Source of the DNA: Bryobacterales bacterium
GTDB taxonomy: Bacteria > Acidobacteriota > Terriglobia > Bryobacterales > Bryobacteraceae
NCBI GenBank assembly: GCA_003136675.1
Contig: PLFE01000051.1
Coordinates: 1 to 64,000 of the forward strand
Reading direction: 5' to 3'
DNA length: 64,000 nucleotides
The position numbers and the translations under genes are program-made. The notes under the pieces are model-generated. The model saw nothing but the letters and a program-made list of their open reading frames with translations, made no database searches and was not told the DNA's origin. Positions 1-64,000 of this stretch are shown piece after piece (position 1 is the first letter of the stretch; each line of letters opens with the position of its first letter).

Positions 1-1
1 T

Positions 2-292
2 TTCCCGGTTCTTGTCAACGCCTATTACGAAGTCGGGTTCTCCCGTCGTCTTGTAACGGAACTGCGACTCCCCGATGGTCGGGTTCTGAAGATTCCGGCG
101 GCGACGCGTGAAGGCATCATCCTTGCAAAGCTGGTTCGGTATCGCGATGGTGGATGCGTCTCGGAGAGGCAGCTCAACGATATTCGCGGGGTTCTCTCCG
201 CTCAAACCGGGCGGCTCGATCTCGAATACCTGCATACGTGGGCGTCGCATCTCGGCTGCACCCCACTCTTGGATATGGTCCTTAATCTCTGA
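2..292 (+). CDS. 3' end of unknown gene (nucleotidyltransferase-associated family resemblance)
   Basis: This reading frame is open from the window edge and ends with TGA at 290-292, giving the last 96 residues of a protein whose start lies outside. The tail contains I-L-A-K-L-V-R-Y-R, then a 'SERQLNDIRGVL' segment and 'RLDLEYLHTWA'. That pattern resembles the C-terminal helices of small proteins often annotated as nucleotidyltransferase (AbiEii-like) relatives. The resemblance is from memory of the motif layout only. Its last 11 bases overlap the 3' end of the convergent ridA gene. No catalytic motif is visible in this part, so no function is assigned. Confidence 0.6.
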   Translation, partial: FPVLVNAYYEVGFSRRLVTELRLPDGRVLKIPAATREGIILAKLVRYRDGGCVSERQLNDIRGVLSAQTGRLDLEYLHTWASHLGCTPLLDMVLNL

Positions 293-668
293 CCTTATAA
301 GCCACGCAATCGATCTCCACCTTCAAGCCGGGCATCGCGAACTGGCACACCACCGTGGTTCGCGCCGGCTTGGCGTCCGCGAAAAACTCCGCGTACACCT
401 CGTTCATCGCCGCGAAATCCGCGCCATCGGAGAGGAACACGGAACACTTCACCACATCGGCGACGGTCGCCCCAGCGCCTTCCAGCACGCGCTTGATGTT
501 GGCCAGCACCAGCGTCGTTTCGCTGCGGATGTCACCCAGGGTAAGCTGCTGCGTCTCCGGATCTACCGGAACCTGGCCGGATACGAAAATGAAATCGCCC
601 GCGCGCACCGCGGGTGAGTAAGGCCCGCGAGGAGCAGGGATGCCCGCCGGGCTCAATCTTTCAATCAT
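282..668 (-). CDS. ridA: RidA family reactive imine/enamine deaminase
   Basis: This 128-residue protein has the full length of the RidA (YjgF/YER057c/UK114) family, trimeric cytosolic enzymes that hydrolyse reactive 2-aminoacrylate-type imines released by PLP enzymes. Visible family features are the 'FIFVSGQVPVDPET' strand near residue 27, the 'PARTTV' segment carrying the conserved substrate-binding arginine near residue 102, and 'VEIDCVAY' near the C-terminus. The ATG directly follows the TAG stop of trxB with no gap, so the two genes are almost certainly co-transcribed and translationally coupled. The exact substrate cannot be read from the sequence. Confidence 0.93.
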   Translation of the reverse strand: MIERLSPAGIPAPRGPYSPAVRAGDFIFVSGQVPVDPETQQLTLGDIRSETTLVLANIKRVLEGAGATVADVVKCSVFLSDGADFAAMNEVYAEFFADAKPARTTVVCQFAMPGLKVEIDCVAYKVRD

Positions 669-1592
669 CTAGTGACCCTCCGCTTCCAACAATCGTTCCA
701 CCTCGATGGCCGCCATGCAGCCCGCGCCCGCCGCCGTAATCGCCTGACGGTAAATGCGATCCTGCACGTCCCCCGCATGGAAGACGCCGGGGATGTTCGT
801 TCGCGCTCCGCCATGCGAAACGATGTATCCGTCTTCATCGGTATCGATCTGCCCGCGGAACGGTTTCGTATTCGGAATGTGCCCGATGGCCACGAAAAAG
901 CCGTCTACATCCTGCTCCCAAACCTCGCCCGTAGCCACGTTACGCAGCTTCACGCCGGTCACCGTCGCCTGCTTCACGTCGTAGATATCTTCGACCACCG
1001 TATTCAGCAGGAACTTGATCTTAGGATTCGCCTTCGCGCGATCGATCATGATCTTGGAAGCGCGGAACGAATCGCGGCGATGCACCAGCGCCACTTCCGA
1101 TCCGAACCGCGTCAGGAAGTTGGCCTCTTCCATCGCCGAATCGCCGCCGCCGGTGACCATGATCTTCTTGCCGCGATAGAAAAATCCGTCGCAGGTGGCG
1201 CAGGAACTCACGCCGTGGCCGATCAGCCGCTGCTCGTTCGGCAGCCCCAACCAGCGCGCGGAAGCGCCCGTCGCGATAATCACCGTCCGCGCTTCTTTCC
1301 ACTCGCCTTCGATTTTCAGCCGGAACGGGCGCGCGGAGAGATCGGCTTCCTCAACTGCGCCGTGCACGTATTCGGCGCCGAACCGCTCCGCTTGCTTGCG
1401 GATATTTTCCACCAGGTGCGGGCCGTTGATGCCTTCCGGAAACCCCGGGAAATTCTCCACTTCCGAAGTGATCGAGAGCTGGCCGCCGGCGTCGTAGCCC
1501 GACACCACCAGCGGCTTCAGATTGGCGCGCGCCGCGTAGACGGCCGCGGTGTTACCGGCGCAGCCCGAACCGACAATGACAACGTTATGCAT
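669..1592 (-). CDS. trxB: Thioredoxin reductase
   Basis: This 307-residue flavoprotein matches low-molecular-weight thioredoxin reductase in length and domain order. An N-terminal FAD Rossmann motif (GSGCAGNTAA, with Cys where Pro is usual) is followed by the redox-active CATC motif near residues 133-136. Next comes the NADPH-binding GGGDSAMEEA segment near 149, and a C-terminal FAD motif 'GVFHAGDV' near 272. It transfers electrons from NADPH to thioredoxin in the cytoplasm. It is the first gene of a trxB-ridA pair. The divergent MFS gene starts only about 45 bases upstream, so the two promoters must share that short interval. Confidence 0.96.
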   Translation of the reverse strand: MHNVVIVGSGCAGNTAAVYAARANLKPLVVSGYDAGGQLSITSEVENFPGFPEGINGPHLVENIRKQAERFGAEYVHGAVEEADLSARPFRLKIEGEWKEARTVIIATGASARWLGLPNEQRLIGHGVSSCATCDGFFYRGKKIMVTGGGDSAMEEANFLTRFGSEVALVHRRDSFRASKIMIDRAKANPKIKFLLNTVVEDIYDVKQATVTGVKLRNVATGEVWEQDVDGFFVAIGHIPNTKPFRGQIDTDEDGYIVSHGGARTNIPGVFHAGDVQDRIYRQAITAAGAGCMAAIEVERLLEAEGH

Positions 1593-1637
1593 GGATTACT
1601 TTGACCTGATCGAGAAGTTCCAATGTAGCATTTGGAC

Positions 1638-2852
1638 ATGGCCCGTCCGGACTGGTTGAATCGCAATGTGATCGGAATGACGGTCACCAGTTTCCTGTCC
1701 GACGCCTGCCACGAAATGGTGCTGGCCATTCTTCCCGGCTTCCTCCCGCTCATCGGAGTCACGGCGGCGGCCCTGGGATGGATCGAAGGCGCGTCCGACG
1801 CGTTTTCGAGTTTCCTCAAACTCGCCGCCGGCTGGTATTCGGATCGCATCGGCCACCGCAAGCGCCTGGTGGTGGCGGGCTATTTCTTCACCGGAACCGG
1901 GCTCTCGCTATTCTCGATCGCGCACTCCTGGCCCATCCTGCTCCTGGGCCGGATGGTGAGTTGGTTTGGCAAAGGAATGCGCGGATCTTTGCGCGACGCG
2001 ATGCTGTCGGAATCGGTTGACCAGGCCGCGCGCGGCAAGGCCTTTGGTTTCCATCGCGCGGGCGATACGCTGGGGGCCATCGTCGGTCCGCTCGCCGGCG
2101 CTGGACTCATCGCGATTCTGCCCCACCAGCCACCCGACCACTCCTTCCGTCTTCTCTTCGTGCTGTCGCTGGTTCCCGGACTCGCCGCGCCGGTGGCATT
2201 CGCTCTGATGGTGCGTGAGGCGCGGAAGAGCCCGGTTGCGAAGCCAGGTCTCTGGGGCGCTGTTGTGTCCTTGCCCCGGGCATATCTGCGGTTTCTCGCG
2301 GGGATCGGCATCTTCGGGCTAGGCGATTTCTCGCCGACCCTTCTGGTGCTGGCCGCGGCGACGCTGCTTCGCCCTCGATACGGAGCGGTTGCGGCTGCGC
2401 AATTCGCAGCCCTGCTGTATGTACTTCGTAACGTGGTCTACGCCGCGGCTTCCTATCCCATTGGCGCGCTCAGTGATGCGCGCGCCAAAACGCGCATTCT
2501 GGCCGCCGGATTCGCCATGGGAGTTGCGACGGCGGCCCTAGCCAGCGCGCTGTTCGCGAAAGCAGAAGGCGGTTTTCCCGCCCTGGTTCTCCTGTTCACG
2601 CTCAGCGGGACCTTCGCGGCCGCGCAGGATACGCTCGAAGGTTCGGTCCCGCCAGAGTTCCTCACGCCGGAAACGCGTGGAACCGGTTTCGGCATGCTGG
2701 GCGCGGTGAATGGCACGGGCGATCTGGTGGCAAGCGCGCTGGTGGGAACGGTATGGACGGCGGTTTCGCCCTCAGCCGCGTTTGGATCGGCGGCGGCAAT
2801 TATGGCTGTCGGGGCACTGTTAACGGCTGCGGTTCCGTCACCACGGACGTGA
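1638..2852 (+). CDS. MFS transporter
   Basis: This protein of about 404 residues shows twelve hydrophobic segments typical of major facilitator exporters. The loop between helices 2 and 3 carries 'GWYSDRIGHRKRLV', the MFS motif A variant near residues 66-80. A second cytoplasmic motif lies in 'PIGALSDARAKTRIL'. A TTG in the same frame lies two codons upstream at 1632; I prefer the ATG at 1638. The N-terminal 'MVLAILPGFLPLIG' resembles MFS proteins often annotated as drug or sugar exporters, but the substrate is unknown. It is transcribed divergently from trxB. Confidence 0.85.
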   Translation: MARPDWLNRNVIGMTVTSFLSDACHEMVLAILPGFLPLIGVTAAALGWIEGASDAFSSFLKLAAGWYSDRIGHRKRLVVAGYFFTGTGLSLFSIAHSWPILLLGRMVSWFGKGMRGSLRDAMLSESVDQAARGKAFGFHRAGDTLGAIVGPLAGAGLIAILPHQPPDHSFRLLFVLSLVPGLAAPVAFALMVREARKSPVAKPGLWGAVVSLPRAYLRFLAGIGIFGLGDFSPTLLVLAAATLLRPRYGAVAAAQFAALLYVLRNVVYAAASYPIGALSDARAKTRILAAGFAMGVATAALASALFAKAEGGFPALVLLFTLSGTFAAAQDTLEGSVPPEFLTPETRGTGFGMLGAVNGTGDLVASALVGTVWTAVSPSAAFGSAAAIMAVGALLTAAVPSPRT

Positions 2853-2863
2853 GCTCACCGATT

Positions 2864-3238
2864 CTACTTATCGTATTGCATCGCACCCACGAAATTGCCT
2901 TCGGTGTCGTTGAAGTAGACCCCCGTTCCGACGGTGGGGATGTGGAACTTGGCCATGGTGATCTTGCCGCCGGCGGATTCGATGGCCGCGATGATGGGGT
3001 CAATGGAGTCGACGCCGATGGTGCATTCGAAACCGGTCATCCCCGTGCCGTTGACCGGATCGCGCCGCGCGTGCAGCAGGCCCTGGACGCCGGGATCTTT
3101 TTGGTCGCCGGTGTGAATGAGGTAGAAGTCTGGCGGTCCCCACGGCTCGAATCGCCAGCCAAATACCTGTTCGTAGAAACGGCGGGCGCGGGTGACATCA
3201 TCGGCGGTGATTCCAAAACTCTTCAGGTTGTTAGGCAT
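2864..3238 (-). CDS. VOC family (glyoxalase/bleomycin-resistance fold) protein
   Basis: The 124-residue protein has the two beta-alpha-beta-beta-beta modules of the vicinal oxygen chelate superfamily. The first module opens with 'FGITADDVTRARRFYEQVFGWRFE'. The second contains 'IESAGGKITMAKFHIPTVG' and ends in 'GVYFNDTEGNFVGAMQY', the usual last strand with the metal-ligand glutamate replaced or shifted. Such single-domain members are mostly uncharacterised; some bind metals or antibiotics. It is divergent from an AraC regulator 55 bases away, which makes that regulator a plausible controller. Confidence 0.85.
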   Translation of the reverse strand: MPNNLKSFGITADDVTRARRFYEQVFGWRFEPWGPPDFYLIHTGDQKDPGVQGLLHARRDPVNGTGMTGFECTIGVDSIDPIIAAIESAGGKITMAKFHIPTVGTGVYFNDTEGNFVGAMQYDK

Positions 3239-3293
3239 ACCGGCAAGTATATGGGGACACGTCGGTGTCCCGCTTGCGCTAAAGTGACAAGAA

Positions 3294-4067
3294 ATGTCGC
3301 AAACGCGCCAAAGGCTGACCGTGGAGGACGAGGCATTTCTGGCTGTGCGGTCGATGGCGTGGAATTACAGCAGCCGGTCTGTAATTGAACTGCACCGGCA
3401 CGCATGGCATCAGCTTCTTTACGCCAGTTCAGGCGCGATGACGGTGCATGCGGGGCGGCTCTCCTGGATGATTCCGCCGGGCAAAGCCGTGTTCATTCCG
3501 GCCGGTTGCAGCCACTCGATCCGGATGTGGGGCGAGGTAGCGATGCGGTCGCTGGCGTTTCCGGTGGGACTGGCAGAGACGCGGCTTTTGGGAGACGACG
3601 AGTGCCGCGTGCTCTCGGTGACGCCGCTTCTGCGCGAGTTGATTTTGCGAATTATTTCGCTGCCGGCTTTGGATTCGCGCGTGGACGAGGACCGGCGGTT
3701 GCTCGCTGTTTTGCTGGACGAGATGCGGGCCGCGGCGGTAGAGCCGATGATGCTGCCCCTTCCCGTGGATTCTCGCGCGCTCGCGGTGGCCGAGCGAGTG
3801 CTGTTGAATCCGGGGGACGACGAGAGACTGGACGGGCTTTCACGGCGCTGCGGCGCGAGCCGTCGAACCATGGAGCGATTGTTCCGGTCGGAAACCGGGA
3901 TGAGCTTTGGGCTGTGGCGTCAGAAGGTGCGAATGCTGGATTCGGTGCGTTTGCTGTCGGAAGGGAAGTCGGTGACGGATGCGGCGCTGGATACGGGCTA
4001 TGCCAGCGTGAGCGCGTTTATTGCGGCGTTTAAGGTGACTTTCGGGTGTACGCCGGGAAGGTTGTAG
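3294..4067 (+). CDS. AraC family transcriptional regulator with cupin sensor
   Basis: The 257-residue protein has an N-terminal cupin-like domain ('IELHRHAWHQLLYASSG' near 32, 'PPGKAVFIPAGCSH' near 64) and a C-terminal AraC/XylS double helix-turn-helix (about residues 160-257). The latter includes 'SRRTMERLFRSETGMSFG' and 'VTDAALDTGYASVSAFIAAF'. The arrangement is that of AraC regulators related to NimR/YeaM, which usually act on a divergent neighbour. Here the divergent neighbour is the VOC gene. The effector is not evident. Confidence 0.9.
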   Translation: MSQTRQRLTVEDEAFLAVRSMAWNYSSRSVIELHRHAWHQLLYASSGAMTVHAGRLSWMIPPGKAVFIPAGCSHSIRMWGEVAMRSLAFPVGLAETRLLGDDECRVLSVTPLLRELILRIISLPALDSRVDEDRRLLAVLLDEMRAAAVEPMMLPLPVDSRALAVAERVLLNPGDDERLDGLSRRCGASRRTMERLFRSETGMSFGLWRQKVRMLDSVRLLSEGKSVTDAALDTGYASVSAFIAAFKVTFGCTPGRL

Positions 4068-4103
4068 CGCTGGCAGAACGAGCGCATTCAAATGGCGGAG
4101 CCT

Positions 4104-4358
4104 TTAGTTCGAAATGGAAGCGATGAAAATCGTCCCGGAGGACGCGCCGACGCCGCTCGCCCCGCCGTACCTGGTTGTTCCGTACAGATCCCCATTCGCG
4201 CCCTGAAAAAGCGCGCCAGAAGGGTTTGCCCCATTCGCGCCATCAAAGCTCGATAGCGCGCTCACGGCAACCGTCGCGAAACACAGCGGCAAGAGCGCGG
4301 GCACGCGGCTCCAGCGGCGAATCCTGCTCAATAGACGCACGCCCTCAATCCGATTCAT
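4104..4358 (-). pseudogene. GloVer-repeat (TIGR03803-type) secreted protein remnant
   Basis: From an ATG at 4358 the reading gives a basic N-terminus and a hydrophobic signal-peptide stretch. It then holds only a single repeat with the hallmark 'LYGTTRYGG' preceded by 'LSSFDGANGANPSGAL'. Full-length members of this family, common in Acidobacteria, carry many such repeats in tandem and run to several hundred residues. This one ends after about 84 residues, so it is best read as a gene remnant. A short functional peptide cannot be excluded. A longer start at 4427 is possible but less likely, because the signal peptide follows the inner ATG. Confidence 0.5.
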
Positions 4359-4529
4359 CCGTGGCTTATAGGTATATACCAGATTTTCGCCGAACACAAT
4401 CACTCCGTACCTCAATCTCCCAAGCACTCAACAACTTGCGAAAAACCACCCCTCCCAGCCGACAATTCCACTGCTACGGTGAAATCAGCAGGGAGCGCCG
4501 CCTCCTTGCCCAAAACTCGAGGAGAAAAC

Positions 4530-5156
4530 ATGAACCCAATTAACGAACGAAACCGAACCAACGCCCAAAAAAGCTCTGGCCCACGCACCCCTGCAGGGAA
4601 AGCCCGCTCCTCCCAGAACGCCCTCAAAACCGGACTCTACTCCGCAACCGCGCTTCTTCCCAACGAAGATCCGGAAGAATATCGCGCCCACGCCGAATCC
4701 TACGCGGTCTCCCTAAAACCCCGGGACCCCGTCCAGGCCGACCTCGTCAAAATCCTCAGCGACAACGTTTGGTGCCTCCGCCGCATCCGTCGTCTCGTCG
4801 CCGTCCAGACCGCGAGCGTCTCGGCTCTCATCGATGCCGACGGCTCCCAGCAAATTCCCTACAAAGCCATCACCGTCGAAACTCGCGCTCTGGAATCCTT
4901 CAGCCGTCACGAGCACCGGCTGCAAAACGCCATCGCTAAAACATTGAAATTACTGAAGGAACTGCAAAAAGAACCGCCCCAGGAAGAGGTTCTCCCTGAA
5001 GCCCACGAACCGAAATCTGACACCGAATCTGGGTTCGTTCCAACACCTCAATTCGCAACCGCCGTCGCGACAGCAAACGTCCCACAGCCTGTCGGGGAAA
5101 ACACACAAAATCAGACCGCCGCACCCTCCCTGGAGGACCAAAAAGCCGCTGCCTAA
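4530..5156 (+). CDS. Conserved hypothetical, 'GPRTPAGKARSSQNALK' family
   Basis: This 208-residue protein starts at the ATG preceded by GAGGAGA (4519-4525). Its N-terminus carries 'NAQKSSGPRTPAGKARSSQNALKTGLYS', a signature I recognise from many unexplained Acidobacteria proteins. A charged helical middle part follows (residues about 40-145, including 'NVWCLRRIRRLVAVQTASV'), then a low-complexity, proline- and glutamate-rich tail. No catalytic motif or membrane segment is visible. The arginine/lysine-rich N-terminus could bind nucleic acid, but that is only a guess. It stands alone between a gene remnant and the aminotransferase gene. Confidence 0.75.
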   Translation: MNPINERNRTNAQKSSGPRTPAGKARSSQNALKTGLYSATALLPNEDPEEYRAHAESYAVSLKPRDPVQADLVKILSDNVWCLRRIRRLVAVQTASVSALIDADGSQQIPYKAITVETRALESFSRHEHRLQNAIAKTLKLLKELQKEPPQEEVLPEAHEPKSDTESGFVPTPQFATAVATANVPQPVGENTQNQTAAPSLEDQKAAA

Positions 5157-5223
5157 CCCAAATTCAGCGTCGCTCAAAACCGCTCCGCCACCCACCACGC
5201 CCGAAAACCCTCCAATCGCTCGC

Positions 5224-6606
5224 TTACCGCGAATTGAGAACGGCCTTCACAGCATCGCTCGCCACGCTGACTAACCGGTCGACCTCATCCTCGGTCACCA
5301 CCAGCGGAGGTGCCAGAAACAAGATATCGCCGGTCGCCGGATGTGTTCCCGCCGTGGGCCGCACGCGCGTCACAACACCGCGTTTCTTCATATCCGCGTA
5401 CAGGCGCGGGCCCACCTTCAGGTCGCCCGAAAAGTTCTGTTTTGTCGCCCGGTCCTCCACAAACTCCACCGCCGCCAGCAGTCCCTTGCCGCCGCGCACA
5501 TCCCCTGCATTTGGATGATTCGCGAAGGCCTCCATCAGCCCGGAATGAAGCCGCGCTCCCATCTTCTCCGCCCTCTCGCAGAGCCCCTCGCGCTCTATGA
5601 TTTCCAGGTTCTTGAGCGCAACTGCACAGCAGGTCGGATGCGCCGAATAAGTACCGCCATGCATCCAGCGGTCGGCGGGCGACACGGAATCCATCGCCTC
5701 CTTGACCATCTTTGTCACCATCATCCCGCCCAGCGGAAGGTATCCGGATGTGACGCCCTTCGCGAACGCGACGATGTCAGGTTTCACCTTCCAGTGATGC
5801 AGCCCAAACCATTTTCCGGTGCGCCCGAATCCGCAAACAATTTCATCGGCGATCAGCAATACCTTGTGACGTGAGCACACCTCGCGCACCAGCGGCCAGT
5901 AGTCGTCGGTCGGATAGATCACGCCGCCGGTTCCATGAATGGGCTCGCCGATGAAAGCCGCCACCGTATCGGGTCCTTCTCGAATGATCGTTTCTTCGAG
6001 TTCCCGCGCCGCCGCCTGACCGATGGTCTCGCCCGCCCTCGCTCCCTGGAACCGGTATGGGTAGCATGTCTGGGTATGAACGAAGCCCGGAACCCGGGGC
6101 TCGAACATCTTCCAGTACGCGCCCATTTTGGTGGCGCTCATGGATTGCAGAGTCACCCCGTGGTACGCCTCCTGGCGCGCCACTACCTTCACTTTCTCGG
6201 GCTTACCCGCCGCCTTCCAATAAAACCGCGCCGTCTTGAATGCCGCCTCGTTGGCTTCTGCGCCGCTTGGGGCAAAGAAAACAGCCTGCATCTCATCGTT
6301 GGTTAGGTCGATCAGCCTCTCCGCCAGTTGAATCGCCGGGATATTCGACGAACCCACGTAGGCCGAGAAGAAGGCCAACTCCTTCATCTGCGCGGCGGCG
6401 GCTTCAGCCAGCTCAGCACGGCCGTGGCCCACGTTCACATTCCAGAGTCCGGAGAGGCCATCAGTGTACCGATGCCCATTCACATCCTCGACCGTAGCGC
6501 CGCATCCTCTTACATAGATGATGGGTTCCGTGTGGTCGCTGGGATGGTGCAATGGGTGGATCAGGTGTTCCTGATCGACACTTACTAAGTCTGCGTCACG
6601 TAACAT
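5224..6606 (-). CDS. Class III PLP-dependent aminotransferase
   Basis: The 460-residue protein matches fold-type I omega-aminotransferases. It shows the cofactor-binding 'GAEANEAAFKTARFYW' segment near residue 114, 'IADEIVCGFGRTG' with the PLP-pyridine aspartate near 253, and 'IVAFAKGVTSGYLPLGG' with the Schiff-base lysine near 283. It probably transfers the amino group of an omega-amino compound (polyamine, beta-alanine or 4-aminobutyrate type) to pyruvate or 2-oxoglutarate. It is monocistronic here and divergent from the LamG-VanZ gene with about 24 bases between the starts. Substrate assignment is inference only. Confidence 0.93.
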   Translation of the reverse strand: MLRDADLVSVDQEHLIHPLHHPSDHTEPIIYVRGCGATVEDVNGHRYTDGLSGLWNVNVGHGRAELAEAAAAQMKELAFFSAYVGSSNIPAIQLAERLIDLTNDEMQAVFFAPSGAEANEAAFKTARFYWKAAGKPEKVKVVARQEAYHGVTLQSMSATKMGAYWKMFEPRVPGFVHTQTCYPYRFQGARAGETIGQAAARELEETIIREGPDTVAAFIGEPIHGTGGVIYPTDDYWPLVREVCSRHKVLLIADEIVCGFGRTGKWFGLHHWKVKPDIVAFAKGVTSGYLPLGGMMVTKMVKEAMDSVSPADRWMHGGTYSAHPTCCAVALKNLEIIEREGLCERAEKMGARLHSGLMEAFANHPNAGDVRGGKGLLAAVEFVEDRATKQNFSGDLKVGPRLYADMKKRGVVTRVRPTAGTHPATGDILFLAPPLVVTEDEVDRLVSVASDAVKAVLNSR

Positions 6607-6630
6607 GAGAAGGTTCCCGTCCGGATCACC

Positions 6631-7707
6631 ATGAAGCTTTTACCCGTTCTGTGTTTCGCGGTCTTGTGCATTACGCTGACCTTGGGCCTATGGCCATTCC
6701 ATGCGCCGGACAACGAAGTCACCTGGTTGAAGGGCGCCAACGGTCTCGCGTTTGGCAAGCACGGAACGGTTCTCAGTAGAGGTCCGTTGCAAACGGCAAG
6801 TGCAACCGCCAGCGTAGAAATCTGGGCACAGCCCAGGCGATGGACTGGCTCAACACTCCTGACGCTCTATCGGCCGGACAAGCGCGCTGCCTTCGAAGTG
6901 CGCCAGTCACTGGAAGATCTTGAACCAAGCTACGAGGCAGCTGGCGGCAGGTCGCACTTCTATGTCAATGATGCTTTCGGACCTTCGTTGCGCGGCGGCA
7001 AGCCGGTCTTGATCACCCTAACGTACGGCGCTCGGGGAGTAACTGTTTACCGCGACGGTGTCTTTGCTGCGGCGGCGCCGCCGGGGTTTCGGATACCAGA
7101 CGGCGTCTTCACGGGCTGGTTGGTTGTAGGTGATTCCGTCGGGGGAACGCACAGCTTTCGCGGGGATATCCTCGGCCTCGCGATCTACGACCGGGAACTC
7201 AATGCCGCCGAGGCGTTGTCGCATTTCCAGTCAAGCCTCAACACGCGCAATGCGGGGGAAATCGCGTTATATCTTTTCGACGAGAAGTCCGGAAATGCAA
7301 TTCACAACCATGCCGCGGCAAACGCCGAGCTCTATATTCCCAAAACATACACAGTCGTGGATGAAGTCTTTCTGCGCCCTCTCTGGGAGGAATTCGATTT
7401 CTCCAGGTCCTATTGGGCAGGAAATCTGAAAAACATTGTCGGTTTCATCCCCACCGGCGTCTGCTTTTACGCGTGTCTCATTGCAGTCTGGCCCGCCAAA
7501 AGAGCTCTACTTGTCACGCTCGTCGTGGGTTTCCTGGTGAGCCTCACGATTGAGGTTCTGCAGGCCTACTTACCCACACGGGATTCCGGAACGACGGATC
7601 TGATCACAAATACGTTAGGCACCTACATTGGCATCCTGTGCTACAGGCGCTTCCTTGGTTGGGCCAAGAGAGGTTGGACCAAGAAACATCCACGTTCCAT
7701 CTGGTAG
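6631..7707 (+). CDS. LamG-like domain fused to VanZ family membrane domain
   Basis: This 358-residue protein starts with a signal-anchor helix (residues about 4-22). It continues with a LamG/concanavalin-like beta-sandwich (about 35-210, with 'SVEIWAQP', 'VTVYRDGVFAAAAP' and 'GLAIYDRELNAAEAL'). It ends with a VanZ-type membrane domain of several helices from about residue 265, including 'NIVGFIPTGVCFYACL' and 'IEVLQAYLPTRDSGTTDLITNTLG'. VanZ-like proteins often sit beside exopolysaccharide and exosortase genes. The LamG part suggests binding of a glycan outside the membrane. Its place next to the polysaccharide locus fits, but its biochemical role is unknown. Confidence 0.85.
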   Translation: MKLLPVLCFAVLCITLTLGLWPFHAPDNEVTWLKGANGLAFGKHGTVLSRGPLQTASATASVEIWAQPRRWTGSTLLTLYRPDKRAAFEVRQSLEDLEPSYEAAGGRSHFYVNDAFGPSLRGGKPVLITLTYGARGVTVYRDGVFAAAAPPGFRIPDGVFTGWLVVGDSVGGTHSFRGDILGLAIYDRELNAAEALSHFQSSLNTRNAGEIALYLFDEKSGNAIHNHAAANAELYIPKTYTVVDEVFLRPLWEEFDFSRSYWAGNLKNIVGFIPTGVCFYACLIAVWPAKRALLVTLVVGFLVSLTIEVLQAYLPTRDSGTTDLITNTLGTYIGILCYRRFLGWAKRGWTKKHPRSIW

Positions 7708-7964
7708 CGCGTACGAACAGACATCAATGCCCATGCGATAACCGTTAGTGAGCAAACAAGACCCGAACGCATGAATTGCACTCGGAGCCACCACGGCGAT
7801 CCAGTCCAGCTCCGTAGCCGAGGGGAAGAAACGGCGCCAACATTCCGGCACTTTGTGTCCCATCCATATTTGAATCGACTCCATTCCGTGATCGTTATTC
7901 TGTATACTTGAACCGAGTGGCGTCATACAAACACTTGCTTTACTGAGCGAAAGGAGGAAAGGTC
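7708..7964. promoter_or_regulatory. Intergenic leader upstream of the NusG paralogue
   Basis: The 257-base gap holds no convincing gene; a minus-strand reading across it has no recognisable protein features. A possible sigma-70 -10 element TATACT lies at about 7902-7907, without a clear -35. A strong ribosome binding site AAGGAGG is at 7951-7957, eight bases before the TTG start of the NusG paralogue. No ops-type antitermination element was recognised. Confidence 0.35.
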
Positions 7965-8474
7965 TTGCATCCAGCCAGTAACAACACTCTTCCTTGGTTC
8001 GCGGTGCGGGTGCGTTCGAACTTCGAGCAGAAAGTATGCACTAGCCTCTCCGGCATGGGTTACGAGACCTTTCTTCCCACTTACCGCCAACGGCGTGCCT
8101 GGACCGACCGCGTCAAGGAAACCGAGGTCCCTCTTTTCCCGGGTTACACGTTCTGCAGGATTGACCCAAAGTTCCGATTACCCTTACTCAAAGTCCCAGG
8201 CGTAGTCAGTTTGGTTGGAGCTGCGAAGCGCCCCGAAGCCATCCCAGAGGAAGAACTTACCGCGATTCGAACCATTATCGAAACCAGGTTGACAGTGCAG
8301 CCTTGGCCGTTCCTTCACGTGGGGCAAAAAATCAGAATCCACAAAGGCCCGCTATCCGGAGTGGAAGGTATCTTAGTCGGCTTCAAGGACGACTATCGCA
8401 TCGTGGTTTCAGTAACTCTTCTGAAACGTTCCGTCGCCGTGCAGTTGGAAGGCGCCTGGGTAAAGCCCGAATAA
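7965..8474 (+). CDS. NusG-like specialised antiterminator (RfaH/LoaP/UpxY type)
   Basis: The 169-residue protein has a NusG N-terminal domain ('PWFAVRVRSNFEQKVCTSLSG', 'ETFLPTYRQRR', 'VPLFPGYTFCRID') and a C-terminal KOW motif ('VGQKIRIHKGPLSGVEGILVG' near 120). Such paralogues typically increase elongation through long polysaccharide operons. The start is TTG at 7965, set by the AAGGAGG site eight bases upstream. It is convergent with the exopolysaccharide operon and ends five bases from the operon's last stop, so it cannot be its first gene, as many family members are. Its target operon is inferred from proximity. Confidence 0.9.
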   Translation: MHPASNNTLPWFAVRVRSNFEQKVCTSLSGMGYETFLPTYRQRRAWTDRVKETEVPLFPGYTFCRIDPKFRLPLLKVPGVVSLVGAAKRPEAIPEEELTAIRTIIETRLTVQPWPFLHVGQKIRIHKGPLSGVEGILVGFKDDYRIVVSVTLLKRSVAVQLEGAWVKPE

Positions 8475-8479
8475 GAGCC

Positions 8480-10693
8480 TCAATTCCGGCTCGACATCTG
8501 TTGCAATGCCAGCTTGACACCAGCTGCGTTGGGAGAATCCGGATACTGTTGGAGAATTTTGCGCATCTGCTGCCGGGCTAAGTCCACTTGGCCTGAAGCC
8601 CTGTAAGCCATTCCCAGGTGATAGCGAAACATAGGATTGGCGGGCACTTTCTCGACGGATTCCTTCAACTGCCCGATAGCGGGCCCGAAGGAGCCGAGCT
8701 TATAGTAAGCCCACCCCATCGCATCGTACCCGGAGGGGGCGTCAGGCGCTTGCCGCCTCACTATCTGCGCCAGCGACATCGCAGCGTTCACGTCGCCACC
8801 ATGATCGAGATAAAGGTACACGAGTTCATTCGCGATCATTGGAGAAGCAGGATCCACGTTACGGGCACGCTCGCAAAGCCTGGTAGCTTCCTCCCACTTG
8901 CCTTCCTTCTCGAATTCGGTGACGAGCGCCATGTAGTTCGAGACAACTCGTGGATTCGCGTCAATCGCCTGTTGCAGATGGTGCTTGCCGCTCTCCGTGT
9001 CGCCTCGCGCCAGGTCTATGTCCGCCAGCAATGTATAGGCGTCCAGTGTCTTTGCGTTCAAAGCGATTGCCTGCTTAACGCTGGCTTCTGCGTGATCGAT
9101 ATCTTTCACACTGAAATACGCCACGCCCAATAACAGGTGAAGACCCGCATTCTGCGGGAATTGGATTAGTAAATCGCGGAGCCGGTGAATAGCCTCGGGT
9201 GAGCGCCCCTGTTTGGCGTACAACTTCACCAGAACCGCCAGCGAGGGTAACGATACCGGATCCAAGCGCAAAGCGTCCTGAAGCCTGGCTTCACCTTGGC
9301 TGACGTCTCCCTTACCGAGAAGCGCTTCCGCTTCGACCAAATACGCGGACGGAGATTCCGGGCTCTCAGTTACGGAATTCCGGACGTGGACCAGCGCTTG
9401 GTCATAGTCGTGCGCCTTGACTTCGAGCGATGCCAGGGCGGTCTCCGCGTCCCGGAAATTTGGGTTGAGCTTCAGTGCGCGATCAAACGAGCTGCGGGCC
9501 AGGCTCAGGTTCCCGAGCTCCTTTTGCGTAACACCAAGATAATAGAATGCCGCGGGCGAATTGGGATCGTTCACCGTCGCCTTTTGAAGTGAGTCGCCGG
9601 CTTGCTGATACTTTCCATCGCGAATCAGCAGCCGCCCCTCCGAGACCAATGCGTGCGGGTCGCCTGGGTTGGTCGATAGAATTTCACGATTGAGGGTCAG
9701 CGCCTCGTCCCGGCGATTGAGATCGATCAGAGTCTCAACGAGCCGACCCTTCACCAAGGTGTCTTTTGGATGAGCCTTCAGGGTCGCCGCAAATTCGGCC
9801 TCTGCTTTCTCCGTTTGACCCTCGGATAAATAGAAAAACCCCAGAGCTTCATACGCTGCCGCATCGTCAGGAGCGAGATCCTTAAGTCCACCGTATAATC
9901 GTTCAGCCTCATCAAGCCTTCCGGTAAGCGTATAGATCCGCCCGAGCATCAATCGAGGCGCCACTGCCTGAGGCTCCAGCCTGCATGCCGCGCCGATCTC
10001 CACCTCGGCTTCAGCCAGCCTGTTTTGGGAAAAATAGAATTCCCCCAGGGAGATGTGGGCAGCAGGAGATTTCGGATCGATAGCGAGGGCGCGGCGGTAC
10101 GCAGCTTCGGCATCTTGAGTCTTCCCCGCCTGCAGTTCCACAGCTCCCAGAGCCGCGTAGCTCTCAAAGCGCCGTGGGTCCAAAGAAACCGCCGCCTGTA
10201 GCTCTTGCACCGCGAGGTCAAGCTTTTGCGTACCCTGAAATACCTCGCCCAGCAGCATGTGGGCCGATGCATTTTCAGCGGGAGTGTTTCTTGAACTGGA
10301 TATCACGCGGCGCGCGGTGGCTTCCGCGTCCGCATATTGGCGGCGCGCAATTTGCAAGCGCCCCAGCTCCAGTTGCGCACTTACGTTGCTCGGATTCAGG
10401 GCGGTTGCCTGGACCAGTTCCCGGAAAGCCGCGTCAACATTTCCAGTCTTAAGATGAGCTTGAGCCAGGCCATAGTAGGCGTCCGCGAATCGCGGGTCCA
10501 GTTCCACAGCGTTTTGAAACTGAATCGCCGCCTCCGAAAACTTACCCGCGTTAAGATAGCGATCGCCACTTTGCAAATACTTGACCTTCTCGTGAGCCGG
10601 ATCGGTCGAACAAGAGGTCAGCAGCGCAAGCGCGGGAAGCAGGAGCGTCCAGCGCAACGATCTCCCGCGGAGCTTGGAAAAAAGATGATTCAA
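8480..10693 (-). CDS. PrsT-like TPR-repeat lipoprotein
   Basis: The 737-residue protein begins with a type II signal peptide with lipobox LTSC (Cys28). The remainder is about eighteen consecutive tetratricopeptide repeats ('AIQFQNAVELDPRFADAYYGLAQ' is the first clear one). This length and build correspond to the PrsT lipoprotein seen in exosortase/PEP-CTERM polysaccharide loci. It is probably an inner- or outer-membrane scaffold for polysaccharide assembly or export. It is the last gene of the minus-strand operon, and its ATG overlaps the stop of the MetA-like gene by four bases. The PrsT name is family inference. Confidence 0.85.
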   Translation of the reverse strand: MNHLFSKLRGRSLRWTLLLPALALLTSCSTDPAHEKVKYLQSGDRYLNAGKFSEAAIQFQNAVELDPRFADAYYGLAQAHLKTGNVDAAFRELVQATALNPSNVSAQLELGRLQIARRQYADAEATARRVISSSRNTPAENASAHMLLGEVFQGTQKLDLAVQELQAAVSLDPRRFESYAALGAVELQAGKTQDAEAAYRRALAIDPKSPAAHISLGEFYFSQNRLAEAEVEIGAACRLEPQAVAPRLMLGRIYTLTGRLDEAERLYGGLKDLAPDDAAAYEALGFFYLSEGQTEKAEAEFAATLKAHPKDTLVKGRLVETLIDLNRRDEALTLNREILSTNPGDPHALVSEGRLLIRDGKYQQAGDSLQKATVNDPNSPAAFYYLGVTQKELGNLSLARSSFDRALKLNPNFRDAETALASLEVKAHDYDQALVHVRNSVTESPESPSAYLVEAEALLGKGDVSQGEARLQDALRLDPVSLPSLAVLVKLYAKQGRSPEAIHRLRDLLIQFPQNAGLHLLLGVAYFSVKDIDHAEASVKQAIALNAKTLDAYTLLADIDLARGDTESGKHHLQQAIDANPRVVSNYMALVTEFEKEGKWEEATRLCERARNVDPASPMIANELVYLYLDHGGDVNAAMSLAQIVRRQAPDAPSGYDAMGWAYYKLGSFGPAIGQLKESVEKVPANPMFRYHLGMAYRASGQVDLARQQMRKILQQYPDSPNAAGVKLALQQMSSRN

Positions 10694-11691
10694 GATTTCA
10701 TTCCTATGAGTCCGCGTGCGGAAACTGCCGAGCGGACTCGGTCTTCGCTTCCCCTTGACGCCACATAAAGCAGCCAGTTGCGATAAATATCCTGGGCCGT
10801 CGAGCGCCAGGTATTCAGCACGCCCCCAGCAACAGCGCTAGCGGGAAATTCAGTCATCGCCTGCTCGGAGCGATGAGTCATCGCATGGGCGCGAAACGCT
10901 CTCAACGCTGCACCGGCCGCCGCATCGAAGTATCCTTCGGGCTCACCGGGATAGGTGTCTCCGACGCCTTTCAAGAATCTTCGAACATCCCTCTGGTATT
11001 CCTTGAAAAGCGTGTCGTTTCGATATTCGGGATGACCTTGGAAGTGAACAAAAAGGCTCTTTCGTTTCTGTTTTACGAAGAGATCCGCACCGGCATCGGC
11101 CGATTCGGTGAGGAGCGTGTAACCGCATGATGTCAACGCCCGCGCGGGCACTTCGTTCCAGCGGGAATGCGGAACTTCCACCACTTCCCCAATACCGCGC
11201 ATCAGCCGGTGGTTGTTCGCTCTCTTAAACGAAAATACACCGAATTGCTTCCTGGAAAGCGGTTCTCGTGCAATGCCTTCGCTATGAAGGACGCTGGCGT
11301 GTGCGGCGAGACAGGACAGAATCGTCGACACCGTATTCTCCTGTGCCCAATTCAGCACATCCACCAGCGACGACCAATAAGGCTCCTGCCGCAAATCGGC
11401 GTGGCGCGGTTCAGTTCCGGTGACGATCACTGCATCGAACCTGCCGTTCCAAAGGGAGTCCAGCCCGCAGTAGACACTCGCGATCCGGTTTTGTGCCCGC
11501 TCGCACCGCGAAATGCCAGGCAGCGAGAAGAGGCTGATGCGCACTGGAATGTCTCCAGATGCCGCGCTGAGAAGATCGATAAACTGTGACTCGGTATCTA
11601 CAAGAACCGAATCTGGCATGTTGTTGATCAGAGCCACCTGGATGGCGGTTCGGACATCGCATCGCTGCGCGCCGTTGAGTGCGAGGGGCAT
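10690..11691 (-). CDS. MetA-like homoserine O-succinyltransferase homologue in exopolysaccharide operon
   Basis: The 333-residue protein aligns by eye with MetA. 'ALINNMPDSVLVDTESQFIDLL' matches the MetA N-terminal motif, 'STILSCLAAHASVLHSEGI' holds the predicted nucleophile Cys127, 'PHSRWNE' is near 174, and 'HFQGHPEY' gives His220 and Glu222. The MetA triad is therefore intact. Its position inside an exopolysaccharide operon, with no methionine genes nearby, suggests acylation of an amino sugar or of an amino-acid substituent rather than methionine synthesis. That is inference. It overlaps the next gene by four bases and follows the exosortase gene by 17 bases. Confidence 0.8.
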   Translation of the reverse strand: MPLALNGAQRCDVRTAIQVALINNMPDSVLVDTESQFIDLLSAASGDIPVRISLFSLPGISRCERAQNRIASVYCGLDSLWNGRFDAVIVTGTEPRHADLRQEPYWSSLVDVLNWAQENTVSTILSCLAAHASVLHSEGIAREPLSRKQFGVFSFKRANNHRLMRGIGEVVEVPHSRWNEVPARALTSCGYTLLTESADAGADLFVKQKRKSLFVHFQGHPEYRNDTLFKEYQRDVRRFLKGVGDTYPGEPEGYFDAAAGAALRAFRAHAMTHRSEQAMTEFPASAVAGGVLNTWRSTAQDIYRNWLLYVASRGSEDRVRSAVSARGLIGMKS

Positions 11692-11708
11692 TTAACAGAC
11701 CGTAGGGA

Positions 11709-12605
11709 TCAAGCGAGATTCGAGACTTCCATGGCTCTCGGGGTCTCTGTTCGTGCATGACCCTGACGGTGACCTTCTAGCCTTCTCAGCCCGAGCACCA
11801 CCGGACCCAGAATCCCCAGCGCCAGAAGAGAGACCGGCAAGCCGCCGTACTGGTGAAGTCTGCCATGCAGAAAGCCTTGATTCACATATACTCCCAGCCA
11901 GGATAAAGCTACAATCCGCACGCCGTTCTTGAAGATCGCAACCGGGATGGTAATCAGGCTGAACAGAATCCTGTTACCCGCGGCGTGAAGCAGCAGATAA
12001 CTGGCCACGAGACCAGAAATGAACAAAGAGAGACTTGATCGTATCCCGCTGCATTGCTCGGCAACTTCGATGTCAACGCCAGGGAGCGAGAACCTCATGC
12101 CGTGCCGGACAACCGGCACTCCCAGGATATGGAACAGCACGGCGGTCGTCTGCGCGGAACCCTCCTGAAGGCCGGCAACCGCTTCCGCAAGAAGGGATGC
12201 GGGAACTGGAATCGCCAGGAGCAGAAACAGGAGGGGGAACATGGCCTCTCGTGCGCATTGGGTTCCAAAACAAAGGACAAATCCACCCACCAGCATCAGA
12301 ACGATCGCGAACGTTTCAACGGCAACAGAAATCCCGGAACCCTCGAACAGATACAAGACAGCTCCAAGTAGAAGCGCAGGAACACCCCACCCGAGGCAAA
12401 CGCGCACATTGCAAAAAATTGTTTCCCTCTTCCAAACAATGATCCCGGCGCTGATGATCGGTATGAGAATGATGTAGGAATATCGTTCGTCGCTCAACGA
12501 AAGCTTTACAACAAGGCCTATCGTTCGCCGGCAGAGAAGGAATACTACACCTAGAATCGACAAGAAAAAAAGATTTCTAGCGCGTTTACTTGGACGATTT
12601 TCCAT
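11709..12605 (-). CDS. Exosortase (EpsH family)
   Basis: Starting at the ATG at 12605 gives a 298-residue protein with about eight membrane helices. It carries the exosortase catalytic residues: Cys185 in 'EVAEQCSGIRSS', Arg230 in 'FKNGVRIVALS', and a histidine in 'HGRLHQYGG' (His251 best matches the family). Exosortases are predicted inner-membrane transpeptidases that process PEP-CTERM-type tails. No C-terminal EpsI domain is fused. An upstream in-frame start at 12716 would add 37 non-family residues and is not preferred. The chosen start overlaps the kinase gene by 20 bases. No PEP-CTERM substrate is visible in the window. Confidence 0.9.
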   Translation of the reverse strand: MENRPSKRARNLFFLSILGVVFLLCRRTIGLVVKLSLSDERYSYIILIPIISAGIIVWKRETIFCNVRVCLGWGVPALLLGAVLYLFEGSGISVAVETFAIVLMLVGGFVLCFGTQCAREAMFPLLFLLLAIPVPASLLAEAVAGLQEGSAQTTAVLFHILGVPVVRHGMRFSLPGVDIEVAEQCSGIRSSLSLFISGLVASYLLLHAAGNRILFSLITIPVAIFKNGVRIVALSWLGVYVNQGFLHGRLHQYGGLPVSLLALGILGPVVLGLRRLEGHRQGHARTETPRAMEVSNLA

Positions 12606-13419
12606 AGTAAGCGTGATATTTGGAATAGAGCTTATCCAGCCCTTCCATGCCGTTGAGGACCACTCCCAGGACATGCTTAGGGCCGAGCTGCTTGAAGGCG
12701 TCCTCAACCGCTTCACGAGGCGTGGCCCCGGCGCGCACCACTACGAGGCTCGCATCGGCAAAACGGGACAAAGATATCGAGTCTGTAAGGGGGCCGAGCG
12801 GCGGCGCATCGAAGAGAATCCAATCGAAGTGCGGTGAAAGCTTCGACATGACATTGGCAATCGCACTCGGATGCAGCAGATCGGTGGGGTTTTTCTCCGT
12901 CCTGCCCGAGGGCAATAAATACCACCCCAGGGGGTCCAGACGCCTGACGCACGAAAGCGGGTTTAATCCTTCTTCAAGGCATTCCGCCAATCCGTCCCGT
13001 ACACCGAGCCGCAATTGCGATGTCAGCGTGGGGTGGTGAAGATCCGCCTCGATTAAGAGGACCGTGCGCTTTCCGTGCTCCGCCAGAGCGGTGGCCAGAT
13101 TGAGAGCAATTGTGGATTTTCCGTCCTGAGGCAGCGGGCTCGTAATCAGCAAACTTCTCAGTTTTCCCGCGTCCCACAGTTCCCGGAGACGCATGCGAAG
13201 ATACCGGAAACGATCGGCGCCTGGGCTGCGCGGCTCGTTATGGAAAACAATCCTGCTCTCCGGCAGGACCTCAACCTGCTCGACCTCTATATCTTTGAAG
13301 GCCGGCTCGAGAGCCGCCGGAGATCGCAATAAAGCTTCATTAGGTTCTCGCAATGGAAAAACACCAAACTTCTGACTCATAGCGCTGGCTGGCCTGAGCC
13401 TAGCCAACCCGGTAGACAT
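12586..13419 (-). CDS. BY-kinase (CpsD/CapB family) tyrosine autokinase
   Basis: The 277-residue cytoplasmic kinase has a Walker A motif 'SPLPQDGKST' (residues 94-103), a Walker A' 'LLIEADLHHP' (121-130), and a Walker B 'DWILFDAPPLG'. A tyrosine cluster 'YSKYHAYYGK' lies at the very C-terminus. This is the CpsD/ExoP-kinase layout, in which autophosphorylation cycles control polysaccharide polymerisation through the Wzz-type partner. The partner is encoded directly upstream and overlaps it by 20 bases. A second start at 13380 (MSQKFG) would remove 13 residues and the overlap; both are possible. Confidence 0.92.
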   Translation of the reverse strand: MSTGLARLRPASAMSQKFGVFPLREPNEALLRSPAALEPAFKDIEVEQVEVLPESRIVFHNEPRSPGADRFRYLRMRLRELWDAGKLRSLLITSPLPQDGKSTIALNLATALAEHGKRTVLLIEADLHHPTLTSQLRLGVRDGLAECLEEGLNPLSCVRRLDPLGWYLLPSGRTEKNPTDLLHPSAIANVMSKLSPHFDWILFDAPPLGPLTDSISLSRFADASLVVVRAGATPREAVEDAFKQLGPKHVLGVVLNGMEGLDKLYSKYHAYYGKSSK

Positions 13420-15022
13420 AAAACTCCGCTGCGAACACCGCGATCGCCAGCACGCATCCCAGCGCCCACTCGCACGTCCGGCGAACCACCAGCCTACGGT
13501 CTTCCCGCTTCGTACGAATCAGCGGAACACACAACACCAAGGGTAGCGCGAAACTCTTTGTTAGATCTTTCTCAGTATGGAAGGAACGGTCCGTAAGGTC
13601 CACCAGAAACGCGAGAGCCAGCCCCAAAGCCAATCCAGCACCTAGCCCTCCTAAACTGATTTTCAGACGCTTCGGGCTCGAAGGTAACGTAGGTAAACTC
13701 GGTGGGTCAACCAGACGGAACTGTTGCCCTCCCTGCTGTTTTTCCAAACTCGTAGCGAGTTGCGACTGTTGCTCTTTGTTCAACAGGTCGGCATAATTCG
13801 CTTTCAGCAAGTCGTAGTTGCGATTCACTTCAGCCAGCTCCTGCTCGCGAACGGGTGTCGAATTCAGCCGGTTCTGGTAGTCCGAAACACTCGCCTTCAA
13901 ACGCTTCTCATCGCTTGCAAGGTTCTCCATCTCCAGCCTGTTTGCCTCCAACTGGCTCTTCACCTGGGCGATCGTCGCGTCGTCCTCGGAGTTTGCGGAA
14001 GCGGGCGCAGCTCCCTTTTGACTCTCGGCGGCGCTCTCAGGCTTAGCGGCCTGCGAGGATTTCAGACGCGCAACCGTAGCCTCCTGTTTCCGGATCTCGC
14101 TCTCCACTTCCACTACGTCCGGATGCTCCGGCGTGTAACGCCCAAGCAGCAGATCCTTTTGGGACTCGAGGCGATCAAGCTCTTTTTGCGCATTGTCAAG
14201 AGGCGTGGCCGCGTGGGCGCCCGGAACGCCCGGCAAAGCAGAACCGCGCGCGGCTAGACCGCGATACCCGCTCAGCAGCGATTCCAGATAAACCTTCTGC
14301 TGTTGTGCACGGCTTAGCCCGGCCATGGTGTTCTGCAGCTGGGTTTGCAGCCCCGACAATATCGCCAGATTGCCCGCCTGCTGCTCCGGCAGTTCACCCA
14401 AATGTTGCATCTTGAATTCACGGAGACGCTGTTCCTGTTCATTGAGTTTGGTTCTCACTGTCTCCAGTTGAGCTTCCAGGAAGTTGGTGGTGTTAGCGGC
14501 CTGGTCTTCGCGGGTTTTGAGATTCTCTTGAATGAACAACGATGTCAATTTGCTTGTCACGGCCTGGGCCAGACGAGGGCTATCCGTAGTAAATGAGATC
14601 TTGAAGGCGTTGAAGTCCTTCCGTTCCGGCACTTCGTTGATGGGCTTGATATCGATGTTCTTACGCATCAAGTCGATGACTTCTTCAGGCGCCATGCGCT
14701 TCGATTCTTTTGTGAAAAGATGGAATTCGTCGATGATCCCCAGTAACCGCGTTCGCGACAGCACCTCCTGAGTCATTGCCTGAAGTTCTTCCGCAAGGCC
14801 GCTGGAGTTCGTCGGAACCACATATCTTTCGGGCACTTGCTGTTGCACCACCAACAGCGTTGCTTCGGAGTTGTAGCGATTTGGCAAACCCGAAAGTACC
14901 GCGATGGTCCCGAGAGCTACAACGCAGGCGGGAAAGACGATCCACCACCGCCTTCGCTTGATCAGACGGAAGATGCCTTCAATCGTTTCGTTTAGATTCG
15001 TTTGCGGTTCAGCTTCCGGCAA
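13400..15022 (-). CDS. Wzz/GumC-type polysaccharide chain-length determinant
   Basis: The 540-residue protein has an N-terminal Wzz domain with a membrane helix near residues 34-52 and 'NRYNSEATLLVVQQQVPERYV' after it. A long coiled-coil periplasmic region follows (about 170-420), then the typical 'DPPSLPTLPSSPKR' PCP motif. A second helix lies near 455-475, and a third hydrophobic segment is at the extreme C-terminus. The length and the missing fused kinase fit the exosortase-associated chain-length family (TIGR03007 type). It acts with the adjacent BY-kinase to set polymer length. Confidence 0.9.
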   Translation of the reverse strand: MPEAEPQTNLNETIEGIFRLIKRRRWWIVFPACVVALGTIAVLSGLPNRYNSEATLLVVQQQVPERYVVPTNSSGLAEELQAMTQEVLSRTRLLGIIDEFHLFTKESKRMAPEEVIDLMRKNIDIKPINEVPERKDFNAFKISFTTDSPRLAQAVTSKLTSLFIQENLKTREDQAANTTNFLEAQLETVRTKLNEQEQRLREFKMQHLGELPEQQAGNLAILSGLQTQLQNTMAGLSRAQQQKVYLESLLSGYRGLAARGSALPGVPGAHAATPLDNAQKELDRLESQKDLLLGRYTPEHPDVVEVESEIRKQEATVARLKSSQAAKPESAAESQKGAAPASANSEDDATIAQVKSQLEANRLEMENLASDEKRLKASVSDYQNRLNSTPVREQELAEVNRNYDLLKANYADLLNKEQQSQLATSLEKQQGGQQFRLVDPPSLPTLPSSPKRLKISLGGLGAGLALGLALAFLVDLTDRSFHTEKDLTKSFALPLVLCVPLIRTKREDRRLVVRRTCEWALGCVLAIAVFAAEFYVYRVG

Positions 15023-15049
15023 CTTAGTAATTCCTCGATTCTGCTACCA

Positions 15050-16234
15050 TCACAAACCCCGCTTCGCGGACAAATAAGGGATGAACGCGAACTCCGCGAT
15101 AGCCGGAAGGGGATCCTCCCTGCTCGCGACCGACTCGACCGAGCAGTCCCGAAGGGAGCGCACGTAGGTTCGCCAGTCCTGGCGCCCTCCGATAATTTCC
15201 AGGACGCTCGTGGGCACATCCGTCACTAATCGAATCCAGCTCACTCCGGCTCTCGCTTTACACGGCGCCATCGCTTCGCCAACCTGGTCGGCATATTCGA
15301 GGTAAGAAAAATCGACACCCGCTCGACAGCCGAGGGTATGGTAGCCCCACGTGCGGCCGTTTACATCCAGCAATTTAAACTGGCCGTCCCGGGGGTCCAG
15401 CTTATATTCTAATTCCACTAAACCGTAGTAGTCGATTGCACGCAGGAATTTCTCGGACAACGCTTCCAATTCAGGCAGGTCGATCGTCTCGACGAACGTA
15501 CTGGCCCGTCCAAACTCGGGTGGATGCTGTCGCGTTCGGCGAACCACCATACTTCCAGCCGCGTTCCCGTCCTTAAAGAACGCGCAGTAGGCGTATTGGT
15601 GTCGCCCGTCGCCTGGAATCAGATCCTGAATCATGATTTCGCCCTGTCCAGCCTGCTGCGAGGCCTTTACGTAAAGCTCGCCAAGCTGGGCATGGCTGTT
15701 CGCGCGCCAGGCTTTGGCTTTAGTGGCGTAAAAGAAATGCTCTTTGATCGCCGGTTTTACAGCGAAAGGCGGAGGCGCCGTAATATCCTTCAGGTCCGCG
15801 ACGCACTGCGGATACCAGGTTTGCGGCGTGGGGATGCCAAGGCGACTGGCAAGACAATAGGTGTTCCGCTTGTCCCAGATCCAGCGAACGGTTTCCCAGG
15901 CGGGTGTCGGTACGCGGAAAACGCTCGCCAGTTCCGGCCGGTTGCGTGCGATCGCCGCGACGGTTTCGTCGCGAGTCGGGTAGAGAACCCAACCGTCAAG
16001 GCTCAGGCGGCGGCCGATGTCCAAAACACTCTGAACCGTCTCCCGTTCCTCGCGCAAGCTTCGGACTTGCACTGCATGCGTCGTATAGCGCGAGAAACGC
16101 GCAATGGAATGCTCATCGTCGATGACGCAGATGGGAACTCCATGCCGCCCCAGGCTGCGAATGATGCCCAGACCATGGTGATCGCCGCCGATGACGATTG
16201 CGCCTACGCCTACGTCTCTCTTGCCGTTGAGGAT
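15050..16234 (-). CDS. ATP-grasp domain protein, probable non-canonical ATC start
   Basis: From a GTG at 16072 the product would have 340 residues. The same frame stays open for 57 codons further and encodes a typical pre-ATP-grasp Rossmann start, 'AIVIGGDHHGLGIIRSLG' and 'GVPICVIDDEH'. No ATG, GTG or TTG occurs between that segment and the in-frame stop at 16244-16246. An ATC at 16232-16234 sits four bases after GAGGTGA, an excellent ribosome binding site, and gives 394 residues. The ATP-grasp core includes 'AVKPAIKEHFFYATKAKAW', 'EIMIQDLIPGDG' and 'VELEYKLDPRDGQFKLLDVNGR'. It probably ligates a carboxylate to an amine on a polysaccharide precursor; the substrate is unknown. Confidence 0.75.
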   Translation of the reverse strand: MLNGKRDVGVGAIVIGGDHHGLGIIRSLGRHGVPICVIDDEHSIARFSRYTTHAVQVRSLREERETVQSVLDIGRRLSLDGWVLYPTRDETVAAIARNRPELASVFRVPTPAWETVRWIWDKRNTYCLASRLGIPTPQTWYPQCVADLKDITAPPPFAVKPAIKEHFFYATKAKAWRANSHAQLGELYVKASQQAGQGEIMIQDLIPGDGRHQYAYCAFFKDGNAAGSMVVRRTRQHPPEFGRASTFVETIDLPELEALSEKFLRAIDYYGLVELEYKLDPRDGQFKLLDVNGRTWGYHTLGCRAGVDFSYLEYADQVGEAMAPCKARAGVSWIRLVTDVPTSVLEIIGGRQDWRTYVRSLRDCSVESVASREDPLPAIAEFAFIPYLSAKRGL

Positions 16235-16238
16235 AAAG

Positions 16239-17417
16239 TCACCTCACTATGCGGCGCTTGAGCTCTTGGCAGGCATAATGCGTCCCGGACACAAATTGCA
16301 TGAGCGGACCGAAACTCCAGGCGGCGGGAGCGCCGAGAATATGAAGTCCCGGCACCGACGTTTCAAGACCGTGTTCGAGCTGCGGATACCCCTTGTAGCA
16401 TTTGATCGACTCTTGCAACCCTGGGGAGAGAAACCTGTACTTCGCAATATCCACCCTGTACCCCGTCCCCAAAAACACGTGCTGAACGGTTCGCTCGGTT
16501 CCATCGTCAACACGAACCTTTACACGGTCGCCATCCGCCACGGCGGACACGACGGATCGTCCAAACTGTATCGGTACCTTCCTCAGCCGGCTAACCAGCC
16601 ACCGCGCGCCGGCCGGACGCACGGAGCGGAGGCGTATACGATCCTGAATCGATCGCGGAAGCCGCCGGAGCATGTCGGGTCGCGCTACCAGTTGACTGAT
16701 GCACGCGGGTCCAACGTCCGTAGGCGCGTAGAGCATGCGGGACGTCAATCTGCCCATTTTGTGATGGAGAGTTTTGGATAGCGAACCCTGAAGCCAGTGG
16801 ACGCTGGCCGACCGCGAGACGATCTCCACCTCCGCCCCTCCTTCATGCAGCAAGGCGGCTGATTCCAGAGCGCTTTGCCCTCCGCCGACCACCAACACCT
16901 GCTTCCCGGAAAAACCACTGAGGTCGCAATGCTCGGAAGTATGGGAAGTCATGCCACTCGCAAGGTTTTGAAACTCCGGCGGACGCCATGCAAACGAGGC
17001 AATCCCCGCGGCGATTACAACCCGCCGCGCTTTGACAACCTCGCCGTCCCCCAAATTAAGCCGAAAACCTCCGGATGAGGAATCGATTCTTTCGATCTTC
17101 CGCCGATCGAGACCCGGTACTGCCTGGCGTTGATACCAAAGCCCGTACTGAACGAAGCGCTCCAGGGACACCGGTGCGGCGAAAGCGTTGCCGGTCTCAT
17201 CTCGGAATGAATCGAGTGACAGACGCTTTTCAGGGTGCGCAATCGTTGTGGCGGTCCAGTTCGAGCGCAGCAGCATCCCTGTCGGCATGTTGCGGTCCCA
17301 GAAAGACATGGGTTCGCCAAAAGTGCGGACTTCCAAGCCTTTGATCGCACTGAGGTGCGCAGTGGCGGATAGGCCGTACGGGCCGGCGCCGATGATTGCT
17401 ACATCGCAGGAAGTCAT
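16239..17417 (-). CDS. FAD/NAD(P)-dependent oxidoreductase (flavin monooxygenase-like)
   Basis: The 392-residue protein starts with an FAD Rossmann motif 'AIIGAGPYGLSATAHL' (residues 7-22). A second dinucleotide motif 'VLVVGGGQSALESAALL' follows near 172, and a C-terminal 'HVFLGTGYRVDIAKY' segment near 310. This is the layout of class B flavin monooxygenases and ornithine-hydroxylase relatives. In this operon it may oxidise an amino group of a sugar or an amino-acid substituent. Its stop overlaps the ribosome binding site of the ATP-grasp gene, so the two are probably translationally coupled. The substrate is not deducible. Confidence 0.85.
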   Translation of the reverse strand: MTSCDVAIIGAGPYGLSATAHLSAIKGLEVRTFGEPMSFWDRNMPTGMLLRSNWTATTIAHPEKRLSLDSFRDETGNAFAAPVSLERFVQYGLWYQRQAVPGLDRRKIERIDSSSGGFRLNLGDGEVVKARRVVIAAGIASFAWRPPEFQNLASGMTSHTSEHCDLSGFSGKQVLVVGGGQSALESAALLHEGGAEVEIVSRSASVHWLQGSLSKTLHHKMGRLTSRMLYAPTDVGPACISQLVARPDMLRRLPRSIQDRIRLRSVRPAGARWLVSRLRKVPIQFGRSVVSAVADGDRVKVRVDDGTERTVQHVFLGTGYRVDIAKYRFLSPGLQESIKCYKGYPQLEHGLETSVPGLHILGAPAAWSFGPLMQFVSGTHYACQELKRRIVR

Positions 17418-17432
17418 GGAACAGGAGCGGGA

Positions 17433-18677
17433 TTATCGGGCAGCCGCCATCGCCAATGGAACCATGCGGTTATAGAGAGGATCGCGGTCCGCGACGAAAG
17501 CCAAAACCTGCCCGATCACTTCTTCCTGTCGCGCCGCCGCCAGTTGCGGATACATCGGCAGCGATACGATTTCCTGAGCCAGCTTCTCCGACACCGGAAA
17601 CTGACCATTCCGGAAACCCATGTGCGCGTAAGCCTTCTGAAGATGCAGCGGAATCGGATAATGAATTCCCGTCCCGATGTTTTCTAAAGCCATGTGGTTC
17701 ATAAATTCCGAACGGTCCCCCACGCGCACCACGTAAAGGTGGTGAACCGGCCTGGCCCACGCCGGCTCGTCGGGAAGCCCAACCGCGTGCGAGACGAACT
17801 CCAACCCCTCCCGGTACCGTGAGGCAATCGCGCGGCGTTGTTCCGTCCATAACGGAAGGCGCCTCAACTTCACCTGCAGGATGCCGGCTTGAATTGCATC
17901 CAGGCGGCTGTTGTATCCCTCGATCTCGTGATGGTATTTCTTGCTTTGCCCGTGATCGCGTAACATGCGAACCTTGCGCGCCAGCTCTTCCTGATTTGTC
18001 GTGATCGCACCGGCTTCGCCGCAAGCCCCCAGATTCTTCCCCGGATAGAAACTAAAGGCGGACGCCATTCCCATTGAGCCGGCTTTCTTCCAGCATCCTT
18101 CCCTCTGCGAATAGTACTCCGCGCCATGCGCCTGGCAGGCATCCTCAATCACCACCAGCCCGTAGCGCTCAGCCAGTTCCAGGATTACATCCATGTCGGC
18201 CATCTGCCCATAAAGATGGACCGGAACAATTGCCGAGACGGGCATACCCGTCCGCCGCTTGATCAGCTTACGCCGCCGAGGGTCGAAGAAGCAGTCTCGT
18301 TCCAGATAGTCGCGCAGCTTCTCGGTGTCCATATTCGAAGTGCGCTCATCCACATCCACGAAATCCGGCCGCGCGCCGGCCTGGGAAATCGCTTCGCACG
18401 TCGCAATAAAGGTATTCGGGACGGTCACCACGATGGCCCCCGGCTCGACCCCGGCGGCAATGAGCGAAAGAGTCAGTGCGTCCGTGCCGCTGCTCACGCC
18501 GACGCAATATCGCGCCTCGCAGTAAGTGGCAAAGTCGCGCTCGAAATCCTCCACCATTGGGCCGCCAATAAAGCCGGCCGAGCCGAGGGCGTCCCGGAAT
18601 ACGCCACAAAGTTCTTCCTGCAGATCCTCATGAGGCGTAATCAAATCGAGAAATGGGATTCCTGCCGCAGTACTCAT
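17433..18677 (-). CDS. DegT/DnrJ/EryC1/StrS aminotransferase (WbpE-like)
   Basis: The 414-residue PLP enzyme shows 'GVSSGTDALTLSLIAAGVEPG' near 60, 'VIEDACQAHGAEY' near 177 with the cofactor aspartate, and 'SFYPGKNLGACGEAGAI' with the Schiff-base Lys214. It transfers an amino group to a keto-sugar nucleotide. With the adjacent acetyltransferase and Gfo/Idh oxidoreductase it matches the WbpB-WbpE-WbpD set, which makes UDP-2,3-diacetamido-2,3-dideoxy-glucuronate. A dTDP-3-amino-sugar route is the main alternative. Its start overlaps the acetyltransferase stop by four bases. Confidence 0.92.
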   Translation of the reverse strand: MSTAAGIPFLDLITPHEDLQEELCGVFRDALGSAGFIGGPMVEDFERDFATYCEARYCVGVSSGTDALTLSLIAAGVEPGAIVVTVPNTFIATCEAISQAGARPDFVDVDERTSNMDTEKLRDYLERDCFFDPRRRKLIKRRTGMPVSAIVPVHLYGQMADMDVILELAERYGLVVIEDACQAHGAEYYSQREGCWKKAGSMGMASAFSFYPGKNLGACGEAGAITTNQEELARKVRMLRDHGQSKKYHHEIEGYNSRLDAIQAGILQVKLRRLPLWTEQRRAIASRYREGLEFVSHAVGLPDEPAWARPVHHLYVVRVGDRSEFMNHMALENIGTGIHYPIPLHLQKAYAHMGFRNGQFPVSEKLAQEIVSLPMYPQLAAARQEEVIGQVLAFVADRDPLYNRMVPLAMAAAR

Positions 18678-19168
18678 TTTTTGTCTTCCGACTCCTGGCT
18701 GATCTTCAATACCCGCGCCGGGTTCCCCGCTACAGTCGCGCCCGGAGGGACACTCTTTGTCACCACGCTGCCGGCGCCTACAATGGCGCCTTCACCCACC
18801 ACGACGTTGGCGAGTATGGTGGCGCCTGACCCGATGGAAGCGCCTTCCTTCACCAGCGTTTCTTCCACCTTCCAGTCTTCTTCCGTTTGCAACTGCCCGG
18901 CGCTGTTCGTTGCTCTCGGGTACTTATCGTTGATGAACGTGACGCCGTGACCTACGAAGACGTTGTCCTCGATGGTCACGCCCTCACAAATGAATGTGTG
19001 GCTCGAAATCTTGCAGTGACGCCCGATCTTCGCGTTCTTCTGAATCTCAACAAACGCGCCGATCTTGGTGTAATCCCCCACTTCGCAGCCATAAAGGTTG
19101 ATGAACTTCGACAGCTTCACCTCAACCCCCAGCCGCACATCGGGAGCAATTGCCTGGTACAAGCTCAT
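18674..19168 (-). CDS. Left-handed beta-helix sugar N-acetyltransferase (WbpD/WlbB-like)
   Basis: The 164-residue protein is mostly hexapeptide repeats ('IGAFVEIQKNAKIGRHCKIS', 'IEDNVFVGHGVTFIND', 'IGSGATILANVVVGEGAIVGAGSVV'). It ends with the 'VPPGATVAGNPARVL' signature of trimeric acyl-CoA-dependent acetyltransferases. It probably acetylates the 3-amino group installed by the neighbouring aminotransferase. It overlaps both flanking genes by four bases, within a tight three-gene sugar-modification block. Confidence 0.92.
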   Translation of the reverse strand: MSLYQAIAPDVRLGVEVKLSKFINLYGCEVGDYTKIGAFVEIQKNAKIGRHCKISSHTFICEGVTIEDNVFVGHGVTFINDKYPRATNSAGQLQTEEDWKVEETLVKEGASIGSGATILANVVVGEGAIVGAGSVVTKSVPPGATVAGNPARVLKISQESEDKK

Positions 19169-20166
19169 ACCTCGACGGGCGCCCCGCGAGCTTTCAAAGA
19201 TCGATCGGCCGCTTCGAGTATCCTCACCACGCGGAGCCCGGAGACACCGTCGTTGAACGGCCTCTCATTCTTTTCCACGCACTCGACGAAGTACTTGGTT
19301 TCCTCGGCTAGCGCTTCCGGCTGGTCAAGCTTGGGCGCCCACATATCGCCGGACCGGTAGCTGACCAGCAAATCGTGAATGCCCTTCCCGTTGTTTACCT
19401 GAACACCTTTGTCGTAGATTTTTATCTTCTCGTCCGCTTCCAGGTCGTTCCAAACCACCATCTTTTTTTCCGCGCCAATAAGGGTCGTTCTCACCTTCAC
19501 CGGCGATAGCCAGTTCACGTTGATGTGGGCTATCATGCCGCCACCGAAATAGACCGTGATGAATGCCAGGTTCTCCAGCCCGTTCAGGTGCGTTTGGCCT
19601 GTGGCGGCCACGGCTTCTGGCTTCCGGTCGATCAGATGGTCCACAATCGATAAGTCGTGCGGAGCCAGGTCCCAAATCACGTTGACATCGTGCTGAAAGA
19701 GCCCGAGATTTACGCGTGTCGAATCGTAATAGTAGAGGTTGCCCAGCGCTCCAGAACAGATCAATTGCCGGATCTTCCGCACAGCTCCGGTGAACAGAAA
19801 CGTGTGATCCACCATGATCTGCAGGTTCTTGCTCTCCGCAAGATCGATCAACTCCTCAGCTTGGTCTGCCGTCGCCGTGAACGGCTTTTCCACGAAGACG
19901 TGCTTGCCGTTTTCGAGCGCGGCCTTGGCTAAGCCAAAGTGGGTGCGCACCGGAGTGATCACGGCTACGGCGTCGATAAACGGGGAAGACAGAACATCGG
20001 AAAGCTCCGTCGTCACGCCCACATCGGGGAACGCTTTCTTCGCGCGGCACAACGCCTCAGGGCTCTTGTCGCACACCAGAGTGACTTCGCAACCCTCCGC
20101 GGCATGGAAGTTCCTGACAATCCGCGGACCCCAATACCCGTAGCCGATGACTCCAATTTTGATCAT
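19165..20166 (-). CDS. Gfo/Idh/MocA oxidoreductase (WbpB/WlbA-like)
   Basis: The 333-residue NAD(P)-dependent oxidoreductase has an N-terminal Rossmann fold 'IGVIGYGYWGPRIVRNFH' and the family 'VFVEKPFTATADQAEELID' motif near 91-108. A C-terminal 'WDLAPHDLSIVDHLI' carries the catalytic histidine. In a WbpB role it would oxidise C3 of a UDP-N-acetyl-glucuronate-type donor before transamination. No UDP-sugar 6-dehydrogenase (WbpA/WbpO) is present here and would have to be encoded elsewhere. Confidence 0.92.
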   Translation of the reverse strand: MIKIGVIGYGYWGPRIVRNFHAAEGCEVTLVCDKSPEALCRAKKAFPDVGVTTELSDVLSSPFIDAVAVITPVRTHFGLAKAALENGKHVFVEKPFTATADQAEELIDLAESKNLQIMVDHTFLFTGAVRKIRQLICSGALGNLYYYDSTRVNLGLFQHDVNVIWDLAPHDLSIVDHLIDRKPEAVAATGQTHLNGLENLAFITVYFGGGMIAHINVNWLSPVKVRTTLIGAEKKMVVWNDLEADEKIKIYDKGVQVNNGKGIHDLLVSYRSGDMWAPKLDQPEALAEETKYFVECVEKNERPFNDGVSGLRVVRILEAADRSLKARGAPVEV

Positions 20167-20217
20167 GATCCTTACCGAGGAGCCGCCACCCGGGGGGCAC
20201 GGCGAAGCACGGTTCTG

Positions 20218-21357
20218 CTAGTACGCGCCGTCTCCGCTGAGAATGGCCGCGGGCGTTCGGAAGAGAATTTTGATGTCCAGCCACAGGGAGCGGGTCCGAG
20301 CATATTTAAGATCCAGGCGGACCATGTCGTCAAAGCCGACTCTGCTTCGCCCCTCTACCTGCCATAGCCCCGTCAGGCCGGGTTTGACCCCAAACAGCCG
20401 GCTTCGGTGCCATACCTTGTAGCACTCGTACTCGTAAGGCACGGGCGGGCGCGGGCCAACCAGCGACATCTCGCCTCGCAGAACGTTCACGAATTGGGGA
20501 AGTTCGTCAAGGCTCGTTTTCCGCAGGAATTTTCCAAGCGGAGTAATCCTGTGGTCTTTGGTCAGCTTGAATACGGTACCCTGCCCCAATTCCGCCGCGG
20601 GCGATCCCGCTATCAATCGACGAACGTATTCTTTGTGGATCGCAGGATCGTTGTCCTCGTACATCGAACGGAACTTGAGAAAAGTAAACTGCCGCCCGTC
20701 CTCGCCAACTCTTTGCTGACGGAACACAACGGGGCCTTTCGATGTGAGCTTGATCGATAGCGCAATCGCGGCCAGGACCGGGCAGAAAACGACCATAGCC
20801 AGTAAGCTGCCCGCCACATCGATAACTCTTTTCGATACCTTGGCGGCCATATTTGAATCGCGCATCAGATCCGGGTACAGGGACTCGTCAACCGGTCCGC
20901 TCTCCTCGCTCCCCTCGAAACCATCAGGGAAAAGATGAATGGACATGCTGATCCGGTCTGTTTCATCCGGCGTCAAGCCGGCACACAAGGCGCTGGTAAC
21001 TTTGGTTCGGAGCGCCATGAACACACTCTTTACTTCCGTGTTGCCGATCTCGGTGAATACGATACCAATGGCTGAGCGCTCTTCATACCAGCCTATGAAA
21101 TCTGTATCGCGAATTGCCCCGTGAAGCGCTGTCAGCATGCGCCCCTTCAAACCGTCGCTACTGTTGAGCAGTTTGCTTTGAAGAAGCATCAGGACAAAGC
21201 GGCGCCCAGACCTCTCGGCTCTCTTTCTCTCCAGACCGAGCATCCTGACAAAATTCTCCTGGGTCAGAAACTCGATCGTCGACCCGGGGTTCCCATTACT
21301 AACATGCAAGCGGAATGCGGAGAGTTCCGCAGTAGTCTTAGGGAAGACGTTCGACAT
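20218..21357 (-). CDS. Undecaprenyl-phosphate sugar-1-phosphate transferase with degenerate GGDEF-like N-terminal domain
   Basis: This 379-residue protein is the first gene of the operon. The C-terminal 200 residues are a bacterial sugar transferase: a membrane helix ('AGSLLAMVVFCPVLAAIALS') is followed by 'VVFRQQRVGEDGRQFTFLKFRSM', 'TSLDELPQFVNVLRGEMSLVGPRPP' and 'KPGLTGLWQVEGRS'. It starts lipid-linked repeat-unit synthesis at the inner membrane. Unlike WcaJ/WbaP it lacks four N-terminal helices. Residues about 30-145 instead resemble a GGDEF-type fold, with 'GWYEERSAIGIVFTE' where the GG(D/E)EF turn would be, so that domain is probably non-catalytic. Confidence 0.9.
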   Translation of the reverse strand: MSNVFPKTTAELSAFRLHVSNGNPGSTIEFLTQENFVRMLGLERKRAERSGRRFVLMLLQSKLLNSSDGLKGRMLTALHGAIRDTDFIGWYEERSAIGIVFTEIGNTEVKSVFMALRTKVTSALCAGLTPDETDRISMSIHLFPDGFEGSEESGPVDESLYPDLMRDSNMAAKVSKRVIDVAGSLLAMVVFCPVLAAIALSIKLTSKGPVVFRQQRVGEDGRQFTFLKFRSMYEDNDPAIHKEYVRRLIAGSPAAELGQGTVFKLTKDHRITPLGKFLRKTSLDELPQFVNVLRGEMSLVGPRPPVPYEYECYKVWHRSRLFGVKPGLTGLWQVEGRSRVGFDDMVRLDLKYARTRSLWLDIKILFRTPAAILSGDGAY

Positions 21358-21514
21358 ACCTCAGTTGCCTCGGGTCTAGCAAGATTCGGCGAGTTAACCA
21401 ACAGTTCGTTCGGTAATACACGCGGAGTCGGACTCTTTTGACGCGCTACCGCCCTTTGGGTCCCATCGGTCTCTGCGTGACGGACGTCAGCGACGAGTGG
21501 CTCAGCCCGTTATT

Positions 21515-21529
21515 GCAACTGTGACTCCA
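21515..21529 (-). promoter_or_regulatory. Candidate sigma-54 promoter of the polysaccharide operon
   Basis: Read on the minus strand the sequence is TGGAGTCACAGTTGCA. It has the obligatory GG and GC dinucleotides ten bases apart and a full TTGC at the -12 element. The -24 element keeps TGG but not the CAC. It would start transcription near 21503, leaving about 145 bases before the sugar transferase ATG. An enhancer-type activator with the GAFTGA loop is encoded at 26118-27764, which makes sigma-54 control plausible. Confidence 0.5.
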
Positions 21530-21589
21530 TTTTTCCAGCCCGTTTATCCCCCTTTATTTTCAATTAGTTAGAGAGTTTTTTGTGGCGGA

Positions 21590-21615
21590 CCGATATCCGA
21601 AAGGTGGGATATTGG
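21590..21615. promoter_or_regulatory. Imperfect inverted repeat, possible activator site
   Basis: The arms CCGATATCC (21590-21598) and GGATATTGG (21607-21615) pair at eight of nine positions with an eight-base spacer. The site lies about 60-85 bases upstream of the candidate -24 element, where sigma-54 activators commonly bind. It is a candidate operator only; it may instead serve the plus-strand dockerin gene. Confidence 0.35.
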
Positions 21616-21776
21616 AATCGGAAATCGGACTGTTTCCCAATTTGTGAGAACTCTGGCGGTATCACCCAGAGAAAACACGCTTCCGCCCGCAACACAGCTT
21701 TGTATTTCGGTTTTATCCTAATTCCCATAGAGAAAGAGCGGGGCCGTAAGGGCATCTTTTGTCGAGGTAACGAGGT

Positions 21777-22874
21777 TTGTCAAAACGTTTTCAGGGATCG
21801 CTGCGCGGGTTGGCGCTTCCCGCGGGCTTGTTTGTCATCTTTCTAGTGGCCGTGAACCTCAGCGCGCAGACGAATCCATGTGACCTCAATGGCGATGGAG
21901 TCGTAAATATCGCGGACGTTCTGGACGCAGTTCAAATGTTCCGTGGTGAGTCGCAGTGCACTGCCGATATCTTGAGCGCCGGGGTATGCTCCTGGCAGGT
22001 GGTCCGGCGCGTTGAATCGGCCACCCTGACGGGCGTCTGTGTCACAGGCAATCCGAGTCCGCCCACGCTTTCCGTCTCGTCCTTGTCACCCACTCTGATT
22101 GAGAGCGGACAATCGAGCGTGGGCACCGTTACTCTCAGCGGCGGTTCAGCCGGTGCTGGAGGCGTGCTGGTCGCGCTGACGTCTTCGAGCCCTGCGGCGG
22201 GGGTTCCGCCCAGCGTTCTGATTCCCGAGGGTTCCGCTTCCGCAACCTTCCCGATTACCGGCAACGAAGTCGCCGGATCGAGCTCGGTGATCGTGACGGC
22301 GTCCTATTCGGGAGTTTGGTCCACAGCCGGTTTGACGGTTAATCCGGCGCAGCTTAGTCTCTCCAGCCTCTCCGTCAGTCCCGGTTCGTTCGCGAGCGGC
22401 CAGACCGCCACTGGCATCATCGAACTCAGCGGTCCGGCTCCGTCAGGGGGAGCCTCGGTTTCGCTCGCCGGCACGAACAACGCCATCAGCTTTCCACCCG
22501 CCGTCACCGTAACTCAGGGTTCCGATTCAGCAAATTTTACCGTCACGGCCAACATGGTCACCGCCGCGACCGAGGTCCAGCTGACTGCGTCTTACTCGGG
22601 TGGTAACTCTTCTGTTACGCTAACCATCGATCCCGCGTCGGTGACTCTTTCCTGGGTCGCCAGCACGTCGCCAGACATAGCTGGTTACAACGTCTTTCGT
22701 GGAACGGTGTCCGGGGGACCCTATACGCAGTTGAACACCGCCTTGGTCCCGGGCACGAGCTATGTCGACTCAACCGTCCTACCGGGCTCGACATATTTTT
22801 ACGTGACTACCGCGGTCAACACGACCGATATCCAAAGCGCTTACTCAAACCAGGCCGAGGCGGCTGTTCCGTAG
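21777..22874 (+). CDS. Secreted dockerin-like / Ig-like / fibronectin III protein
   Basis: The 365-residue protein starts at TTG 21777, nine bases after GAGG. A signal peptide (to about residue 31) is followed by a dockerin-like module (34-91). Its first EF-hand loop is canonical (Asp36, Asn38, Asp40, Asn44, Asp47), the second loop is degenerate, and there are four cysteines (35, 61, 71, 88). Two Ig-like repeats of about 85 residues come next, then a fibronectin type III domain (about 285-365) ending at the C-terminus. There is no PEP-CTERM tail or membrane anchor. It is predicted to be extracellular and to bind calcium; the partner may be the cohesin-like protein encoded at 24309. Confidence 0.82.
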   Translation: MSKRFQGSLRGLALPAGLFVIFLVAVNLSAQTNPCDLNGDGVVNIADVLDAVQMFRGESQCTADILSAGVCSWQVVRRVESATLTGVCVTGNPSPPTLSVSSLSPTLIESGQSSVGTVTLSGGSAGAGGVLVALTSSSPAAGVPPSVLIPEGSASATFPITGNEVAGSSSVIVTASYSGVWSTAGLTVNPAQLSLSSLSVSPGSFASGQTATGIIELSGPAPSGGASVSLAGTNNAISFPPAVTVTQGSDSANFTVTANMVTAATEVQLTASYSGGNSSVTLTIDPASVTLSWVASTSPDIAGYNVFRGTVSGGPYTQLNTALVPGTSYVDSTVLPGSTYFYVTTAVNTTDIQSAYSNQAEAAVP

Positions 22875-22973
22875 GATTGGAACTATTTTCCCAGTCGGCG
22901 ACACCCGTCCCGGTGAGAAATTGTGCTGACTGCGCCCACAGATTCGATTACGATCGAAAAAGTAATTGTCAGC

Positions 22974-24167
22974 ATGGCTTTCTCGCATGTCCCCCGCGTC
23001 GCATCCCGCCTGGGTTTGCTCACGCAACGCGCCTTCGTTAGTCAGGCTCTTCTTGGATTCGGATTAGTCCTGCTGTGCGGCCAGGCGGAAGGTCAAATCA
23101 GCTTGGTGAACATGACACCATGCGGGCCCGGTTCGTTTCCGGGCACCGTTTGTACGATCCCGGCGACTGGGGGCAATCACTTTCTCGTCATTGGCTTTCA
23201 AGCGGGACCGAGCGTCAATACATCGACGACCATCAGTTCCATCACAGACAACGTAGGAAACGTTTACACCCAGGACAGCGGCGCGCGCTCCGTTGATACG
23301 GCCGGTGGTTCCATGATCGATGTCTGGTATGTGAACAACAGCATCGCCGGCGCCACGTCGGTCACGATTACTCCCAGTGCGGGAGTTCAGAACGCCGGCG
23401 CGGTGATTTGGGAGTACGCGGGGATCAACCCTGTTACCCCCCTCGGCCAGGTCGCTGTCCTGAATAGCCAGAGCTCATCCGCCAGTCCAATTGGGCCTCC
23501 TGTAACGACGACGACGCCCGGTGAACTCGTTCTCGGCCTCGCGGCCTCCGCGGGGAGTCTCACTGGCATGGATTCCGGCAATGAATTCAACTTAGACTCT
23601 TCCTTTGGAGGAATGGGATGGTCGAATCTCTTTACGTCCACCACGGGGACTTACACGCCCCAATGGGCCCAAAGCCCTGCCGGAACGTATGCGGCCAGCA
23701 CGGTTTCGTTTAACGCGGAAAACCCTTTGAGTGGACCTGATCCTTGCGATCTGAACGGGGACGGAATCGTGAATCTGCTCGACGAGCAGTTGGCTGTGGG
23801 GATGTCGCTCGGACAAACTCAATGCACCGCAAACATCGACGGAGCCAGCGTGTGCAATGTGGTGATTGTTCAGCGTGTTGTGAATGCCGCCACGGGCGGA
23901 GTCTGCGTCACCGGGAACTCCCATTCGGTTTCTCTGAGTTGGATGGCGAGCACCTCCCCGAACATAGCCGGTTACAACGTTTATCGCGGAGTCACCACCG
24001 GTGGACCGTACACGCAACTCAATTCCTCGCTCGTTCCGACGGTGACCTATACGGACTCCAACGTTTCACCGGGGCAAAGTTACTATTACGTGACAACGGC
24101 GGTGAACACCGGCAACCTCCAAAGCGTTTACTCAAACGAGGCCCAGGCCACCGTACCAACGCCCTAA
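22974..24167 (+). CDS. Secreted protein with dockerin-like and fibronectin III domains
   Basis: The ATG at 22974 gives 397 residues (a GTG at 22923 would add 17). After a signal peptide (to about residue 40) comes a beta-rich domain of about 200 residues starting 'ISLVNMTPCGPGSFPGTVC', of unknown family. A dockerin-like module follows (about 256-315) with one intact calcium loop, 'DLNGDGIVNLLD', a degenerate second loop, and four cysteines in the same spacing as the previous protein. A fibronectin III domain (about 318-395) closes the protein and is nearly a copy of the one in the upstream gene. It is extracellular, probably co-expressed with its neighbours. Confidence 0.82.
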   Translation: MAFSHVPRVASRLGLLTQRAFVSQALLGFGLVLLCGQAEGQISLVNMTPCGPGSFPGTVCTIPATGGNHFLVIGFQAGPSVNTSTTISSITDNVGNVYTQDSGARSVDTAGGSMIDVWYVNNSIAGATSVTITPSAGVQNAGAVIWEYAGINPVTPLGQVAVLNSQSSSASPIGPPVTTTTPGELVLGLAASAGSLTGMDSGNEFNLDSSFGGMGWSNLFTSTTGTYTPQWAQSPAGTYAASTVSFNAENPLSGPDPCDLNGDGIVNLLDEQLAVGMSLGQTQCTANIDGASVCNVVIVQRVVNAATGGVCVTGNSHSVSLSWMASTSPNIAGYNVYRGVTTGGPYTQLNSSLVPTVTYTDSNVSPGQSYYYVTTAVNTGNLQSVYSNEAQATVPTP

Positions 24168-24308
24168 CTCCATTCGAATTAGTACCAGCCTGTAAGGGTG
24201 CTCTTTCATGGATCGTCTAAACCGTCAGGCTAAGCAGCGGACCACTGAAGAATCAGGATTCCACCCGATATCTCGATTGGCCAGTGTTGACGAAAACTGT
24301 TAGCAGGC

Positions 24309-25661
24309 ATGTCGATTTACGGCAAAGTTCCGCACGTCTTCACCGTGGCCCTGTTGGGCTCGCTGGGATGCTTCGCACAAACAGTGACGTTCGGCGTGTC
24401 GTCCGGCTCGGCAAGTCCAGGATCGACAGTCACCCTCGATCTCAGCATGGATTCTGCCTCGGGAACTTCACCCGCCTCGGCGCAATGGACTCTGAACTAC
24501 CCGGCGACGGATTTTTCTTCCGCGACGGTTACGCCGGGGTCGGTGGCCGCCGGCGCAGGCAAATCTGTTTCATGCACGAGCACGCCGGGCTCGTCGACTT
24601 GCGTTCTTTGGGGAGATAACAGCATTGCGATGGCAAGCGGTGTTGTGGCAACCGTTTCGCTTGTTGTCGCCCCGTCGACGGAAGACACATCCTCACAGGT
24701 TGAACTCTCGGTGCCCATGGCTGCTGACCCTTCCGGCTTCCCGCTGACTGCCGCGGCGTCCGGCGCGACCGTAACGATTATTCAGCCCCCGGCGCTCAGT
24801 GCATTTTCCTGTTTGCCAGTCACCATAACTTATCCGGCCCCCTCGACATGCACTCTCCAGTTGTCGGCGGACGCGCCCAGCGGAGGAGCCTCTATCGCCT
24901 TATCGACGTCGCTCCCGGATGTAACCGTGCCGCCGACGGTTCCGATTCCGCAGGGGTCCAGTTCCGCAACGTTCAATGCAGTGCCCCTCGCTGTCACCGG
25001 GCCGACAGCGGTTAACTTGACGGCGTCGTATCTCGGCTCCAGCGAAGGCTTCGGGATAAATATCAATCCGGGAACCGCGGCTTTGAGCAACGTCTCCGTC
25101 AACCCGGCAGTGCAGACCGGCGGAGCGACCTCATCCGGAACGGTCACGCTATCGGCTCCAGCCGGGGCCGGCGGATTGACAGTTACGCTCTCCAGCTCAA
25201 ATGGTTCGGTCGCCTCGGTTCCCACTTCGGTCACAGTTGCCCAGGGATCCACTGCCGCGGCATTCACGGTAACAACATTCACGGTTTCGGCAGTGAGTTT
25301 CGCGACGATTACAGCTTCTTACTCCGGGGGGAAGGTAACTGAAAGCCTGACAGTCAATCCGCGGCCTCATCCTTTGAGTAGCATTCAGGTGAGTCCCGGC
25401 ACAATTCAAAGTGGACAAACCGCCTCCGGAACGGTAACCCTCTCGGCGGCAGCCGGAGCGGGCGGCGCAGTCGTTTACTTATTCAGCTCAAACATGGCAG
25501 CAGTTACAGTGCCAGCGTCCGTGACCGTTGCTCAAGGCGCCACGTCGGCCGCATTCACCGCCACTGCGGGAACGGTTAGCACCAACAACACCGTAGCCCT
25601 CACGGCTTTCCACGCTGGAATCACTGCGACCACTTACTTGACGGTTACGCACACTAAGTAG
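24309..25661 (+). CDS. Secreted cohesin-like domain protein with three Ig-like repeats
   Basis: The 450-residue protein has a signal peptide ending near 'CFAQ' (24). A cohesin-like beta-sandwich follows (about 25-158): 'VTFGVSSGSASPGSTVTLDLSM' opens like cohesin strand 1, 'SAQWTLNYPATDFSSATVTPGSV' matches the cohesin mid-region, and 'MASGVVATVSLVV' the late strand. A cysteine pair (89, 98) lies in the loop. Three Ig-like repeats of about 90 residues ('SGTVTLSA.AGAGG') follow. There is no sortase signal, dockerin or anchor. Cohesins bind dockerins in calcium-dependent complexes; two dockerin-like proteins are encoded just upstream. Domain assignment is by eye. Confidence 0.78.
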   Translation: MSIYGKVPHVFTVALLGSLGCFAQTVTFGVSSGSASPGSTVTLDLSMDSASGTSPASAQWTLNYPATDFSSATVTPGSVAAGAGKSVSCTSTPGSSTCVLWGDNSIAMASGVVATVSLVVAPSTEDTSSQVELSVPMAADPSGFPLTAAASGATVTIIQPPALSAFSCLPVTITYPAPSTCTLQLSADAPSGGASIALSTSLPDVTVPPTVPIPQGSSSATFNAVPLAVTGPTAVNLTASYLGSSEGFGININPGTAALSNVSVNPAVQTGGATSSGTVTLSAPAGAGGLTVTLSSSNGSVASVPTSVTVAQGSTAAAFTVTTFTVSAVSFATITASYSGGKVTESLTVNPRPHPLSSIQVSPGTIQSGQTASGTVTLSAAAGAGGAVVYLFSSNMAAVTVPASVTVAQGATSAAFTATAGTVSTNNTVALTAFHAGITATTYLTVTHTK

Positions 25662-26117
25662 GTTCTTCTCAGGGCGGGGGCGTGTACGGCCTACACCTTG
25701 CACTTCTTTACAAATATTAATTGAGAAAAAGGTTGCGATCTGTAACGGTTAGCACACATAATCGCACTATGCGTTTTTAGGGGAACTGTTGGATCCGTAT
25801 TACGATTTGTACCGTACAAGGTACCAAAGCGGATTAAATTTTCTTTCGGCCCTCCCATTGGACGTGACTTTTGTATTACCTTATTGGCGTAGCCCCTGTC
25901 GGCTGAAAAACTGTGGTTCCGCAATAGCGACAAGAGATTGGAAGTGCTGGTTGTTCTGGACATGCGAAATTTCGAACGAGCGGGCGTTGGAAACAGGCCT
26001 GCACTCTGTGAAAGCATACAGACGTCTTACTCCATCTCGTGAAATCCTGGCCCTTTCGGTACGGGACTACGCTTTATCTGTTAAACAAAACTTACCTGGA
26101 ATGAGAGCGACCCCCCT
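25662..26117. promoter_or_regulatory. Upstream region of the sigma-54 activator gene
   Basis: This 456-base AT-richer gap holds no convincing gene. It contains a perfect dyad TTGTAC-C-GTACAA at 25807-25819, directly followed by GGTACC. A sigma-54-like element TTGGAAACAGGCCTGCA lies at 25987-26003 (GG and GC ten bases apart), about 115 bases before the activator's ATG. The element would allow self-activation of the regulator; both sites are visual matches only. Confidence 0.4.
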
Positions 26118-27764
26118 ATGCAAACCATCCTCGTAGCCGGCGACGAAGCGGAAGTTCGTAGGTATTTCGGGCAGGCTCTTCCTTCGCCCGGTTTTGAGTT
26201 TAAGTTTCCCGCGGTCGGCGAGACGACCGGGACTCGAATCGCGATGGAAGTCGACGGCGCCGAAGCGCTATTGCTTGACCTCGCAAAACCTTTCCAGGAC
26301 GGGTTTCAAACTCTGCGCGAGTTCCGCAGCATTCGGCCCGACTTTCCGGTTATTGCCTTCTCCTCGACGGACTCACCGCGCGACATCGTCAGAGCCTTAA
26401 GGCATGGGGCCAACGACTTCTTGACGAAACCGGAAACATCCCGCGATTTCGTGGAGGCTATCGCGCGCGTTCTGCCCGGCGCATCCAAGGCGGAGGGATC
26501 CAAAGGAGATGAAGACGAGCGATTCGTGGCTTCACACTTCCTTGCCCCTCAGGGGTCCTGGTCCGGCAAGATCGAACTTCTTCTGGACCGTGCTTCCGAC
26601 TCCATCGTTCCTCTCTTGCTGCGCGGCGAGACGGGGGTAGGCAAGGAGGTCGTCGCACGCAGGTTCCATGAGCGCTCGCCTCGCTCCCGCGCACCGTTCC
26701 TGAAAATCAACTGCGCGGCGCTTCCGTCGGACCTGATTGAGAGCGAGCTGTTTGGCTACGAGCGGGGCGCGTTTACCGGCGCATTTAAGAACACTCCAGG
26801 AAAATTTGAACTCGCCCAGGGAGGCACCATCCTGCTGGACGAGATCGGCGACATGGATGTAAGGCTTCAGGCCAAGCTACTGCATGTCTTGCAAGACAAC
26901 GAATTCATGCGGATCGGCGCGCAGCAGGTTTCGCGGGTAGATGTGCGGATCATGGCCGCGACGCATCGCGATCTGGAGACAGCCATTAGTCAGGGCTCAT
27001 TTCGGGAAGATCTCTTCTATCGCCTGAACATCATCGACGTGCATATCCCGCCGCTCCGGGAACGATGCGACGAGATTCTCCCGCTGGCTGAGTTGTTTCT
27101 CAGCAGGCATGCGATGCCGGAATCTCCCGCTCCGGAAATTACAATCGTTCTGCAAAAAGCTCTTCTGGACCATGATTGGCCGGGCAACATTCGTGAACTG
27201 GAGAACGTGATGCGGAAGTTTCTGATTCTCCGCAACCCGGATTGGATTGCCGGCGAACTTACTTCTCAATCGAGGAGAAGGAAGCCTAGGTTGAGTGGAC
27301 GAGCAGTGCCTGCTGTCGGCTCCCGGCTCCAGGAGCTCTCGGAATCGAGCATCATCCGCAATGCCTTAAATGCCGCGCAATGGGATCGGGAGAAAGCGGC
27401 AAAACTGCTCTCCATGGATGCCGATGCGCTGGGGAACCGCATGAGGGAACTGGCCATTCAATACGGTCCCGTTCCGGTAACGGATGCCGCCGAGAAATCC
27501 TCTCACTCGGCATCGTCCATACTTTCCGAAGTGGATGAGGCTCGTCGGGCGGCGGAATCGGAAGCGATCCTCGCAGCGTTGAACTCCAGCCACTGGAACC
27601 GGAAGCAGGCGGCGGCCACTCTGGGGATCGACTACAAGGCTCTGCTTTACAAGATGAAAAAACTGGCGATCGGGAACAAGCCGCCCGAGCCAGCCCGTCC
27701 TTCGCAGGCCCCTGCGGCAGAGGCTGCCGCTCTGCCGGAAAAAAGAAGATTCACCGCAAGCTAA
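26118..27764 (+). CDS. PrsR-like sigma-54-dependent response regulator with two C-terminal Fis-type HTH units
   Basis: The 548-residue protein has an N-terminal receiver domain (to about 118) with the phospho-acceptor aspartate in 'ALLLDLAKP' and 'LTKP' near its end. An AAA+ domain follows (about 140-375) with Walker A 'GETGVGKE', the sigma-54-contacting 'GAFTGA' loop, and '[13 protein letters not shown]' (Walker B). The C-terminus has two HTH_8-type units, '[23 protein letters not shown]' and '[23 protein letters not shown]', where most family members have one. The order resembles PrsR, the regulator of exosortase loci. No PrsK-type histidine kinase is in the window. It overlaps the convergent propeller gene by 14 bases. 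Confidence 0.92.
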
Positions 27765-30700
27765 ACTTTGCCAGGGTCGCCCTTGCGGTTTCCGCCGGTG
27801 AACCTTGCGGGCCGGCGCCGCCGTCGCTGCCTGCACTGGTTTTCTCCCACGCTTCCCGGGTGAGCACGGGGATCTGCAGACCCTTGACAAACGCTTGAAA
27901 TTCATCGACAACGTCCTGTCGTTCGTGCGAGAGAGACTCGATGCGGGCGATGTAATAGTCGGCAGGCCGCCCGTCATAGAACACAATGGCCCCGTAGAGC
28001 TGCGATGTTTTCTCACGAATGCGCTCTTCGCCCGTGATTGCGCCGCCCTCCTTGGTGGCCACGATCTTCTTGCGCATCTCATCGAGCTTTGACGCCATCC
28101 CTTCGACCTTGCTCCGAGCCGGATCCGCGGCGGGCAGCTTGGCCGCGCGGTCCAGCAGCGCGGTTCTCGCTGCGTTGATGCGGTCTACATCAAAGGCGAG
28201 GTCTTCCATTAACGCATACACCTTCATCGCCGCGTCAAATTGTGCTTTACGGTCATCCAGCGTATAAGTAGCCCGCGGATCAATCCTGAGAGTCAACGGA
28301 GTCGTATAAGTCTCTTTTCCGCGCGTCAACTTCACCGTGTAATTGCCGGGGATTACGCGCGGACCCACCGTCGCCTCGCCGGCCGCAATGGCCGCCGGAG
28401 GGACTCGAGGAGGCTTCAAGCGCATGGCCCATTCGATGCGGCTGATTCCGCGGCGGCTGTTCGCCGGGAGAGTATCCACCAACTCGCCTTTATCGTTCAG
28501 GATTTCAATCTTCATGCGTCCAAAGACGTGACGCTTCTTTTGGTAGTAAGTGATCAGCGCGGCGTCCGGGGGGTTCTTTCCAACGAATGTTCCATCGCCT
28601 TCTCCATATCCGCCGGAGGCTCCAATTCTCTGCTGCGGCACGCGACCTTGCAGGAACACCGCGTCTTTATCGAGAATCTGAGGGGTCAACTGGCGAAGGG
28701 GTGAAATGTCGTCAATGATCCAGATTCCGCGCCCGTGCGTAGCCAATACCAGGTCCGATTCGCGCGGATGCACGACGATATCGCGCACCGGCACATTCGG
28801 AAAATCGCCGCCCTTATACTGCGCCCAGTGCTTGCCCGCGTCAAGCGAGATCCAGAGGCCGAATTCCGTGCCTGCAAACAGCAGGTTCGGCGAGACGGTG
28901 TCCTCTTTAATCACATGCGCGAAACCCTTAACGCCGCTGTCGGGGCCGATTACCGGGAGCCACGTCCGGCCTGAATCAGACGTCTTGAAGACGTACGGGT
29001 TCATGTCACCGAAGGTATGCCGGTCGAAGACCGCATAGGCGGTCGCATCATCGAAGCGGCTGGCTTCCACCCAGGTAGCCCACTCGCCTTTCGCCAGGCC
29101 CGGTATGTTGGCCGTCACGTTCGTCCAGGATTTGCCGGCATCGCGAGTCAACTGTATGTTTCCATCGTCTGTTCCGACCCAGACTACCCCGGAAGCTTTC
29201 GGCGATTCGCTGATGGAATAGATGGTTGTGTACATCTCGGCAGCGGAGTTATCGACGGTGACGCCGCCGGATTCCTCCTGCTTCTGTTTAGCCGGGTCGT
29301 TAGTGGTCAAATCGGGCGAGATACGGCTCCAACTCTGTCCATGGTCGTTAGAACGGAACAGGAACTGCGCGCCGATATAGATCACGTTGGGGTCGTTCGG
29401 ACTGATGTGTATGGGAGTATTCCAGTTGAACCTGAGCTTCCCTTCCCCGTAGTTCTGCTGGGGCTGGATGCTGCGCGACTCAAGAGTGGTGCGGTTGACG
29501 CGAGAGATGGAGCCGCCTTGCGCCTCCACATAGATGTAGTTGGGATCTACCGGGTCGGCGAACGCGAAGAATCCGTCACCACCATATAAGTTCTCCCAGC
29601 GGCTGTTGGTGATGCCGCCGGGGTACGCCGAGTCGCCAATCCAGGCGCTATTGTCCTGCAATCCGCCGTAGACGTGATAAGGATCGTGCATGTCGACGCT
29701 CACGTGATAGAACTGCGAGATCGGGAGATTCTCAGACTTCAACCACTTATTGCCGCCATCGTGGGAATACCAGACTCCGCCGTCGTCCGTGGTGATGAGC
29801 TCGTTGGTGTTGCCAGGGTCAACCCAGACATCGTGGAAGTCGCCATGCGCGCCGCCCCAGATGGAGCTGAAACTCTTCCCGCCGTCGCTACTCATAATGA
29901 GGCCGCCGCCAGGTTTGTAAAGACGGTCTTCATCCTTGGGATCGACGATCAAGTTAGCGAAGTAGAAAGGCCGCCACACCATCATCTGGCTGCGGTCGCG
30001 TTCTTCCCAGGTCTTCCCGCCATCCGAAGAGCGGAATAAAGCACTTCGGGTGGATTCGATGAGAGCATAGACCACGTCCGGATTGGACGGCGCAGTGGCG
30101 ACCGCAATGCGGCCCCATGGCTTAGCGGGCAGTCCTTTCGCGGACTTGTCATTTAATTCCGTCCAGGTGACGCCGCCATCCACGGTTTTGAAAAAAGCGC
30201 TGCCGCTGGGCGAATCGGGACCCTCGCCGCCCGAACGGAAGGTCCATCCGCGCCTCCGGAAATCCCACAAGCCCGCGTAGAGAACCTTGGGGTCGCGCGA
30301 ACTCATGGACATCAGGGAACAGCCGGTGGACGCATTGCCGCCCTTCAGAATGTGCGCCCAGGTCTTGCCGCCATCCGTCGTCTTATAGACCCCTCGATCG
30401 GTGCTGTCGCTCCAGAGCTTGCCAGGTACGCAGGCGTACACCGTGTTCCCGTCTTTGGGATCGATGAGGATTTTACTGATCCGCTCCGAGTTAGACAGAC
30501 CCATGTTGGTCCAGTTTTCACCGGCATCGGTGGATTTATAAATGCCGTCCCCGACGGAGGTGCTGTTGCGCGTCCAGGACTCACCGGTGCCAACCCAGAC
30601 TGTCTTGGCTTCCTGTGGATCGATGGCGACCGCGCCGATAGACTGGACGGGCTGCTTGTCAAAAACCGGGCGATAGTTCACCCCGCCGTTCACTGATTTC

Positions 30701-30927
30701 CACACCCCTCCACTTGCCGCGCCGATATAAACGGTCAGCCGGCCGTTCTCCCGAGCGGCGGCGAGCGAGGTGACACGGCCGCTCATGGTGGCGGAGCCGA
30801 TGTTGCGCGCGCCAAGGCCGGAGATGGAATCGGAATCGAATTTGATCTCCTGGGCGGGAAGGAGGGTGAACGAGAGCGCGAAGATGCAGTACGGCAGACC
30901 GAGGTGCTTACCCAACCGGGTTGTCAT
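27751..30927 (-). CDS. Secreted BNR/sortilin-type beta-propeller protein
   Basis: The 1058-residue protein has a signal peptide (to about residue 26). Many BNR/Asp-box repeats follow ('GVWKSVNGGVNY', 'GIYKSTDAGENW', 'GVYKTTDGGKTW', 'GLWISLDAGKHW'), which form two large propellers over about residues 40-720. The C-terminal 300 residues include an Ig-like strand region ('GNYTVKLTRGKETYTTPLTLRIDPR') and a helical end. Proteins of this build are annotated as glycosyl hydrolase or VPS10-like in Acidobacteria, but no sialidase catalytic set is visible. Its start overlaps the LolA-like gene by four bases, so the two are co-transcribed. Confidence 0.85.
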   Translation of the reverse strand: MTTRLGKHLGLPYCIFALSFTLLPAQEIKFDSDSISGLGARNIGSATMSGRVTSLAAARENGRLTVYIGAASGGVWKSVNGGVNYRPVFDKQPVQSIGAVAIDPQEAKTVWVGTGESWTRNSTSVGDGIYKSTDAGENWTNMGLSNSERISKILIDPKDGNTVYACVPGKLWSDSTDRGVYKTTDGGKTWAHILKGGNASTGCSLMSMSSRDPKVLYAGLWDFRRRGWTFRSGGEGPDSPSGSAFFKTVDGGVTWTELNDKSAKGLPAKPWGRIAVATAPSNPDVVYALIESTRSALFRSSDGGKTWEERDRSQMMVWRPFYFANLIVDPKDEDRLYKPGGGLIMSSDGGKSFSSIWGGAHGDFHDVWVDPGNTNELITTDDGGVWYSHDGGNKWLKSENLPISQFYHVSVDMHDPYHVYGGLQDNSAWIGDSAYPGGITNSRWENLYGGDGFFAFADPVDPNYIYVEAQGGSISRVNRTTLESRSIQPQQNYGEGKLRFNWNTPIHISPNDPNVIYIGAQFLFRSNDHGQSWSRISPDLTTNDPAKQKQEESGGVTVDNSAAEMYTTIYSISESPKASGVVWVGTDDGNIQLTRDAGKSWTNVTANIPGLAKGEWATWVEASRFDDATAYAVFDRHTFGDMNPYVFKTSDSGRTWLPVIGPDSGVKGFAHVIKEDTVSPNLLFAGTEFGLWISLDAGKHWAQYKGGDFPNVPVRDIVVHPRESDLVLATHGRGIWIIDDISPLRQLTPQILDKDAVFLQGRVPQQRIGASGGYGEGDGTFVGKNPPDAALITYYQKKRHVFGRMKIEILNDKGELVDTLPANSRRGISRIEWAMRLKPPRVPPAAIAAGEATVGPRVIPGNYTVKLTRGKETYTTPLTLRIDPRATYTLDDRKAQFDAAMKVYALMEDLAFDVDRINAARTALLDRAAKLPAADPARSKVEGMASKLDEMRKKIVATKEGGAITGEERIREKTSQLYGAIVFYDGRPADYYIARIESLSHERQDVVDEFQAFVKGLQIPVLTREAWEKTSAGSDGGAGPQGSPAETARATLAKFSLR

Positions 30928-31655
30928 TTCGCGCCTCCAGTCGGGATGGCGAATTGGGTGGGTTGCATAGGGACGTTCAACTCCACTTTCTCTATGGTGA
31001 ACTTAGTACGGTCCGGGCTGCCCTTCTCGCCTACTTCGATGTCGAACGGAAAGTAGATCCCGTTGACGTCTTCGTAATCGCCGTAGTAGGTTTCCGAGTA
31101 TTGCACCGTGCCGCGGATATTGCGCTGCGTCTCGATCTTCAGCTCAAGAAAAGAATCCGTGTCGATATAGAAGTAACGGATGTCGCCGTTACTCAGAGTG
31201 AGTTTGATTTTGTAACAATCGGTGCCTTCCACCGAGTCATGCCCTTCGAGTTCAGCGCGGTGGTCTTTATTGCGGTAATCGACCAACTGACCGTCCATAT
31301 CGGCGTCGGTCATCAAGCCCTTCATGTCGTCGGCGGAGAGCAGATCGGGGTCTTTCCGGCCTTCGAATGGCGAGACGCGCCAGCCGGTTTTTCCGTCGAA
31401 CGCGTCGATTTGACTCATGCCCTGGATGACAACTTCTTCCCGGACGCGGTTGGGGCGCAGGTTCAGTTGGATGAACTTCGCCTGAAAGCTGCCGGCGCTC
31501 AGCTTTCCCGTTTCGCGCATGGATTGAACGGCTTTGATTCTGGCCAGTCCGCCACGCGCTTCAAGATTCTTAGCGATAATTTCGTCCACGGTCTGCGCCG
31601 AGACCAGCGGCGCGATGAAGGCGGTACAGGCGACAGCGATCCACTTCCCTGACAT
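30924..31655 (-). CDS. LolA-like outer-membrane lipoprotein-sorting family protein
   Basis: The 243-residue secreted protein has a signal peptide (about 1-20). A LolA/LolB-like half-barrel follows, starting at 'TVDEIIAKNLEARGGLARIKAVQSM' and including 'DGKTGWRVSPFEGRKDP', 'YKIKLTLSNGDIRYFYID' and 'SETYYGDYEDVNGIYFPF'. Members of this group bind lipophilic ligands in the periplasm, and many are not true LolA. It is coupled by a four-base overlap to the propeller gene downstream, suggesting that the two proteins act together at the envelope. Their joint role is unknown. Confidence 0.75.
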   Translation of the reverse strand: MSGKWIAVACTAFIAPLVSAQTVDEIIAKNLEARGGLARIKAVQSMRETGKLSAGSFQAKFIQLNLRPNRVREEVVIQGMSQIDAFDGKTGWRVSPFEGRKDPDLLSADDMKGLMTDADMDGQLVDYRNKDHRAELEGHDSVEGTDCYKIKLTLSNGDIRYFYIDTDSFLELKIETQRNIRGTVQYSETYYGDYEDVNGIYFPFDIEVGEKGSPDRTKFTIEKVELNVPMQPTQFAIPTGGAK

Positions 31656-31712
31656 TTCCAGTTTCCCCCGGTTTCGGTATTGTATCCCGAAGCTCGAAAA
31701 GGCCGGAGCAGG

Positions 31713-32864
31713 CTATTGGTTGGCCGAGTTCCAGTAGGCCTTCTGACCGACGTAGTCGTCGTCGGGCAGATTCGCAAGAATCCGTCGCCGGAGCGAGAGC
31801 ATATCCACGTCGCCCTGATACTTCCAGATCTGAGTTCCGTCCGGGCCAAGAAGAACGGTGTAGGGCACCGAACCATTCCAGTCCGGGTCGAACACTCTCA
31901 TCAGTGAATAGCCGTCGGTTGACCCGAACAATAAGTTCCGAGTGGCAACGTGGAGCCGTTCGAGCGCGCTTTGGACGCCCTTGCGCTCGTCGGGATAATT
32001 GACACTTACGGTGACTAAGTCGAAGGGGCGGTTGCGATACATGTGCCACGCCTTAACGAAATCGGGCATTTCATGGACGCACGGCGCGCACCACGTCGCC
32101 CAGAAATCCACCAGCGTGATCCTCCCGCCGGTATTTTGCGCAAGCTTCTTCAGTCCCTCGGCGTCCACATCGGTCAGGGAAACGGGCTCGGCGGCCAGGC
32201 GCTCGGCTTCCTGATTGCGGCCCTCCTCTTTGTACGCCCACTTGGTGGAGCAGCCGATGCTGGGCGTATGGGTTAAGGCGACGGGGCGGTTGGCAAGGAT
32301 GGCGTCGATGGCGTCGCGGGCGTCTTGCCGGGTCACCAGCTTCGCGCGCTGGTTATTGTCCACGCGGCCTTCGTATCGCAAGCGTCGGGAGGAATCGAAA
32401 ATGAACACGTGGGGCGTGGAGGCTGGACCGAATTGCCGTGCTACCTGCTGGGTGTCGCCGTCGTAAAGATACGGGAAGTTGAAATGACGGTATGCGGCGC
32501 GAATCTTCATCTCGGCGAAGGAGTCGCCGACATCCGTGTAGCCCAGTTCATCGAGCCGAATCGCAGTGGGGCTATTGGGCTGGATGGCAACCAACTGGAC
32601 ACCCTTGGTGGCGTAGTCGGCGGCGATGGCCTTGATGCGGTCTTCATAGAGTTGCGCCGTGGGGCAATGATTGCACGTGAAAACGACGACGAGCACTTTG
32701 CTGGTGACCCAGTCGCCCGAATGGTGAATCTGCCCGTCGGCTCCGAGCAGTTCGAACGGCGGCATGGTGGAACCTACCGGTAGTACGGGGTAATGCACTT
32801 CGGCCGCCGCCGCTGCGGCGTTTGCAAGTGCGACCAGTGCGAGAAATGACGTGATCTGTCGCAT
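31713..32864 (-). CDS. Double thioredoxin-fold periplasmic protein
   Basis: The 383-residue protein has a signal peptide and two thioredoxin-like domains. The first, AhpC/TSA-like (about 27-185), has the redoxin motif 'VVVFTCNHCPTA' (CxxC at 64-67). The second (about 225-375) has the TlpA/ResA-like 'VDFWATWCAPCVHEMPDF' (WCAPC). It is probably a periplasmic thiol-disulfide oxidoreductase. The fusion of a CNHC redoxin domain to a WCAPC domain is less common than either alone. It lies between a hydrolase gene and the LolA-like gene in the same minus-strand run. Confidence 0.87.
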   Translation of the reverse strand: MRQITSFLALVALANAAAAAAEVHYPVLPVGSTMPPFELLGADGQIHHSGDWVTSKVLVVVFTCNHCPTAQLYEDRIKAIAADYATKGVQLVAIQPNSPTAIRLDELGYTDVGDSFAEMKIRAAYRHFNFPYLYDGDTQQVARQFGPASTPHVFIFDSSRRLRYEGRVDNNQRAKLVTRQDARDAIDAILANRPVALTHTPSIGCSTKWAYKEEGRNQEAERLAAEPVSLTDVDAEGLKKLAQNTGGRITLVDFWATWCAPCVHEMPDFVKAWHMYRNRPFDLVTVSVNYPDERKGVQSALERLHVATRNLLFGSTDGYSLMRVFDPDWNGSVPYTVLLGPDGTQIWKYQGDVDMLSLRRRILANLPDDDYVGQKAYWNSANQ

Positions 32865-32882
32865 GCTCTCAGGATAACGCTG

Positions 32883-33584
32883 TCAGACCAGCGCGCCGGA
32901 TGAAACTGCGGCCCGCAGGAAGCGGCGGATCGCTTCGTTGACGATCTCCGGCTGCTCCAGACTACTGAGGTGGCCTGCGCCGGGGACCGCCAGAAATTGG
33001 GCGCCGGGTATGGCGGCAGCGATGTCCTGGGTGCTCTCGAAGGCGGCATCATTCATGCCCGCGATGGCTAGCGTGGGAACGCGGATGCTTTCGAGCGCCA
33101 GCCGCGCGTCCGGCCGGTCAGACATTCCCAACGCGGCGGCGGCTACGGCTTCGGGGTTCTGAGACAAGATGATTTCGGTGATCTGGCTAGCCAGCTCCTG
33201 GTGCGTCAGCAAGCGGGGAAGCATCGCCTCCGGAAGGAAGGAGATGCCCTCGTTGATGAGGCGCTCCGCCAACTGGGTCCAACGCTGCTTCTCCTCCTCA
33301 TCGGCGGGTGTGGCGCGCGTATCCATCAGAATCAGGGCGCTCACGCGTTCGGGATACCGGCGGGCCAGGGACATCGCGATGTATCCTCCACGCGAGATTC
33401 CGGCGATGGCCGCCCGGGCGATTTGATGGTCATCCAGCAGCTGGATGACGGCTTCCGCCGCGACGTCCACAGGCGCGCCAGGCAGGTCTGGCGCAAGGAT
33501 CTGGAATTCATCCCCCAGCGCCGCCTGCTGATTTTCCCAGAGCCGGCTGTCGAGCGGGAACGCGTGCAGCAGAACGAGTGTCAA
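32883..33584 (-). CDS. Alpha/beta hydrolase
   Basis: The 233-residue protein has the alpha/beta-hydrolase fold: 'LVLLHAFPLDSRLWENQ' at the oxyanion start, nucleophile elbow 'GISRGG' near 82-87, a central cap, and 'VPGAGHLSSLEQPE' with the catalytic histidine near the C-terminus. The closest general family is the PcaD/BioH-like esterases and lactonases, but the substrate cannot be told. It has no signal peptide, unlike its neighbours, and is nine bases from the upstream gene's stop. Confidence 0.88.
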   Translation of the reverse strand: MTLVLLHAFPLDSRLWENQQAALGDEFQILAPDLPGAPVDVAAEAVIQLLDDHQIARAAIAGISRGGYIAMSLARRYPERVSALILMDTRATPADEEEKQRWTQLAERLINEGISFLPEAMLPRLLTHQELASQITEIILSQNPEAVAAAALGMSDRPDARLALESIRVPTLAIAGMNDAAFESTQDIAAAIPGAQFLAVPGAGHLSSLEQPEIVNEAIRRFLRAAVSSGALV

Positions 33585-33592
33585 GCCCTTAA

Positions 33593-34105
33593 TTATGGCT
33601 TGTAGCGAAGCACGGTGGAAAGGTCAATTCCACGAATGATGCCGTTGGTATTGTAGGCCAAACCCCACGAATCGATGGAAGACATATCGGGGAAGATACA
33701 GGCTTCGAGAGCCTGATCGACGGATTTGTCGTTCACCCATCCGCCGCCGGCCGCGTTGATCCCGCCGAATAGATCCGATCCGCCCAGTTGCGAGCAGTAG
33801 CAGGAGGCTGGATTGCCGACGCAGGTTCCCGTCATGGCGGGCTTATTGTAATAGGCGAGCGCGGCGAGAGTTGGTTTGGTTGCCGTCAGGGTGTCCAGAA
33901 GCACGTGGATGCGGGAGCCGTCGGAAGCCGACGTGTACTGGCAGAAAGGCTTGATCTGCGCGAGTGGAAGCTCTGTTTGCGGATCGTTGGTTCCGTAGAC
34001 GGCCTCTCGCAGGAACACCTGGCCACCCGTTTGGCTGCAGTAGTCGGCGGGGGTTTGGGCAAGTGCCGCGAGTGAAAAGGAGAGGGCAAGAAGGGCAAGT
34101 CGCAT
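33593..34105 (-). CDS. Secreted hypothetical protein, cysteine-containing
   Basis: I do not recognise this 170-residue protein. It has a signal peptide (about 1-17) and six cysteines in the mature part, including 'DYCSQTGG' and the similar 'CYCSQLGG', which suggest disulfides and an internal repeat of a short motif. It ends in 'STVLRYKP'. The first part contains 'LREAVYGTNDPQTELPL'. It sits between lepB and the hydrolase gene in the minus-strand envelope run. No function is proposed. Confidence 0.75.
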   Translation of the reverse strand: MRLALLALSFSLAALAQTPADYCSQTGGQVFLREAVYGTNDPQTELPLAQIKPFCQYTSASDGSRIHVLLDTLTATKPTLAALAYYNKPAMTGTCVGNPASCYCSQLGGSDLFGGINAAGGGWVNDKSVDQALEACIFPDMSSIDSWGLAYNTNGIIRGIDLSTVLRYKP

Positions 34106-34134
34106 GAAAAGAGTATACAGCCAGCCCTCGGGAG

Positions 34135-34656
34135 CTAACGGACAGCGCCCATCTTATCCACGGGCCAATAGGCGAAAACCGCCTTCCCGAAGATCAGATT
34201 GCGTGCCACCGTGCCCCAGACACGGCTGTCGTTGGAAGATGCGCGATGGTCGCCGAGGACGAAGTATTCGCCGCGCGGAACCACTTTGCGCTCCATTGAG
34301 GAGCGGTCGCGGTACTCGTCGGGCAGGTAAGGCTCGTAGAGTTCGCGGCCATTGACGTAGACCTGGCCTTCCTCAATCTCGATGGTGTCCCCGGGCAGCC
34401 CGATGACGCGCTTGATATAGCTCTTGGAGTGGTCCCACGGATACCAGAAAACGATGGTATCGCCCCGGCTAATCTGACTAATCCCGAAGCGATAGGTGAA
34501 CTGGTTAATGAAGATGCGCTCTTCGTCATTCAACGTGGGCATCATGCTGGTGCCTTCCACCCGGACCGGACGGTAGACGAAGACAATGACGAATACGGCG
34601 AGGAGGATTGCGCCGACGATATCCCGAAAGACACGGAGAGCGGAGTGATTCCTCAT
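34135..34656 (-). CDS. lepB: Signal peptidase I
   Basis: The 173-residue protein has one N-terminal membrane helix (about 12-27) and the type I signal peptidase boxes: 'EGTSMMPTL' with the catalytic serine near 37, 'SYIKRVIGLPGD' with the general-base lysine near 79, and 'FVLGDHRASSNDSR' near 134. It cleaves Sec/Tat signal peptides on the periplasmic side of the inner membrane. The ATG directly follows the stop of the beta-barrel gene. Housekeeping lepB genes are usually elsewhere, so this may be a second, locus-specific copy; the window cannot decide. Confidence 0.95.
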   Translation of the reverse strand: MRNHSALRVFRDIVGAILLAVFVIVFVYRPVRVEGTSMMPTLNDEERIFINQFTYRFGISQISRGDTIVFWYPWDHSKSYIKRVIGLPGDTIEIEEGQVYVNGRELYEPYLPDEYRDRSSMERKVVPRGEYFVLGDHRASSNDSRVWGTVARNLIFGKAVFAYWPVDKMGAVR

Positions 34657-36504
34657 CTAGAAACGAAAATTCACGCCGCCGCGCAGACTCCGCGGCGTCT
34701 GCACCAGCAGCAGCCGGCCATCGGGCGAAGACACTGGCAGGTATCCCTGGGCGAGCATGTTTCGAATCTCAGCGGTGGCCTCCATGCGGAACGGCAGGCC
34801 AAGCACGGCTGGAATGGGCTGGCGGATCGAAATGGTCAATCCCTGATCGGCCTCTATGCCTTGCGTCGAATAAAGACGGGCCACCAGAGCCGCTCGGCCA
34901 TCGTCCACGAACTGGTAAGAAGCTTTGAAATGCGTACCGGCATGCGGCACCGCGGCGGAGGCGATGGCCGTGACAGCTTGCCGCTGGCTGGTTTCGAGCA
35001 GCCCGCGCAACTCCTCGGGTGTGTCGCTTTCCATCTGCCCGGAACGCGGCGTGAGCACGCCAACGGACCCGTATTCCAGGGTCATCTGAACGTTGTCGCC
35101 CAGGTTCTGGGTGAGCCCGCTCGAGAAACCCATGGTGTGGTAATTGCCGGCGTTGAACAGAACGCCATCGGTATAGACATCAGGCAGGAGTTCGCCGCCA
35201 AAGGACGAGTTATCCGCGCCCGAGATCATCAGGGCGGCGTTCTGAACATCCTCGCGATAAATGGATACAAGAACCTCGCGGGATCCGAAACGGCGGGAAT
35301 AGCCGGCTTCGTAGTCTTCACCCCGTTGCACGCGGGCGTGCCCATCGACCAGAGTGACGGCCGACGGCGCTGCCAGAGCGGCGACATCGCGCTGAAGATC
35401 TTCCTGCGGGCCGTCCGCGTCATTCACGGGCGAGTCTCCCGGCGGGCGGCCGAGATCCCGGCGGGCGTTCCCCGACGTATAGGTGACGTTGAGCTTTCCA
35501 CCATCCTGCAGGGCCCACGTAAGGCGCGCGTACGGGCTGAAGTAACGGACGTGGTCCACAAACGCGATGGAATCCATGCCCACGCCGTAGTCGAGGGCCA
35601 GCGAATCGGTCAACTGCATTTTGTCGCCCATGTCGGCGGCCAAAGACCGCAGCGGGGGCGGACCCGATTCGGACGAAGAACTATCGAATAGCGGCGTCCA
35701 GCGCGGGATGTAGAGCTGGCGAAGGGTAATGGATATTTCCGGCGAATCGCCGTCGATGGAGCGGGAATAGGTGGTGCGGACCGCGGCCGATGGCGCATCT
35801 GCTGTGTTCGCATAGGCCACATTCCCCGCAAACTGCACATTGTTGGCGCCGAAGACGTTGGTGGCGAAGGCGAAGGCCGTCCCGACGTCGCCGGCAGGGC
35901 CGCCCGAGTTCATGTCCCCCGCGGAAAAGCTCACCATGCCCCGATTGTCCGTGAAGTAGCTGGCGTGGCGGGAACTGGCGGACGCTGTCGAACTGACGGA
36001 GCCGTCGTCAGGCAAATATCGGAAAACAGGGCGCGTGGCGCTCGAAGACCGCAGCACCCACTTCCAGTCCTGATTTAATATCCCGTCGCCGCGTCCCGCC
36101 GCCGGCAGCAGGCGGATGGAACTGAAGAGTCCGGAAAGATTAATATCGAGTATTTGGCTTTGGCCGGACTGAACCTGAATCTGATCCCGCAAAACCGGAA
36201 CGAACGTCGCGAACGAGACACGCACCGAGTACAGATCCGGCGCCAGGCCCGCGAAGATGAAAAACCCTTCGTCGTCTGTTAGCCCGCGCTCCACCAGCCT
36301 TTCTTGGTGGTTAAACACCTGCACCACCGCGCCCATTCGGGCTTGTCCACCGGTGTCTGTGACGCGCCCTTCGATCGCTCCGCCAAGCTGAAGAGGGGAT
36401 ATGGCCCACGAGGCGCAAGGCTCGGATAGCGTCGCGATCAGCATCGCGAGCATAGCCGCCTTAAAACGAGTGACATGCGTCCTGGGGATCATCGTCCGCC
36501 TCAC
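34657..36504 (-). CDS. Carboxypeptidase-regulatory-like domain plus outer-membrane beta-barrel protein
   Basis: The 615-residue protein has a long N-terminal region with a signal sequence (to about 35). A carboxypeptidase-regulatory Ig-like domain follows ('GAIEGRVTDTGGQARMGAVVQVFN' near 42 to about 125). About 450 residues with alternating hydrophobic strands end in 'GVNFRF', a typical C-terminal aromatic of outer-membrane barrels. It resembles the TonB-receptor paralogues further downstream but is half their length and has no recognisable plug domain. It is tightly followed by lepB and preceded by the GWxTD gene with a 22-base gap. Confidence 0.75.
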   Translation of the reverse strand: MRRTMIPRTHVTRFKAAMLAMLIATLSEPCASWAISPLQLGGAIEGRVTDTGGQARMGAVVQVFNHQERLVERGLTDDEGFFIFAGLAPDLYSVRVSFATFVPVLRDQIQVQSGQSQILDINLSGLFSSIRLLPAAGRGDGILNQDWKWVLRSSSATRPVFRYLPDDGSVSSTASASSRHASYFTDNRGMVSFSAGDMNSGGPAGDVGTAFAFATNVFGANNVQFAGNVAYANTADAPSAAVRTTYSRSIDGDSPEISITLRQLYIPRWTPLFDSSSSESGPPPLRSLAADMGDKMQLTDSLALDYGVGMDSIAFVDHVRYFSPYARLTWALQDGGKLNVTYTSGNARRDLGRPPGDSPVNDADGPQEDLQRDVAALAAPSAVTLVDGHARVQRGEDYEAGYSRRFGSREVLVSIYREDVQNAALMISGADNSSFGGELLPDVYTDGVLFNAGNYHTMGFSSGLTQNLGDNVQMTLEYGSVGVLTPRSGQMESDTPEELRGLLETSQRQAVTAIASAAVPHAGTHFKASYQFVDDGRAALVARLYSTQGIEADQGLTISIRQPIPAVLGLPFRMEATAEIRNMLAQGYLPVSSPDGRLLLVQTPRSLRGGVNFRF

Positions 36505-36526
36505 GCCAAAAATACAAATCCGAATA

Positions 36527-38194
36527 TTAGGTTACCGTAAAAGTAGCCGTTGGGGTTAACGTTTGGTTGCGGTTCTTATCTACAACCTTCATCTTGAGCT
36601 CGTAATGGCCGGGCACCATTTTCGTGAGCGGGAGCAGTTTCTCCACCGTTACCTGATTCGCCGAGCCAACGATTGCTTCCGAGAAATCGAGAACATTGTC
36701 GGTGGATCCCACTTTAGAAATCTGATATTGGATGACGCCGTTCGGTTTCTGGGTTTTCTCATCCGGGCCAAAATTGTAGAGCTGCAGATAAATGCCCATC
36801 TTTTCGTCGTGACTGAATGTGTCGTTCAGGCGCGGGCGAACCTTGGTCGTGCCCACAACGAACTGGCCCGCGCCGATCTGCCGGGTAGGAACCTTCTCGA
36901 TGACATCGGCCAGAATCAGACTGCTGGACGCCAGCTTTTCATCGTCAAAACGCGGTACCGTGATTGCCGCTTCGTAGTTCTGCACGGTTCCGGCGACCAC
37001 ATCCTTACAAACAATATTGATGCGGTACATTCCCGGAGGCAGCGGGACGGACTCCTGCCAGACCGACGAATGCTTCATCTGTTCGGCAAGCATCTTCTGC
37101 GCCACCGGCACTTCCACGGTGTGCTCGAAGGTGTTCACCACGCGGCGTGAGATGGTGGTAATGCGGCCGTAAATATTGATCACGGCCTTCTCCACGCCTT
37201 CCTTTTCCTGAAATTGCAGATCCTTGTTCTCGAACTGCATGGTGACGTTCGTGAGCACCGAAGCATTGGTGACACGGATAAAATCCGTCTCCACCTTCAT
37301 CGGAAGGACGTTGTAGGTGACGTGCGAAGTAATCAGGGCTTCGAGATCCTTGAACTTAATGGCGGGCGCCTTCTGCAGGTTGGCGAACCGCTGGAGGCGC
37401 TCGAACTCATTCATGCTCTGCGGTTCGGTGCTCTGATTGTTGCCCAGATGCGTGCCGTCCGTGCGATTGAACCGGTCCGTCTTGGAGCTAAGCCCCAACT
37501 GTTCATTCCATGTCAAACCCGCATTGGGCACATAAAGCAGCGCGTCCTTTTCTGAGGGGTCCATGGTCATGTGGTATTCGCCCGACATGGTGGTGTCGAC
37601 GAACTCGATCATGATGTTATTGCCCATGCCTTCCAGATACCGATACGTCCACTGCTCAAACGGGTAGGTGGAGGTCTCACCGCCGCCCTCTTCGATGGGG
37701 CGCTCGTAGCTGCCGCCGGAGGGGTGCGATTCGATTTCGTCGGGTGGACCGAAAGTAATGTAGATCCGGCCGCGATCCGTCTTCCAGCCCGGAATCCCGG
37801 ACGCGTAATGATCGTTGGCGTAAGCGATGCGGCGGTAGTGTTCCTCTTTGAACTCGTTCTCGGCCGTATCCGGGGTGGGATCGCGCCGCAGCCAGAACTG
37901 CTCAATAAACTGCTCCCGCTCTTCGTCCGTATTCAGATGCTTGAACGCAGCCCGTTCCTCATCGGTGATGATGTAGACCACGTCTTCGTTCAACCACTTC
38001 TTATAGGGAGTCTGAAGTTCCTTGACGAGGGCCTTCTCGCGCTTCTCCCTTTCCTTCTTGGAGAGCGGTTTGGAAACGGTTTGATTCTCTTCGCCCGCCG
38101 CAGGTTTTTGGTCCTGAGCGGAAAGGTTGACAGGATAAAGAGCTAGGGCGGCTGAAACAACGCCGGCGACCCAGACTTGGGATGAGGAACTCAT
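36527..38194 (-). CDS. GWxTD domain-containing protein
   Basis: The start at 38194 follows AGGTGG about five bases upstream; a longer start at 38239 adds 15 residues. The 555-residue protein has a signal peptide and the GWxTD domain (about 60-190), with 'WLNEDVVYIITDEERAAF', 'FIEQFWLRRDPTPDTAENEF', and 'GWKTDRGRIYITFGPPDEI'. A C-terminal beta-rich part follows (from about 350), ending 'QTLTPTATFTVT'. GWxTD proteins are secreted, found mainly in Acidobacteria and Bacteroidetes relatives, and have no known function. It is the first gene of the minus-strand envelope run. Confidence 0.9.
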   Translation of the reverse strand: MSSSSQVWVAGVVSAALALYPVNLSAQDQKPAAGEENQTVSKPLSKKEREKREKALVKELQTPYKKWLNEDVVYIITDEERAAFKHLNTDEEREQFIEQFWLRRDPTPDTAENEFKEEHYRRIAYANDHYASGIPGWKTDRGRIYITFGPPDEIESHPSGGSYERPIEEGGGETSTYPFEQWTYRYLEGMGNNIMIEFVDTTMSGEYHMTMDPSEKDALLYVPNAGLTWNEQLGLSSKTDRFNRTDGTHLGNNQSTEPQSMNEFERLQRFANLQKAPAIKFKDLEALITSHVTYNVLPMKVETDFIRVTNASVLTNVTMQFENKDLQFQEKEGVEKAVINIYGRITTISRRVVNTFEHTVEVPVAQKMLAEQMKHSSVWQESVPLPPGMYRINIVCKDVVAGTVQNYEAAITVPRFDDEKLASSSLILADVIEKVPTRQIGAGQFVVGTTKVRPRLNDTFSHDEKMGIYLQLYNFGPDEKTQKPNGVIQYQISKVGSTDNVLDFSEAIVGSANQVTVEKLLPLTKMVPGHYELKMKVVDKNRNQTLTPTATFTVT

Positions 38195-38503
38195 AAGACC
38201 ACCTTTATTGCTGCCTGCTATTCTACCCCACTTTTGCAAAGCTGCGTCAATTGTGAAAAGCGCTCACAGTTGGCCCAAACCGCTGGCACACTGCTTCAAG
38301 AATAAGTGATGAATCGCACGTTCGCCAGGATCGATCTGACGAGGCGGAATGAGGCGTCTGATATTCTCCAAATTTCCATAGAGAATTCCGGGAACGATTC
38401 GCCATCTCCCTGAAAATAAGTGAGTTATGTTTGGGATTGAACTTGCATGTTTGAAGCTCTCGAATACCTGGTGTTTTGGGAGTTTAACTGTGAAGGAGAA
38501 AGA
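38195..38503. promoter_or_regulatory. Divergent promoter region between the GWxTD gene and the first TonB receptor gene
   Basis: This region of about 310 bases holds a TGTGA-N7-TCACA dyad at 38252-38268 and a sigma-54-like element at 38433-38447 on the plus strand. A ribosome binding site AAGGAG is at 38493-38498 before the receptor ATG. An in-frame start at 38447 lies inside the promoter element and is therefore unlikely. No gene is seen in the gap. Confidence 0.45.
38433..38447 (+). promoter_or_regulatory. Candidate sigma-54 promoter of the first TonB receptor gene
   Basis: The sequence TTTGGGATTGAACTTGCA has GG (38434-38435) and GC (38446-38447) exactly ten bases apart and a complete TTGC. 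Transcription would begin near 38459, about 45 bases before the ATG at 38504. The same TTTGGGATT-N3-CTTGC arrangement recurs before the second receptor gene, which supports a real shared element. Confidence 0.6.
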
Positions 38504-41500
38504 ATGAAGTTTAAGCAGATTTCGATTTCTGCACTGTTGTTCGCGATGGCCGTGGTGACGTTGCCTGTCCTTGAGGCGCAGACCATGACCACCGGCGACG
38601 TCAGCGGCGTGGTAAGCGATCAGTCGGGGGCGGTGCTGCCGAGCGCAACCGTCACATTAACGAATAAGGCTGTCGGCTCGGTACAGACGACCACAACGAA
38701 CGGCCAGGGCGGCTACCACTTCGCCCTACTGCCATCGGGAGCCTACACGGTTTCCGCCTCGACGCCGGGGCTTGCCTCGGATACGGTGCGGATCACTGTT
38801 GAGATCGGCCAGGCCGCGAACATCAACCTGACCGCCAAGATCCAATCGACGACGCAAACGGTGGAAGTGAACGGCGAAGTCCAAGCGGTACAAACCGAGA
38901 ACGCGAATTTATCGCGGACATTCGACGCGGCGCAGTTGGCGGAACTGCCAGCGCCGGGCGGCGATATCACCAGCGTGGCGTTCACCACTCCGGGCATCAC
39001 GGTGAATACGGGTGGGGGATACGGAAATTTCAGTTCGCACGGGCTTCCGGGAACCGCGAACCTGTTCACCATCAACGGAAACGATTACAACGATCCTTAC
39101 CTGAACCTGAACAATTCAGGCGCGAGCAACCTCTTGCTGGGCCAGAACGACGTCTCCGAAGCTTCGGTGGTGCAAAACGCCTATAGCGTGGAATACGGCC
39201 GCAACGCGGGCGCACAGGTAAATTTTGTGACCAAATCCGGCTCCAACAATTTCCATGGCGACCTGTTCGAGAACTATAACGGCACGCTGTTTAACGCCAA
39301 CGACTTCTTTAACAACACAAACGGCCTCCCCACGCCGCATGCGGTGTCCAATCAATACGGCGCCAATTTCGGAGGGCGAATTCTAAAAGACAAGCTCTTC
39401 TTCTTCACCGATTTTGAGGGCTTCCGGTACGTGCTGCCGACGGCGGGCTATGTGACGCTGTTGTCGCCGCAGTTGCAACAGTATATGGAGAGCACCCTGA
39501 ACCCCGCGCAGCTGGCTGTCTACAACAACGCGTTTAGTGAATTCAGCGGGGTGCAATCGAAGGCCACCCCCACCACGAACGGCACCGGACCTTTGCAGGA
39601 TGCGAACGGCAATCTGGGTTGTGCGGATTTTGCCGGCACGGCAAACCCCGCAGGCGGTGTTTTCGGTGTGAACGTGCCTTGCACGGGCGCATACGCGACC
39701 AACGCCAACAACCTGAACACGGAGTGGCTCATGACCGATCGCGTGGATTACAACGTGAGCGACAAGAACAAAGTCTACTTCCGCTTCAAGGTGGATCATG
39801 GCGACCAGGCCACGGGCACCAACCTGGTGAATTCCGCATTTAACGTATCGAGCGTCCAACCTCAATATGAGGGTCAGATCAATTGGACGACGATCGCTTC
39901 GCCGACCGTGGTGAACAACTTCATCGGATCGGTGCTATGGTACAGCGCGCTGTTCTCCAGCCCGAATATCAAATCCCTCGAGCAGACGAATCCCTTTGAT
40001 CTCTATGATCTGGTGGGAGGCATCAACGCCACCGGCGGCGCCGGCCTTTACCAGCTCGGGTTCGGCTACGGCGGCATCGGCTATGACGTATTTCCGCAGG
40101 GACGCAACTCCGGGCAGCTCGGCCTGGTGGACGATCTGTCGATTGTCAAAGGCAAGCACACCATCAAGCTGGGCGCCAACTTCCGCAAGAACGACGTCTC
40201 CGACGACTCTCTGCAGATCAACGCCGCGGGCAGCTACTTCTTCACCACGTTCACGGATTTCGTCCAGGGCGTTACCAATCCCAACACGGGCAGCGAATAC
40301 ACCCAGTCTTATGCACCCATCTCGGTAGCCCACATCCGTCTGTACAACATCGGCCTGTACCTGCAGGACGAGTGGAACATCAAGAGCAACCTCAAGCTCA
40401 CCTACGGCCTCCGCATGGAGCGCACCGGCAACCCGACTTGCGTGGAAGACTGCTTCTCGCGCCTGGTTGCTCCGTTCAACACCGGTGGTTATACCAATGG
40501 CATCGATACTCCGTATAACCAGACCATTGAGACCGGCTTGCAGCACGCCTATGGAAGCACCGAGCTCGCGAACTTCGACCCCCGCATCGGGATCGTATGG
40601 AGTCCGTTCAAGAGCACGAACAGCACCGTGATTCGCGCGGGCGGCGGTTTATTCTCCGATCTCCCTCCGGGCGGCATCGTGGCCAGCGTCTTCGAGAACC
40701 AGCCGTTCCTTTATACGGCCAACGTGTTCAACGGCTCTGAAGTCGGCCTCGCCAGCGACCCCAACAGCGCCACGGCGGGCGGCCTCGCTCAATACAGCGC
40801 GTTCAAGTCCGGTTTCGCCTCGGGCCAAACTCTGGCTCAGTTGAATAATTCGGTTCCGGGCGGATTCGGCCCCATCAACTTCTTCTCCACCCCCGGCGAA
40901 CTGAAAACACCGGAGTATCTGGAGTGGAGCTTCGAGATTCAGCAGCCCATCGGGAACAAGAACGTGTTTGTGGCTACCTACGCGGGAAACCATGGATACA
41001 ATCTCTTCCTCATCAATCCCTTTGTCAATACTTCGGTGAATACCGCGGTCTACTCGAGTTTCGGGGACCTGCCGCTCTCGGCGCCGGACCCGCGCTTTGC
41101 CGCCGTCAGCCAGTTGGCCAATGTCGGCGTCTCCAACTATGACGGTTTGTCGCTCCAGTTCCGCCGATCCTTCTCCTACGGATTCCAGGGACAAATCGGC
41201 TACACCTGGAGCCACGCTCTGGATGACATTTCGAGTTTGCCGGGCGAGCCTTTCAACTTCAATAACTCGCTGACCACGCAAACCACCCCCATCGCCGCTC
41301 TCAACTACAGCAACTCCGATACGGACATCCGGCACAGCCTGGTGGCAGACTTTACCTGGGATAGCCCCTGGAAGCCCTCCAGCCGCGCCATGGGTTACTT
41401 ACTCGGCGGTTGGACGCTGGCTGGGAAATTCTATGCCCGGTCCGGCTCCCCTTTCAGTGTTGTTGCGGGTAACGGAATCAGCGGCCCCATGGCCTCCACC

Positions 41501-41935
41501 ATCGGGGCCGGCGGCACCATCCTCGCCGACGTCCTGAACCCCAACGTTTCCCGGAACTGCGGCGCGAGCGCCGTAAGCTCTCCGTGCTTCCAATCCACCG
41601 ACTTCGCCTGCCCGATCGGCTCAACCGGCTGCACGGCGCAAACCGACTTCGGCAACCTTCCCCGCAATTCCTTCTACGGTCCGGGTTACTTCGACATCGA
41701 TACCACCCTGGCCAAGAGCTTCAGCGTCACCGAGCATGCCAAATTCAAACTGATTGTGCAGGCTTACAACTTGTTGAATCACCCGAATTTCGCAAATCCG
41801 TTCGCAAATGTCAGCGACGGCGCGTTTGGGACCATCTTCAGCACGGTTTCGGCGCCCACCAGTCCCTACGGCTCTTTCCAGGGTTCGGCGGTCTCCGGCC
41901 GTGTTCTCACGGTCGGCGGACGTTTCGAGTTCTAA
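38504..41935 (+). CDS. TonB-dependent receptor-like outer-membrane protein with carboxypeptidase-regulatory domain (copy 1)
   Basis: The ATG at 38504, after AAGGAG, gives 1143 residues. A signal peptide is followed by a carboxypeptidase-regulatory domain ('TTGDVSGVVSDQSGAVLPSATVTLTN', about 25-105), then a plug-like region ('ITSVAFTTPGITVNTGGGYGNFS', 'RNAGAQVNFVTKSGSNNFHGDLFENYNG'). A very long beta-barrel ends in 'VLTVGGRFEF'. This is the large Acidobacteria Oar/Cna-type TonB receptor family, probably importing or binding glycans or peptides. It is paralogous to the next gene along its whole length. A hairpin terminator follows. Confidence 0.93.
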   Translation: MKFKQISISALLFAMAVVTLPVLEAQTMTTGDVSGVVSDQSGAVLPSATVTLTNKAVGSVQTTTTNGQGGYHFALLPSGAYTVSASTPGLASDTVRITVEIGQAANINLTAKIQSTTQTVEVNGEVQAVQTENANLSRTFDAAQLAELPAPGGDITSVAFTTPGITVNTGGGYGNFSSHGLPGTANLFTINGNDYNDPYLNLNNSGASNLLLGQNDVSEASVVQNAYSVEYGRNAGAQVNFVTKSGSNNFHGDLFENYNGTLFNANDFFNNTNGLPTPHAVSNQYGANFGGRILKDKLFFFTDFEGFRYVLPTAGYVTLLSPQLQQYMESTLNPAQLAVYNNAFSEFSGVQSKATPTTNGTGPLQDANGNLGCADFAGTANPAGGVFGVNVPCTGAYATNANNLNTEWLMTDRVDYNVSDKNKVYFRFKVDHGDQATGTNLVNSAFNVSSVQPQYEGQINWTTIASPTVVNNFIGSVLWYSALFSSPNIKSLEQTNPFDLYDLVGGINATGGAGLYQLGFGYGGIGYDVFPQGRNSGQLGLVDDLSIVKGKHTIKLGANFRKNDVSDDSLQINAAGSYFFTTFTDFVQGVTNPNTGSEYTQSYAPISVAHIRLYNIGLYLQDEWNIKSNLKLTYGLRMERTGNPTCVEDCFSRLVAPFNTGGYTNGIDTPYNQTIETGLQHAYGSTELANFDPRIGIVWSPFKSTNSTVIRAGGGLFSDLPPGGIVASVFENQPFLYTANVFNGSEVGLASDPNSATAGGLAQYSAFKSGFASGQTLAQLNNSVPGGFGPINFFSTPGELKTPEYLEWSFEIQQPIGNKNVFVATYAGNHGYNLFLINPFVNTSVNTAVYSSFGDLPLSAPDPRFAAVSQLANVGVSNYDGLSLQFRRSFSYGFQGQIGYTWSHALDDISSLPGEPFNFNNSLTTQTTPIAALNYSNSDTDIRHSLVADFTWDSPWKPSSRAMGYLLGGWTLAGKFYARSGSPFSVVAGNGISGPMASTIGAGGTILADVLNPNVSRNCGASAVSSPCFQSTDFACPIGSTGCTAQTDFGNLPRNSFYGPGYFDIDTTLAKSFSVTEHAKFKLIVQAYNLLNHPNFANPFANVSDGAFGTIFSTVSAPTSPYGSFQGSAVSGRVLTVGGRFEF

Positions 41936-41967
41936 TCGGTTTCAACCGAACCGCAGGAGTGTAAAAC

Positions 41968-41995
41968 AAAGGGGAGCCGCAAGCCTCCCCTTTTT
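41968..41995 (+). terminator. Rho-independent terminator after receptor copy 1
   Basis: The arms AAAGGGGAG and CTCCCCTTT flank an eight-base loop and are followed by a run of T. It lies 33 bases after the receptor stop codon. The arms are nearly identical to those of the terminator after receptor copy 2. Confidence 0.85.
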
Positions 41996-42120
41996 CTTGG
42001 GTCCTGTCCCAATCCTCATTCCACTTCCCTAGTTCGTAGCCTCGCCAGTCCTTTCTCCCGTTTTTCATAGAAACTTTCCGGACCCGTTATGTATCTCACA
42101 GAAAACAATCGAGTTCCTTT

Positions 42121-42135
42121 TGGGATTCCGCTTGC
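42121..42135 (+). promoter_or_regulatory. Candidate sigma-54 promoter of the second TonB receptor gene
   Basis: The sequence TTTTGGGATTCCGCTTGCT has GG (42122-42123) and GC (42134-42135) ten bases apart with a full TTGC. It matches the element before receptor copy 1 at TTTGGGATT and CTTGC, differing only in the three central bases. The start point would be near 42147, about 70 bases before the ATG. No other strong promoter was seen in the 282-base gap. Confidence 0.6.
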
Positions 42136-42217
42136 TAAACTAACTGTACGAAAAAAGCCGCAGAGGGTTGCGGCCGGGAATTGTAAATAGTTTTTTTGGA
42201 GGAGAACTTAAAGAAAT

Positions 42218-45200
42218 ATGACGAAAACCATGATGGCGGGACTCTTGGCCTCGCTGTTGCTGGCGCTTACACCTGCTGGCGCGCAGTCCTTAACGTCCGG
42301 TGACATTACCGGAACCATTACGGACCCGAGCGGCGCGGTGATCGCGGGCGCAACGGTTACTTTGACCAGCGTCGACGAAGGCAGCGTTCAAACAACCACG
42401 ACAAGCCAGGCGGGCGTCTATCGCTTTAGCTTGTTGAAACCGGGACGATATGCAGTCGTAGCCAGTCAAGCCGGATTTGAAAAGGCTGAGCGGAAGATGG
42501 AACTGGTGGTAGGCCAACTGCTCAACGCGGATCTGAAGCTGGCGGTTGGAGCTGCCACGCAGACGATTGAAGTATCGGCGGACGCAGGAACAGTAAGTGT
42601 GGACCCCGCGCAGGTAACTTCTTTCACAGCCGCTGAAGTGGCTTTGCTTCCGAGCGCCGGTGGTGACATCACCAACATTGCGGACACCGCTCCGGGCGTG
42701 ATTGTCAATACGACCGGTGGATACGGTAACTTTACCGCCAACGGTTTGCCGGCAACTTCGAACCTGTTCACGGTCAATGGCGAGAACGACATGGACCCCT
42801 ACTTCAACATCAACAACTCCGGCGCGTCGAACCTGACCCTGGGGTCGAACGAAATTGAAGAAGCGACCGTCACCACCAACGCCTATAGCGGCCAGTACGG
42901 CCAGCTTTCGGGCGCGCAGGTCAGCTACATCACAAAGTCCGGAACCAACCAGTTTCACGGGAATGGAACCTACTCCTGGAACGGCCGGGATTTGAACGCC
43001 AACGACTGGTTCAGCAATGCGACGGACACGCCGCGGCCATTCGCCAACGCGAATCAATGGGCGGCCGGTATAGCTGGTCCCATCATCAAGAACAAGACAT
43101 TTTTCTTCGTGGACTACGAAGCGTTGAATTTTGTGCTCCCCAATGTGGACACGGTAGAGTCTCCCACTCCGGCGTTCGCAAGCGCGGTTCTGGCCAACGT
43201 GCAGGCTCTGGAGCCGGTGGAATACCCGACTTATCAGAAGATCATGGGGCTCTATGCCAACGCGTCCGGCGCGAGTGGCGCAACGCCGCTGGCGAATAAC
43301 GCCCAGTGCAATGCCCTCCAACTGCCGGGATTCAATCCGGGTACCTCCGCTTGCTCGCAGATCTTCGAGACGACGCCGACTGCTCATGCGACCGAGTGGA
43401 TTCTTGCTTTCAAAATCGATCATCAGCTCACCGATAACGATCACATGTTCTTCCGGTTCCGCAACGATGAGGGAACCCAGCCGACCACAATCGATCCGAT
43501 TAGCCCCAACTTCGACGCGCTTTCGCAGCAGCCTTCCTGGGACGCGCAGTTCGGCGAAACGCACATCTTCGGACCCCACGCGACGAATGAGTTCGTCGCC
43601 AGTTTGAGCCATTACCAGGCGCAATTCCTGCAGAACGACCAGACGGTTCTTTCGACGCTTCCTTACGGGATCGCCATGTCGGGCCTGAATCTTTCCTCCA
43701 TTGACAGCGAGATCGCGGATTTTCCGCAGGGCCGCAACATCACGCAATGGCAGTTGATCGACAACTACACCGTGAACAAAGGCAGGCACACTCTGAAGTT
43801 TGGCGAGAACTTCCGTCGTTACGACGTGAGCGATCACAACTTCTTCTATAACTACCCGGAAGTATACTTTGGCTACAACGCGCAGGTCGGCCTACAGCAG
43901 TTTGTGGACGGCGTGGCGTATCAGTACCGCCAGTCGCTGAACACGCAAAGCGATGTTCCGGTGTCCATTTGGGGCCTCGGACTGTACGCCATGGACGAAT
44001 GGGCCGTGCGGCCGAATCTGAAGTTGACTCTGGCTCTGCGCGCGGAGAGAACCTCCAATCCGGTTTGTCACACGGATTGCTTCTCGAACTTCAACGCGCC
44101 GTTCACCAGTCTGGCGAGCGCGACTGCGCCCGACCCGACCGTGGTGCCGTATAGCGCCGATATCTCCTCCGGCCAGAAATACGCGTTTCCCGGCGTAGAT
44201 GCCGTCGATTGGTCTCCGCGCTTCGGATTCTCGTATTCTCCGGGCGGCAGCCAGAAGACGGTTGTCAGCGGTGGCTTCGGAATCTTCTACGACGGCCCTC
44301 CGGCTGGTCTGCTTGACGATCTTCTGGCCAATCCGCCGAATTCGGTAGCGATTCGCGTCCGGCCTACGGGCGGAACGTTGCCCTTCGATCCGGCAGGTGG
44401 AGCGGCCACCTGGGCTGCTTCAGCCGGCGCTTACAACATCAACCAGTCCTACAGCCAGATTTCCGCTTCGCTGTCGGCGCTTGGATCGGTGTTCGCGGTG
44501 CCCGCCTTCACGCAGATCGCAGGGACCATCCACTCGCCTGAGGTTCAGGAGTGGAATCTCCAAGTGCAGCGTTCGCTCACTGAATCGCTGGTGATGACGC
44601 TGTCCTATAACGGCAACCACTCGATCAAGATCCCGTACACCAACAGTTGGCCCAACGCCTATGATCCGTATGGTATTTTCCCGACGGTTCCCGGCGTCTC
44701 TGAAACTGGCCCGCTTGTCCCCAACTACGGTGAAGTCTCGGTGGTGCAGAGCGGCGCGGTTTCCAACTACAACGGCGGAACGGTGAGCCTCCGGAAGCGC
44801 TTCTCGCATGGCTTCTCGGCTCATTTCAATTACACTTACGCGCACGGCCTGGATGAAGTCTCCAACGGCGGCATCTTCACCTACGGTGATTCGTTGCTGG
44901 GGCAGATCAATCCCACCAGCTTGCGCGCCAGCAACTACGGCAATTCGGATTACGATATCCGGCACAGCTTCAACGGCGACTGGGTCTACAATCCCAGCTA
45001 TAAGTTCAGCAACAAGTTCATGCAGGCTCTGCTGGGCGGCTGGCAGTACTCCGGCAAGATCTTCTGGCGCAGTGGTCTTCCATTCTCCGTCACCGACGGC
45101 TACTGGAACGGAGCTTTCGGCAACGGCGGCGGCACGATTCTCGCGACTCCCGTTTCGGGCGGTGGCGCGGTGCAGCCCAACAGTTGCGGGTCTGGCGCGG

Positions 45201-45568
45201 CATACACCGGTACGGGCACCTGCCTGAACGCGAATGCGTTCTTGAACAGTGGCTCGGCGAGCTTTGAAGGTTACACTTCCTGGCCGGGACAGAACCGCAA
45301 TCAGTATCGCGGACCGCATTACTTCGATACGGATATGGCGCTCAACAAGAATTTCAACGTCACGGAACGGCTGAAGTTTGGTGTTGGTCTCCAGGCGTTC
45401 AACGCCTTCAACCACCCGAATTTTGGTCTACCCGATGGCAATCTGGGTGATGGAACGTTCGGTCAGATCACCGGGATGGCAAGCACCACGACCACTCCGT
45501 ACGGTAGCTTCCTTGGATTCGATGCTTCGCCCCGTATTCTGCAGATCACGGGCAAGTTCGTTTTCTAG
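42218..45568 (+). CDS. TonB-dependent receptor-like outer-membrane protein with carboxypeptidase-regulatory domain (copy 2)
   Basis: The 1116-residue protein starts at ATG 42218 after a GGAGGAG site. It has a signal peptide ('MAGLLASLLLALTPAGAQ'), a carboxypeptidase-regulatory domain ('SGDITGTITDPSGAVIAGATV', about 25-110), and a plug-like part ('GGDITNIADTAPGVIVNTTGGYGNF'). A long beta-barrel ends in 'ILQITGKFVF'. The two receptor genes are tandem paralogues with separate, near-identical promoters and terminators, so they are likely independent units under the same control. The ligand is unknown; no SusD-like partner is present. Confidence 0.93.
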   Translation: MTKTMMAGLLASLLLALTPAGAQSLTSGDITGTITDPSGAVIAGATVTLTSVDEGSVQTTTTSQAGVYRFSLLKPGRYAVVASQAGFEKAERKMELVVGQLLNADLKLAVGAATQTIEVSADAGTVSVDPAQVTSFTAAEVALLPSAGGDITNIADTAPGVIVNTTGGYGNFTANGLPATSNLFTVNGENDMDPYFNINNSGASNLTLGSNEIEEATVTTNAYSGQYGQLSGAQVSYITKSGTNQFHGNGTYSWNGRDLNANDWFSNATDTPRPFANANQWAAGIAGPIIKNKTFFFVDYEALNFVLPNVDTVESPTPAFASAVLANVQALEPVEYPTYQKIMGLYANASGASGATPLANNAQCNALQLPGFNPGTSACSQIFETTPTAHATEWILAFKIDHQLTDNDHMFFRFRNDEGTQPTTIDPISPNFDALSQQPSWDAQFGETHIFGPHATNEFVASLSHYQAQFLQNDQTVLSTLPYGIAMSGLNLSSIDSEIADFPQGRNITQWQLIDNYTVNKGRHTLKFGENFRRYDVSDHNFFYNYPEVYFGYNAQVGLQQFVDGVAYQYRQSLNTQSDVPVSIWGLGLYAMDEWAVRPNLKLTLALRAERTSNPVCHTDCFSNFNAPFTSLASATAPDPTVVPYSADISSGQKYAFPGVDAVDWSPRFGFSYSPGGSQKTVVSGGFGIFYDGPPAGLLDDLLANPPNSVAIRVRPTGGTLPFDPAGGAATWAASAGAYNINQSYSQISASLSALGSVFAVPAFTQIAGTIHSPEVQEWNLQVQRSLTESLVMTLSYNGNHSIKIPYTNSWPNAYDPYGIFPTVPGVSETGPLVPNYGEVSVVQSGAVSNYNGGTVSLRKRFSHGFSAHFNYTYAHGLDEVSNGGIFTYGDSLLGQINPTSLRASNYGNSDYDIRHSFNGDWVYNPSYKFSNKFMQALLGGWQYSGKIFWRSGLPFSVTDGYWNGAFGNGGGTILATPVSGGGAVQPNSCGSGAAYTGTGTCLNANAFLNSGSASFEGYTSWPGQNRNQYRGPHYFDTDMALNKNFNVTERLKFGVGLQAFNAFNHPNFGLPDGNLGDGTFGQITGMASTTTTPYGSFLGFDASPRILQITGKFVF

Positions 45569-45590
45569 GGTTACCTTGAACTGCAACAAC

Positions 45591-45618
45591 AAAGGGGAGC
45601 CGAAGGGCTCCCCTTTTT
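45591..45618 (+). terminator. Rho-independent terminator after receptor copy 2
   Basis: A ten-base perfect stem (AAGGGGAGCC with GGCTCCCCTT) closed by the loop GAAG is followed by a T run. It lies 22 bases after the receptor stop. Confidence 0.9.
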
Positions 45619-46083
45619 CTTGTGCGGTGCCCCAGGAAATTCAGCTTTTTTCCCAACACCGTCAATCACTTAACCTAAAATCCCAATGAGCACCCAAATC
45701 CAGATGGGAAACTGAATCGAGGAGCGAAGAACCGCCTCCCTGCAGGGGAACTGGCTTCGTTCCCCACATTTCGATTTCCGTGGACTGGCAGCGCCTTTCA
45801 CACTCGGCCAAAGTCACCGGTTGGATCCTCAGTATCCCGCCCAAAGAAAACAGAATCAATCAGATAGAGAGAAAATTTGGTTTGCATTCCTGGCCCACAA
45901 TCAAAGGACAGGTATCTGATAAGGCACTGGGCAGCGCGGCTGATGGCGCATCTCCGTCGGTGGGATTCGAACAGAAAAGGGAGCCTCGCGGCTCCCCTTG
46001 CGGTTACGGAACGTCTCGCTCGCCATTCTTTATCGGCCTTCTCAAAGTGGCTGAGTTGCAGATTATCGATTCATCCAGCTATC
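45619..46083. other. Gene-free stretch with a tRNA-like 3' fragment and a hairpin
   Basis: No reading frame here looks like a protein gene. Two features stand out. On the minus strand 45952-45971 reads like the T-loop and 3' acceptor strand of a tRNA (TTCGAAT loop, CCCAC stem half, CGACGGA acceptor, discriminator G). The preceding sequence does not pair with it, so no complete tRNA is present. Next to it, 45976-45999 forms a hairpin with arms similar to the two receptor terminators but with no T run. Confidence 0.4.
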
Positions 46084-46114
46084 TTGACAAAATATCACAT
46101 TAGATATAGTCTAA
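46084..46114 (+). promoter_or_regulatory. perR promoter with PerR-box-like operator
   Basis: A consensus -35 TTGACA lies at 46084-46089. A -10 candidate is TATAGT (46105-46110, 15-base spacing) or TAGTCT (46107-46112, 17-base spacing). The -10 region overlaps TTAGA-N5-TCTAA at 46100-46114, a 15-base dyad with the size and AT-rich character of PerR boxes. It lies six bases before the perR ATG, which suggests autorepression. Confidence 0.6.
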
Positions 46115-46120
46115 GTTCTC

Positions 46121-46552
46121 ATGGACGCCGAGGCGATTAAGCGGTCCTTGGAGGACACCGGGTTGCGGTGTACTCCCCAGCGCTATGCGGTGATGGCATT
46201 CCTGATGGAAACCGACCAGCATCCCACGTCGGCGGAAATTTTCGAGGCCGTGAATCGCGTGGATCCGCGCTCCTCCAGGGCCACGACTTATAACAATCTC
46301 CGCGACCTGGTGCAGGCGGGTTTGGTGCGCGAAGTGGCCATTGAGGGCCGTGCCGCGCGATTCGATGCAAAAGGCATGCGGCATCATCATTTCATCTGCG
46401 ACCGTTGCGGGAATGTTGAGGACATCGATTGGTATGACCTGCCCAGTCCTGCCCCGGGCTCTCTCGACAAGCGGATTCTTCGCGAATCCGAAGTGATTTT
46501 CAGGGGGCTCTGCGCGAAGTGCGCCCCGGGCGGGGCCTCCCGTCAAGCTTGA
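46121..46552 (+). CDS. perR: Peroxide-responsive Fur family regulator PerR
   Basis: The 143-residue protein has the Fur winged-helix fold with 'GLRCTPQRYAVMAFL' and 'HPTSAEIFEAVN'. Its histidine corresponds to the oxidation-sensitive His37 of PerR. The dimerisation part carries 'RFDAKGMRHHHFICDRCG', whose RFD replaces the RYE of Fur, and two CxxC zinc-site pairs ('CDRC' and 'CAKC'). It probably represses itself and katG, encoded 51 bases downstream on the same strand, and is released by peroxide oxidation of metal-ligating histidines. Confidence 0.93.
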   Translation: MDAEAIKRSLEDTGLRCTPQRYAVMAFLMETDQHPTSAEIFEAVNRVDPRSSRATTYNNLRDLVQAGLVREVAIEGRAARFDAKGMRHHHFICDRCGNVEDIDWYDLPSPAPGSLDKRILRESEVIFRGLCAKCAPGGASRQA

Positions 46553-46566
46553 TAGCCGCGTCATCC

Positions 46567-48892
<2,326 letters not shown>

Positions 48893-48919
48893 GTCAACGG
48901 CTCAGTCCTCAATCCTCAT

Positions 48920-48945
48920 GACGGCCGTCCCAGAGGGCGGCCGTC
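48920..48945. terminator. Hairpin between convergent katG and lipoprotein genes
   Basis: The eight-base arms GACGGCCG (48920-48927) and CGGCCGTC (48938-48945) can pair on either strand. It lies between two convergent stops. No T run follows on either side, so bidirectional termination is only a possibility. Confidence 0.4.
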
Positions 48946-48958
48946 TGGTCGAGATCCA

Positions 48959-49426
48959 CTAGGCTGATTTGAACGTAATCTTGTAGATATCGCCTTTGCT
49001 GTCGGATGCGACGCCAAACAGATGCACGCGGTTTTCCGCCGCCTCGATCTGATAGAACTCCACGTTGAGAAGGGTTCCTTTGTCTCCCGTAATTGCCGCC
49101 TTGGCATAGTGCTTGTCACCCACAACATGGGAGACATAGTAACCCGATCCGTAGACCGCGTCCCACATTGATGACGTAGGCGCAACATCGGAGGGGAGAA
49201 CACGGTTCCAACGGCCGTTGAAAGTCTCGCCGTCGACAGCCAGGGAAACCGTTCCTACATCGAAGTTGAGGCCTCCGGAGATTTTCCCGGAAAAGACAGG
49301 TAGAGGATTCTGCGCGCTTAACGGGCCCTGAACCGGGTAAAGCCGAACCCCGACTGTGCAGCCCGTCAGCAGAAGAAGCGGCAACAGGATGGTGAGTCGT
49401 CCAGTTTTCATTCTGCTAAGTTTCAT
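48959..49426 (-). CDS. Small lipoprotein, unknown function
   Basis: This 155-residue protein carries a lipoprotein signal, 'RLTILLPLLLLTGC', with the modified cysteine near position 23. The mature part of about 130 residues has beta-strand-rich sequence such as 'KISGGLNFDVGTVSLAVDGETFNGRW' and 'GSGYYVSHVVGDKHYAKAAITGDKG'. I do not recognise the family. A second ATG at 49411 follows a duplicated 'AGAATGAAA' and would fit the signal peptide equally well. It is convergent with katG. Confidence 0.78.
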   Translation of the reverse strand: MKLSRMKTGRLTILLPLLLLTGCTVGVRLYPVQGPLSAQNPLPVFSGKISGGLNFDVGTVSLAVDGETFNGRWNRVLPSDVAPTSSMWDAVYGSGYYVSHVVGDKHYAKAAITGDKGTLLNVEFYQIEAAENRVHLFGVASDSKGDIYKITFKSA

Positions 49427-49488
49427 TCTGTTGATCCGACGCAGCGGAGACTGAGAGGGTTACAACTTCAGCGCACGCAACTCCCGCC

Positions 49489-50076
49489 CTACCAGCTATA
49501 CGTGTAGCCGACGCTCGACGTCGTGTACCAGGGGACCGTGACCACCTTGTTGTAGCTCTCCTGTATCCAGATTGAACTGTTCCGGCTGAAGTGGATCACA
49601 GCCCCCAGCGAAAGGCCGCTATAGAATCGGTTCGCCACCTGAACGCCGCCTGTATAGCTGGTGATTCCGCCCTGTATCCACGTGTAGCCCGTGATCACCT
49701 TGGTTTTGGGGATGGAGAAGTTTTTCATCAGCCCCAGGGATTCGGTGTGTTCGCCAAAGTCGGTGTGGAAGAAGCCGTGGCTTCCGCTGTTCTCGTAGGT
49801 GTAGGCGAAAGTCAATTCGTCACCGATTGGATCGCCTTTCAGGAAGGCGAAGGTATGACCGATGCCGATGTTGTCGTTGGCTCGCGGGAGTAGCCCGGGC
49901 CGGTCAAAGTCGGACCCCAGCATGATGAACAGGTCGGTGCTGGTGTCCATGCTTGCTTCGGGGCTCGCTTCTGGGCTTGTTTCGGGGGGCGGCGCGGCTG
50001 CCGTTTGGGCTCTTGCGAGCGCGGTTGCGAAGGCCAGAAAAACCACGAATGTGCGCGGGAAGTGGGAAAGGATCAC
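49489..50076 (-). CDS. Secreted small outer-membrane barrel-like protein, unknown
   Basis: A GTG start at 50076 puts a clean signal peptide at the N-terminus ('SHFPRTFVVFLAFATALARA'). A longer start at 50181 would add 35 non-signal residues. After a proline/glutamate/alanine-rich linker, about 150 residues of alternating strands follow ('ELTFAYTYENSGSHGFFHTDFG', 'TKVITGYTWIQGGITSYTGG'). They end in 'SVGYTYSW', a typical outer-membrane barrel terminus. The family is not recognised. It is divergent from the Ada/AlkA gene, with a gap of about 110 bases. Confidence 0.72.
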   Translation of the reverse strand: MILSHFPRTFVVFLAFATALARAQTAAAPPPETSPEASPEASMDTSTDLFIMLGSDFDRPGLLPRANDNIGIGHTFAFLKGDPIGDELTFAYTYENSGSHGFFHTDFGEHTESLGLMKNFSIPKTKVITGYTWIQGGITSYTGGVQVANRFYSGLSLGAVIHFSRNSSIWIQESYNKVVTVPWYTTSSVGYTYSW

Positions 50077-50187
50077 AGTTGAGTGTGTATCCGGTTGAGA
50101 GGGAACTGCTGGCAACTTTCGGACATAATGGCGGCCTGGGTTCACATCTTTATGCCTTCCTTGTGACCATCTCTCTACCATTCAGGA

Positions 50188-51600
50188 ATGGGGTTTCAGA
50201 CTTCCGGCGGTGAGCGTTTTCTGGACCGTACCGTCTGCCTGCAGGCCATTTACAGCCGCGACGTTCGTTTTGACGGGCGCTTCTTCGCTGGGGCCACCAC
50301 CACCGGCCTGTATTGCCGCAATATCTGTCCGGTCCCGTTCGCCAAGCCGGGCCACCTCGTGTTGTTTGCGTGCGCGGGGACGGCGGAGTCAGCCGGCTTC
50401 CGCCCGTGCAAGCGGTGCCGGCCCGAGGCAGCTCCCGGAACGCCGGCGTGGCTGGGCACGTCGGCGGTCGTCTCGCGCGCCTATCGGTTGATTTTAGAAG
50501 GCGCGCTGAACCAAGGAAATATTGAGGACCTCGCGGGAAGAATGGGGCTCGGTTCGCGCCATCTGAGGCGTCTTTTCGTTCAGCACCTGGGAACTTCCCC
50601 GCTGAAGATCGCCACCACTCACCGGGTGCACCTGGCGCGAAAGTTGATTGAGGAATCGCCGTTTTCCATGACGCGGATTGCTTTCTATTCCGGATTCCGA
50701 AGCATCCGGGAGTTCAATCACGCCGTTGTCTCATCAAGCGGGCAGTCGCCCAGCGAGTTGCGCCGCGCGTCACGCGGCTCCTGCATGCCTCCGCAGGCCG
50801 GCTGCCTGGAACTTCGCCTGCCTTATCGAACGCCCTTTGATTGGAGAAGTTTGATTGCGTTCCTGAAGCAGAGGGCCGTCGAGGGCGTGGAAGTTGTGAC
50901 CGAGACTTCGTACCAGCGAACCATCAAGATCGGCGGAGTGCCCGGCTTTTTCTCGGCATTCCACGAAGAGGCCGCGTCGCGGCTGCACATTCGCCTCCAG
51001 GTCGACAATTATCAGGGCCTCGCCCAAACCGTGGAACGGATTCGGCGCCTGTTCGATCTCCATGCCGACCCTGTGCAGATTGCCAGCCATCTTTCGCGCG
51101 ACCCGGACTTGCGGCCGCTTCTCAACCTGCGCCCTGGGCTTCGAGTACCCGGAGTCTGGGATGGATTTGAGACGGCCGTGCTTGCTGTGCTCGGCCAGCG
51201 GCTCACGCGGCGCGCTCCCGCGAAAGTGGTCCGGCGCTTCGTCCGGCTGTTTGGAACTCCGGTGGCGACTCCCGTCGCGGGACTCAATATGCTGTTTCCC
51301 AGCCCGGAGACGATTGCCGCCGCCGACCTGTCCCAGGCCGGCATCGGCGAGGCGCGCGCCGCAACGCTGCGCCGGCTGGCTGACGCGATTGTGCGCCGGC
51401 AGTTTGAATTCTCGGCTCCCACTCTGGATCGGGCGGTTTCCCAATTACGATCGGTTTGCGGAGTGGACGAGAGCACGGCGAACTATATCGCCATGCGGGC
51501 GTTCGGAGAACCGGATGCGTTTCCGGCAAGCGCGCCGCGGTCGATACCGGAAACATGGCGGCCCTGGCGAGCCTATGCCGCCATGCATCTGACTGCCTGA
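50188..51600 (+). CDS. Ada/AlkA-type DNA-alkylation repair fusion, glycosylase catalytic aspartate apparently missing
   Basis: The 470-residue protein has an Ada zinc domain at the N-terminus ('FFAGATTTGLYCRNICPVPFAKPG', then 'FRPCKRCRPE') with the four zinc cysteines. An AraC-type HTH follows (about 90-195), then an AlkA N-terminal domain and a HhH-GPD domain ('GVDESTANYIAMRAFG' near 428). E. coli AlkA continues with the segment holding Asp238 before 'RWKPWRSYALLH'. Here 'EPDAFPASAPRSIPETWRPWRAYAAMHL' joins the two sides with about 20 residues lost, including the expected aspartate. The methyl-accepting Ada domain may still work. Confidence 0.88.
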   Translation: MGFQTSGGERFLDRTVCLQAIYSRDVRFDGRFFAGATTTGLYCRNICPVPFAKPGHLVLFACAGTAESAGFRPCKRCRPEAAPGTPAWLGTSAVVSRAYRLILEGALNQGNIEDLAGRMGLGSRHLRRLFVQHLGTSPLKIATTHRVHLARKLIEESPFSMTRIAFYSGFRSIREFNHAVVSSSGQSPSELRRASRGSCMPPQAGCLELRLPYRTPFDWRSLIAFLKQRAVEGVEVVTETSYQRTIKIGGVPGFFSAFHEEAASRLHIRLQVDNYQGLAQTVERIRRLFDLHADPVQIASHLSRDPDLRPLLNLRPGLRVPGVWDGFETAVLAVLGQRLTRRAPAKVVRRFVRLFGTPVATPVAGLNMLFPSPETIAAADLSQAGIGEARAATLRRLADAIVRRQFEFSAPTLDRAVSQLRSVCGVDESTANYIAMRAFGEPDAFPASAPRSIPETWRPWRAYAAMHLTA

Positions 51601-51617
51601 GGAGTAAACTATTACAG

Positions 51618-52382
51618 GTGCAGTCCGGCCTCATCTCAGTTCTGGTCCCCCTCTATAACGAGGAAGCCACCATCGCGGAAATTCTTTCCCGTGTGATGTC
51701 GGCGCCTCTCCCCGCCGCTTTCCGGCTGGAAATCGTAATTGTGGACGACGGTTCGACGGACCGGTCCGCGGAGATCGCCGACGGCGTTTGCGCGCGTGTT
51801 CCGGATTTCGTCCGGCTGATTCGCCTGAGCAGGAACCGGGGAAAGGGCGCGGCCGTTCGCGCGGCCATTCATGCGGCGCGAGGCGAGTTCTGCGTGATTC
51901 AGGATGCGGATCTGGAGTATCATCCGCGCGATTTTCTGAAGCTGTTGGGGCCTTTGGTCGATGGCTCTTCCGACGTGGTTTATGGGTCGCGTTTCCTGGG
52001 CTCCGGAAGGGCTGTGCTTTACTTCTGGCACTCCGTCGCGAACCATCTGCTCACCCGGCTGTGCAATTTATTTTCGGGGCTGCGGTTGACTGACGCGCTC
52101 ACCGGCTATAAGGCTTTTCGGACTTCATTGGTGAAGTCGATCCCCTTGCGATGCGACGGGTTCGCGATTGAGCCGGAGCTGACCATGAAGCTTGCCAACC
52201 GCGCGGCCAGGTTTGCCGAGGTGCCGATTAGTTACCTGGCACGCAGTTATCGGGAAGGCAAGAAAGTTGGCTTGAACGACGCCTTTGAAGCCGTCGCCGC
52301 GATTGTTTACTACTGGATGTTTGATGATCGATCCGCGCCTGCTGAAGTCCGTGCCGCCAAGCGTCCGTCAGTCGGAGACTGA
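51618..52382 (+). CDS. Family 2 glycosyltransferase (polyprenyl-phosphate mannosyltransferase-like)
   Basis: From GTG 51618 the product has 254 residues with a GT-A fold: 'ISVLVPLYNEEATIAEIL', 'IVIVDDGSTDRSAEI', 'GKGAAVRAAIHAARGEFCVIQDADLEY' (DxD) and 'GSRFLGSG'. No C-terminal membrane segment is present. It resembles dolichol-phosphate mannosyltransferases, which load a lipid carrier with one sugar. GAGGAG ends 13 bases before the start, slightly long; an upstream start inside the AlkA gene would add non-family residues. Its 3' end overlaps the convergent SDR gene by 15 bases. Confidence 0.9.
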   Translation: MQSGLISVLVPLYNEEATIAEILSRVMSAPLPAAFRLEIVIVDDGSTDRSAEIADGVCARVPDFVRLIRLSRNRGKGAAVRAAIHAARGEFCVIQDADLEYHPRDFLKLLGPLVDGSSDVVYGSRFLGSGRAVLYFWHSVANHLLTRLCNLFSGLRLTDALTGYKAFRTSLVKSIPLRCDGFAIEPELTMKLANRAARFAEVPISYLARSYREGKKVGLNDAFEAVAAIVYYWMFDDRSAPAEVRAAKRPSVGD

Positions 52383-53423
52383 GTTCGCGAGTGCGATCAG
52401 CCGATCTTCAAAGTCTTCTTTGATCGTCTGCGGTTTGTGATTTTTCAGATACCAGCGATAGGTTTCGGCAAGGCCTTCATCGAGCGCCGTCAGCGGCACC
52501 TTCAACACGCGCTTGACCTTGCCGACGGCTTCGGTAATGGGCGGCAAGTCCAGATAAATTCCGAAGTAGGCCGGTTCCCGCATCGCGTTGCCGCCGGATT
52601 CGATGATCCTCTCGCGCATGACGCGAGCGATGCGGGCGTTCTTATTGGCCGCCTTGGCCAGCGCGTGAACGAATTCGAGTTGGGTTACCGGGCGCTCATT
52701 CGCCACGTTGAAACTCTGGCCCACGGCGGCTGAGTCGGACATGGCCCGCATCATCGCCGCCACCAGATCCTTTACGTAGACGAACTGCATGAGCCGGCCG
52801 CCATCACCGGGCACAATGATGGGCCGGTTCACGCGCATTCTGTCCCAGAAGAATTGCTCGCGGTAGAAGGGATTTTCAGGTCCGTAAATGAACGGTGGAC
52901 GGAAAGTCACCGCGGGAAAACCGGTGCGCTGGTGCATGCGAAACAGTGCGCGCTCAGACATGGCCTTGTTACGCGTATAGGGGTTGGCGTGGTCGTCCGG
53001 CGCCAGAGCGTCGTCTTCGTAATGATTCAGGCCGTCGCCATAAGCGGCCACGCTCGACATGAAGATGTAGCGGACCAGGCGATCCCCGCAGGCGCGAGCC
53101 GTGCCTTCCACCTGCGCGGCCGTAGTGCCGCGCTCCCAATCGTAAACATTGTCGAAGACCACGTCAAAGCGGCGGCCATCGATGGCTTTGCGAACCTGCT
53201 CCGCGTCGTTTCGATCGCCCATCAGGCTTTCGACGCGCTTGCCGAGATCGTGCTTCGGCGTTCTGTGAAGGACGGTGACGGCGTGTCCCTCCTTCAGCAG
53301 TTCGGCGACAAGCCGCTTGCCGATGAAAAGCGTCCCGCCAATGACCAACACGCGGAGAGGCGTGACCGCGGGTGACGGCTTAGTCGTAGTATTCGAGGCC
53401 GAGGTGCGTGATGAGTTGTTCAC
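52368..53423 (-). CDS. NAD-dependent epimerase/dehydratase (extended SDR)
   Basis: The 351-residue protein has the extended SDR layout: 'VLVIGGTLFIGKRLVAELL' (NAD motif near 27), 'VVFDNVYDWERGTTAAQV', 'FMSSVAAYGDG' (serine of the active site), and 'YTRNKAMSE' (YxxxK near 148). The C-terminus continues 'TLRWYLKNH'-like. Relatives are annotated as epimerases or CSP41-type RNA-binding SDRs. The first residues, rich in Ser/Thr/Asn, are read through the last 44 bases of the inositol-phosphate synthase gene, so a later start is possible. Its substrate is unknown. Confidence 0.88.
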   Translation of the reverse strand: MNNSSRTSASNTTTKPSPAVTPLRVLVIGGTLFIGKRLVAELLKEGHAVTVLHRTPKHDLGKRVESLMGDRNDAEQVRKAIDGRRFDVVFDNVYDWERGTTAAQVEGTARACGDRLVRYIFMSSVAAYGDGLNHYEDDALAPDDHANPYTRNKAMSERALFRMHQRTGFPAVTFRPPFIYGPENPFYREQFFWDRMRVNRPIIVPGDGGRLMQFVYVKDLVAAMMRAMSDSAAVGQSFNVANERPVTQLEFVHALAKAANKNARIARVMRERIIESGGNAMREPAYFGIYLDLPPITEAVGKVKRVLKVPLTALDEGLAETYRWYLKNHKPQTIKEDFEDRLIALANSVSD

Positions 53424-54711
53424 CTTTCATCCAGCGGAGCGTATTCTTTAACTTCATCAGCTGAATGAAAATATCATGCTCCGGGTACAGACCGGGAGCG
53501 GTCATTGGCGCTTTGAAGTAAAAGGAGAGCCACTCCTGGACGCCGCGCATGCCGGAGCGCTGCGCCAGATCCATGAAGAGTACCAGATCGAGAACCAGCG
53601 GAGCGGCCAGAATGGAGTCGCGGCACAGAAAATCGATCTTGATCTGCATGGGATAGCCCATCCAGCCGAAGATGTCGATGTTGTCCCAGCCTTCCTTCGC
53701 GTCGCCGCGAGGGGGGTAGTAGTTGATCCGGACCTTGTGGTAGACGTCTTTGTACAGTTCGGGGTAGAGTTCCGGCTGCAGGATCTGCTCCAGGGCGCTG
53801 AGCTTCGATTCCTCCTTGCTCTTGAATGAACCGGGGTCGTCGAGAACTTCGCCGTCCCGATTCCCCAGAATGTTGGTGGAGAACCAACCGTGCATCCCCA
53901 GCATGCGCGCCTTTAGGCCCGGGGCCACCAGCGTCTTCATGAAGGTCTGCCCGGTTTTGAAATCCTTGCCGCAAACGGGCACTTCGCGATCTCGCGCAAA
54001 CTCCAGCAGGGCCGGGGTGTCCGTGGTCAGATGCGGGGCGCCGTTCGCGTAGGGCACGCCGGATTTAATGGCGGCGTAAGCGTAGATCTGGCTGGGCGAG
54101 ATCTCCGGATCGCTCTTCACCAGGCCACACTCGAAATCCTTGAGCGTGCCGTGAACCGCGGCAGGCCGGTTGAAGACTTCGGTAGATCCGCACCAGATCA
54201 TGGCGAGGCGCTCACAATCGTTCTTCTCTTTGAACGTGCGGATGTCGTCCAGCAACATCTCGGCATGGTCCATTTTCGATCCCGCGGGTTTCTTATTTGG
54301 CCCGTCGATACGCTTGACGTACTCGTGATCGAAGACGGCGGGCATGGGCTGGATGCGCTCAAGCGGCTCTTTCAATTGATCGAGCATGGACTTCTCGAGC
54401 ACACCCGCGTGGACCGCCGCTTCATAGGCGTTATCGGGGAAAATATCCCAACAGCCGAAACTCAGGTCGTCGAGTGACGCGAGCGGCACGAAATCCTTGA
54501 TCTTCGGACTGTTATTGTCCGTGCGCTTCCCGAGCCGGATCGTGTTCAACTGGGTGAGCGAGCCGACGGGAGCAGCCAGACCGCGGCGGACGGCCTCCAC
54601 GCCGGCGATAAATGTGGTGGTGACCGCTCCCATGCCCGGTATGAGGACGCCGAGCTTTCCGTTGGCCGGGCGGATTGCCGGGGCCGGTTTCTCTGAACTG
54701 CTACTTGCCAA
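53380..54711 (-). CDS. ino1: Inositol-3-phosphate synthase
   Basis: The 443-residue protein matches myo-inositol-3-phosphate synthase: an NAD-binding start 'KLGVLIPGMGAVTTTFIAGVEA' (near 19), 'MIWCGSTEVFNRP', 'SGVPYANGAPHLTTDTPALLEFA', and 'VCGKDFKTGQTFMKTLVAP' with the catalytic lysines. It converts glucose 6-phosphate to inositol 3-phosphate in the cytoplasm. It is the first gene of a pair with the SDR, overlapping by 44 bases. A family 2 glycosyltransferase is convergent, which suggests an inositol-containing lipid or glycolipid. That is inference. Confidence 0.95.
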   Translation of the reverse strand: MASSSSEKPAPAIRPANGKLGVLIPGMGAVTTTFIAGVEAVRRGLAAPVGSLTQLNTIRLGKRTDNNSPKIKDFVPLASLDDLSFGCWDIFPDNAYEAAVHAGVLEKSMLDQLKEPLERIQPMPAVFDHEYVKRIDGPNKKPAGSKMDHAEMLLDDIRTFKEKNDCERLAMIWCGSTEVFNRPAAVHGTLKDFECGLVKSDPEISPSQIYAYAAIKSGVPYANGAPHLTTDTPALLEFARDREVPVCGKDFKTGQTFMKTLVAPGLKARMLGMHGWFSTNILGNRDGEVLDDPGSFKSKEESKLSALEQILQPELYPELYKDVYHKVRINYYPPRGDAKEGWDNIDIFGWMGYPMQIKIDFLCRDSILAAPLVLDLVLFMDLAQRSGMRGVQEWLSFYFKAPMTAPGLYPEHDIFIQLMKLKNTLRWMKGEQLITHLGLEYYD

Positions 54712-54759
54712 TTTTCAATGTCTCCTGGCCCGGAAGGCCTTCAAAATGAATCAATTTGA

Positions 54760-54765
54760 TATACT
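54760..54765 (+). promoter_or_regulatory. -10 element giving a near-leaderless LytTR mRNA
   Basis: TATACT lies 11 bases before the ATG of the LytTR regulator gene. Transcription from it would start about five bases before the ATG. No Shine-Dalgarno sequence precedes the ATG, which fits a leaderless message. No convincing -35 element is seen. Confidence 0.4.
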
Positions 54766-54776
54766 AGCAGTCTCGC

Positions 54777-55565
54777 ATGCGCGACCGCGCGACCGCTCCC
54801 CTCACTGCCGTTTTAGTGGACGATGAAGCACTGGCCCGCGAAGAGCTGAAGTGGCTTCTGAACGATCTTCCAGACGTTGAGGTGCTGGCTACCGCCGAGA
54901 ACGGGATAGACGCTATCGACTTAATTGAGGCCGAGGAACCGGACATGGTTTTCCTGGACGTGCAGATGCCGGGCCTCGACGGTATGAGCGTGGTCAAGAA
55001 GCTTCGCGAAATGGATATCCCCCTGCCGTACATCGTATTCTCGACGGCGTTTGAGCAGTACGCCGTGGAAGCGTTCCGCCTGGAAGCCATGGATTATCTG
55101 TTAAAGCCTGTGGATAAGTTGCGGCTGGCGGAAACCGTGGAGAGGGCCAAACGCAACCGGACCAGGCGCGACCTGGAGCCCCATACTGAGATGGTTCCGG
55201 AACCGCAGCAGCCCAAGGCCGTTACCCAGCACGCCAAGATTGTGGTCCGGAATGGCAGCCGGCAGATCGTGGTGGACGCGCAGGAGATTATTTACGCCAC
55301 CATTAACGATGGCGTGATTACCATCGCTTCAAACCAGGTGGAGGGGATTTCGAGTTATCGCACTCTGGAGGAGCTACAGGCAAATCTGGACCCCGATCAG
55401 TTCTGGCGCGCGCACCGTTCGTATCTGGTGAATATTCATCGCATTCGCGAGGTGGTGCCGTGGTTCAAATCGAGTTATAAAGTGCGCGTAGACGACAAGA
55501 AGGGGACCGAAGTTCCCGTTAGCCGCGTGCAGACGCGCCGGCTGCGGGAGTTGTTGAAGCTGTAA
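54777..55565 (+). CDS. LytTR family response regulator
   Basis: The 262-residue protein has a receiver domain (about 10-125) with 'AVLVDDEALAREELKWLL', phospho-acceptor aspartate in 'DMVFLDVQMPGLDG' near 60, and 'YLLKPVD' near 110. A C-terminal LytTR DNA-binding domain follows (about 155-262; 'ADEIIYATINDGVITIAS'-type strand, 'FWRAHRSYLVNIHRIREV', 'VPVSRVQTRRLRELL'). Such regulators usually work with a LytS-type histidine kinase, which is not in the window. It begins the plus-strand run at 54.8 kb and is divergent from the inositol-phosphate synthase gene. Confidence 0.94.
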   Translation: MRDRATAPLTAVLVDDEALAREELKWLLNDLPDVEVLATAENGIDAIDLIEAEEPDMVFLDVQMPGLDGMSVVKKLREMDIPLPYIVFSTAFEQYAVEAFRLEAMDYLLKPVDKLRLAETVERAKRNRTRRDLEPHTEMVPEPQQPKAVTQHAKIVVRNGSRQIVVDAQEIIYATINDGVITIASNQVEGISSYRTLEELQANLDPDQFWRAHRSYLVNIHRIREVVPWFKSSYKVRVDDKKGTEVPVSRVQTRRLRELLKL

Positions 55566-55579
55566 AATCGGACAATCTT

Positions 55580-55750
55580 ATGGCGATGAGTGCGGAACTT
55601 CTGGAGATCCTGGTTTGTCCGGCCTGCAAGTCGAAGCTGGAATTGAAGCCGGATGAAAGCGGGCTACGGTGCGTGAGCTGCCACCGGCTCTATCCCGTGC
55701 GGGACGGAATTCCGGTGATGCTGATTGACGAAGCCAAAGTGGATGAGTGA
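55580..55750 (+). CDS. Trm112-like small zinc-ribbon protein
   Basis: A short ORF of 56 residues starts at ATG 55580, 14 bases after the LytTR stop. It carries two CxxC pairs, 'LVCPACKSKLELKPDESG' and 'LRCVSCHRLYPVRDGIPVMLIDEA', the hallmark of the Trm112/YcaR family. These bind zinc and in other organisms activate methyltransferases or accompany lipid A genes. An internal ATG at 55586 is possible. Its stop overlaps one possible start of the RAYT gene. Confidence 0.85.
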   Translation: MAMSAELLEILVCPACKSKLELKPDESGLRCVSCHRLYPVRDGIPVMLIDEAKVDE

Positions 55751-55791
55751 ATTGGCTCAGAATACTCAAACTGCACCTCCACTCTTTGGTG

Positions 55792-55813
55792 AGGCAGGCG
55801 CTTTCGCCTGCCT
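55792..55813. repeat. REP-like palindrome upstream of the RAYT gene
   Basis: The arms AGGCAGGCG and CGCCTGCCT pair perfectly over nine bases with loop CTTT. It is preceded by GGTG. It lies 11 bases before the preferred RAYT start and shares its inner AGGCG/CGCCT core with the palindrome at the 3' end of the gene. Confidence 0.7.
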
Positions 55814-55823
55814 TTCTACCGAG

Positions 55824-56387
55824 ATGCCAGAATACCGACGAAGATTGCCGCATTTCCAACCGGACGGGACCTATCTCTTCGTGACGTGGCGTCTCTGGGG
55901 ATCGGTGGCAGCCGCGCAACCCGCGATTCTATATTCCTTCCCAGGCGACGCGTTCGTGGCTCATGATCGCGAGCTGGACCGGTGCGCCGAAGAGCCGCAG
56001 TGGCTGGCCATCCCTTCCGTCGCAGATCTGGTTTCACGCGCCATCGTGTACGGAGAGAGTGGAAGGAATTTCTACTCCTTGTGTGCCTGGGCAGTGGTGC
56101 CGAATCACGTGCATTTGCTAATCCGCCCGCTGGTGCCTCTCCCCGTTCTGATGCGATGGTTAAAGGGCTCGACCGCAAGACGGGCAAATCTCATATTGGG
56201 CCGGACGGGGCAACCATTTTGGCGTGACGAGTCGTACGATCATTATTTGCGAGATTCGAGTCAATTGACACGGACGGCTGATTATATTGAAAAAAATTCC
56301 GTGTCTGCAGGGTTAGTAGACTCTCCTGAGGAGTGGCCGTGGTCTAGCGCGGGATGGGTAGGCGAAACCGCCTGCCCCACCTTATGA
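55824..56387 (+). CDS. REP-associated tyrosine transposase (RAYT, Y1_Tnp)
   Basis: From ATG 55824 the protein has 187 residues; an in-frame ATG at 55743 would add 27 residues read through the palindrome. Features are 'RRRLPHFQPDGTYLFVTWRLWG' at the start, the HUH-type 'AVVPNHVHLLIRPL' (histidine pair near 101-103), and 'FWRDESYDHYLRD' with the candidate nucleophilic tyrosine near 143. A C-terminal 'YIEKNSVSAGLVDSPEEWPWSS' is typical of the family. RAYTs are single-copy IS200-like enzymes that move REP sequences; palindromes lie on both sides here. Its stop overlaps the GT9 start. Confidence 0.9.
   Translation: MPEYRRRLPHFQPDGTYLFVTWRLWGSVAAAQPAILYSFPGDAFVAHDRELDRCAEEPQWLAIPSVADLVSRAIVYGESGRNFYSLCAWAVVPNHVHLLIRPLVPLPVLMRWLKGSTARRANLILGRTGQPFWRDESYDHYLRDSSQLTRTADYIEKNSVSAGLVDSPEEWPWSSAGWVGETACPTL
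56356..56377. repeat. REP-like palindrome inside the 3' end of the RAYT gene
   Basis: The arms GGGTAGGCG and CGCCTGCCC pair over nine positions (one G-T pair) with loop AAAC. It encodes the last residues of the RAYT protein and shares its core with the upstream palindrome. Confidence 0.65.
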
Positions 56388-57289
56388 CTATCCTCGAGCA
56401 GATTCCGAAGGGTGCAGGGGTTGCCGTTGTGCGGTTGCGCTCCCTGGGGGATTCCGTGCTTGCCACGCCTGCGATTCATTTACTGAAGCGCGCGCGCCCG
56501 GATGTGCGCATCGCAGTGGTTTCTGAACCTCGGTTTAGCGCAGTGTACGAAGGCAATCCAGACATAGAGGAAGTCTTGAAACCAGGCGTGCGAATATTGC
56601 GGGCGTTTGGCCCCGAACTGTGCCTGAATCTGCATGGCGGTAGCACCAGCGCGAAACTCACGCTCCTCTCTGGCGCGCGATTCCGGGCGGGGTTCGAGCA
56701 CTTCCGGTTTTCCGACGTTTATAACATTCGAATTCCACGCGCACAGGAGGTACTCGGCGTGGAACGAACCGTCCATACCGCTGAGCACGCGGCGTCTGCC
56801 GTTTTTCATTTGGGCGTACCTCTGCAAGAGATTCCACGGGCGCGGCTGTTTGCTCCGGTGACGACGCGAGGGCCTTACGCCGTCTTTCATCCGGTAGCAT
56901 CGCATCCACATAAAACCTGGCCTGCGGCTTTTTTCACAACTGTTGCTCAGTATGTGGACCGCGAACTGGGATTGCAGCCCATTTTCATCGCAGGCCCCGG
57001 CGAAGATATCTCGCAGTTTCAGGTGTGGCCGGCTCTCGCGGGCGCGTCGCTGCCTGAAGTGAAAGCGCTGCTGAGAAGCGCGGCGCTATTTGTGGGGAAC
57101 GATTCGGGCCCCGCGCATATGGCCGCGGCTTTCGGATTGCCCGTGGTGGTTTTGTTTGGGCCATCGGATGAGGTGGTCTGGGCGCCCTGGAAGACGGAGT
57201 CCGTCACGCTGAAGGCCGATGGCCCCATTCATACGATCGAAGCGCAGCAGGTGATGCGGGCGCTTGATCGCCTGCGGGTGCACGCTTGA
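56384..57289 (+). CDS. Glycosyltransferase family 9 (heptosyltransferase-like)
   Basis: From ATG 56384, which overlaps the RAYT stop in ATGA, the protein has 301 residues. It shows the GT9 layout: 'AVVRLRSLGDSVLATPAIHLLKRARPD' at the start (the conserved 'LGD' donor loop), 'PYAVFHPVASHPHKTWPAAFFTTVA' near 175, and 'FVGNDSGPAHMAAAFGLPVVVLFGPSD' near 240 with the DxGxxH site. It adds a heptose or similar sugar to lipid A-core precursors at the inner membrane. The MsbA-like exporter gene follows, overlapping by four bases, which supports a lipopolysaccharide role. Confidence 0.9.
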   Translation: MTILEQIPKGAGVAVVRLRSLGDSVLATPAIHLLKRARPDVRIAVVSEPRFSAVYEGNPDIEEVLKPGVRILRAFGPELCLNLHGGSTSAKLTLLSGARFRAGFEHFRFSDVYNIRIPRAQEVLGVERTVHTAEHAASAVFHLGVPLQEIPRARLFAPVTTRGPYAVFHPVASHPHKTWPAAFFTTVAQYVDRELGLQPIFIAGPGEDISQFQVWPALAGASLPEVKALLRSAALFVGNDSGPAHMAAAFGLPVVVLFGPSDEVVWAPWKTESVTLKADGPIHTIEAQQVMRALDRLRVHA

Positions 57290-59115
57290 GCGATTTGAAG
57301 AGGCTGCTGCACTATTCCCGGCGCTACATTCCGGAACTGACCGCTAGTGTCGTACTGATGGCGCTGGTGGGCGCGGCGCACGCCTCCATGGCGCTGCTGA
57401 TCCAGCCGGTGATCGATCGCGTGCTTTCGCCGCCCAGCGCCGCGTTCAAACCTGTCTTTCTCTTTACGAACTTCTTCACAAGGAAGCCGGTTTATTTGGA
57501 TAGTTTCCTTCCGGGCAGTCTGCACGACGTTTGGGCGCCGGTGGCCGTCGCGATCCTGGCCGTCTTCCTCGCCAAGGGGATTTTTGATTACATTGCCAAT
57601 TACCTGGTGAGCTATGCGGGTTTCTCGGCAGTGACGGATTTGCGGAATGAAGCGTTCGAGAAGATTCTGCGCCAAAGCGCCCGGTTTTATGAAACGCACT
57701 CGACAGGTCATCTGATGAGCTCGATTCTGAACGACATCGACAAAATTCAGACGGCAATTTCCAGCATGCTGGCGGATTCCATGCGGCAGGTCTTCGTTGT
57801 GATCGGCCTGCTGTTCGTGCTGATGCATTGGGATTGGAGACTGGCGCTGGTCAGTTTGACCGTGTTGCCGTTTGTGCTGATTCCCACGGCGCGCATCGGG
57901 AAGCGCATTCGCCGCACCAGCCGGAACACGCAGGACGCCATGGGCGAAGTGAACCAGATCTTGCAGGAGACCATCACCGGGCAGGAAGTGGTGAAGGCCT
58001 TCAGCGCCGAGAGTTACGAGGCGGAGCGCTTCCGCGTGGCTAGCCGCAAACTCCTGAAAGGGAATCTGCGGTACGTGCTGCAGCAGGCGCTGGCTTCTCC
58101 ACTGATCGAGTTCTTCGCGGCGCTCACCATCGTCGGCTTGTTGACGTATGCGCGAACGCAGGTGAAAGGCGGGACGCTCACGGCGGGGCAATTCACAAGT
58201 TTCGTGATTGCGCTGCTGATGCTTTATGAGCCCGTGAAGCGGCTGACCAATATCCACAACATTTTTGAACAGGCGATTGGCGCGGCGCAGAAGGTGTTCG
58301 AGTATCTGGACGAGCCGGAGGATGTCGCAAGTCTGCCGGCCGCCCGGACGATGAGCGGCTTTCGCGATCGCATCGCGTTCGAAGGAGTCAGTTTCCGCTA
58401 TCCCGCCGCGACGGACAAGGTGGCGCTGCGGGGCGTGGATCTGGAAGTGAAGTGCGGACAGGTTGTGGCGCTGGTGGGCCCCAGCGGCGCGGGAAAATCG
58501 ACGCTGGTGCGGCTCGTTCCGCGTTTCCACGATGTGACCGGCGGCGTGCTGCGGATCGATGGCGCGGACGTGAGGAATCTATCGGTCGAATCTCTGCGGG
58601 CGCATATCGGGCTGGTTTCGCAGGATACGTTTTTGTTTAACGACACGGTGGCAAACAACATTGCCTATGGACGTAAAGGTGTCCGAAAGGAAGCCATTGA
58701 AGCCGCCGCCAAGGCTGCTCTGGCGGATGGTTTTATCGAAAGCCTGCCTCTGGGATACGACACGCCAATTGGAGAGCGCGGACTGACGCTGAGTGGAGGC
58801 CAGAGGCAACGCTTGGCCATCGCCCGGGCCCTCTTGAAAGATGCGCCCATTCTGATTCTGGATGAAGCCACTTCGCATTTAGACACCGAGTCCGAAATGC
58901 TCGTGCAGAAGGCATTGGCAAATCTGATGGCGGCGCGGACCGTGATTGTGATTGCCCACCGCATTTCGACCATACGGCGCGCGGATAAGATCGTGGTTCT
59001 GGAGCAGGGGCGGATTGTCGAACAAGGTCGCCACGAGGAGTTGATGGAGCGCAACGGGATGTATCAGCGGCTGCACGAATTGCAGTTTCTGGAGCCGGCG
59101 GGAGTCAACTTGTGA
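57286..59115 (+). CDS. MsbA-like ABC exporter (fused permease-ATPase)
   Basis: The 609-residue half-transporter starts with TTG 57286 (TTGA overlap with the GT9 stop). Six membrane helices (about 20-340) are followed by an ATPase: Walker A 'GPSGAGKSTLV' near 400, Q-loop 'GLVSQDTFLFNDTV', signature 'LSGGQRQRLAIARALL', and Walker B 'ILILDEATSHLD'. The close coupling with the GT9 gene suggests flipping of lipid A-core across the inner membrane. It is the first of the genes leading to yicC. Confidence 0.93.
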   Translation: MSDLKRLLHYSRRYIPELTASVVLMALVGAAHASMALLIQPVIDRVLSPPSAAFKPVFLFTNFFTRKPVYLDSFLPGSLHDVWAPVAVAILAVFLAKGIFDYIANYLVSYAGFSAVTDLRNEAFEKILRQSARFYETHSTGHLMSSILNDIDKIQTAISSMLADSMRQVFVVIGLLFVLMHWDWRLALVSLTVLPFVLIPTARIGKRIRRTSRNTQDAMGEVNQILQETITGQEVVKAFSAESYEAERFRVASRKLLKGNLRYVLQQALASPLIEFFAALTIVGLLTYARTQVKGGTLTAGQFTSFVIALLMLYEPVKRLTNIHNIFEQAIGAAQKVFEYLDEPEDVASLPAARTMSGFRDRIAFEGVSFRYPAATDKVALRGVDLEVKCGQVVALVGPSGAGKSTLVRLVPRFHDVTGGVLRIDGADVRNLSVESLRAHIGLVSQDTFLFNDTVANNIAYGRKGVRKEAIEAAAKAALADGFIESLPLGYDTPIGERGLTLSGGQRQRLAIARALLKDAPILILDEATSHLDTESEMLVQKALANLMAARTVIVIAHRISTIRRADKIVVLEQGRIVEQGRHEELMERNGMYQRLHELQFLEPAGVNL

Positions 59116-60005
59116 GCGCCAGGAGCATGACGGGTTTCGCGCGCGCGCGGCGCTCGCTGGGGATGGCGGAAGTGGTGCTGAGCGTGAAAAGCGTGAACCA
59201 CCGGGGCCTGGATCTGCACTTCCACATGCCCGCCGTGTTCGACCCGTTTGAGCAGGTCGCGCGGGCGGCGGTGAAGAAGCAGGTGGAGCGCGGGCATCTT
59301 CAAGTTCATTTGGCTCTGGATAAACAGAATGGTTCTGCCGAAGGATCTCTGAACACGGCATTATTGGAGCGGTGGGTCGCGGCTTTCCGGGAAACAGCAC
59401 GTCAATTAGGCTCTCCGGAACAACCGGCGGTGGCCGACGCGTTGCGGGTTCCAGGGATACTCCAGACGGATTCCAGTGTGGAATGGTCGCCGGAGGTGGA
59501 GAGTCTTCTTGTTGGGTGCCTCGACGAGGCGCTCAATGGATTGAACGCATTCCGCGACCGGGAAGGGGCTGCCATTGCCGAGGAGATGGCCGAAAGGGCC
59601 CGGAGCGTCGGGCAATTAGCCGCCAGGATGGAAAAGTTGCGGTCGAACGCCACCGAAGCGTTTCACCTGCGCTTGAAGGAAAAGCTGGCTGATCTGTTGC
59701 ACGGAGCCACCGTGGAGCCGCACCGGTTGGCCCAGGAAGCGGCCATTTTGGCCGATCGCAGCGATATCAGCGAAGAGATTATGCGTCTGAAAACGCATGC
59801 TCTGCAGGTGCTGGAACTGATCCGCGCACCGGGAGAGAAGGGCAAGAAACTCGATTTTCTCTTGCAGGAGATGAACCGGGAGAGCAACACAATTTTGTCG
59901 AAGACGAGCGGTTTGGGCGATCATGGATTAACCCTCACCGCGCTGGCGCTGGAAGCCAAGGCGGAAATTGATAAGATGCGCGAACAGTCGTTGAACCTCG
60001 AATAG
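59112..60005 (+). CDS. yicC: YicC family endoribonuclease
   Basis: The 297-residue protein starts with GTG overlapping the exporter stop (GTGA). It has the family opening 'RSMTGFARARRSLGMAEVVLSVKSVNHRGLDLHF' and the C-terminal DUF1732-type part with 'KKLDFLLQEMNRESNTILSKT'. YicC is a conserved endoribonuclease involved in RNA turnover. Its position before gmk, rpoZ and coaBC is the usual bacterial order. Confidence 0.93.
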   Translation: MSARSMTGFARARRSLGMAEVVLSVKSVNHRGLDLHFHMPAVFDPFEQVARAAVKKQVERGHLQVHLALDKQNGSAEGSLNTALLERWVAAFRETARQLGSPEQPAVADALRVPGILQTDSSVEWSPEVESLLVGCLDEALNGLNAFRDREGAAIAEEMAERARSVGQLAARMEKLRSNATEAFHLRLKEKLADLLHGATVEPHRLAQEAAILADRSDISEEIMRLKTHALQVLELIRAPGEKGKKLDFLLQEMNRESNTILSKTSGLGDHGLTLTALALEAKAEIDKMREQSLNLE

Positions 60006-60014
60006 CAAGATCCG

Positions 60015-60662
60015 ATGAGTTTTGTTCCTATCGTTTTCATCATTTCGGCGCCTTCCGGATCGGGCAAGTCGACGCTGGTCGGGCGTCTCATGACCGAAGT
60101 GAACGGGTTGACGTTCTCCGTGTCTTACACAACTCGCGCACCGCGAGGGAAGGAACAGAACGGCGAGAGTTATTTCTTTACGACCAGGGTGGAGTTTGAG
60201 AAGTTGATCGCGAAGGACGATTTGCTGGAATTCGCAAGTGTTTTCGGCAATTATTACGGGACACGCAGGAGCGCCCTCGATGAAGCCGCCCAGAAAGAGT
60301 GCGATTTAGTACTCGACATCGACGTGCAGGGTGCGGGACAATTGAAAAGGAAAGTCCCGAGCGCCGTCAGCATCTTCATTCTTCCTCCTTCCCGGGTGAC
60401 GCTTGAACGACGGTTGCGATCGAGGAGCGAAGATCCGGATAGCGTGATTGATCGGCGGTTAAACGACGCCGCCAGGGAGATCGGCAATTACGAGTCTTAC
60501 GACTACGTGCTGATTAACGACAATCTGGAGGAGTCTTCGAAGACGCTGGTGGGAATTGTCCGGGCGGAACGTGCGCGGCGGTCCAGGGTGGAAGAGAAGA
60601 TTCAGCCGATTCTGGAGACGTTCCGGGATGCCACGTTCCGGGAAGCAGTAACGAAAGAGTGA
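60015..60662 (+). CDS. gmk: Guanylate kinase
   Basis: The 215-residue enzyme has the P-loop 'IISAPSGSGKSTLVGRLM' near 8, GMP-binding 'SVSYTTRAPRGKEQNGESYFF' near 36, and 'VFGNYYGTRRSALDE' near 76. A lid and C-terminal 'YDYVLINDNLEES' follow. It phosphorylates GMP to GDP with ATP in the cytoplasm. It is ten bases after yicC and six before rpoZ. Confidence 0.97.
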   Translation: MSFVPIVFIISAPSGSGKSTLVGRLMTEVNGLTFSVSYTTRAPRGKEQNGESYFFTTRVEFEKLIAKDDLLEFASVFGNYYGTRRSALDEAAQKECDLVLDIDVQGAGQLKRKVPSAVSIFILPPSRVTLERRLRSRSEDPDSVIDRRLNDAAREIGNYESYDYVLINDNLEESSKTLVGIVRAERARRSRVEEKIQPILETFRDATFREAVTKE

Positions 60663-60668
60663 AAAATC

Positions 60669-60929
60669 ATGAGCGAACGCCGAAGTAATGCCCATTGCAC
60701 GCTGCCCGATGACCTGGAGCAGAGCACGTACCGATTCATCATCGTTGCCGCCAAGCGGGCCAGGCAACTGCAGGGTGGTGCGCGGCCTTTCCTGCCGACG
60801 ACCGCCAAGAAGGCGACCATGATTGCGACGGAAGAGGCGCGCCGTGGCCTGGTGAAATATTACATTCCGGGAGCAGCCGACGCAGAGATTGCGGCGGATC
60901 TGGAACTGCCCGCGGAAGAAGTTCTCTAA
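60669..60929 (+). CDS. rpoZ: RNA polymerase omega subunit
   Basis: The 86-residue protein starts six bases after gmk. It carries the omega-family segments 'STYRFIIVAAKRARQLQGGARPFL' and 'KATMIATEEARRGLVKYY'. Omega assists assembly of the RNA polymerase core by binding the beta-prime subunit. The gmk-rpoZ-coaBC order is conserved in many bacteria, which supports the identification of this short gene. Confidence 0.92.
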   Translation: MSERRSNAHCTLPDDLEQSTYRFIIVAAKRARQLQGGARPFLPTTAKKATMIATEEARRGLVKYYIPGAADAEIAADLELPAEEVL

Positions 60930-60937
60930 GAGGACGC

Positions 60938-62137
60938 TTGCGAATCGCGCTAGGAGTAGGCGGGGGGATCGCGGCATACAAGGCGGCCGAACTGGCACGG
61001 TTGCTGATCCAGCGAGGCCATCAGGTTCAGGTCATCATGACGAGCGGGGCGCAGGAATTCATCACGCCGCTCACTTTCGCCACGCTGACCGGGCGGAAGA
61101 CGATTACCGGCTTATTTTCAAACGTGAGTCCGGAGGCAACACTGGCGAGCGCCGTGGAGCACATTGCGGTGGCTCAGGAAAACGATATCCTGCTGGTGGC
61201 GCCCGCCACGGCCAACATCATGAGCCATTTTGCGCACGGGCTAGCGGACGATTTTCTGAGTACGCTTTATCTGGCGTTCACAGGTCCCGTGGTACTGGCC
61301 CCGGCCATGAACGTGAATATGTGGGCGCACCCCGCGACGCAAGCGAATTTTGAGACGCTGACCAAACGCGGACATGTGCTGGTGGCGCCGCCCGAAGGAT
61401 TTCTCGCGTGCGGCATGACGGGTCCGGGGCGTTTGGCTGAACCGGCGGACATTGCGGACGCGGTGGAGCGCGAACTGAATCCGGTTTCCGACTACGCGGA
61501 CGAAACCGTTCTGATCACCGCCGGACCCACAGAAGAGCCGGTGGATCCGGTTCGTTTCCTCTCCAACCGATCGAGCGGCAAGATGGGTTATGCGCTGGCG
61601 CAGGAAGCGCTAAACAGGGGCGCGCGCGTCATTCTGATCTCAGGTCCGGTTGCTTTGACTGCGCCGCGCGGTGTGGATCTCATCCAGGTGCGGACAGCTC
61701 AGGAGATGCACGACGCTGTTTTTGCAAGTCTCGACGGAGTCACCATGGTGATCAAGTGCGCCGCCGTGTCGGATTTCCAAGCGGCCAGCGTGCCGGCTGA
61801 GAAGATGAAGAAGACGACGGCGAACTTCTCCATGGAACTGGAGCCGACGGTGGACATTCTGGCGGAACTGGGGCGTGCGAAAGGCGATTGGGTGTTGGTC
61901 GGATTTGCGGCCGAGACCGGAAACCTGGAGCAGGAGGCAAAGCGCAAACTGGCCGAGAAGAACTGCGACATGATTGTGGGCAATCTGGTAGGCACGTCCA
62001 CCACGGGCTTCGGAAGCGACGAAAACGAAGTTGTGCTGGTGACCAAGTCGGGCACGACCGAAGTTCCACGGGCGACCAAACGGGAAGTGGCGGAGCGCAT
62101 TTTGACCGAAGCACTCACGTTGCGGCATGCAAGCTGA
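60938..62137 (+). CDS. coaBC: Bifunctional phosphopantothenoylcysteine decarboxylase/synthetase
   Basis: The 399-residue enzyme starts at TTG 60938, preceded by GAGG. The CoaC half (to about 185) has 'GVGGGIAAYKAAELARLL', 'SAVEHIAVAQENDILLVAPATANIMSHFAHGLADD' with the active-site histidine, and 'ACGMTGPGRLAEP' with the catalytic cysteine. The CoaB half has 'VLITAGPTEEPVDPVRFLSNRSSGKMG' and 'VIKCAAVSDF' with the essential lysine. It makes 4'-phosphopantetheine in CoA synthesis. Its 3' end overlaps the uracil-DNA glycosylase gene by 11 bases. Confidence 0.95.
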   Translation: MRIALGVGGGIAAYKAAELARLLIQRGHQVQVIMTSGAQEFITPLTFATLTGRKTITGLFSNVSPEATLASAVEHIAVAQENDILLVAPATANIMSHFAHGLADDFLSTLYLAFTGPVVLAPAMNVNMWAHPATQANFETLTKRGHVLVAPPEGFLACGMTGPGRLAEPADIADAVERELNPVSDYADETVLITAGPTEEPVDPVRFLSNRSSGKMGYALAQEALNRGARVILISGPVALTAPRGVDLIQVRTAQEMHDAVFASLDGVTMVIKCAAVSDFQAASVPAEKMKKTTANFSMELEPTVDILAELGRAKGDWVLVGFAAETGNLEQEAKRKLAEKNCDMIVGNLVGTSTTGFGSDENEVVLVTKSGTTEVPRATKREVAERILTEALTLRHAS

Positions 62138-62837
62138 CGAAGTTCGCAAGTATTTGCAGTTTTATAGCGATCTGGGGGTTAAGGAGATCTTGCGGCAGGT
62201 TTCTGAACCCGCGGAGCCAGCGGAGTACGCGCCGGTGATCGAAATTCCCTCCCTGGCTCCTCACGGCGATACACTTCTTAAGATCATTGACGACATCGGC
62301 GATTGTAAGCGCTGCCGCCTGCACATCGCGCGGAAGAAGATCGTGTTTGGCTCGGGAAATCCGGAAGCGAAGCTGGTCTTCGTGGGTGAAGGTCCGGGCG
62401 CGGATGAGGACGAATCCGGATTGCCGTTCGTGGGGCGCGCGGGGCAGTTACTCACACAGATGATCGAGGGCACGGCGTCGAAGGAAGGCATTCCCCTCAA
62501 GCGCGCGGATGTGTATATCTGCAATGTCGTGAAGTGCCGCCCGCCGGAGAACCGCACGCCCGAGCCGGATGAAATGGAGATTTGCGGACAGTTTCTCTAC
62601 CGGCAATTGCGGACCATCCAGCCCAAGGCGATTTGTGCGTTAGGGTCGGTTGCGGCGAAGGCGCTGGTGGGCGGTAGAGACGGCGTCACCAAGCTGCGCG
62701 GTAAGTGGCATAAGTGGAATGATATTCCGTTGATGGTGACCTACCATCCGAGTTACTTACTACGGCAGTATAATCAGAATGCGAAGCGCGAGGCTTGGGA
62801 AGATTTGAAGACCACGTTGCATTTTGTCTATGATTAG
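62127..62837 (+). CDS. Type 4 uracil-DNA glycosylase (iron-sulfur)
   Basis: The 236-residue protein has 'LVFVGEGPGADEDESGLPFVGRAGQLL' (the family 4 active-site motif with Glu/Asp) and 'YICNVVKCRPPENRTPEPDE'. It also has 'MVTYHPSYLLRQ', the second motif with histidine. Iron-sulfur cysteines lie in 'CKRCRLH' near 56-62 and downstream near 130-155. It removes uracil from DNA to start base-excision repair. An N-terminal extension of about 45 residues precedes the domain. It overlaps the coaBC end. Confidence 0.93.
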   Translation: MQADEVRKYLQFYSDLGVKEILRQVSEPAEPAEYAPVIEIPSLAPHGDTLLKIIDDIGDCKRCRLHIARKKIVFGSGNPEAKLVFVGEGPGADEDESGLPFVGRAGQLLTQMIEGTASKEGIPLKRADVYICNVVKCRPPENRTPEPDEMEICGQFLYRQLRTIQPKAICALGSVAAKALVGGRDGVTKLRGKWHKWNDIPLMVTYHPSYLLRQYNQNAKREAWEDLKTTLHFVYD

Positions 62838-62855
62838 TGGGGAGCTTTAAGTCAC

Positions 62856-63082
62856 ATGCGATTTGAGAGGGTCACTATCAATTCCGCTGTTGCGACTGGC
62901 AAGCCTTGCATTCGAGGCCTGCGCTTCCCTGTGTCGCGGCTGCTCGGGCAGTTAGCCTCGGGAGAGTCTCTGGAAATCCATTCTTCGACAGTATCCCCTA
63001 TTTGGAGCCAGCGGATATAGCCGAGGCTCTTCGGTATGCGGCGTGCCTCGCTGAAGACGAGACAGTCGAACTTGCGAGATGA
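62856..63082 (+). pseudogene. Frameshifted DUF433 antitoxin relic
   Basis: The reading from ATG 62856 begins 'MRFERVTINSAVATGKPCIRGLRFPVSRLLGQLASGES', the typical DUF433 antitoxin start. The frame is then lost. Skipping one base in the AAA run near 62963 gives 'SILRQYP', and skipping one more in the CCCC run near 62983 gives 'YLEPADIAEALRYAACLAEDETVELAR' and a stop at 63080-63082. The length of 227 bases fits two single-base insertions in homopolymers. It is either a decayed gene or two sequencing errors. Its stop overlaps the toxin start (ATGA), the usual operon arrangement. Confidence 0.75.
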
Positions 63083-63405
63083 AATTCCTCGTCGATATGC
63101 AATTGTCACGACGCGGTGCACGCGGATGAATCAGCGTTGAGTCTGCACCTGACGAAGAGATCCTCGCCCGTTGCGGTAGACGAGGAGCGGTCATCATAAC
63201 CGCTGACCTTGATTTTCCGGGACTCTTCGCGAAAATTATCACGAGCGGTCCGGCGCTCATGCCTCGTCGGGGCGGCAACTACATTGATGCCGAAAGTGTC
63301 GACTGTGTCCGTCGCGTACTCTCTGCCATTGGACACGACGATCTGCCGAAATCGGTGGTAGTTGTTGACCGCGAGCGGATCAGACGCCGCTGGCTGCCGA
63401 TCTAA
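63079..63405 (+). pseudogene. Broken DUF5615 (PIN-like) toxin relic
   Basis: From ATG 63079 the reading starts 'MKFLVDMQLS' as in DUF5615 PIN-like toxins. About a dozen residues of the first helix are then missing. A shifted frame continues 'HDAVHADESALS', and after a further one-base shift 'APDEEILARCGRRGAVIITADLDFPGLF' runs on to 'DRERIRRRWLPI' and TAA at 63403-63405. The acidic TADLDF strand is kept. A deletion and at least one more frameshift make the toxin inactive. Together with the upstream relic it marks a dead toxin-antitoxin module. Confidence 0.75.
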
Positions 63406-63474
63406 TCTTGCGCAACCCGCGGAACATTTTGTCGGCGGTTTCGAGGGTCAGATTTCGCGCAGTGGACATGGCTT

Positions 63475-64000
63475 CTAACGCGTTTGGCCCCCAGTCACAC
63501 TCACCCGCGCGCTATGCGCCGCCACCGACTCCCCAAACTTACCCTCCCCAAACGCCGTACTCAAATTCGGTGCAGGCGCGCTGCACGCAACTGCCGCGGG
63601 CGCGTCCCCGTTATTCAACTCAATCACAGCCGTCTGCTCAGGAAGAATGCGCGCATAAACCCACTGCTGCTCGGTCGCGCAAAGCGTCACGGTCTTCCCA
63701 CGACGAAGCGCCTTGGTGGCGGAACGCAAATGCGTCAGCGCCTCCACCGTCTCGAACACCGACTGCTGCTCCTCGGTGCGCCCCACTTTCGCAAAAGCCG
63801 CCTCTGGGAAGTCGCGCCGGTTATCGGGGTCCGCACCGCCGCGCATAGCAATCTCATCGCCGTAATAGATCGTCGGCACGCCTCGCGTGGTCAGCAGCCA
63901 GGTGAAGGCCAACTTCAACCGGTCGGGCGTCGCCCCCGGCTCGTTCATGAACCGGATCACGTCGTGATTATCGATGAAGGTCCCGAGTAAGTTCGGATTG
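63475..64000 (-). CDS. Alpha-amylase family (GH13) protein, C-terminal part
   Basis: The frame is open at the window edge, so the N-terminus lies outside. The visible 175 residues begin 'NPNLLGTFIDNHDVIRFMNE', which is GH13 conserved region IV with the transition-state-stabilising Asp in NHD. They continue with 'LLTTRGVPTIYYGDEIAMRGGADPDNRRDFP', typical of alpha-amylases and maltodextrin hydrolases. The C-terminal beta domain ends at 63475. It acts on alpha-1,4-glucans; whether it is secreted cannot be judged without the N-terminus. Confidence 0.93.
   Translation of the reverse strand, partial: NPNLLGTFIDNHDVIRFMNEPGATPDRLKLAFTWLLTTRGVPTIYYGDEIAMRGGADPDNRRDFPEAAFAKVGRTEEQQSVFETVEALTHLRSATKALRRGKTVTLCATEQQWVYARILPEQTAVIELNNGDAPAAVACSAPAPNLSTAFGEGKFGESVAAHSARVSVTGGQTR

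Follow-up and report, generated by a model that had tools for sequence, protein, structure and literature searches.

Non-cellulosomal cohesins and dockerins were reportedly described by Peer et al. in 2009, and the structure 2xdh is such a cohesin from Archaeoglobus. Like these, the sets of ANME place cohesin and dockerin outside cellulose degradation, and they have multi-cohesin scaffoldins (PMC9012536). In cellulosomes, symmetric dockerins show a dual binding mode (PMC5429695).

The stretch of DNA analyzed here (the window) comprises positions 1 to 64,000 of contig PLFE01000051.1, forward strand, from Bryobacterales bacterium GCA_003136675.1. The ORFs under study, P1, P2, and P3, lie within 21777-25661 and are, according to the ORF list, consecutive, all on the plus strand and with signal-peptide-like N termini. 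The P2 ORF opens at 22923, and its likely start is the ATG at 22974.

21777-22874, plus strand: P1, 365 aa; signal peptide, Cys-dockerin, two Ig-like repeats, C-terminal Fn3
21879-22052, plus strand: P1 module of dockerin origin, with an intact loop 1, a degenerate loop 2, and cysteines at 1/27/37/54; A1 match, E 4.3e-23
22974-24167, plus strand: P2, 397 aa; signal peptide, N-terminal domain, Cys-dockerin, C-terminal Fn3
23745-23918, plus strand: P2 module of dockerin origin, with an intact loop 1, a degenerate loop 2, and cysteines at 1/27/37/54; A1 match, E 1.2e-26
24309-25661, plus strand: P3, 450 aa; signal peptide, cohesin, three Ig-like repeats
24390-24776, plus strand: cohesin domain of P3, a type I-like jelly roll (PF00963 and predicted fold)

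P1-P3 have the cohesin fold and family, the dockerin ancestry, and the secretion of the type I cellulosomal systems from C. cellulolyticum (2vn5) and C. acetobutylicum (6kgf). However, they have a single cohesin per protein and carry neither enzymes nor a CBM, and the P1 and P2 dockerins, with four cysteines and one calcium loop, consequently lack the two-fold symmetry behind dual binding. In contrast to the non-cellulosomal examples above, the P1-P3 type is a genetically linked pair that occurs across the family next to EPS/exosortase genes. We regard P1-P3 as a new kind of non-cellulosomal cohesin-dockerin system, linked to exopolysaccharide.

The exopolysaccharide/exosortase neighborhood

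The genes on both sides of P1-P3 were assigned as follows, the glycosylphosphotransferase gene being divergent from P1.

7965-8474, plus strand: UpxY-family capsule transcription antiterminator (NF033644, 112 bits, cut-off 100)
8480-10693, minus strand: XrtA/PEP-CTERM-system TPR protein PrsT (TIGR02917, 326 bits, cut-off 312.2)
11709-12716, minus strand: exosortase (TIGR02602, 131.1 bits, cut-off 105.55)
12586-13419, minus strand: polysaccharide biosynthesis tyrosine autokinase (TIGR01007, 111.4 bits, cut-off 108.05)
13400-15022, minus strand: Wzz/GNVR chain-length protein (PF02706 and PF13807, over cut-off)
17433-20166, minus strand: nucleotide-sugar genes, from profiles and sequence: PLP aminotransferase and Gfo/Idh oxidoreductase (family matches below the equivalog cut-offs) and an acyltransferase-like protein (left-handed beta-helix, read from the sequence by eye)
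20218-21357, minus strand: polyprenyl glycosylphosphotransferase, EPS priming sugar transferase (TIGR03025, E 6.2e-84, 282.8 bits, slightly below the 295.55 cut-off)
26118-27764, plus strand: NtrC-type sigma-54 response regulator of PrsR-like architecture (Response_reg, Sigma54_activat, HTH_8; PF00158, E 3.5e-63)

The profile search matched no catalytic family above cut-off in P1, P2, or P3, and their C termini (AEAAVP, ATVPTP, and TVTHTK) carry no PEP-CTERM tail and gave no NCBIfam match. The preliminary description had seen three consecutive secreted proteins, free of catalytic domains and PEP-CTERM tails, adjoining an exosortase/polysaccharide operon and a sigma-54 activator, and this picture is upheld.

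The exosortase, PrsT, the EPS genes, and the NtrC-type sigma-54 regulator are features shared with the PEP-CTERM/EpsH (XrtA) system (PMC1569441). However, P1-P3 lack the PEP-CTERM tail of that system, and no sigma-54 promoter was found near P1-P3 in the window, the best sigma-54-like site upstream of P1 being no better than those of shuffled sequences. In relatives, good upstream matches occurred at two loci only and are thus not general. Several neighboring cohesin proteins of relatives end in the Solibacter C-terminal domain (TIGR03437), which P3 does not have. Core EPS/Xrt markers (capsule/exosortase) were found near 13 of 20 loci with Fn3-type dockerins, compared with 3 of 20 controls (Fisher p 0.003); this supports a link between dockerins that bear Fn3 and exopolysaccharide/exosortase genes. 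An Rfam scan of 21340-26200 returned chance-level matches only, and the plasmid collection contained no DNA match.

The cohesin and the dockerin-derived modules

The N terminus of P3 is a true cohesin. It matched Pfam Cohesin PF00963 with 30.1 bits (cut-off 24.1, E 6e-7), and with 33.8 bits in the genome-wide search. The AlphaFold2 model of the domain (pLDDT 91-98) has a predicted fold that Foldseek recognized with an E value of 4.9e-11 and that aligned with 6kgf_C at a VIA-align Z of 17.6 (rmsd 2.0, 136 residues); cohesins took up all the matches listed in the structure search. Profile score and type I fold hence agree with the earlier view of P3, for which PF00963 had been named as the profile to search, as a protein with a cohesin-like N terminus followed by Ig-like repeats.

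The modules of P1 and P2 had been read as dockerin-like, with one canonical calcium loop, one degenerate loop, and four equally spaced cysteines. Loop 1 is indeed intact (DLNGDGVVNIAD in P1 and DLNGDGIVNLLD in P2), and loop 2 is without acidic ligands at key positions, position 12 being Val in P1 and Ile in P2. The four cysteines are present, but their spacing of 26/10/17 is equal only between the two modules and is uneven inside each. Dockerin_1 (PF00404, cut-off 22.9), the profile proposed for them, did not recognize the modules: P1 scored 12.2 bits and P2 gave no match. Nevertheless, the four-Cys alignment takes in two-loop members, for example in three related genomes, that exceed the PF00404 cut-off, and because these relatives have the same four cysteines, we classify the P1 and P2 modules from their sequences as dockerin-derived, a separate subfamily with one calcium loop and four conserved cysteines.

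Loop 2 is lost in all 23 dockerins that are followed by Fn3, compared with 6 of the 26 other dockerins, and some Fn3-type dockerins are also without the loop 1 ligands. Since loop 2 is gone in every Fn3-type member, and loop 1 too in some, calcium dependence appears doubtful as a general rule. These losses also bear on the idea that P1-P3 form a small calcium-dependent, cellulosome-like scaffold recruiting enzymes, which we consider very improbable. The intact loop 1 would fit such a scaffold, as would the two-loop dockerins of relatives, which sit on hydrolases, but P1-P3 offer one cohesin per protein and have no enzyme or CBM of their own. Membership in a cellulosome proper was considered and rejected: P3 has one cohesin and no CBM and is thus no multi-cohesin scaffoldin, P1 and P2 have no enzyme domain, and the rest of the genome has no Pfam dockerin.

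P1 and P2 have a common C-terminal Fn3 (53% identical in a 119-residue alignment), which in P2 matched the solved Fn3-like structure 3mpc (E 1.1e-8), and the middle of P1 consists of the same Ig-like repeat as P3 (43-46% identical). The Fn3 ends and the repeats common to P1 and P3 had been overlooked in the earlier reading. The solved-structure match within P2 was confined to the Fn3 part, and its N-terminal domain had no match in PHROG.

Pairing of cohesins and dockerins in relatives

In the full family set of 237 genomes, 16 of 81 dockerins lie within the threshold of 5 kb from a cohesin, compared with 0.32 expected, and these pairs are spread over 10 genera; the cohesin profile behind this count contained four members found near dockerins. 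Because that profile held dockerin-adjacent cohesins, the count was repeated with unbiased cohesin matches for 26 dockerins from related genomes, the window genome being left out, and 5 of the 26 were within 5 kb of a cohesin, compared with 0.10 expected (Poisson-binomial p 5e-8). The pairing is about 50 times that of random placement and is also seen where two-loop dockerins lie at a distance from EPS genes. The adjacency of cohesin and dockerin-derived modules noted for the window thus recurs in relatives far above chance. A cohesin is present in 52 of 56 genomes with dockerins and in 18 of 181 others, counts that ignore kinship. Four relatives have dockerins only, and at several loci with Fn3-type dockerins the nearest 10 kb are free of cohesins. 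In one relative (G062), the cohesin gene touches a dockerin-Fn3 gene with one stop codon between them, and a further locus repeats the parts: sigma-54 regulator, cohesin, dockerin-Fn3, and EPS operon.

The window genome contains two A1-type dockerins (P1 and P2), two cohesins of the P3 type, and no Pfam dockerin above cut-off, and these dockerins and cohesins form a closed set. The second cohesin, on contig C192, is 57% identical to that of P3 and has no dockerin in the 18 kb around it. It might therefore be asked whether the partners lie elsewhere, with the P3 cohesin and the dockerins serving other proteins, such as the C192 cohesin, as part of a wider set, and the several dockerin proteins with enzymes (GH44, CBM96, beta-helix) in some genomes would agree with this. 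We find it improbable; as P1 and P2 are the only A1-type dockerins and nothing passes PF00404, any cohesin-dockerin pair in this genome must include P1 or P2.

Modeled contact and proposed role

A possible contact was modeled with AlphaFold2 as two modules in a single chain, with shallow, unpaired alignments; the rows of the fused alignments A5 and A6 were picked solely for correct placement. In this weak test, which was judged on pTM, neither the P2 module with the P3 cohesin (pTM 0.48) nor the two-module chain from G062 (pTM 0.51) gave any sign of a confident interface. As a yardstick, we estimated without a tool, on the basis of typical errors, that pTM should be near 0.43 when the two domains are independent and near 0.65 when they are docked. 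The confident interface that had been sought for P3 with a dockerin-like module was accordingly not obtained for P2.

This result speaks for the explanation that P1-P3 are neighbors without contact, that is, jointly regulated EPS-associated exoproteins whose cohesin and dockerin-like domains are self-standing structural or sugar-binding modules. Dockerin-free acidobacterial cohesins do exist, for example in the secretin-like proteins, about 840 aa long, that most genera have, and TMEM132 is a cohesin-plus-Ig adhesion design without a dockerin (PMC6030884). However, the roughly 50-fold pairing, which includes two-loop dockerins away from EPS genes, and the near-complete co-occurrence in genomes argue against this explanation, to which we give a minor but real chance.

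We cautiously favor the reading that P1-P3 are exoproteins of an EPS locus coupled by cohesin-dockerin binding into a link of the polysaccharide layer. What has been observed in its favor is the set of domains, sequence signals for secretion, a co-location that is conserved, and a neighborhood of EPS/exosortase genes. P1-P3 would be the exported, non-catalytic protein part of the locus, P3 offering one cohesin and P1 and P2 each one cysteine-stapled, one-calcium dockerin. Outside the cell, the P3 cohesin would bind the dockerin of P1 or P2, one at a time, and the Ig-like and Fn3 spacers would thereby be joined within or onto the polysaccharide layer, suggesting a role in the matrix. The one-sided loss of a calcium loop may fix a single binding orientation, unlike in cellulosomes, where symmetric dockerins have a dual mode, with Cys2-Cys3 probably stapling the degenerate loop 2 and Cys1-Cys4 clasping both termini. 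It is a more tentative suggestion that such proteins found a cohesin-dockerin class of their own, new in that disulfides replace calcium and an asymmetric, cysteine-stapled dockerin-Fn3 binds the neighboring cohesin in one orientation, tying adhesin-like secreted proteins into exopolysaccharide.

Both PMC5244752 and PMC9012536 treat the role of cohesins and dockerins beyond cellulosomes as unsettled, and a gene pair that stays together across many genera, has a fixed neighborhood, and can be as small as two partners in a genome makes a compact test case of two short proteins. Should binding persist in the absence of the second calcium site, protein engineering would gain an affinity pair that is locked by disulfides and has a single orientation, and the matrix of soil Acidobacteria, which are abundant but poorly cultured, would become easier to approach.

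A cohesin gene beside an exopolysaccharide operon

The source genome is 6.1 Mb in 227 contigs and 93% complete, and the window corresponds to its contig C154. Three consecutive genes for secreted proteins are transcribed divergently from an exopolysaccharide operon on the minus strand, with an NtrC-type sigma-54 regulator downstream:

21777-22874, plus strand, P1, with a dockerin-derived module
22974-24167, plus strand, P2, with a dockerin-derived module
24309-25661, plus strand, P3, with a cohesin

The exopolysaccharide side encodes Wzz, a tyrosine autokinase, an UpxY antiterminator and sugar-nucleotide enzymes, together with an exosortase and the XrtA-system TPR protein PrsT, each above its own cut-off. 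A gene for MetA (homoserine O-succinyltransferase; 10690-11691, minus strand; NF003776 above cut-off) lies between those for the exosortase and PrsT. P1 and P3 share Ig-like repeats with 43-46% identity. The N-terminal domain of P2 (22974-23740, plus strand; about 220 aa) is without a match in Pfam, NCBIfam, PHROGs and solved structures.

The cohesin that the preliminary description had proposed for the N-terminus of P3 is real, because three lines of evidence agree: residues 30-134 score 30.1 bits against PF00963 (cut-off 24.1), a sequence search with a profile built from 37 relatives recovers type I cohesins of solved structure (1g1k, E 8e-9), and the confidently predicted fold (pLDDT 91-98) aligns with the cohesin 6kgf_C (Z 17.6, rmsd 2.0, 136 residues). 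A secretin-like protein (L039, 6838-8835 and following; G000:C210:30825-31175) also seems to have a cohesin-family domain near its C-terminus, and similar ORFs of ~800-900 aa, which look unrelated to dockerins, give a cohesin match in most genera of the family.

Dockerin-derived modules and loss of the second loop

Against the Dockerin_1 cut-off of 22.9 bits, P1 reaches 12.2 bits and P2 has no match, and nothing else in the source genome exceeds it. Strictly, the dockerin-like modules described earlier are thus outside Dockerin_1 by Pfam's definition, yet we regard them on sequence grounds as dockerin-derived, because they align over their full length with relatives that have the same four cysteines (positions 1, 27, 37 and 54 in both window modules) and both calcium loops intact, several of which exceed the PF00404 cut-off.

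Among 49 distinct modules with a readable loop 2, the Asp at loop-2 position 12 is lost in all 23 that precede an Fn3 domain (Fn3-type) vs 6 of the 26 that do not (Fisher p 1.6e-8, which is optimistic because the rows are related). Loop 1 is also eroded in some Fn3-type modules (L048, L050, L061 and L199), and the four cysteines are kept in nearly all of them. We suggest that disulfides, probably Cys2-Cys3 across loop 2 and Cys1-Cys4 between the ends, may have partly replaced calcium in its structural role. Two-loop members belong to larger proteins, in which they accompany GH44, CBM96, beta-helix or CAP domains; at the loci L251-L269 (e.g., L256, 9842-11668, and L252, 9852-11426), the proteins that bear such dockerins include GH44, CBM96 and beta-helix proteins. 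One genome, G093, encodes six two-loop four-Cys dockerin proteins and three cohesins, possibly a small hydrolase-carrying system in Acidobacteria.

Co-location with cohesin and exopolysaccharide genes

Profile searches of 237 genomes of the family found dockerins of the P1/P2 kind in 56, cohesins of the P3 kind in 70 and both in 52. Leaving out dockerins that share an ORF with a cohesin, a cohesin lies within 5 kb of 16 of the 81 dockerins (0.32 expected) and within 10 kb of 23 (0.65 expected; 14 genera), the expectation being one of random placement that takes no account of gene clustering or shared ancestry; the effect is distributed over different genera. The cohesin profile included a few members first detected next to dockerins; to avoid this bias, the count was repeated using only matches from Pfam and from P2 and P3 as single queries, which gave 5 of 26 dockerins within 5 kb of a cohesin with the window genome left out (0.10 expected, p 5e-8), and for other Pfam dockerins 5 of 33 (0.07 expected). 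In G062, a 205-aa cohesin gene is separated by a single stop codon from a 190-aa dockerin-Fn3 gene. The order sigma-54 regulator, cohesin-TIGR03437, dockerin-Fn3 and exopolysaccharide operon recurs in Bryobacterales bacterium palsa_187 (L023), a MAG of the same family. At G112:C63:12551-13117, G104:C148:6683-7249 and G106:C64:23167-23733, cohesin and dockerin modules are naturally fused, with ~four residues between them, in a single very long open frame (2418-4154 aa).

Wzz, tyrosine kinase, exosortase or PrsT genes occur within about 10 kb of 13 of 20 Fn3-type loci vs 3 of 20 control loci from elsewhere in that module family (Fisher p 0.003), and two of those three controls (L263 and L264) are themselves loop-2-lost or Fn3-bearing. 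The sigma-54 link drawn in the preliminary description is unsupported, because an activator resembling that of the window is near only 3 of 20 Fn3-type loci and sigma-54 promoters were found neither in the window nor in most relatives. Several relatives have three more secreted genes beside the dockerin-Fn3 gene that were not seen in the window (L098, 12124-16043; L101, 6189-13223; L102, 15496-19381), encoding a repeat protein of ~730 aa or longer, a protein of ~330-390 aa and an Ig-like protein of ~230-260 aa that has a hydrophobic stretch at its C-terminus.

Possible matrix function and relation to known systems

We propose that P3 would present a single cohesin, for which P1 and P2 would compete via one-calcium, disulfide-stapled dockerins. 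The lost symmetry predicts a single binding orientation; the Ig-like repeats and Fn3 could be spacers or sugar contacts, and the outcome would be short protein links within or upon the polysaccharide. Since the P2 dockerin-Fn3 and P3 cohesin are by chance in a common reading frame, the stretch 23745-24779 was folded as a single chain with stops as Gly, and the G062 pair in the same way. The individual domains of the window chain were well folded; the complex prediction called for earlier, made here for the P2 module only, gave no confident cohesin-dockerin interface in either chain (pTM 0.48 for the window, 0.51 for G062, with disordered linkers), which is weak evidence given shallow, unpaired alignments and a pTM without an error matrix.

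In the open-access literature, we found no description of this pair, and 'dockerin' and 'exosortase' occur together only in a paper on methanotrophic archaea, which treats the two separately and calls the function of cohesin and dockerin domains outside cellulosomes unknown (PMC5244752). Strong genetic evidence indicates that P1-P3 are a new variant among non-cellulosomal cohesin-dockerin systems; the earlier observation is confirmed, and its interpretation, a calcium-dependent matrix, is partly supported. The module is nearly confined to the family of the window, being present in 5 of 297 genomes sampled across the phylum, only 2 of them outside the family.
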